From Tubiluchus corallicola (taxonomy: Eukaryota > Priapulida > Priapulimorpha > Priapulimorphida > Tubiluchidae), in assembly GCA_030141605.1 (NCBI GenBank), contig JAQGDQ010000017.1, positions 376,001-440,000 on the forward strand: 64,000 nucleotides of DNA, read 5' to 3'. The notes beneath the pieces are model-generated. The model ran no database searches. It had not been told where the DNA came from and was given only the letters and a program-made list of their open reading frames with translations. Each line of letters starts with the position of its first letter. Position 1 is the first letter of the stretch. Shown here one piece after another: positions 1-64,000 of this stretch. Made by a program: the position numbers and the translations under genes.

Positions 1-899
1 GGTGTCATTGTAACAGATGGAGAACAAGTCCTAGATGGTGACAACATGCTATCTGAAGGACATGTCCCAAGTAAGCCTGTGCGGGTTACTTTATTAAAAT
101 CACTTACAGTTGAAGTCTCAGTTGATAACATTACGTTGTCCGATGGACATGTTCCGAGTAAACCTGTGCGCATTGGTTTATTACCGTCACTCATATTTGA
201 CAATAAAGGAGGCAAAATTTCTCTGTCCAGGTGACATATTTCTAAAAGCCTTGTACACATCCCTTTCTCACTGTCACTCACTGTGGACAGTAAGGGTGCT
301 GTCATTACCTTGTCTGATGGACATGTTCCAAGTAAGCCTGGTTTATTACTGTTACCCACAGTGGATGACAATGGTGGTGACCCTGTACTGTCCGATGGAC
401 ATGTTCCGAGTAATCCTGTACGTGTTGTTCTATTACTGTCACTTACAGTGGATGTTAAGGTTGATGGCATTAAACTGTCCGATGGACATGCTCCGAGGAG
501 GCCGGAACGTGCAGTTTTCATATCGTCACTCATTGTGGAAGTCAAAGATGACAACAACAAACTGTCTGTTGGACAAGTTCCGAGTATACCTGTTCGTGTC
601 ATAGTATTAGAGTTACTTAGAGGGGAAGTTATAGCTGATGACGACATAATTTTGCCTGTTGATGGGCATGTTCCAAGGAGGCCTGTGCGTGTTGTCTTGT
701 TATTGTTATTTATAGTTGAAGAACTTACAGGTGACGAGGTAATTTCGCCTGACGATGGACATGTTCCAAGAAGACCCGTGCGTGTTGTTTTACCACTGCC
801 AGCGACAAAGCCAGTTTGTGAATCTAGGTAATCACGAAGGTTCTGTAACCTTGTCACTATTGATGGATTTACGTTTAAACCCGATGTCCAGTCCATCAT
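1..899 (-). CDS. 29-residue tandem-repeat protein, N-terminal part (runs off left edge)
   Basis: Reading leftwards from the ATG at 899-897, the minus strand stays open for 299 codons to the window edge; the nearest upstream in-frame stop is at 951-953. About 50 non-repetitive residues (start MMDWTSGLNVNPS) are followed by nine units built on RTGLLGTCPSD plus a Ser/Thr/Asn-rich spacer such as STVSDSNKT. No signal peptide or membrane segment is evident. Between units the substitutions in the RTGLLGTCP codons are almost all synonymous in this frame (Leu as TTA, CTC, CTT; Gly as GGA, GGT, GGC, GGG; Arg as CGC, CGT, CGA). The two partly open plus-strand frames change residues, and one has a stop at 232-234. 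I therefore take the minus frame as coding. One unit near 232 has diverged strongly (Cys and Pro displaced) but remains open. The family and function are not recognised. Confidence 0.62.
   Translation of the reverse strand, partial: MMDWTSGLNVNPSIVTRLQNLRDYLDSQTGFVAGSGKTTRTGLLGTCPSSGEITSSPVSSSTINNNNKTTRTGLLGTCPSTGKIMSSSAITSPLSNSNTMTRTGILGTCPTDSLLLSSLTSTMSDDMKTARSGLLGACPSDSLMPSTLTSTVSDSNRTTRTGLLGTCPSDSTGSPPLSSTVGNSNKPGLLGTCPSDKVMTAPLLSTVSDSEKGMCTRLLEICHLDREILPPLLSNMSDGNKPMRTGLLGTCPSDNVMLSTETSTVSDFNKVTRTGLLGTCPSDSMLSPSRTCSPSVTMT
55..800 (-). repeat. 87-bp tandem repeat array (coding)
   Basis: The conserved GGACATGTTCC-like anchor starts at 58, 145, 232 (diverged), 319, 397, 484, 571, 664 and 757. 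Spacing is 87 bases, with exceptions of 78, 93 and 93, all multiples of three. Length changes in whole codons support a translated repeat. The array probably continues left of the window. Confidence 0.85.
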
Positions 900-961
900 G
901 CCAAATTTTTGCTGATTGATGTTACATTTTCCTCTGGTTATCACAATAGCTCACCACTCAA
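900..961 (-). other. Probable 5' leader exon part of the repeat-protein gene, with start-stop uORF
   Basis: On the minus strand a pyrimidine-rich tract ending TTTTTATAG (AG at 963-962) makes a good 3' splice site 62 bases before the ATG. The leader contains ATGTAA (927-922), an AUG directly followed by a stop, which can act as a minimal upstream ORF. The exon boundary is inferred from consensus only. Confidence 0.4.
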
Positions 962-1604
962 CTATAAAAACAGAAGACCTTACAATTAACTAGGCCTGAA
1001 TACTACAAGATTATTAACTTTGAATGGCATTTGATTTCATACATCCTGTGCAACTTTGTTATATCATATATTATAAGCACTCAAAGGCTATGAAATTTGT
1101 CGCCAATTCCTAACTCTACGATTAAAGGTACCCGTTTACTAACATTACTTATTTTACATTTTAATGTGAGTTGCAGCCTTCCTCACCCTTGTACGAAAGT
1201 CATAGAACAATACACTCTATGCTGCGTGCATAGTTGCATGAGGCTTAATAGAAATATGAGTACAGCCAATGTGACTCACTTTTACATAACGTTGCATAAG
1301 AAATTGACATTCTTCAAGCAAACACAATGCATAGCTTAACCAATTTTTATTTACTTATTCCAAACACAAATTTCTTCCTTTTTGTCTCAAATAAACACAG
1401 ATGTATGAAAAACAAGTGAATTGAACTGATTTCATCATCATCATCATCCAATGAATCACACGTCCAGTGACATGATTCTGCTCACCTCCCTATGCCAGAA
1501 CTCCCTGCTCGCCTCAATGCCCCAAGTACATTTATTTCTAAGGTCGAATGCTGAAGTGTTTAAATCTTTCTGTACAAAAACTAAATATGTTAACATTTGT
1601 TTTC
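962..1604. other. Non-coding stretch, nothing recognised
   Basis: AT-rich sequence with a short CAT triplet run near 1434-1448. Open frames here are short and lack protein-like composition. It would be intron or upstream flank of the minus-strand repeat gene. Confidence 0.5.
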
Positions 1605-1799
1605 CTACGGGTTTTTAGCTGGTTCTATGGCTTGTTGAAGAGCTATCTTCACTGGAATATTATCAGGTAGTCTAAACATATGGCCAATCCATCTTAAACA
1701 GCGTCTTTTTATTTTTCTTGTCCAAGGTTCTTCTTCTATTTTTTCATATAGATCTTTGTTTGAAATTTTCTTTGGCCATCTAATACCCAAAATGTTTCT
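1605..1799 (-). pseudogene. Non-LTR retrotransposon ORF2 C-terminal fragment
   Basis: The minus-strand frame reads RNILGIRWPKKISN then LRWIGHMFRLPDN. These are the typical post-reverse-transcriptase segments of LINE-type ORF2 proteins, whose usual forms are ILGIRWPDKISN and LRWLGHVLRM. Only about 65 residues survive. No RT core, endonuclease or tail is adjacent, so it is a dead fragment. Confidence 0.75.
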
Positions 1800-2077
1800 G
1801 TAATTTCACCTTTGAAACGCATCGATTTACTGATTTACACTGAACTGATTTACAAAATCCCCATCAAAGCCAATAAGGGAAACTTTCGTGCACACTAACA
1901 AAATCGTAAAACACGAGACGCGGCGAGAGTCTGCGAGAGAACTTAAAAGGCGTGACCATGGCGTGATGTTTGTCCGTCATCATTAATCCATTCATTCGCA
2001 GAATAAGGCCTACTCGCTTGTGAACAGGAAGCAGGACCGATTTGGTTACGGTGATATTACTTACATAGTTAATCGGC

Positions 2078-2113
2078 TATAAAATCTGCAACCGCATCTT
2101 CAGTTAGTCAAGT
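2078..2113 (+). promoter_or_regulatory. Candidate core promoter for NPC1
   Basis: TATAAAA at 2078-2084 is followed by initiator-like TCAGTT (2100-2105) and TCAAGT (2108-2113). The second puts the A of the start site 32 bases from the TATA box, the usual distance. A consensus splice donor follows at 2169. Assignment to NPC1 is an inference from order and orientation. Confidence 0.45.
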
Positions 2114-2168
2114 AGCTCTGGTGGCTGCTAAAAAGTGTTTATAATTGTAACCTAATTTCATGGTACAG
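2110..2168 (+). other. Candidate non-coding first exon of NPC1
   Basis: The exon ends TACAG before GTAAGT (donor at 2169), a perfect donor consensus. Joined to the acceptor at 6264 it forms a short upstream ORF across the junction: ATG at 2160, then GTA CAG / GTA CAT CAC TGA, six codons. This is consensus-based and lacks transcript evidence. Confidence 0.42.
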
Positions 2169-4624
2169 GTAAGTTTAATTCGACTGTATTCATATTGAAT
2201 TGAAAAAATTTTTCTCCATGGAATTACAAAATCTACTTCCAAACATTTGCATAAATATCAATTGTCAGGCGCCATATACTACTGCAGGGCGGTTTTATGT
2301 CGGCTTAATTTTGTCCTATAACGCTGTGTTTTTTAATTTTTAATATTTTAATCACAAAATCAGCTCCTAACATCTGTCTTTTTTAGGGCTTGGTTAGTTC
2401 TGACATTACTTCCTTCAATTTATCTGTATTGTCAACATACAAATCGTCAATCGTAACGTTACTTGCTGCCCATTCTTTCTTCCAGTTTTTCACTTGTTAT
2501 TAAATGTTCAGTAGTGTCTCTGTAGGGCGCAGAGTACGCCGCTAGCCAAAGTACACTTCCGCTAAAGCGCTATGGGCTAAATTTGCAGAAAAGCAGCGTC
2601 ATACATGGGCAGCCGAAGTAGAGCATTGGTGATTTCTGTCGAGATTCGATAATTATGACAGAATAAATTTGTTGTAGAAAGAAAGTAACTTTATGATAAC
2701 GATGGATAATCCTTGACAATTTACTAATGTATTTTTTACAATAATATCATCATTATTATTAGCTCCATTAATATCATCATAACATTAAACTAAGTGTCTA
2801 ATGCTTTAAAGAGAGAAACTGTGTAGTGCACATAGCTCACTAGCCCGTTTACTTAGTAGAAAACAATTATTTGTCGAAGAGGTAATGAAACTGACCACCT
2901 GTCTGTGAAGTGAGACAAAATAAAAAATGACATACTTCAAGAATATGTTGGAATCGCCTAGAAAGCGGGCTTCTTTCACTTCAAAAAGACTAATATCAAA
3001 GCCAAATTTAATATTTGGTCGTTCTACTAGCTGAGAATAAGATTCGTTCATTTTATCAGATATATAATAAACTATTCAAGGTGTATGGACGTTTTTAACT
3101 ATTATTATTAAATAAACAAGGACAACGGACGCTGCCAGTACGGTTAACGACTCAATTTGTGACCTGTCTTTAATGTCCTACTTGGACTAGCCCATGTACA
3201 GCAATTGTCCTACTTTGGCTAGTGTTCTACTTCGCTCCCAATAGTCTTGACTGTTTTCACGTAATGAGTAATTGACATCTTCTTTAAACATATTTTTATA
3301 ATTTGCTTTAACTGTGCGTAATTTTGTTAACTGTTTTTTCTATACATTGTACAACACATTTCATTGGTTTACCCTAGGTCGACAATAAAATATCTTCTGT
3401 TTCTATATCGCACACCTGGCCGATATCCCTAGGCCTATAGTTGGAATTTGACCCATGTCATTCCTTTGTTTTCTTATTAACATGCCTAATATCTCATACG
3501 TGCCATCTTGGCCGTTCCTGCCTTCCAGATCTTGCTCTATCATGTTCTCTGTGTGTATAGGGTGACATATATACCTTACCCTCTTATATTACATGTTTAT
3601 GGTAAAGTAGCAAACACACATTTAATTTATCCACATTTTGCTAACTTCGCTTTTTGATGGAATTTTTGCACAAATCAGAATTAATATCAAGGAAATTCAT
3701 CAGCAGCAGTGGCTTATCCAGGATTGCAAAATAGGGAGTTCCAAATCTGAACAGCCCCTGAAACCAACGCGTTTCCTGCATTTTAACTCTTTTTGAGGCC
3801 AATTTTGTCAACAAAAAATGAATTCTGCATGTCTAAATTTTTAAAATTTTGAATTTTCACATGGTCTTTATATTGCCTTTTAATATTTTGCCATAAACAA
3901 CTTTTGTGTTTTGACACCTTAGAGCTGCAGCTATATCAAAATCTCCTGGAGTATCTGTAGACTTACATAGGCCTACCATCAGAGCCAGTACACTAGGCCT
4001 TCTTAGTCATTTTCTACTAATAAGTAAATTATAAACTGCGAAAACATTAAACATGCTTAGTTTTCTATTTTTGCTATCTGAGACAAGTTAATTGTGACTG
4101 GTACATCGTATCATACAAGTAACAAGGTAGAGCCGAAAATAGCTGAACGTAATTTTTTTTAAAAACTAGTAGTGGGGTTGTCACATTTACTGCCCGTTTA
4201 AAGAGATCCTTTAGTTTAGTCATTCTAAACGGTTATCGATTTTTTTAAATGATATACAGTTCCCTTTAATTTGCTTCTGAAATGATGTAACTGTAATTAA
4301 TAAACTCACTAAGAGAATGTACAGTGATAAGCTTACTTTGCTCGTGAAAATATTTTTTTTAAAATATATTTTTATCTAATGCTTAGCAAACTGTAACTAA
4401 GGTGGGACTGAAGGATTAACTAGTAGGAAAATGATAAATAGTCTGTCATTAGAGGCTGTCACAGTGAAATTAATGACTACTGATTACCTTTCTAACCTTT
4501 TGGTTACCCGCATAAAGTTATGCATTTGGGAGCTTGAAGAGTACATTTTGAAACTGAGGGAAACGTTAGCATAAACGGTGTTGTGGAGATCGCTGGCATC
4601 AATTAGAATTGCGCAGAACATCGT

Positions 4625-4742
4625 AGAATGTTCCGTTGGAATGACCGCACTACCGTCTGGATTGTTCTCGAACATTTGTTCTGGAAGTTTCTACAGCGTG
4701 CTATATAAGGCGGAGCAGGCTACCGACACGGGATCGCACACA
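4625..4742 (+). promoter_or_regulatory. Heat-shock-element promoter with TATA box
   Basis: Inverted GAA/TTC pentamers occur at 4626-4633 (GAAtgTTC), 4665-4672 (TTCtcGAA) and 4679-4691 (TTCtgGAAgtTTC, a perfect three-unit element). TATATAAGG starts at 4703, twelve bases after the last element, with start-site room at about 4733-4740. The arrangement matches heat-shock gene promoters, but no heat-shock protein follows. It may instead be the U3/R part of a solo LTR, or an alternative inducible promoter for NPC1. Confidence 0.55.
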
Positions 4743-4866
4743 GATCAAACACGGACTTATACTTATGCATTTATTTGTATACTTACTTAAACGTTTTCCA
4801 GATTTTCACGTTTATTGTAATCATTTCGACATTCCTTCATACTCTTGTGTTATAGAATTCTCGCTA

Positions 4867-4872
4867 AATAAA
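4867..4872 (+). terminator. Poly(A) signal AATAAA
   Basis: AATAAA lies about 130 bases downstream of the expected start site of the heat-shock-type promoter. A TATA box and poly(A) signal this close together are typical of an LTR, but I could not find convincing LTR ends or a target duplication. Confidence 0.4.
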
Positions 4873-6069
4873 GTAGTAATATTTAACGGCATGTTTTCTG
4901 GTTTTCTCTACTAGCTTTACTAGAGAAACAAAACACAACAAACGGCTTTGAGTAATAGATGCGATATACACTGAGGTTGCATCACCCAGCATTTCATTAT
5001 GTATCTAACCTTCTTAATTTTATTGTGTGACAGGGAAATTCTACATTAAAATCTCCGTTCCACTGCCTGTCAGTGTAGCAAACATCTTGATGTTATAACA
5101 TACGTTTCGTAAGCAATGACTACATACAAGCGAATGCACTTCAATGCAGGGTACAATATTCTGTTTTTTAAACACTTAAAGCTATGCGTATATGTTGTCC
5201 TTACTGATTTATTCAACAGCTATTGGATGGCATATGCTGTTCTAAATAAACGAGTGCAGACTTGTGTCTAAAAGTGTAACAGCAAACACAGTGTAAACAG
5301 TCTTGTGTAACAGCAAACAAACCTAAATTTGGCAATTGCATGGACACATTCCTATGATTGCTACACGTTTGCTGCTTGTAACAAATTAATTGCTTTGACA
5401 GCTATGACTGCTAATTTTCAGTGTGCTGTTACTATCATCTGAAATGCTACAGTCTGCTGAAGGTGATTCATAGTTTAAAACTTTAACCATTCCTATGTGT
5501 AAATACTAATTTGCTTTATTTATACTATGACTTTACTCACGTACAAGTTGCTTGAAGTGCCTAGAACTTGGGATAAAATGAGGTCTTGTTGCCAAGTTCA
5601 TCAACACAAAGGCTGCATTAGCATGTATCATTCAAAAATTATCCACGCACATACAATGGACTCAAAATATAGTATTCATGTATTCAGTATGCAATTTAAT
5701 TAAGTATATTATAAGCTCAGCCTTGGCTGTTACTACCACAATTAAAAAAATAATCAAACTAAACCTACCAAACAAAGCTCATATTACTTACGTTTTTTCT
5801 TAGCAATATACACAATTAGTCATGTATATCATGTCGTTTACGCATTATAGCTGATGGTGTTATATTGTATCCATGTAACGCCAAGATTTTAGCATTAAAT
5901 GTTAAATTATTAACTGATTTTTACATTGTTGCAAAATACAAAGTAAGTTAATTTGGAATCATATAGGTCTAACACACTGTAGGGTGAACATTTTTATTTC
6001 ATGTACCTAAACAGCAACTCAGCTATTTAAAAGACAGGTCTGTTTTGGCAATTAAGCACCGCTATCAGG

Positions 6070-6125
6070 GATAGCTAGCGGAATTAGCATAGGTGTTTGG
6101 AAAGTAGGTCTTGAGTTCAAGTCAC
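6070..6125 (+). repeat. tRNA-derived SINE head
   Basis: A-box-like TAGCTAGCGGAATTAGCA is followed by B-box-like GAGTTCAAGTC at tRNA spacing. It lacks a full cloverleaf and is read as a SINE relic upstream of the NPC1 coding exon. Confidence 0.45.
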
Positions 6126-6318
6126 AGAGTAGGTGCAAAGTATTTCAAACTTTTTAGTTTAGTATTGCTTTCATGAATTTGCTATATGGTTAAGAATAAG
6201 AGTACTGGCTGTTAATTATAATAATATTTTTTTCAGTACTTATGTTATTTTCTTTTGTTTATAGGTACATCACTGAAGCCCTTCTGCACAGGAAACAACA
6301 GAAAACCACACAGACACG

Positions 6319-9300
6319 ATGATTACAATCAGTACAATTGTTGTGCCATTCGTGGTGTTTCTAGCTCTCCATGCTGGAATAACAGTTGTCTCGCAAGATG
6401 ATCCTGGTCACTGTGTGTGGTACGGTCAGTGCGGTCACGCTGCATCTAACAATTTGTCATTGAACTGTTTATACAATGGAACTGCAAAACCACTGACTGA
6501 CAAAAAAGCTATTGATTTGCTAGAAAAGTTATGCCCGCAGTATGCCAGTGATGATGTTCCTCGCACTTGTTGTGATTACAATCAGTTACAGACTCTCGAT
6601 GCTAACATGGCGTTACCGCGCCAGTTTTTCTTGAGGTGTCCGTCTTGTTTTGAAAACTTTTTGCATCTGTATTGTGCGCTGACATGTAACCCAGAGCACA
6701 GTCTCTATCTACATGTGAATAATAGTGAACAGTTAGCAAATTCTACGAAAAGAGCTATTACCGCTCTAGATTTTGCAGTATCAATTGACTTTTCACATGG
6801 ATTGTTTAACTCTTGCAAAGACGTTCAGTATCCAGGCAACAATCAAAAAGCAATTACATTGTTCTGTGGAAAGGCGGCCGATCAGTGTACACCACAAGAT
6901 TGGCTAAACTATATGGGTGACATAAATAATCAAAAAACGCCTTTTCAAATTAATTTTAATTTGACCGATTCGCCAGTGTTTTTTAATGATTCTTCTGAGC
7001 CGCTATACCCAATGAATGACAGCATCACACCTTGTAGTATGAGCAGCAGTAACGACACTCAGCCCTGCAGTTGTTTAGATTGTGAGTCGGCCTGTGCGCC
7101 TATGCCGCCGCCTATCCCTCCCCCACAGCCATGGACTATTTTCAACATTGACGGCGTCTCCTTCATAATGGCATGTTGCTTTGTTGTATTTCTCATTTTG
7201 TTTTTACCATATTCTATCTTTTTGCTAATAAAGAATGGCCGACACTCTTCTGGGTTAATTACGGAAAACGAGCTGAGCTGCTGCTCGAGTATAAATTCAA
7301 CTGCTGTCGTGGAAGAGAAGCCTAGCTGCTCTGAGAAATTGACAGCAGCGTTTGAGAAAGTACTCCGGAATGTGTTCGTCCGATGCGGTATATTTTGTGC
7401 TCGACATCCAGTAACGGTTATTCTTGCCGGTTGCATAGTTGCCGCTGCGCTTTCCTGTGGGATTATTATGATGCAGGTTACAACGGATCCTGTTGAACTT
7501 TGGGCTCAGAAGGAAAGTACAGCTCGGAAACAGAAGGACTACTATGATACCCATTTCATGCCCTTCTTCCGCACAGAGCAAATGATAATAACCGTTAATA
7601 ATGCGACTCCTGTTCAACACGATTATTACCCAATGGGTTCACAACAGTTTGGACCAGTATTCCATAAGGATATCTTACATCAGGTATTATCACTACAGCT
7701 TTATCTAGAACAAATGCCTGTGTATGTTGACAGTTTGAAACGTAACATCACACTGCACGACATCTGCTTTGCACCATTGCGGCCAGATAATACTAACTGT
7801 ACGATACAAAGTGTTTTGCAGTACTATCAGAATGATCACGACACGTTGGACAAGAAGGCTACGGATCCCGAAATGCATGTCTTTGTTGTAGCTGATTACA
7901 TTGACCACTTCATGTCCTGTGCAAGCGATCCTGCTGCCATCGCTGATATGACGGCTCTACATACTCCTTGTTTGGGAACATTTGGTGGTCCAGTTTCTCC
8001 TTGGGTGGTGCTCGGTGGATACCCTGATTTTGAGTATGGCAATGCCACTGCTTTGGTTATATCCTTCATCGTTGAAAACCGCCATAATGACAATGAGTTT
8101 CTTGAGAAGGCACTGGCTTGGGAGAAAGCATATATTTCTTACTTGAAATCTTATAGAAATGAAAACATTACCATTGCTTATTCTTCAGAGCGCTCAATTG
8201 AGGATGAGATAGAGAGGGAGAGCAATTCCGATGTTATCACTATACTTGTCAGCTACCTGATTATGTTTACCTATGTTTCTATAGCCCTAGGTCAAGTGGA
8301 CAACTGCTACAGGTTGCTGCTTGATATAAAAATTTCTCTTGGTCTCGGTGGTGTGCTGATCGTGCTCGTCTCTGTAACAGCTTCTGTAGGAACATACAGT
8401 TATGCGGGTATACCTGTTACTCTCATTATCATCGAGGTTGTCCCTTTTCTTGTATTGGCTGTTGGCGTTGACAATATCTTCATTCTTGTTCAGGCCTATC
8501 AGCGAAGTACAAGACGGAAAGGCGAACAACTTCCTGAGCATATTGGTAGAATAGTTGGTGAGGTGGGTCCCAGTATGTTGCTGTCTAGTCTGTCGGAGTG
8601 CACTGCATTTTTCATTGGTGCGATGTCTACTATGCCAGCTGTGAGAGCATTTTCACTTTATGCAGCGCTAGCTGTGTTATTCGATTTCTTACTACAAATA
8701 ACTTGCTTTGTAGGACTGTTAACATTAGATTCGAAGAGACACGAGAAGAATCGATTCGACGTGTGCTGTTGCATCGGCATCCGCGAGAAAGATAAAGAAC
8801 TAAAATCAATATCTGAATCTGAGCAGCAGAGCTGCCTCTACAAGTTTGTGAAACATTGTTATGCACCTGCCTTGCTTTGTAATTACCTTAGGCCTGTAGT
8901 GGTTACTGTTTTTGTGGGTTGGATCTTAGCATGTGGCGCACTGGTAAACAAGATTGAGATCGGGTTAGATCAGAAATTATCCATGCCAGAAGATTCGTTT
9001 GTGCTGACGTATTTTACTGCTATGGAAAAGTATCTGTCAGTCGGACCACCTGTTTATTTTGTCGTGTCCGATGGACTGGATTACACCACTCGACAGGGGC
9101 AAGACAAAATCTGTGGAGGAAATGGCTGTCCGGAAGATTCACTTTTAGGTCAGGTGTACGCCGCGCAGAGACAGCCAAATTCTACACACATTGCGCATCC
9201 AGCATCATCATGGCTGGATGATTACTTTGACTGGTCTGCAACCTCACCATGTTGCCAAGTTTATAACGGAACAGACAAATTCTGCAGTGCCGCAGTCGCT

Positions 9301-10227
9301 AATGACACCTGCATACCGTGCGACATACACGAAGTTAAGGGTCGACCCGCACAAGAGGATTTTGTTCATTATCTGCGGTTTTTCCTGCAAGACAATCCTA
9401 ACATGGCGTGTGCAAAAGGAGGTCACGCTGCCTATGGAACCGCGGTAGAGTTACTAAGCAACAACACCGAGATAGGGGCCACTTACTTCATGACTTATCA
9501 CACTGTTTTGAAAACATCTGCTGATTATATAAGCGCATTGAAAAGTGCGCGAGATATCTGTGAAAACATTACGAAAACTGTAAATGTCTCTGGCGTAGAG
9601 GTTTTCCCTTACAGTGTATTTTACGTATTTTATGAACAGTACCTCAACATTATACCAGTTATGATTCAAAGTTTAGGTTTATGTCTAGCAGCCATATTTC
9701 TAGTGACGACAGTTCTGCTTGGTTTTGACGTGCACTCGGCCATCATGATTATTATAACTATATTCATGATCTTGATGAGCATGCTTGGCATGATGTGCTT
9801 GTGGGATATTCCACTTAATGCTGTCTCGCTGGTTAATCTAGTGATGACCGTCGGCATTGCGGTAGAGTTCTGCTCCCACATAGCTCGAGCATTTGCAACA
9901 AGCACTATGCCCACCAGAGTCGAGCGATCACAAGACGCCCTCACAAAAATGGGCAGTTCTGTCCTCAGCGGAATAACGTTGACCAAGTTTGGTGGTATTG
10001 TGGTGTTGGCATTTTCGAAATCGCAAATATTCCAAGTATTTTACTTTAGAATGTATGTTGGAATTGTATTGTTTGGTGCAGTGCACGGTCTGATTTTCCT
10101 GCCAGTATTCTTGAGTTACTTGGGTCCGTCTGTAAATAAGCAAAAATTACTTGACGAGGAAGAATCACCGGAACAGAAACCTCTTCTGCAATCAAATAGT
10201 CATTCAAATCTCTCTTACTCATCTTAA
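6319..10227 (+). CDS. NPC1: NPC intracellular cholesterol transporter 1 (NPC1), single coding exon
   Basis: NPC1 takes cholesterol delivered by NPC2 in the late endosome/lysosome and moves it into or across the limiting membrane. The 1302 codons match the family from end to end (human form 1278). Signal peptide is about residues 1-25. The Cys-rich sterol-binding N-terminal domain opens with CVWYGQCG, and a proline-rich linker ends near 270. The first membrane helix follows, then the middle lumenal domain (FFRTEQ, CLGTFGGP) and the sterol-sensing domain at about 636-800 with AVGVDNIFILVQAYQ. The Cys-rich third lumenal domain and the final helix bundle (GITLTKFGGIVVLAF) complete the protein. 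The tail carries EQKPLL (1285-1290), a D/ExxxLL lysosomal sorting signal. There is no intron in the coding part. A splice acceptor at 6264 indicates a 5'UTR intron. Confidence 0.96.
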   Translation: MITISTIVVPFVVFLALHAGITVVSQDDPGHCVWYGQCGHAASNNLSLNCLYNGTAKPLTDKKAIDLLEKLCPQYASDDVPRTCCDYNQLQTLDANMALPRQFFLRCPSCFENFLHLYCALTCNPEHSLYLHVNNSEQLANSTKRAITALDFAVSIDFSHGLFNSCKDVQYPGNNQKAITLFCGKAADQCTPQDWLNYMGDINNQKTPFQINFNLTDSPVFFNDSSEPLYPMNDSITPCSMSSSNDTQPCSCLDCESACAPMPPPIPPPQPWTIFNIDGVSFIMACCFVVFLILFLPYSIFLLIKNGRHSSGLITENELSCCSSINSTAVVEEKPSCSEKLTAAFEKVLRNVFVRCGIFCARHPVTVILAGCIVAAALSCGIIMMQVTTDPVELWAQKESTARKQKDYYDTHFMPFFRTEQMIITVNNATPVQHDYYPMGSQQFGPVFHKDILHQVLSLQLYLEQMPVYVDSLKRNITLHDICFAPLRPDNTNCTIQSVLQYYQNDHDTLDKKATDPEMHVFVVADYIDHFMSCASDPAAIADMTALHTPCLGTFGGPVSPWVVLGGYPDFEYGNATALVISFIVENRHNDNEFLEKALAWEKAYISYLKSYRNENITIAYSSERSIEDEIERESNSDVITILVSYLIMFTYVSIALGQVDNCYRLLLDIKISLGLGGVLIVLVSVTASVGTYSYAGIPVTLIIIEVVPFLVLAVGVDNIFILVQAYQRSTRRKGEQLPEHIGRIVGEVGPSMLLSSLSECTAFFIGAMSTMPAVRAFSLYAALAVLFDFLLQITCFVGLLTLDSKRHEKNRFDVCCCIGIREKDKELKSISESEQQSCLYKFVKHCYAPALLCNYLRPVVVTVFVGWILACGALVNKIEIGLDQKLSMPEDSFVLTYFTAMEKYLSVGPPVYFVVSDGLDYTTRQGQDKICGGNGCPEDSLLGQVYAAQRQPNSTHIAHPASSWLDDYFDWSATSPCCQVYNGTDKFCSAAVANDTCIPCDIHEVKGRPAQEDFVHYLRFFLQDNPNMACAKGGHAAYGTAVELLSNNTEIGATYFMTYHTVLKTSADYISALKSARDICENITKTVNVSGVEVFPYSVFYVFYEQYLNIIPVMIQSLGLCLAAIFLVTTVLLGFDVHSAIMIIITIFMILMSMLGMMCLWDIPLNAVSLVNLVMTVGIAVEFCSHIARAFATSTMPTRVERSQDALTKMGSSVLSGITLTKFGGIVVLAFSKSQIFQVFYFRMYVGIVLFGAVHGLIFLPVFLSYLGPSVNKQKLLDEEESPEQKPLLQSNSHSNLSYSS

Positions 10228-11330
10228 CTTCAGTTACATATCTATATAAGATCTGAAATGTAGTTTGTGTTGCATTTAATTTATGTGCAAGGCAAGGTGC
10301 TGTAGTATATAGCAGGCCCCGCAACATAGGAGGGGCAAAATACTATAGTATAGATTTAAAATTCATAATCGTAAAAAGTTCAAAAGTATATTTTGCCAGA
10401 TGCATCCTTTTTTTGTGCCATTATAATGTTACTCTCATATTCAGCTGTTTGTGATGACATTAGTTAATGTTTTTGTAATATGTTTTCACTGTTGCATTTT
10501 TACTGAAGCACTTGCCTTGCTTACCAGTGCAAGCTAAAATGCCTGTACCTGTATGTTAGGATCTAAGAAGCAGCTACATACTATTATAGCGTTTGTTTAT
10601 TCTTTTTGTTTTAAATGGTTGTATTACCTGTCGTGTATACACGTAAGTTAAAGTTTCGCGACACCAAAATAAGTAATTTGGTGGCTGAAGATCTTGATTG
10701 ATTATTGTGTCTCAATAATATTTATCATTTACTCACTGTGAGGAAGAACCTTTTACATCTGTCGTTAATTTTTTTTGACCCAGTCAAAACTCCCTACTTG
10801 TGATCATATGTCATGTTATATTCAAATTCAGATGAAAGAAGTATATATATATATGCACATCGTTTTCCAAAGTATCTGGTATAATAAGAGGCTGCTGCTG
10901 TTCCAATATATGTAAAATTGTTATTGATCACATGTATATTATTCTATGGCTGAAACGTATAATCTGGCTAAAAATGTTTTCATGTTTTTCCAAAAGTCAT
11001 CTATTTTGCTGTTACAAAGTGTATAACATCAGTTATTTAGTAAAATACTGTAATAAAATTTGTCAGTTACAAATAAAATTGTATAGTTTCAAATGTGATG
11101 ATACACACTTGTGGCGGTGTAGACAATTACTTAGCTAACTAGCATTTCATATTTATTTACAACTGCTTCAATAAAATTCGTAATTGTAGCTGTAACATAC
11201 AAGTACTGTTAATGCTACACAATTTTATGCTCCACGTGGTCGTTATTGTTATCAAATTTGTCTTATTTAACTGTTAAAAGCTGCTTTTGCATGTACATAA
11301 TTCAACAAAATAAAGACTTGATATTGAAAA
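10228..11330 (+). other. NPC1 3'UTR and downstream flank
   Basis: AT-rich and non-coding. Several AATAAA signals occur on the plus strand, at about 11053, 11073, 11170 and 11309. The last, followed by further AT-rich sequence, gives the longest plausible 3'UTR, about 1.1 kb. Confidence 0.5.
11309..11314 (+). terminator. Most distal NPC1 poly(A) signal
   Basis: AATAAA in the sequence ACAAAATAAAGACTTG. Earlier copies at about 11053, 11073 and 11170 could also be used. Confidence 0.45.
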
Positions 11331-11630
11331 GAGCTGTATCTCTAGTTTGTTTTACGAATGTGCGTCGTCATTTGTTTGCAGATGACTCTGTGACCGGCTA
11401 CTGACCAAGTACATTGCGTTTTACAGAATCTTTAAAACATGAAATATTGTTTTTTGTGTTACTGCATGATCCATTATTAGGAAATCAACCTAAGTCAGAT
11501 GGCTATCATCTATTTAAGTGATGCATAAACCAATACTAACTAATTTAAACTATGGTATAACATCATGATAGCTAAGCTACTACAAGGAACCCAGAAAAAA
11601 GTACTCTTTAAGCATAAGCATACGTGACTA

Positions 11631-11724
11631 CTATAGGTTTTACAAGTCAAATGTAGACCTACGTTAAGTCAAATGTAGAGTTAGGTAACTCAAATGTGTC
11701 TTGGTAACTCAAATGTGGATAGGT
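11631..11724 (+). repeat. Left terminal inverted repeat with subterminal motifs
   Basis: Contains two GTCAAATGTAGA motifs and two AACTCAAATGTG motifs in direct order. The same motifs appear inverted at 13441-13633. Confidence 0.75.
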
Positions 11725-11997
11725 GTTAAAGTTTAATGATGTTAAATTTAATCTTCTTTAATTTCAATTTAATAATTGCTCTTAAGTTAAAATAACAACG
11801 TTATATGTTCACTAATATTTTGCAAACTTTACATGCCATTGTAACTGTTAGAGAAAACAATGCATTCTTAAAATAAACAATGTTTCTTGAGAGAAACCAA
11901 TTCATTAATACAGTGTTAATGCATCACTTAAAAAACTAATTAGTGATTCACTGTTCATTGGGAAGTGGGAACCGATTTATTCTTTTCTGCCGACATT

Positions 11998-13011
11998 ATG
12001 GTTTATCAAAGAATTTCGTTTGAGGATAAACAGCGCATTTTTCAAAGTTATGAAAGAGGTGATGATTACTTACATCTTGCACGGCAACTTGGTATAAAAA
12101 AATCAACTGCGTGGGCTATTATTAAGAGAGCACTGGAGGGTGGAATTGTCAAACCACGTGGCGGCTTCAGAAGAAAGCTCGTCGATGAAGAAATGGGAGA
12201 CTATGCTGTTAGTCTTATAGAATCTGAGACTCATCCAGAATTTACGCTAGAGCAAATCATTGCGTCTATGCGCCGAGACATGCCTGAAAAACAACGCATG
12301 TCCAGTTCAACGTTAGCCAATGTTTTAAAAGGTCGCCTGATTGTAATGAAAAAGTTAGAAGACGCTGTAGCGGATAGAAATAGTGAAAGAGTGAAGCACG
12401 AACGCTTTCTATATGCACACTGGTTGATGGAGAGAGGTTTGCAATGAGAAATTACATTCATTGACGAGGCGGGTATAAACGGATGAAGAGGACGAGGGTC
12501 AAAGAGCCGTGCGCGTTGTTGCTGGTCGTCGCGGAGGCAATCTTACAATGACTTTTGCAGTTAGCAATACAAACGGCCTGATATATCATTCCTTAACAGA
12601 AGGTGGAATGAACAGAGAACGTTTTAATGCATTTCTTCAAGATGCAACAGATAACCTGCATGACGATGGTCGGGAAAATTTTTCGTTTTTGACAATGCAC
12701 CTGCTCACAGGGGAGCAGCCTTGCCGCCAGATTTGTGAACACCAATTCAAATTAAGAGGCTTCCTCCTTATTCTCCCTTTTTAAATATTGTCGAGAACGT
12801 ATTCAGTCAGTGGAAGGCTGAAATGAAGCGTCTTCTTGCAGATATTAGGGAAAATCTTCTAGTGCAAAATCACGGTCAGAGAATGGCAATATTAGCTCAG
12901 TTAGCAGAACAGTCTGTGAATATCATAACGCCCGCAGATGCAGCCAATTATTTTCGGCATATGCAGCAGTTTGTACCACGCTGCTTAACTTACGATGATA
13001 TTCTGATGTAA
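11998..13011 (+). pseudogene. DDE transposase relic (Tc1/IS630 type)
   Basis: From ATG at 11998 an N-terminal helix-turn-helix region is open (start MVYQRISFEDKQRIF; LARQLGIKKSTAWAIIKRA). A stop at 12445-12447 interrupts it just before the first catalytic block FIDEAGIN (Asp codon 12473). The frame then shifts to RRGGNLTMTFAVSNTNGLIY, and shifts back at the second block FDNAPAH (Asp codon 12691). A further TGA precedes LPPYSPFLNIVENVF (Glu codon 12793), and the frame ends at 13011. With at least two stops and two frameshifts it cannot make a full transposase, but all three catalytic residues are still legible. Confidence 0.8.
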
Positions 13012-13440
13012 ATCTTGTTCATATCAAACTTTTGTTCATGTTTGTTGTTTAATTATTATTTATGTGTCAGCGGTACTATATATTTAAAATGCTGGTCTTG
13101 AGCATTGATTACACGTTTAATTTTGCAGATTTCATTAATTATTCAAAAAATGTTTTTGTAAAACCTTAACAAATAAAATGTAGAATGGTGTTTATATTTA
13201 CAATTGTATAATTGTTAACTTATTTATGTACAACGCTTTTAAGTGTTCTTATCTAATAAACATTTTCTTTACATTTGAAAAACGTATTAGCATCCATACA
13301 AATAGTTGCAAATTAGTTAAATATAATATATAAAAACTGATGCTGCCGATAGCACCATGACCATAAAATATAATTTTAATTTGGTTTATCTTTTTGTAAT
13401 TTGCACTTAAATGAGTTAATTACCGATTTATTCAAAGTAC

Positions 13441-13633
13441 CACATCTACATTTGACTTACCTAAGTCACATTTGAGTTACCAAAACACAATCGAAATTCC
13501 TATGTCTACATTTGACTTACCTAAGTCACATTTGAGTTACCAAAACACATTCGAAATTCCTATGTCTACATTTGACTTACCCGAGTCACATTTGAACTGT
13601 CCTGTGTCTACATTTGACGTGTAAAACCTATAG
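13441..13633 (+). repeat. Right end: 60-bp direct repeats plus terminal inverted repeat
   Basis: A 60-base unit starting TCTACATTTGACTTACC is present at about 13445, 13505 and 13565, the first two nearly identical and the third partial. The last copy runs into the terminal repeat. The unit is made of the inverted subterminal motifs of the left end. Confidence 0.8.
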
Positions 13634-14578
13634 ATAGTTGGACAAGCACCTATTGTAAATGAAAGTGTATAAATAATGTGCAAGGTGTGGCTTCATAGAG
13701 GATGTCAAGTACTTTTAGAAGATGTCAAGTATGAACTGCTTTGTAGTATGTTCAAATTCAGTGAAAAGTATTCCATGTTGACTTCAATAAACTAGAAATT
13801 ATCAAATGTTTCATATTAAATTGCGCATGTACAGGTTCAGTTGTAAAGTTACGTGACATGTTCGTTAAAGTCAGTGAGATTCAAGTCAGTAAATTTTGTT
13901 TGCACAAAATTTGTTTGCTACTCGTATAAAAAGTTTTTGCAGTAAAAACACTTGCTGTGATGAAACATCTCAGGAGTGTACTGCCAATGTATGTACGCAA
14001 AACGTCTGGATGCCAAACTGTTGGTGACTTATTGTTTTTATACTGTAGCAGACAAATTGACCTTTCGACATGTTAACGACTCCGCATGTCCAATAAGCTT
14101 TATTCAATGCTAAGAATAACGGGTTAACTGCAAATTAATTTGCAAACTGCTTGCAAAGGTAAAAAATACACAATAAATATATAGTAATACAATCAATTGG
14201 GCCCAACTAAAAGACCATAATATGCAAAAAACCAAGTGTGTCGTATTCAAAGCTATTATAATAGTTAAATAAATGCTGGAAGTTTGTTCTTTGCTGGAAG
14301 TTTGTATTTTCTTGGGAGTTGGCATTACTGGTGCGTATGCAATAAGCCTTGTTTGTTATAATGGTGTTATACTGTATTTACACCAACAACCACAACATTC
14401 AGAAAGCAGTAAAAACATAAAATTACTAGTTTGGAAGCTCTATTATATTTATATAGTAATAAATAATACTCAGCAGATTCAGATTTTTTAAGTACTTCTT
14501 TAGGTTTAGGAACAACTTTTTAAAATCTATACATTCATCATAAAATTATGAAACTATAACACCCTGCAAATGAAATTG
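13634..14578. other. Intergenic stretch; ODF2 3' flank
   Basis: AT-rich with no protein-like frame. A minus-strand AATAAA (plus 14099-14104) could end the ODF2 transcript about 475 bases past its stop codon. Confidence 0.45.
14099..14104 (-). terminator. Candidate ODF2 poly(A) signal
   Basis: The plus strand reads TTTATT here, which is AATAAA on the minus strand (context ATTGAATAAAGC), about 475 bases downstream of the ODF2 stop codon. Confidence 0.35.
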
Positions 14579-17500
14579 TCAAAGGAGTTTCGAACGAGTA
14601 GGACTCGTCTGACGAGCCTTAAGTGGTGTACTAGTAATTACAGGGTCTTGAAAGACACTGGCATAAGAAGATCTCAAAAAATTTATGTAATTGTTCATTC
14701 CCTTGCTATTGCAGTCGAGCATGTCGTATTTCTCCTGCAGTTCTGAAAGTCGTTCTACCAATTTTCTCTCGATCTCATCTTTTGCAGATTTCAAAGTTAG
14801 GCACTCCGCTTTACTGCGACTGACCTCCGTCTCCAAGTCGACGATGCGCTTCTGAAGAATCCTCTCTTTTCCAGACGACTTCTCCTGTGCTCGCTCATTA
14901 GCCTTGCGTGCTTCGGCTAGAGCCAACTCCAGCTGCTGGGCCATCGAGGTATTGTCATTTGACTTCGTATCTACAGTCACCTGTAGCTCGCGTGCCGTGC
15001 GCTGCCACTGACCAAGTTCGTTCCTTACATCCTTGTTCTCAGAACCAACCTCCGCCAATTTTGCCTGCAATGTCTCCAGCTGGGCCCGAGAAGACTGATA
15101 CATGTCTTCAGCCAGCTTCTGTTTCTCTAGAGTAAATTGTAGTTGCTGCGTCAGCTTTTCGACATTTATCTGCAACTTTGTCAGTTCTTTTGCCTGATCT
15201 TGATATTGTTGATTAAGGGTCTCAAATCGTGCCTGAGATGCGTGCAACTTGTCCTGCGCCACCTGTAGCAAGTCCGTCAAAGGTTCCGATTCATCAATTT
15301 TTGAGCGAGATTTTGAGCGAGTCTTTTCCAGTTCAACTTCTTCAACTGCAAGCTGCTTTAATCTGATTCGTTCTTTTTCTAGATGTGCTAGCTCAATATC
15401 CTTCTCTTCTATTTCGTTCAGAGAAGCGTTCACAAGGTCTTTCTGCGACTGCAGTTCTGTCTCTAATTGGCGCACTGATGATCGCAGTGTCAGCAAGTCA
15501 TTTTCTGCATTAGTCCGCTGTTGCTCTGATGTCTGAAGACTGCATTTTAGACGTTCATTCTCTAGTTGAAGACTAGCAACGTCACTTGTGGTTACGTGCA
15601 TGTCAGTTGTCAGTGACTCCACTTCAAGTTTCATTTTTGATTCTTCAGTACTTTTTTCTTGCTCCAATCGAATCACTTTTTCTTTAATTATAGCCAACTC
15701 ATTCTCTAAACTTCGCTTATCTAAAGCAAGTTTATCACACATTGACTTTAAGTCTTCCAGTTGGTCACCTACTTCACTTAGCTTTTTATCTTTTTCAGCT
15801 ACCATCTCATTCAATTTGCTCTTTTCTGCTTCAATTTGGGCGACTCGACTTTTCTCTGATTTGGACATTTTCTTCATGAAGTGACGCTTATCGTCTTCAA
15901 GTTTCTGCTCGAAGGTTTCAACCAGCTGTCGTAATCGGGAGCATTCCTTCTTTTCCTCAAAAAAGTTTTTCTCCAGATCCTTGTAATGCACCATGAAACG
16001 ATGCATCTCTGCTTCCTTGTTACGGAGCTGGTTCTGCAAGTGCGCCTTCATGGATTCTAAATCGCCCTTGCGAGCTTGCAGACGGCAGTGTTCCGCTTGC
16101 AACAAGTCATAGTCATCTCTTGTAGTACTGGCACTTTTTTCTCGCTCAGTCATCTGCTGCAGCAGCTTCTGTTTCTCTTCTTCTACACTCTCAACACGCT
16201 TGCTGAGATAGTCTCTTTGCTCCTGCAGACGTTCATTTGTAGTAACACGATCGTGATAATCAATGAGAAGACGGCGCAAGATGCAATTTGCCTTGTCGAA
16301 ACTCACTAACTTTTCTAACATGGCATCTCGGAGGCCGGCAAAAAGAGTCGCATCATCAGGTGAAAGTTTTTTCTCATCTTTCACGGAATTCAGTAACTCT
16401 CGAATGCGTGCGGTTTCCTTGGCCAGACTCTCGCCAACATTCTCCATTTCTAGAAGCCGGTTCAACAACGTGTCTTTATATTTCCCGGGGTCCGTTTCAC
16501 ACTTTATCAAATCCTTCTCTTCCCTAATTTGACCCAAACTTTTTCGCAATTGTGCATTTTCTGCTTCTGTCAAGGTCAACTGATGTTGTAGCTCTTCTAA
16601 CGTTTTTTCTGAATAAGTTCCAGAAGAATCATGGCGTGCCACCATGTCTCCACTGGAATCATCCCGTGAAGTGCTTTCATCATTCACAAAACTGACACTT
16701 AGACGTTGCTTCGAAGCAGTGCTATCGTTTTTGTTTGCTACCCGAGAATATGACAAATCTGGACATCCTAAGCACAATTCGTGGGTGTCACTTTTCCAAC
16801 TTATCTTGGCTAAACCACCCCTAGATGTTTTGCCAGGTGGCGGTATCCATGGACTCTCTTTGGGCGGTGAGCCGCCACATGCCTCCTTGCTACCAGATGA
16901 GCTAACCATAGAATGTTTGCTGTGTTCGCTACTTGACAAGTGAACAACACGTGATAAACTTTCACTTGAGTACTTTACAGTGGGAGGGCTGAAATGCTTG
17001 CTCAATGAATCACCAGCTTTACCTCTGGATGCAAAACCACGCTGTTTAGCACGAGTAACACGTTTATTACGTACGAGATTATCAGCAGATTGTGTGTCAC
17101 GTAGGGAACTCCCACTCACTTGTTTAACATGTTGAGGGATATGTTTAGGTTGTGAACGAGTGGCAATAGGCTGTTTAACACGAGTGTCTTGTGATAGTTT
17201 GTCTTGCAATGAGCTATGATGTTCTGGATTGGAATACACAGTTCGGGGTGGACTAACACCTGCCCGCTTGGGAACAAAATGTTTAGACTGCCTAGCAGGT
17301 GTGCATTTTGTTCTCAAAGGACTCCCACAAGGTGTACTTGTCTCGAAACCTTGTCTGCCTAACGATATCACAGTAGCTGTACTTCCTCTAGCAGGTCTGA
17401 TGCGTTCAGAACTGCCACTTGAGCTTACAACTCCCGATTGGCTTGGCTTAATACTGGAAATGTTTGACAAAGAATACTTAGCACCAACCTCTGTCGTTCT

Positions 17501-17713
17501 TGTGTTCTTCATGCTAACACACTGACAATTGGAGTAGTCTCCCTTCCCACAACTTATACAGGTACATGCAGACTTTGCTGATTTCTCTGTAACACCTGAT
17601 GTTGCAGATGCAGACGGTGCAATGTCACTAGTTGCTCTAACATGATTGGGCTTTTCCTCTTCTATATGAACATGCACTGGTGCAAGTATTTTCTTCGTTT
17701 TTCTAGTAGGCAT
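14579..17713 (-). CDS. ODF2: Outer dense fiber protein 2 / cenexin-like coiled-coil protein, single coding exon
   Basis: ODF2/cenexin is a scaffold of the mother-centriole subdistal and distal appendages, needed for ciliogenesis, and of sperm-tail outer dense fibres in vertebrates. The 1044-codon frame has a basic, Ser-rich disordered N-terminal third. Conserved PWIPPPGKTS at 288-297 matches the PWMPPGKSS block of vertebrate ODF2 and is followed by a Trp-containing stretch. Coiled coil runs from about residue 369 to 1010; segments such as LVSFDKANCILRRLL and LENERLKCSLQ align with vertebrate ODF2 blocks of the same order. The protein is longer than vertebrate ODF2 (about 830) because of its N-terminal part, which holds a Cys cluster at 50-65 (CxC-x2-C-x7-CxC). 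The coding region has no intron, unlike the usual multi-exon ODF2 gene. Without a search, other centrosomal coiled-coil proteins remain possible, but the PPGK block favours ODF2. Confidence 0.82.
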   Translation of the reverse strand: MPTRKTKKILAPVHVHIEEEKPNHVRATSDIAPSASATSGVTEKSAKSACTCISCGKGDYSNCQCVSMKNTRTTEVGAKYSLSNISSIKPSQSGVVSSSGSSERIRPARGSTATVISLGRQGFETSTPCGSPLRTKCTPARQSKHFVPKRAGVSPPRTVYSNPEHHSSLQDKLSQDTRVKQPIATRSQPKHIPQHVKQVSGSSLRDTQSADNLVRNKRVTRAKQRGFASRGKAGDSLSKHFSPPTVKYSSESLSRVVHLSSSEHSKHSMVSSSGSKEACGGSPPKESPWIPPPGKTSRGGLAKISWKSDTHELCLGCPDLSYSRVANKNDSTASKQRLSVSFVNDESTSRDDSSGDMVARHDSSGTYSEKTLEELQHQLTLTEAENAQLRKSLGQIREEKDLIKCETDPGKYKDTLLNRLLEMENVGESLAKETARIRELLNSVKDEKKLSPDDATLFAGLRDAMLEKLVSFDKANCILRRLLIDYHDRVTTNERLQEQRDYLSKRVESVEEEKQKLLQQMTEREKSASTTRDDYDLLQAEHCRLQARKGDLESMKAHLQNQLRNKEAEMHRFMVHYKDLEKNFFEEKKECSRLRQLVETFEQKLEDDKRHFMKKMSKSEKSRVAQIEAEKSKLNEMVAEKDKKLSEVGDQLEDLKSMCDKLALDKRSLENELAIIKEKVIRLEQEKSTEESKMKLEVESLTTDMHVTTSDVASLQLENERLKCSLQTSEQQRTNAENDLLTLRSSVRQLETELQSQKDLVNASLNEIEEKDIELAHLEKERIRLKQLAVEEVELEKTRSKSRSKIDESEPLTDLLQVAQDKLHASQARFETLNQQYQDQAKELTKLQINVEKLTQQLQFTLEKQKLAEDMYQSSRAQLETLQAKLAEVGSENKDVRNELGQWQRTARELQVTVDTKSNDNTSMAQQLELALAEARKANERAQEKSSGKERILQKRIVDLETEVSRSKAECLTLKSAKDEIERKLVERLSELQEKYDMLDCNSKGMNNYINFLRSSYASVFQDPVITSTPLKARQTSPTRSKLL

Positions 17714-17805
17714 TTTTTCTTAATGACTTTCAATGTTCTTGAATGAAACAGTCCAACACCGCCCCTCCTGATGAGGATGACAGGCAAACATCAGGTTCAG
17801 CAGCT
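17714..17805 (-). other. ODF2 5' leader behind a splice acceptor
   Basis: On the minus strand TTTTACTCTCTTCTAG ends at 17806, a good 3' splice site. The 92 bases to the ATG contain CTGATGTTTGCCTG, an out-of-frame upstream ATG. An upstream non-coding exon is expected to the right, but I could not locate it. Confidence 0.4.
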
Positions 17806-19494
17806 CTAGAAGAGAGTAAAAGTTTTCAATTAATTTTTTTACAGATTCAGATAAAGTTTCTGCCATCATTTGTCAAAAACGACCTTTATACTTTAAAGAA
17901 CAAAAAAATTGTCTAACCAAAAGTTTCTGATACTGGAGCTTTTATCTAAGACAAAAGTAAATGAAAAGTGTTTCGCAAAGTGGCATTTGTAAAGTTATGC
18001 CTAAGAACACTTAAGGCATAATAACTAATATTTTGTGCCATGGTTATAGAATCTACTATATATATATTTCAGATTATACAATATGGTATCCACTATTCTA
18101 CTGAAAGTTCAAATTGTCTATACACAAAATTTGACAACTGCTTAACTACTGCATGCAGTCACTTTTGTGTTTTCACTCTGCTGTATTGCAAGGGCATTTC
18201 AATTTGGTTGTAAGAAATTCAGTATAATTTGCTTATAACAAAAGACCGTCAAAATTTGCTTACTGTTGTTCATTGTATAAATGTACGCTGCCACCCGTTA
18301 AATTACCAATGACCAGCAGGAATGAAACTGCTGTATTCAGTTACGGTATGTGCAAAAATAATCTATCACATGTATCCGCTACACATCATCCATTAGCCAG
18401 TTTTATATGTATTACATGTTCAAAGGGGAGAGATACCACCAACAGTTTCTAGATGCTCCCGCTGAGATAGTTTGTGTTCTAAAATGTGTATGAGCAATGT
18501 GTTATACCTGTTGCAATAAAAAGTTGTTTTAGGAATAATATATTTACCATCTAAATAGAGGGAAGCGATAATCATAATTTATATAACAGTTCAGCAACAT
18601 GAACATGATCGAACAGGTATAAGCAATGAAACCGAGACAATACTTCTGCTTACAGAGCAAGTTTGTAGGAAAGGTTGGTCGAAGTTTTTGGGGCTAATGT
18701 TTATTCAACTTATTTGTGATAATTATTATAACCAGCAGTAACCGATTAGAGTAAACGAAATGTTGTAATGTTGTTGTGCTGCACATGCTCTAACACTAAT
18801 GCCAATGGCAAGAAAACTTTCCATAAATTCCGTATACAGACTAGCATTACCAACACAAATTGCCTACTTTACTTTATTAAAAAAGAAAAATATGGCGAAA
18901 CTGTAGTGGGTTCGCATCTGCAGCTTTCACTTCAAGGACAATAATTACACTTGGTAATTATTTAATTGTTGACTAAATTTAATGACTATCGTATGAACTT
19001 AGTTTCCGGTGGACTAAATTTCTATTTTTGCTATCACCAGCTAGGGCTGTTAAATAATAATATTTTTTAACATATTAGACGCATTTGGGAAATATATTCT
19101 AGTAAACATGTGCTGATGGTTATTCACTGCTGTTAAAACACAAAAAGCTGTTAACTAACTAGATTTTATTTGACTGGTAGCCTTTTGGTAATCTTCAGAC
19201 TCGCCACAATTGCCAATGCACCTCTGTTTTCGCATTAAAGCCTCTAATTTAAAAATAAAGATGATTCTGATGCGATAAGTTATCCATCATTTTCATGTCA
19301 GAATGAAAATAACACGTATGGTCAAAAGTCCTTAGAATGCCGTCATTTATATTTATAATGTCAAAGTCGTGTAGCGCCCAAATTTTAGCAAAACTTGCCA
19401 AAAGAAAATTTCTGTATAAGTTCACAAGTTTATTTCCATTTGCATAGTATATGCATGTATATTCTATGTATTTGCATAGACATCTTTCATGTAC
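17806..19494. other. Intergenic or ODF2 5' intron; nothing recognised
   Basis: AT-rich, with only short open frames. A simple TA run lies near 18058-18068. No promoter or exon can be supported. Confidence 0.4.
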
Positions 19495-19580
19495 TAATGC
19501 ACCTTGCTATAATGCCAAATACGCTATAACGGCAACCTTTTGCAGTCCCAAAATAGGCAGTATAAAGAAGTTTGACTGTA
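19495..19580 (-). mobile_element. pogo/Tigger-like transposon end (relic)
   Basis: The minus strand reads ACAGTCAAACTTCTTTATAC and further in GCCGTTATAGCG. This is the typical Tigger-type terminal sequence (CAGTCAAACCTC with GTTATAGCG). No matching second end was found nearby. Confidence 0.45.
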
Positions 19581-20689
19581 CATAATATTAATTGGATTTA
19601 GTAGATGACTATAATCATGTGTCATGCTCATCATTTATTATAGTAATCAGTTTAAGTGTGACATGATTAGAAGACAATCTGCGTGAACCAGGTACATACA
19701 TTTGAATCAATATCACAAGATCTGTGAAATAACCACACTGCCATAGAATCATTATCATGACACATTACGACACTATGGATACTTGGAGATAATTAAAGCC
19801 TGTTATCATTCCTCTCTCCCCCCGGCAGTAAGTTTTACTGCTGAGCCTGTAGATCTATAGCGTGAAATTGTTTTCATCAGTAATATAACTACATTATTAT
19901 TATACTTTTTCTGCTCAAAACTTTCCTACCAAATTTTTGACTGTACAAACCATGAAGCGAAAACAGCAAAATCGATTTACGTATTAGAGTTTAATTCGGT
20001 TTCGTTTATTACATATATTTGTTACAGTTAAAAACAGCTAAAAAGTATTTTCTTAAATTCAACTTTGTTCATTTCTTGTACAATTATAGCTGATGTCCTC
20101 GCATCATCCTCCCATGGTTCTTAAATGTGGAAGTTTCCAACATCCACATCATCAATTTCTTTAATGACTTTGAAAGCTTGTATTAAGTCAGTGCACATCC
20201 TTCAAATTAATAGTGCATGCTGGCCTAGACGCTTAGCTCACTGACAATATCGAACACTTTTTAACCCTTTAAACATTATTGTAACCCTTCTTTGGACACC
20301 CTCTATCTAACATAATGGCTTTAAGAAAATATGCTTTCCAACAGGACTATTCCACAATTGGATTTTGATATTGGACTTTGGATTTACACAATGTGATGAG
20401 TATGCTAACGTTTTTATTAATGAATGTTCTGTTTAGCATGAAAGGTGTCATGTTTGCTGTTTTGACTTTTATCGAGATGGGCTTTCCAGGTGTTACGCCA
20501 GATGATAATAACAACTAAATCACTCTCTTCCTGAACTACATTTTTAATGAAGTATTATTAAAGATAATGATCTTTTGTGAAATTAAAAGTTATTTCTCAG
20601 ATAATAAGGTGTTGCAGAATTAGAACAAATACGAAGTGGGCTACATTTACTACGTTTGAGGCACATTAACCAGCTCAATTTCAGGCATG
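19581..20689. other. Intergenic, nothing recognised
   Basis: AT-rich and non-coding. No repeat pair or protein-like frame stands out. Confidence 0.4.
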
Positions 20690-21085
20690 TCAGCTAGTAA
20701 GATCTGTTGATCAGAGGAATTTCTAATTGGACAAAGAGAAACGGAATCAAATGGTTTTCTAAAATCAATATTATAGAATATCAGTTGATGGGAGTGAAGG
20801 GTCATCAAATAATTGGGACCAGTCATTTAGGCATTCAAGAAGAATTGTTACTGTGGAGCATTGTGGCAATGAGCCATGTTGATTATTATTGAATCGGCCA
20901 GAAAATTGGAGGAATTTTAGTATATCGTCACACAAAACAGGTTCAAGACATTTAGAGACAACAGAATCTAGAGAAATAGGGCATAATAGTCTGAGTTCAG
21001 CAGCCTGATTTCTTTTTCCCTCAAGGATAAAAGACTTTCTTGCATCTCTGTTATCATCAGAAATTAATAGAATGCACAACAGCAT
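20690..21085 (-). pseudogene. Non-LTR reverse transcriptase fragment
   Basis: The minus frame reads CPISLDSVVSKCLE, DDILKFLQFSGRFNNNQHG and STVTILLECLNDWSQ, the region before RT motif A. After a frameshift near 20780 the next block is IDFRKPFDSVS, matching motif A (YLDFSKAFDSVS). The catalytic FADD block is absent. This is a dead LINE fragment, probably unrelated in copy to the one at 1605-1799. Confidence 0.78.
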
Positions 21086-23386
21086 TAACTTTTACAGTGG
21101 TTCCTCTGTCTCACAGGCTATAATATCCCAAAAATTATAATGATTTCCCAATAACTTGCAAAACTCATCTGGTTTAACATTCCATCTGTAATGTCTTTCT
21201 GCCATCTTCCAATTTAATCCCATTGCCCTTCACTTAATCGAACCCAGACTTTTTCTGTGTCATGTATCGCATCAATACATGTAGTTAACGACCCCGTAAG
21301 CACAGTAACCCAAAGCAGTAAGAAAACCTGTAGCTAGAGTGAAGATAAAGTCTTTAAGAAAACCCGAAATCAACTCAATATTATTAACGCGAGTTCTGCT
21401 CTATTGCGGTCAAGCCTTTTTGGTTGTTTCATCACAATAACTTGTTTTACAGAAGAAGAAAATTTTTCCAAAATTAGTCCGTTGGTTAACAACAATAATT
21501 ATTCGTCTGTTTGTTCGGGACGACCACATGCCTTATTTACTAAACTAACCGATTTCTGAACCAGGTAAATGCACGTCGATCTTTAATATTTTCAGATAAT
21601 TGGTGGTGTATTAAAACAAGTAAGATGGCATTTGCATCTACACATTAATTTTGTGACTTTTTCCCACTACAGTGGATCACGATCTTGTTTTATATTCACG
21701 TAAACATTTACATAAAGATGGAGAAAGATAGAGTAGTTTTATTCTCCATCTTCATTTTAAGATGTCATATTGTAATTAAAGCCCAATAAAGATGTGAAAT
21801 GCTGATTGCATGAAAACATTGAAGGCATTACAGATCCATCATTGGCATATGAAAATTGGAATGAATGTGTGTAAGTAACCCACATGTTGTGGGTTGTGGT
21901 TGGAATTGATGATTTGTATGATGAATATATAGACAAATTAAAGGAACTAAATGCCAGAATTAACTAAACCCTGAAAGTAAGAAATTTGTTAGGAATTGAC
22001 TTTGAGATTCAGAAATCAAATACACCCGTTACAAGATTGAATTCGGTTTGCACTTGGATAATTACCTCCCAGAAGGGAGAGAAAGGCTGACATGAAGTTG
22101 CTGTAAGTGGGACTGTGCCAGGTTGGAAAACATGCTGAGCGATGTGCTAACGCATACGTGCTGCAAACGCTCCATGCCCTATAACATTGCACTCCTTGCG
22201 CACGCCCGTATCCACATAAATTTGCATGCTTGTCACTATAAAACTTTTCGTAGTTTATTTAATCTACATCCTGTAAATAGAGTTCAATACAAACTTTCGC
22301 ACAGATCTTGACAAGAACAAAATTCAATTCAATGGTTTCAAGAGTTAAATCAGCGCTGTGGATATCCTGATCATTGTGGTCAATCAAGGCAATCATCATT
22401 CATCATAAAGGTCATAATCCTGTGCCTTTGAAGTAAATTTTGTCTTTATTTTGGCAGATGTTATGGCGAATTAGTATGGCTGTCGGTGAAAAATTGATTA
22501 AATTCTTACTTCCTTAACTGAAATAAGTAATTGTCTTCCTGTTCTATGTCTTTAATTACTCAGCTGTCACACAGGCAGGCCTATCATTGTGCTCACATTA
22601 ATTTTCTGATAGCACCGCCCACCAACAAAAATGTTCATGCCCAGATATATACCAAATTTACAACTCAAATTCCAGCCTGGGGACTGAGAGTTGTCTTGAG
22701 ACTCTGTCATGATATTACTGATTTTTAATTCTGGCTTTAAGTGAATGTCACCATCTAGGTGATTGGCACTGATTAAAATCAATGCTGTATTGCTTATTAA
22801 AATTGTTGTAAATGCTGAAAATACACTAAAATAGTCAAATCAGTAACATAATTTTAATTTCAACACCAGTAATATAAAACCACTTTATAATTAAATAAAG
22901 TTAGTAACTGTATAACCATAGTCAAATCATCACACATCTTGAGAATAGATTCCTGCAAATTTCCTGTACATTTAAAGTCATGGAGAAGCAATATTTTAAA
23001 TCTTTTTGTTTTTTGATTGTAGGTTGCAAATTCTGATTAAAATTGACTTAATTAGCAAATACTTAGCAATAATACTTTATTTAGCAAAAGAAAGTAAAAG
23101 ATCGAATGGATGTTCTCTTTTGCCACAGTGTTTGACGTATCATTTTCCTCATATTAAGCGAAGTTGTCAAAACTTTTGCTATGAACCACAAATTTGGTGT
23201 GTTAAATATGAACATGTAGATATTTACTAACAAGTGTACAGAAAATCAAACTAAAGTCGGTGTGCAAAAGAAAACTTTGCATCTTATTGAGGATCTATGA
23301 TATGTGTAGAGCAGATGGCCATCATTCCAGTCATATGCGCATAAAAGAAATATGTCTTTAATGATTAATATATATAGTAAGGGCAA
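21086..23386. other. Intergenic; possible UBA1 5' flank
   Basis: No coding signal. GGAGAAAGATAGAG and CTCCATCTTC near 21718-21755 form a weak inverted pair. The UBA1 promoter or a non-coding first exon could lie here or under the following MITE, but I see no convincing TATA or CpG-rich block. Confidence 0.4.
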
Positions 23387-23853
23387 TACACTCATATCTC
23401 AGTTTGCTTGGCCTTGTTTTTATGGACATCAGAGGAATCTGATAAAATCTGGACCGTTAAAAAGTCCCACATACTACAGACACTATTCGTTGTTCCATGA
23501 GCTGACCGCTAGTTGTCGACCATCACTTTGTTTACATCATTATATCAGTGTAACCAAGTAGCGTATAACGACACATGTTTAGTTTGTATGTCAGCGTGTT
23601 TAAGTGATTTAATCAGAGTCAGTTATAAAGTCACTTATGCGGAATTATTTGAGTCAATTGCAAACAGTTTTTATACACCTTTGCATAGGAGCGGCTCTTA
23701 TTAGACGTTTTTGAGACAACTTGGCAATTGATTCTACATTATCATGAGTCTAGTACTAAGTCTGTATTAGCTTAGTATCGGAAAATACGCACAATCGGCA
23801 AATTCGGACCGACGTCTTCCCGCTTTTGTCTGGCAAACCGAAATATAAGTGTA
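23387..23853 (+). mobile_element. pogo-like MITE, copy 1
   Basis: Left end ACACTCATATCTCAGTTTGC and right end GCAAACCGAAATATAAGTGT are inverted copies flanked by TA. The interior contains CTGACCGCTAGTTG, TTTGAGTCAATTG and GAGCGGCTCTTATTAGACG. It ends 127 bases before the UBA1 start codon. Confidence 0.75.
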
Positions 23854-23980
23854 ATGATTTCAAGTAACATAAATCTTGGTTAACATAAACGTGGGTCTTT
23901 CTGATTAATGTAAATATTGCTATGATAGTAACGATCATAAGTCGTTATTATGAAAAACTTTTCACTTTTGCTCTTTGCAG

Positions 23981-51134
<27,154 letters not shown>

Positions 51135-51601
51135 GTAAGTGGGACAAATTTGAAGAGAGGTGACGGAAGGACATTCACTTTGAGATACGTCTTTTGGACG
51201 TGATTTTGCACGACTGTAAGCTGTTATTAGTATTATAAGTAAATCACAACCATGGGCCTACAACACAGATTTACATCTTGTCTCAGTATTTCAGCAGTTG
51301 TGATGCATAGTAATCAGTGGTGTGATTTGCTATAAAAGGCAGAATGTACGGTGCTTTTGGTGGTGATGGATTTCAGTGAGAGACGGGTGAGATGGATGAC
51401 GAAATTTACTTAGTACTCATACTAAGAGGTCAGAAAGTTTGAATGTACGAATGACGAACTCTAGAAAGGTCGACTACATTTATCTAACTTCTCTCCTATT
51501 TCGCCTGTTAGAAAACTTGCTGTTTTATTATATTAACTTGCAGCAGGGCCATGCTAAATTTGCTGTATAAACCGCCTAAAGTAAACAAACTAAACAGAAG
51601 T
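51135..51601 (+). other. UBA1 last visible intron, proximal part
   Basis: Non-coding. No exon for the ubiquitin-fold domain (expected blocks such as EWTLWDRF) can be read here in any frame. Confidence 0.6.
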
Positions 51602-52064
51602 GTACCGTATTTATTCGAGCATAACGCACAAAGTTTTTTACCTAAGTTTGGGTGCGCGTTATAAACGAGGGCTGGGGTGACACGCTTAGATGTATCAATA
51701 TATTATTTGTGCAATCACTCATTAGTCAAAGATATCACTGACCACAATCGCAAAACAACTGGGACACTGATGATAAATTGACTCAAAAAGAATGGTAACA
51801 ACTCTTTGGCGTATCTGATGATGAATCGCACTTTGAAGGATTTTAAATAAATATTGTAAATTTTATTTCGGTATTGTGTTCATTGTTTACTTTACGTTGT
51901 CAATAAATGATTTTTATCATGGCCGCACGTGTTCAACAACGTTTGTCACTTACAATGCTTGGTCTGAGCCGAGAAAAAGTGAAACAAAATTTTATACCGA
52001 TTTTTAATCGAAGATAGGGGTGTGCGTTATACACGTGTGCGCGTTATACTCGAATATAGATACC
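51602..52064 (+). mobile_element. pogo-like short element
   Basis: Left end GTACCGTATTTATTCGAGCA and right end, reverse complemented, GTATCTATATTCGAGTATAA, both followed by ACGC(GC)AC motifs. The frame FGVSDDESHFEGF ends near 51846 and may be the C-terminal tail of a lost transposase. Confidence 0.6.
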
Positions 52065-53552
52065 CTCAGCAAATTTACTAACTTCTAACTTGTAAAAGGT
52101 TGCTCTCTGTATATGACTTTTCTAGTCACACCATTGTGAGTGTTATATTGTAGTCTACATTGTGTAAGTAATTGACCACATTGCACATGTTTTCCAATAA
52201 GCCAAAGCAGTGTTATATTACAAAAACAACAATCTGGTAACAAGAACTAAATTAAGAGAATGTGTTGTGAAATTTAAGCTAGAGAATTATGTCATATTAT
52301 GCTGTGATTTTTCGAAAACTAACGTCATCATCATAAATCGCAAGATGTGTACTGTGAGTGAGACGATGTTTATTATAGTGACATGTTTACATCCATCATA
52401 CATTACATGTGCAATCATTTTCACTCTTTATGCACGACAAAAATTTAGACATAAAGCCGACCATTTAGACTTACAAGTCACTGCCTACTGGCACGAAAAG
52501 ATTTTTTTAATGTGTATACGTGGCAAAATTCATATGGATCATATTACTTTACAATTCTAGAAATGATTGTACAAACTGTCTCTCGTTGTTTATAGAGTTC
52601 TTTTTGCCACTTTGTTTAAGAATTTTGCATAAAGCGAGCAAAGCTTCTAGTTAAAACATCAGTATTCACAATAAAATGAAATTTTATTTAATATTTCAAC
52701 ATTTTTTAAATAAATCACTTCTTTGTGTATGATAAAATGTGCAATCAAGTAGGAGATGTATCTCGTTTTGTATTTTGCCTAAATTGCACATTTTGCACAT
52801 TCGTTCCTGCAAAGAAAGTCCATGGAATCGAGTCTCAATTTTTTAAGGCAGAATACGACGTCTAAACCGAGATAAAAGTGATCTTTTACTAATTGCGGAC
52901 TAATTACTAATTATTCACGAACATAATTCGTAATGCAGTGCAACATTTGCAATACTTGTATACACAGATAGATGTAGTGCAATTTTTATACACACATAGC
53001 TGTACTAACATTTTTATAAGACACAAAACAGCATTTAATAGCATGCAGTAATTGTAAACTCAAACAAAATCCATATATGTGAGCATGACAATATTTAGCA
53101 CTTGACATCCTGAATGAGTTCAGATCCATATCCATGTGCATGACATTATGTATATCACTTGACTATGTCTGGCCAGTGCAGTTTAAACCTATGTAACTTG
53201 CCGATATGCAGAACGCTTATGGCTAATTGTGATGCTCCTACATGATTGAACAATTTGCGCTAATTATCACATTTTGGTTCCTTTCTCGGGGCATTAAACT
53301 ATCCCAGCTCTTTTAATTTACCGCGATCTGAGCTTCTACCTTATACGTCTGTCCTGCAAGTTTCATGATTGTACAAGTTATAGTTCTCAAATTATTCAAT
53401 GTTATGAGTTTGATGCCAAAGACTGGATGTTTAGAAAAACAACAGAAAAATCAGCATATGGTTTTTTTAGATCTGCAATGCCTGTTGATAAAAGTAATAT
53501 TTAAAAATTTCCAATGGTCTTACCATTGTAAACTTATTCCTTTTTGTTGATT
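52065..53552. other. GPCR-A 3' flank
   Basis: Non-coding. A plus-strand frame (52345-52560) is preserved in both duplicates (58986-59201) with one residue change, but this is expected from the recent duplication and is not evidence of a gene. Minus-strand AATAAA at about 52683 is a possible distal poly(A) site for the receptor. Confidence 0.4.
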
Positions 53553-54551
53553 TTACTTTGGGTTGCTTTCTCGACTTGTTGCCATTACAGCAACGCTGAC
53601 ACGAAAGTCACGTTTACAGCAGAACAGACCTTTTATTTTGCTCTTAAGCAGCGGTATTCTAATCATGAAAATTAACGGATTAAATAGTGAATTGCTGGAA
53701 ATACTTATCACCATTATTGGTACTACGTAGAATTTCTTCATTTTGTCGTAAAACTTTGGTGCTAAATTAAGTAATGAACCATAGACAATTTGTGGCAGCC
53801 AGAGTACCACAAATGTTCCAACTATAAGGGCTGTTGTCTGCAGCGCCCTCCCATTGGAACCCATGAAAGTGCTTGTCTGCATCTTAGCTTTAATTTCATT
53901 ATTTAGCTGCACGGCTCTATATATTCTAATATACAGTCCGATTGATATGCAAACTGCTGTGAAGCTCATTGCAGTTCCCAAGGCTCCATTGCTGTCATCG
54001 TACGGCCCTACAAGGCACAAGTATTCATCGTTGTTCCCTATGACATGATTGATGTTCCAGGAAGTTAAAACTGGTAGAATGGCATAGGCTAGATTAAGCA
54101 GAATAATGGCAATCCCAGCGAGTATTACATGCTTTGTTTTAAGTCCCACTGAGTGAGGATAAATGATTTTAAAGTACCTGTCTATAGACATAAGCAACAT
54201 TGAAAGGGCTGACCCCATTAGCCCGAATGACATGAACACGGCGCTGCTCCAACACCAGGCTCCGGTTGGTGGGAAAATGTCATGATTTGGATCAATTCCG
54301 ACGACAAAAAACTTCAGAATGCAGTGTACTCCAACGCAGAAATCAAAGAACGATATCAAGGTTACAATTGACAAAGATGGCCCCACTTTCTTCATTGTTG
54401 TTATGGTTACAATGACGATGCTATTGCTGCTTATTATCAAACATCCCAGGAGCAAACAAACTGAATAAAATACAGTTAAGTATGATCGAATGTGTGGATT
54501 ATGATAGGCTAATCTCTCGATACGATCTCTGCTTTCGTTTCCACTTTGCAT
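53553..54551 (-). CDS. Class A (rhodopsin-like) GPCR, copy A
   Basis: A 332-codon receptor starting MQSGNESRDRIERLAY. The frame is open 54 codons further up to 54713, but a TATA-like CCATAAAAAAC lies within that extension and the nearer Met gives a normal short glycosylatable N-terminus (NES). Seven hydrophobic segments are visible: TM1 with SSNSIVIV, TM2 with SFFDFCVG, TM3 starting at AWCWSSAVF and ending IDRYFKIIYP (DRY motif), TM6 with LWLPQ, and TM7 with NPLIF in place of NPxxY. The TM3 Cys and the Cys in DEYLCLVG can form the usual disulphide. The C-terminal tail has a CC palmitoylation candidate. No ligand class can be assigned; the DRY and TM7 regions distantly recall adenosine-type receptors. 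Confidence 0.85.
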   Translation of the reverse strand: MQSGNESRDRIERLAYHNPHIRSYLTVFYSVCLLLGCLIISSNSIVIVTITTMKKVGPSLSIVTLISFFDFCVGVHCILKFFVVGIDPNHDIFPPTGAWCWSSAVFMSFGLMGSALSMLLMSIDRYFKIIYPHSVGLKTKHVILAGIAIILLNLAYAILPVLTSWNINHVIGNNDEYLCLVGPYDDSNGALGTAMSFTAVCISIGLYIRIYRAVQLNNEIKAKMQTSTFMGSNGRALQTTALIVGTFVVLWLPQIVYGSLLNLAPKFYDKMKKFYVVPIMVISISSNSLFNPLIFMIRIPLLKSKIKGLFCCKRDFRVSVAVMATSRESNPK

Positions 54552-54713
54552 TTTTTCACTTTTATTCGATTTGATTCTGATGATAGTACACAATGTGCAG
54601 TGAAATGCCGTGTTTTTTATGGTGTTTGTTGCTCTTATTCTTTTATTACGTCCAAAAATGAGTATCAACGATGTATGACTCCAATTTCTCTGCAAGAGTT
54701 CCGTAAATAGCAC

Positions 54714-55839
54714 AAGACTGTGAAGCTATTCTTTCACACTTGTTTCATTTCCTAGTACGGCGAAAGACGCATCCACTCAGCAACTTCAGTGGCATTAATG
54801 AACAGCGCTTGTTAAAGTTGGGTTTGTGGAAAACCATTTGTCATCTCTGTGTCCCACTGGGTACTTAGACTTTAAAGTGCAGCACTGAACATTTTTCTGA
54901 GTCATTTCTTAGAATAACTTAAAATCCATAATTCTTACTCAAGTAAACATATTGTCCTTAAGCAGCTTTCTTCAGATTCTGAAAATAAGCTTATTTATGC
55001 TGGCTTTACATTTGTTTATAGTGTTTCATAACAAGATCGACAATGTTGCGTACGTTGGGAAGGACTTTTATTCCACTCTTCTGCAACTGCTCATTTTAAA
55101 CTTTATTAAGAGCTTTGGTCTTGTGTTGTAACAAGAAAGTTGCATTATGTCCTTTTGTCTAGGTTACTTTTGTTTTTGACAGCGACACTGCAGTTACATT
55201 TTAAGATCTTGTTAAACGTTAAACCAAATTAATGTGTAAATTGCAAACTAAAATTACTTTGGAGCCGCAGCATCTTTGTAGGCATCACAGTAAACAAAAG
55301 TGTTGCCCACAGAAACGGAAACTTTGTTCCATACCTTGGTGATGTTTGATGATCCAATCAAGTAAAAACTTTGTAGTATGATTAGCTAGGATGTCTTTGG
55401 TTCAAAATAAAGAATTTGTAGCAAATGGTTAATTAGCTAATTAATTAGAGTAAAATTAAGTCACATTGATAAATGTTAAAAGTAATATAGTTTAAACGAA
55501 AGATCATGAAGCGCAGACGGATATAGCACTAAAAATTATGACAAAGCTTCATTCATTTAGTGACTTCAACCATTTGAAGTGCATTCTAATCCGAATTTAG
55601 TCTTGCAAACATTGACAAAACTTGGGTATTTAGATTTATTAAATATTTATTTTAATACAGCAACATTTGACAGAATCAAGCCAATGTGGATGACTGAATG
55701 ATCTTTTTTTCTGTGTTTGTGGTAACCATAGAAAAGCTGGTGAATGTTCATTAGGATCTTGACCCCACAGTTATTGGATCGGAATTGCTGGAACTTGTCT
55801 TTGTGTTTGGTGGGTCTGTTTTCACTACGGTTTGCAAAA
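54714..55839. other. Spacer between GPCR A and pseudogene B
   Basis: The first ~180 bases match the upstream flanks of the other copies. From about 54870 it again resembles the sequences at 57430 and 61720. Non-coding. Confidence 0.5.
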
Positions 55840-56903
55840 TTATGTGTGGAATCGCGATTCTGAGTGTTGCAGCTCATCCGTGGTGCCTTCCATCCCGCTG
55901 CTTGGCATATTTTCTCGATTGGATACTGTTACGGCAGGGCTGACTTGAAAGCGAGATTTACAGCAGAACAGATCTTCTATTTTGCTCTTAAGCAGCGGTA
56001 TTCTTATCATGCAAATTAACGGATTGAATAATGAATTACTGGACATGATGATCATCATTATTGGTAATACGTAAAATGTCTTGATTTTATTGTAAGACTT
56101 TGGCAGAACACTGAGTACTGCGATGTAGCCTATTTGTGGCAACCAAAGAGCCACAAATGTTCCTATGTTCGTACTATAAGGACTGTTGTCTGTAGCGCCC
56201 TCCTGTTGGAACCCATGGAACTACTTGCCTTCATCTTAGCTTTAATTTCATTGTTTAGCTGCACGGCTCTATATATTCTAACATGCAGTCCAATTGATGT
56301 GAAAACTGTTGTGAAGCTCATTGCAGTTCCCAAGGCTCCATTGCTGTCATCGTACGGCCCTACAAGGCACAAGTATTCATCGTTGTTCCCTATGACATGA
56401 TTGATGTTCCAGGAAGTTAAAACTGGTAGAATGGCATAGGTTAGATTAAGCAGAATAATGGCAATCCCAGCGAGTATTACATGCTTTGTTTTAAGTCCCA
56501 CTGAGTGAGGATAAATGATTTTAAAGTACCTGTCTATAGACAGAAGCATCATTGAAAGGGCTGACCCCATTAGCCCGAATGACATGAACACGGCACTGCT
56601 CCAACACCAGGCTCCGGTTGGTGGGAAAATGTCATGATTTGGATCAATTCCGACGACAAAAAACTTGAGAATGCAGTGTACTCCAACGCAGAAATCAAAG
56701 AACGATATCAAGGTTACAGTTGACAAATATGGCCCCACTTTCTTCATTGTTGTTATGGTTACAATGACGATGCTATTGCTGCTTATTATCAAACATCCCA
56801 GGAGTAAATAAACTGAATAAAATACAGTTAAGTATGATCTAATATGTGGATTATGATAGGCTAATCACTCGATACGATCTCTGCTTTCGTTTCCACTTTG
56901 CAT
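55840..56903 (-). pseudogene. Class A GPCR pseudogene, copy B
   Basis: Same receptor as copies A and C, from MQSGNESRDRIE (ATG at 56903-56901). Codon 13 is TGA where A and C have AGA. Near 56160, in TM6, eight extra bases (a GAACATAG-type duplication) shift the frame. Both TM1-TM5 and TM6-TM7 remain recognisable. The C-terminus differs from A and C, extending through NRENMPSSGMEG to a stop at 55840. Confidence 0.88.
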
Positions 56904-58303
56904 TTTTTCACTGTTTTATTCGATTTGTTTCTGATGATAGTACAGGATGTGTAGTGAAATGCCGTGTTGTTTTATGGTGTTTGTTGCTCTTAATTCTTTT
57001 ATTACGTCCAAAAATGAGTATCAGCGATGTATGACTCCAATTTCTCTGCAAGAGTTCCGTAAATAGCACAAGACTGTGAAGCTATTCTTTCACACTTGTT
57101 TCATTTCCTAGTACGGCGAAAGACACATCCACTCAGCAACTTCAGTGGTATTAATGAACAGTGCTTGTTAAAGTTGGGTTTGTGGAAAACCATTTGTCAT
57201 CTCTGTGTCCCACTTTGCATCTTTAACAGTCCCTTCAGTCCAAGAAATAATACCAGAAATTGCATAAGCGTGACGATTTACTGCTACGTATTTACACATT
57301 GGTTACTGAAACACATCAGCACTTTGACAGCAATTATTCCACTGATTTTGAAATATTTTAAATGAGTGCGTACCTGCAGAGAGTGCTGGGCATGTGAGTT
57401 AATCACTATGTATACAACAAAGCTTGTGTGTACTTAGACTTTAAAGTGCAGCGCTGAACATTTTTCTTAGTCATTTCTCAGAATAACTTGAAATCGATAT
57501 TCTTACTCAAGTAAACATATTGTCGTTAAGCAGCTTTCTTCAAATTCTGAAGATAAGCTTATTTATGCTGGCTTTACATTTTTCTTAATTGCATTAGTTT
57601 TTTTATTTATAATTGTCTTACCCGGATGCTACGTAATGCAGAAAATCCACTGAGTGACGTCTGTATGGGGTCTCAAACATCCAGATTGCGTGTCTCTGTC
57701 TCTTAGAAAAAAATTGACAATAACAAATTTTTAAGAGACAGTGGCACGCAACCAGTGTGTGCAACAAAGCTCATCTGCGTTTAGATTTTAAAGTTGTACG
57801 ATAGCATTTACTAACAATCATAGTCCGTCAGTCAGGTGGAATTATTGTTGTCACCTCTCAGTCTGATTGAGGCTGACTAATGATTGTTTTTGTAAGTGTA
57901 GGATCTTAAAATTTTGATCTGAAAAGTAATTTTGAATCGGTAATTTTTCGCCAACAACCATCTTGTTTTTTGAACTAGTTATTCAAAATGGCTGCAATGC
58001 GAAAATCAATTACATGTATTTTAATTTTTCAAATTAATAATTTTAACACGTAAGCCTAGAAAAAGAAGAAATTTAGCAGTGGCAGCCAAAGTGACATTTA
58101 TATTTCAAATGCATCGCTTTGAAGTGAGTGTGATTACAAAGGAATGAGTTTTGTCAAATTGAAGCCAATGTGATGTGGGCATAATCTGTTTGTTCTTTAA
58201 AGGAAAAGCCAGTCTACTGGGAAGTTAAGCTTGTTTCAATATTTGCAAAACATCTTGCAAGGATTTACTAATAAAAGTGTCATAAGAGGTTCGTGAAATT
58301 AGT
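56904..58303. other. Upstream flank of GPCR B and duplication junction
   Basis: A 10-base perfect inverted pair CTGTCTCTTA/TAAGAGACAG lies near 57698-57743. The homology to unit 2 ends at 58285. Eighteen unmatched bases (58286-58303) separate it from the start of unit 2. Confidence 0.5.
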
Positions 58304-58704
58304 AAACGAGGGCTGGGGTGACACGCTTAGATGTATCAATATATTATTTGTGCAATGACTCATTAGTCGAAGATATCACTGACCACAATCGCATAACAAC
58401 TGGGACACTGATGATAAATTGACTCAAAAAGAATGGTAAAAACTCTTTGGCGTATCTGATGCTGAATCGGACTTTGAAGGATTTTAAATAAATATTGTAA
58501 ATTTTATTTCGGTATTGTGTTCATTGTTTACTTTACGTTGTCAATAAATGATTTTTATCATGGCCGCACGTGTTCAACAACGTTTGTCCCTTACAATGCT
58601 TGGTCTGAGCCGAGAAAAAGTGAAACAAAATTTTATACCGATTTTTAATCGAAGATAGGGGTGCGCGTTATACACGTGTGCGCGTTATACTCGAATATAG
58701 ATAG
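58304..58704 (+). mobile_element. Truncated pogo-like short element
   Basis: Copy of 51663-52064 with its first 61 bases missing because the duplication breakpoint lies inside it. Confidence 0.7.
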
Positions 58705-60193
58705 CCTCAGCAAATTATCAGTTTACTAACTTGTAAGAGGTTGCTCTCTCTGTATGACTTTTGTAGTCAAACCATTGTAAGTGTTATATTGTAGTCTACA
58801 TTGTGTAAGTAATTGACCACATTGCACATGTTTTCCAATAAGCCAAAGCAGTGTTATATTACAAAAACAACAAACTGGTAACAAGAACTAAATTAAGAGA
58901 ATGTGTTGTGAAATTTAAGCTTGAGAATTATGTCATATAATGCTGTGATTTTTCGAAAACTAACGTAAGCATCATAAATCGCAAGATGTGTACTGTGAGT
59001 GAGACGATGTTTATTATAGTGACATGTTTACATCTATCATACATTACTTGTGCAATCATTTTCACTCTTTATGCACGACAAAAATTTAGACATAAAGCCG
59101 ACCATTTAGACTTACAAGTCACTGCCTACTGGCACGAAAAGATTTTTTTAATGTGTATACGTGGCAAAATTCATATGGATCATATTACTTTACAATTCTA
59201 GAAATGATTGTACAAACTGTCTCTCGTTGTGTATAGAGTTCTTTTTGCCTCTTTGTTTAAGAATTTTGCATAAAGCGAGTAAAGCTTCTAGTTAAAACAT
59301 CAGCATTCACAATAAAATGAAATTTTATTTAATATTTCAACATTTTTTAAATAAATCACTTCTTTGTGTATGATAAAATGTGCAATCAAGTAGGAGATGT
59401 ATCTCGTTTTGTATTTTGCCTGAATTGCACATTATGCACATTCGTTCCTGCAAAGAAAGTCCATGGAATCGAGTCTCAATTTTTTAAGGCAGAATACGAC
59501 GTCTAAACCGAGATAAAAGTGATCTTTTACTAATTGCGGACTAATTACTAATTATTCACGAACATAATTCGTAATGCAGTGCAACATTTGCAATACTTGT
59601 ATACACAGATAGATGTAGTGCAATTTTTATACACACATAGCTGTACTAACATTTTTATAAGACACAAAACAGCATTTAATAGCATGCAGTAATTGTAAAC
59701 TCAAACAAAATCCATATCTGTGAGCATGACAATATTTAGCACTTGACATCCCGAATGAGTTCAGATCCATATCCATGTGCATGACATTATGTATATCACT
59801 TGACTATGTCTGGCCAGTGCGGTTTAAACCTATGTAACTTGCCGATATGCAGAACGCTTATGGCTAATTGTGATACTCCTACATGATTGAACAATTTGCG
59901 CTAATTTTCACATTTTGGTTCCTTTCTCGGGGCATTAAACTATCCCAGCTCTTTTAATTTACCGCGATCTGAGCTTCTACCTTATACGTCTGTCCTGCAA
60001 GTTTCATGATTGTACATGTTATAGTTCTCAAATTATTCAATGTTATGAGTTTGATGCCAAAGACTGGATGTTTAGAAAAACAACAGAAAAATCAGCATAT
60101 GGTTTTTTTAGATCTGCAATGCCTGTTGATAAAAGTAATATTTAAAAATTTCCAATGGTCTTACCATTGTAAACTTATTCATTTTTGTTGATT
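58705..60193. other. GPCR-C 3' flank
   Basis: Duplicate of 52065-53552, with the same non-coding content and the same spurious plus-strand frame. Confidence 0.5.
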
Positions 60194-61192
60194 TTACTTT
60201 GGGTTGCTTTCTCGACTTGTTGCCATTACAGCAACGCTGACACGAAAGTCACGTTTACAGCAGAACAGACCTTTTATTTTGCTCTTAAGCAGCGGTATTC
60301 TAATCATGAAAATTAACGGATTAAATAGTGAATTGCTGGAAATACTTATCACCATTATTGGTACTACGTAGAATTTCTTCATTTTGTCGTAAGACTTTGG
60401 TGTTAAATTAAGTAATGAACCGTAGACAATTTGTGGCAGCCAGAGTACCACAAATGTTCCAACTATAAGGGCTGTTGTCTGCAGCGCCCTCCCATTGGAA
60501 CCCATGAAAGTGCTTGTCTGCATCTTAGCTTTAATTTCATTATTTAGCTGCACGGCTCTATATATTCTAATATACAGTCCGATTGATATGCAAACTGCTG
60601 TGAAGCTCATTGCAGTTCCCAAGGCTCCATTGCTGTCATCGTACGGCCCTACAAGGCACAAGTATTCATCGTTGTTCCCTATGACATGATTGATGTTCCA
60701 GGAAGTTAAAACTGGTAGAATGGCATAGGCTAGATTAAGCAGAATAATGGCAATCCCAGCGAGTATTACATGCTTTGTTTTAAGTCCCACTGAGTGAGGA
60801 TAAATGATTTTAAAGTACCTGTCTATAGACATAAGCATCATTGAAAGGGCTGACCCCATTAGCCCGAATGACATGAACACGGCGCTGCTCCAACACCAGG
60901 CTCCGGTTGGTGGGAAAATGTCATGATTTGGATCAATTCCGACGACAAAAAACTTCAGAATGCAGTGTACTCCAATGCAGAAATCAAAGAACGATATCAA
61001 GGTTACAATTGACAAAGATGGCCCCACTTTCTTCATTGTTGTTATGGTTACAATGACGATGCTATTGCTGCTTATTATCAAACATCCCAGGAGCAAACAA
61101 ACTGAATAAAATACAGTTAAGTATGATCGAATGTGTGGATTATGATAGGCTAATCTCTCGATACGATCTCTGCTTTCGTTTCCACTTTGCAT
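60194..61192 (-). CDS. Class A (rhodopsin-like) GPCR, copy C
   Basis: 332 codons from the MQSGNES start, or 386 from 61354 if the upstream Met is used. It differs from copy A at four residues in this frame: Ile for Val in TM2 (FCIGVHC), Met for Leu in TM3 (SMMLMS), and Thr for Ala and Ser for Phe in the loop before TM7 (NLTPKSYDKM). All motifs (IDRY, LWLP, NPLIF, paired Cys) are kept, so both copies look functional. Confidence 0.85.
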   Translation of the reverse strand: MQSGNESRDRIERLAYHNPHIRSYLTVFYSVCLLLGCLIISSNSIVIVTITTMKKVGPSLSIVTLISFFDFCIGVHCILKFFVVGIDPNHDIFPPTGAWCWSSAVFMSFGLMGSALSMMLMSIDRYFKIIYPHSVGLKTKHVILAGIAIILLNLAYAILPVLTSWNINHVIGNNDEYLCLVGPYDDSNGALGTAMSFTAVCISIGLYIRIYRAVQLNNEIKAKMQTSTFMGSNGRALQTTALIVGTFVVLWLPQIVYGSLLNLTPKSYDKMKKFYVVPIMVISISSNSLFNPLIFMIRIPLLKSKIKGLFCCKRDFRVSVAVMATSRESNPK

Positions 61193-61354
61193 TTTTTCAC
61201 TTTTATTCGATTTGATTCTGATGATAGTACACAATGTGCAGTGAAATGCCGTGTTTTTTATGGTGTTTGTTGCTCTTATTCTTTTATTACGTCCAAAAAT
61301 GAGTATCAACGATGTATGACTCCAATTTCTCTGCAAGAGTTCCGTAAATAGCAC

Positions 61355-62542
61355 AAGACTGTGAAGCTATTCTTTCACACTTGTTTCATTTCCTAGTACG
61401 GCGAAAGACACATCCACTCAGCAACTTCAGTGGTATTAATGAACAGTGCTTGTTAAAGTTGGGTTTGTGGAAAACCATTTGTCATCTCTGTGTCCCACTT
61501 TGCATCTTTAACAGTCCCTTCAGTCCAAGAAATAATACGAGAAATTGCATAAGCGTAACGATTTACTGCTACGTATTTACACATTGGTTACTGAAACACA
61601 TCAGCGCATTGACAGCAATTATTCCACTGATTTTGAAATATTTTAAATGAGTGCGTACCTGCAGAGAGTGCTGGGCATGTGAGTTAATCACTATGTATAC
61701 AATAAAGCTCGTGTGTACTTAGACTTTAAAGTGCAGCACATTTTTCTCAGTCATTTCTCAGAATAACTTAGAATCCATAATTCTTACTCAAGTAAACATA
61801 TTGTCGTTAAGCAGCTTTCTTCAAATTCCAAAGATAAGCTTATTTATGCTGGCTTCACATTTTTCTTAATTGCATTAGTTTTTTTATTTATAATTGTCTT
61901 ACCCAGATGCTACATAATGCAGAAAATCCACTCAGTGACGTCTATATGGGGTCTCAAACATCCAGATTGCGCAACTCTGTCTCTTAAAAACTTGTTATTG
62001 TCAAATCATTAACCAGATTGCTATTAGTAATCAATATTTTAAAGTTGCACAGTAGCGTTTACTAACCTAGTTATAGTCCATCAGTCAGGTGGAATTATTG
62101 TTGTCACCTCTCAGTCTGAGCGAGGCTGACTAATAATTGTTTTTGTAAGTGTAGGATCCTAGCGTAACATTTTGATCCGAAAAGTAATTTTGAATCGGTA
62201 TTTTTTCGCCAACAACCATCTTGATTTTAGAACTAGTTTTTCAAGATGGCTGTACTGCAAAAATAAATTACATGTATTTTAATTTTTCAAATTAATGATT
62301 TTATTACGTTAGCCTGGAAAAAGAAGAAATTTAGTAGTGGCAGCCAAAGTGACATTTACATTTCAAATGCATCGCTTTGAAGTGAGTGTGATTACAAAGG
62401 AATGAGTTTTGTCAAATTGAAGCCAATGTGATGTGAGCATAATCTGTTTGTTCTTGAAACGAAAAGTCAACCTACAGGGAAGTTAAGCTTATTTCAATAT
62501 TTGCAAAAATCTTGCAAGGATTTACTAATAAAAGCATCATAA
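61355..62542. other. GPCR-C upstream flank, B-type
   Basis: Matches the flank of pseudogene B (GACACATCCACTC, GGTATTAATGAACAGTGC) rather than that of receptor A. Non-coding. Confidence 0.7.
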
Positions 62543-62979
62543 TCACTTTAAAAACACCATCATTTCGTGCTTGGGCACTTCCATTTTGAACCCCCATTCT
62601 TTCAACAATGACATTGCTTATCAGCTAAAGAAAAGCAATGCTCTATAAATTTCTGTCAAAGGTATAATAAGTTTTTACAAAAAGTTAGACAGCTGATAGT
62701 ATAACATTTATGCATGAACATCAGGTACACTGTAGATGTTTGAATTAGTTTAAGCAGCGTGGACTTACAGAAAACCTCAATGCCCTTATGAAAAGTCACA
62801 AAGTCCACCAGTTACCTCACAGTTTTGAAGTGAATTGCAGCAACCACCATGCCTGAAAACTTTTGTGCAGTGGTAGTACAGATTAACTTTATGCTTTATA
62901 GATTTCTTTACTATATTTTTCTAAGTTTAAACTATAAGGTTAAAATAAACCCAACATGTAAGTAATTAAATTGTGCTGT

Positions 62980-63100
62980 TGCAGACAGCCAGAGTATCAG
63001 AAATGCTCTCCCAGCATGGACTGTGCAGTAACCTTTTATTAGATTTATTAGATTTACTCATCTGGTACCTTAGCTTTAACTTCATCCCTTTTAAGTTTCC
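62980..63100 (-). pseudogene. GPCR relic, copy D (weak)
   Basis: AGACAGCCAGAGTATCAGAA and CCTTAGCTTTAACTTCATCC match, in order, the TM6 and loop-3 coding segments of copies A-C (GGCAGCCAGAGTACCACAAA; TCTTAGCTTTAATTTCATTA). About 75-80% identical by eye and heavily decayed. Confidence 0.45.
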
Positions 63101-64000
63101 GTTAGTGCTTGACGTATTCCAATGTAAAGTCTTGTAAATCACTTAGAAGCATAAAGCTCCAGTTTTATTCATTTGTTGTTATTGTAGTTTTTAAAATTCA
63201 CACACATATATGCTTTTCTAAGATTTGTTTATTATTATTTATCATATCACATTTATATCGCTACATGACGAGCATCCGTGGAACAACAAATGTGTGCTTG
63301 CAAACCAAAAAAATCGTCCACAAGTTGGCATAGTTAAAACTATGTTATGATGCTTCAAAGTAGAAAGCACCAAGAATTTAGTCAAATGACATTTTTTTAT
63401 TTTTTACAAAAACAAATGTTATATACGTTGGGCTTTTATATTCTAGCATCAAATTATCAGCAAAATGTCCAAAAAATACTAAAAATCTGATTCTACAACT
63501 CCTTACCCACGCTTCTGTGTAGAAACTAGTACTGCAATTGTAAAAAAACTCGTGTTTTCTAACTCTGATTGTAGCTCGTAGAAACAACCATTTTGCTTCC
63601 TTTTTTTCTGTTGCAAGACCAGATCTTCGCCAGGAAGAGCCATCTACCGGATTTAAATGTAATTTCAATTTGCTCTAATAAAATCGATAGCAACCAGACT
63701 TTCGTACGGTTGCTAAGTGTTTTGTAGATACGCAACAAAAAATAATGGCTGACTTTAACAGCGTTTTTCTTAAGATTACATTTTTCAGTACATAGCTTGC
63801 ACCTCAACTTCAACATGGATTATCTCAGCTTAGAAATAACATAGAGCGATGAGCTAGGTATCAAAATGATCCTCATGAAATGCAGATTCAGGATATGTGA
63901 ATAACTAGAAAACATTAATTGCTGACCTATGGACGACTTTGCTATGCAAGCACACATATACAACTAAATTAAAAATCACTATTTAAAAATACTACTGCAA
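63101..64000. other. Right-edge flank, nothing recognised
   Basis: Two overlapping minus-strand frames (63378-63668, 63559-63816) have no recognisable motif. No UBA1 exon is seen. Confidence 0.4.

Follow-up and report, generated by a model that had tools for sequence, protein, structure and literature searches.

A tandem-repeat array at the edge of the window most likely encodes a minus-strand protein with a conserved short core

The tandem-repeat array at the left edge of the window (the whole stretch of 64,000 nucleotides that was analysed) most likely encodes a protein on the minus strand, and we hold it very probable that a minus-strand coding exon lies at 3-899 (Table 1). Our data support the view that the amino-acid sequence of this frame is under purifying selection, most of all across a core of 12 residues, while the spacers drift yet stay in frame and Ser/Thr-rich. 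All the conservation seen is conservation within one array. Purifying selection on a minus-frame protein had been proposed in a preliminary description of this DNA, and it is supported here by pN/pS counts, codon likelihood and a two-frame simulation. The complete statement, that 3-899 is the 5' coding exon of a gene not yet recognised, in an animal-like nuclear genome, and that its product would be a multivalent linear-motif protein, has in our judgement roughly even chances.

Table 1. Coordinates of the repeat array, the putative gene start and the other features of the window.
Feature	Position	Strand	Remarks
Coding exon	3..899	-	ATG 899, second in-frame ATG at 896; 299 codons, runs past left window edge
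Repeat unit 1	54..140	-	core ...KVTRTGLLGTCPS
Repeat unit 2	141..227	-	core ...KPMRTGLLGTCPS
Repeat unit 3	228..314	-	core degenerate (CTRLLEICHL); plus-frame stop sits here
Repeat unit 4	315..392	-	78 nt, three codons shorter; KPGLLGTCPS
Repeat unit 5	393..479	-	
Repeat unit 6	480..566	-	RSGLLGACPS
Repeat unit 7	567..659	-	93 nt; RTGILGTCPT
Repeat unit 8	660..752	-	93 nt
Repeat unit 9	753..830	-	first in protein; spacer side scarcely repeat-like
Unique N-terminus	831..899	-	without hydrophobic stretch of signal-peptide kind (crude hydropathy)
Splice-acceptor-like site	962..983	-	pyrimidine-rich tract followed by TATAG; 62 nt upstream of ATG 899
Fragment upstream of repeat gene	1605-1790	-	~700 nt upstream
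NPC1 cholesterol-transporter ORF, complete	6277-10227	+	ATG 6319; coding sequence without intron
ORF with weak transposase-type helix-turn-helix matches (Pfam)	11947-12447	+	
Coiled-coil-like ORF, uninterrupted	14579-17719	-	1046 codons; no Pfam match
Dispersed repeat family	23387-50454	both orientations	75-91% alike; pieces near 23.4, 26.2, 33.7, 44.3, 47.7, 50.0 kb
Tandem duplication	39815-40064		period 124 nt, 99% matching
Tandem duplication	45900-46107		period 102 nt, 94% matching
Duplication	51659-54858 and 58299-61499		98.4% identical; each copy with 390-codon receptor ORF (stop to stop)
Third receptor copy	55840-56864	-	92-93% identical; divided between two overlapping ORFs in different frames

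As had been described, the minus frame is open for 299 codons, from the ATG at 899 to base 3. Counted from the first ATG, GTG or TTG (here a GTG) the ORF covers 3..944, and its stop-to-stop extent is 3..950, giving 316 codons without a stop or frameshift and with the left edge open. The array does consist of nine units, but their lengths are 26, 29, 30 or 31 residues rather than a uniform 29, and the unit at 228-314 is degenerate. The description of spacing changes as whole codons was accurate for all eight distances between unit starts (87, 87, 87, 78, 87, 87, 93 and 93 nt). The unit register was chosen by us and derived from repeat families, and unit 9 was delimited arbitrarily. The protein consensus reads LTSTVSDSNKxTRTGLLGTCPSD, with RTGLLGTCPSD as core consensus, and one Leu and the Cys are identical in all nine units. 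Gapless copies share 61-76% identity with the repeat-family references; TRF at its default score did not report the array. A core DNA pattern (up to 3 mismatches) matched 8 times inside 1-830 and 3 times elsewhere in the window (3 mismatches each). These are 11 matches in all, whereas 2.0 would be expected in shuffled sequence, and not one of 100 shuffles reached 11. No further copy of the array was found in the window.

For the analysis of selection, unit 3 was excluded from the 8-unit sets, and units 3 and 9 were excluded from the spacer sets (7 units). In units 4, 7 and 8 the gaps were set between codons by hand; for units 7 and 8 MAFFT chose slightly different positions, and these two units were each shortened by two codons before counting. 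By counting over 8 units, whole-unit pN/pS was 0.60 in the minus frame, 0.69 in the antisense plus frame and 0.81-1.26 in the four remaining ones; the corresponding core values were 0.27, 0.34 and 1.01-4.05. With unit 3 included, the ratios were 0.63 (minus) and 0.73 (plus). All simulations used a star tree, with 400 neutral runs or 200 runs per hypothesis at hand-chosen selection strengths. Neutral simulation gave a whole-unit minus ratio of 0.80 ± 0.09, and 0.75% of the 400 runs were as low as observed, while the plus value was equalled or undercut in 23% of runs. For the core, neutral pN/pS was 0.89 ± 0.17 versus 0.27 observed.

Codon likelihood models were run with equal codon frequencies, and the ω = 1 model kept the kappa of the free model, which makes the 2ΔlnL values slightly generous. 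Over 8 units, the minus frame had an ω of 0.45 for the whole unit (2ΔlnL 14.0) and 0.12 for the core (2ΔlnL 28.3), values that are not near 1; including unit 3 left the whole-unit ω at 0.45 (2ΔlnL 15.3), and taking codon frequencies from the tiny alignments gave a core ω of 0.117. Besides the antisense plus frame, which is considered below, the four remaining frames had whole-unit ω values of 0.89-2.4. Those of frame minus 1 (2.1-2.4; 2ΔlnL 7.8-9.2) and frame plus 2 (1.8-2.0; 2ΔlnL 5.3-8.3) exceed 1, as is expected if the silent sites of these frames are the replacement sites of the true frame. The spacers had an ω of 0.63 (7 units), which is not different from 1 (2ΔlnL 1.7). Constraint therefore sits in the short motif and the spacers are relaxed, a comparison (core 0.12, spacer 0.63) that is drawn from separate models.

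The differences from the consensus were in line with this only in part of what had been claimed for them, namely that they fall at synonymous sites in the minus frame and in no other. Synonymous changes are indeed enriched (56 of 151 differences, with 30% expected), but they are a minority, and the ratio of the antisense plus frame is lowered as well. The synonymous excess was confined to the core (24 of 38, p 0.0004; spacer 32 of 113, p 0.34). Differences that are silent in the minus frame only numbered 15 of 151 (5.4% expected, p 0.017), and those silent in the plus frame only 13 of 151 (8% expected, p 0.43).

The third codon positions of the minus frame and of the antisense plus frame fall on the same bases, and a low ratio in one frame therefore casts a shadow on the other. 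We consider it very unlikely that the plus strand codes for its GHVPSKPVR repeat, with the minus frame as the shadow. The plus frame had been set aside earlier for changing residues and containing a stop; its one stop in 1-830 does sit in unit 3 and speaks against coding, but the frame also shows a reduced ratio, weaker than that of the minus frame, with an ω of 0.66 for the whole unit (2ΔlnL 3.7; 0.69 and 2ΔlnL 3.5 with unit 3 included) and 0.22 for the core (2ΔlnL 13.3). When constraint was simulated on the minus frame, the core ratios were 0.24 (minus) and 0.31 (plus), close to the observed 0.27 and 0.34, and the whole-unit ratios were 0.52 and 0.54, compared with 0.60 and 0.69 observed; the plus value of 0.69 lies above the simulated 0.54 ± 0.07, which is a misfit of the simulation. 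A gap between frames at least as large as observed occurred in 6% (unit) and 47.5% (core) of 200 runs under minus constraint, and in 0 of 200 (unit) and 2.5% (core) under plus constraint. The between-frame gap therefore disfavours the plus frame, and the simulation shows its lowered ratio to be mostly a shadow of the minus frame. Since 12% of the runs with minus constraint left the plus frame stop-free across eight units, its openness is unremarkable as well. That the array is a non-coding minisatellite with a frame open by chance would suit a tandem array within repeat-rich DNA, and the frame gap alone is compatible with neutrality: without constraint but with the minus frame kept stop-free, it was reached in 10% (unit) and 21.5% (core) of the simulations. 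The mean ratios in these runs were 0.84-0.89, far above the observed core, and the level of the ratios therefore speaks against neutrality, as do the neutral runs and the core likelihood (2ΔlnL 28) given above; we regard this explanation as extremely unlikely. A codon-usage score, for which three neighbouring ORFs served as the training set, gives no preference to minus (0.04-0.05) and if anything leans to plus (0.11). The best frames of intergenic samples had a mean of -0.07 and a highest value of 0.07, so that minus falls inside that range and plus above every sample; the training ORFs themselves ranged from -0.04 to 0.19 and the receptor ORF scored -0.04, which makes this a weak measure.

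Upstream of the ORF, the acceptor-like sequence TTCTGTTTTTAT followed by AG ranked in the top 0.8% of the AGs of the window by a home-made score, and 9.2% of 3000 random 150-nt stretches contained an equally good one. Acceptor-like sites were also present 54 nt before the ATG of NPC1 (2.5% of random stretches as good) and 92 nt before the first ATG of the coiled-coil ORF (1.7%), and the two intact receptor copies, which are near-identical duplicates, had no comparable site (48%). An acceptor, a short leader and an uninterrupted coding exon were thus found at 3 of the 5 starts examined, a common layout that fits a 5'-UTR intron or trans-splicing. From the sequence we infer that the site before the repeat gene is the 3' end of a 5'-UTR intron, or a trans-splice site. 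Between this site and the ORF there is an in-frame stop (951-953), so the coding sequence should begin within this exon, at either 899 or 896.

Ser and Thr make up 33% of the 299 residues of the predicted protein, its charge is nearly neutral (22 basic and 21 acidic residues), and only four residues are Phe, Trp or Tyr. By the charge-hydropathy rule (0.478, boundary 0.414) it is not classed as disordered. Run on the single sequence, AlphaFold2 gave every one of the nine cores a strand, with a mean pLDDT of 44, a pTM of 0.36 and not one of the 299 residues reaching 70, and this model is too low in confidence to decide between disorder and a stacked-strand fold. A folded protein, in which each unit would contribute one core strand and the units would stack as a beta-solenoid or similar with Leu and Cys inside, is in our opinion unlikely, although the invariance of these two residues, the modelled strands and a hydropathy that is not clearly disordered all point towards it. 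Set against this are the low model confidence, the variation in unit length (26-31 residues), the barely constrained spacers, and the warning in PMC11795689 that AlphaFold2 yields unrealistic beta-solenoids for repeat sequences.

The array could also encode a secreted precursor that is cut after [KR]xxR to release TGLLGTCPSD... peptides with one Cys each. Six such sites occur, each ahead of a core and in 6 of the 9 units, compared with 0.85 expected in the shuffled protein (the copies are not independent), and in this placement the protein is like multi-copy convertase-cut peptide precursors. It is unlike them in that a crude hydropathy test showed no signal peptide (the best 15-residue window of the whole protein reached 1.11, near residue 105) and in that dibasic sites number 0. 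Moreover, the [KR]xxR site is absent from units 3, 4 and 7, and an upstream signal exon joined at acceptor 963 could not be read through, because the inferred exon contains the stop at 951-953. All this makes a precursor rather improbable. When 900-6270 was scanned crudely for signal-peptide exons, two overlapping weak matches came up on the minus strand and none on the plus strand. We judge it distinctly improbable that the array is a formerly constrained and now decaying gene copy, or a piece of a mobile element, as the degenerate unit 3 and the nearby fragment at 1605-1790, which we take to resemble a retroelement reverse-transcriptase tail, might suggest. The 316 codons without a stop or frameshift argue against decay or a mobile origin, as do the absence of Pfam transposon domains from the ORF and of another array copy from the window.

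A chain of docking motifs would be expected to look like this, with 12 residues under strong and the linkers under weak constraint. In a sticker-and-linker scaffold of this kind, each RTGLLGTCPSD core would be a single site for docking or self-association, carried on a flexible tether, and a chain of about nine or more cores would collect or cross-link copies of one partner. We put forward only tentatively, as a possibility that we ourselves doubt, that RTGLLGTCPSD is an undescribed linear docking motif, present in at least about nine copies on a fast-evolving, lineage-restricted animal scaffold protein. GLFG nucleoporins carry a short G-hydrophobic-hydrophobic-G motif between Ser/Thr/Asn-rich spacers, and the repeat protein resembles them in this; it differs in the charged residues of its units and in the conserved RTGLLGTCPS context, and the complete lack of FG dipeptides in 299 residues rules against a GLFG nucleoporin. 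The nearest working analogy may be PYCO1, a tandem-repeat linker carrying sticker motifs that binds its partner many times, according to PMC10288592. Linkers of the EPYC1/PYCO1 type have a short motif repeated along a tandem-repeat chain, like the repeat protein; they are algal pyrenoid proteins with a different motif and partner, and we claim no kinship.

Searches with the translated repeat revealed no relative. In Pfam, nothing exceeded the gathering score for the whole ORF, the best hit being DUF3915 (E 5e-6; 26.8 bits with a cut-off of 26.9), for which no single stretch passes alone, and none of the nine single units matched. The PDB gave nothing credible, either by sequence (best E 0.33) or by unit profile (best E 0.4). 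No credible relative was found in NCBIfam or among viral contigs, prokaryote genome contigs, plasmids and phages, and this absence says little on novelty, as the collections searched besides Pfam and the PDB are prokaryotic or viral. Literature searches with the repeat motif strings returned no match. If the core is an undescribed docking motif, its partner would offer a new example of multivalent assembly. Apart from its coding strand and its motif, this is probably one more unassigned gene, perhaps lineage-specific. Genes of this kind are easily overlooked, having no known domain, being cut by the end of a contig or window and having a deceptive antisense frame. Here, with no homologue at hand, selection tests within the array indicate the coding strand and single out a 12-residue motif.

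The window has a GC content of 36% and reads as animal-type nuclear DNA because of its NPC1, rhodopsin-type receptor, coiled-coil-like and transposase-type ORFs, its microsatellites and its dispersed repeats. Rfam and tRNA scans gave no match. A PDB sequence search with the receptor ORF (limit 1e-10) and the coiled-coil ORF (limit 1e-5) gave none either; the N-terminus of the coiled-coil ORF presumably resembles outer dense fibre protein 2. The NPC1 ORF matches NCBIfam TIGR00917 at 1453 bits (cut-off 1016.5). NPC1 is intron-rich in most animals, so the intronless gene may be a retrocopy or may reflect a lineage poor in introns; no literature match was found for an intronless or retrogene NPC1. 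The rhodopsin-type receptor was identified as a PF00001 match, with Pfam run on the 60194-61366 copy only, and the third receptor copy is apparently broken.
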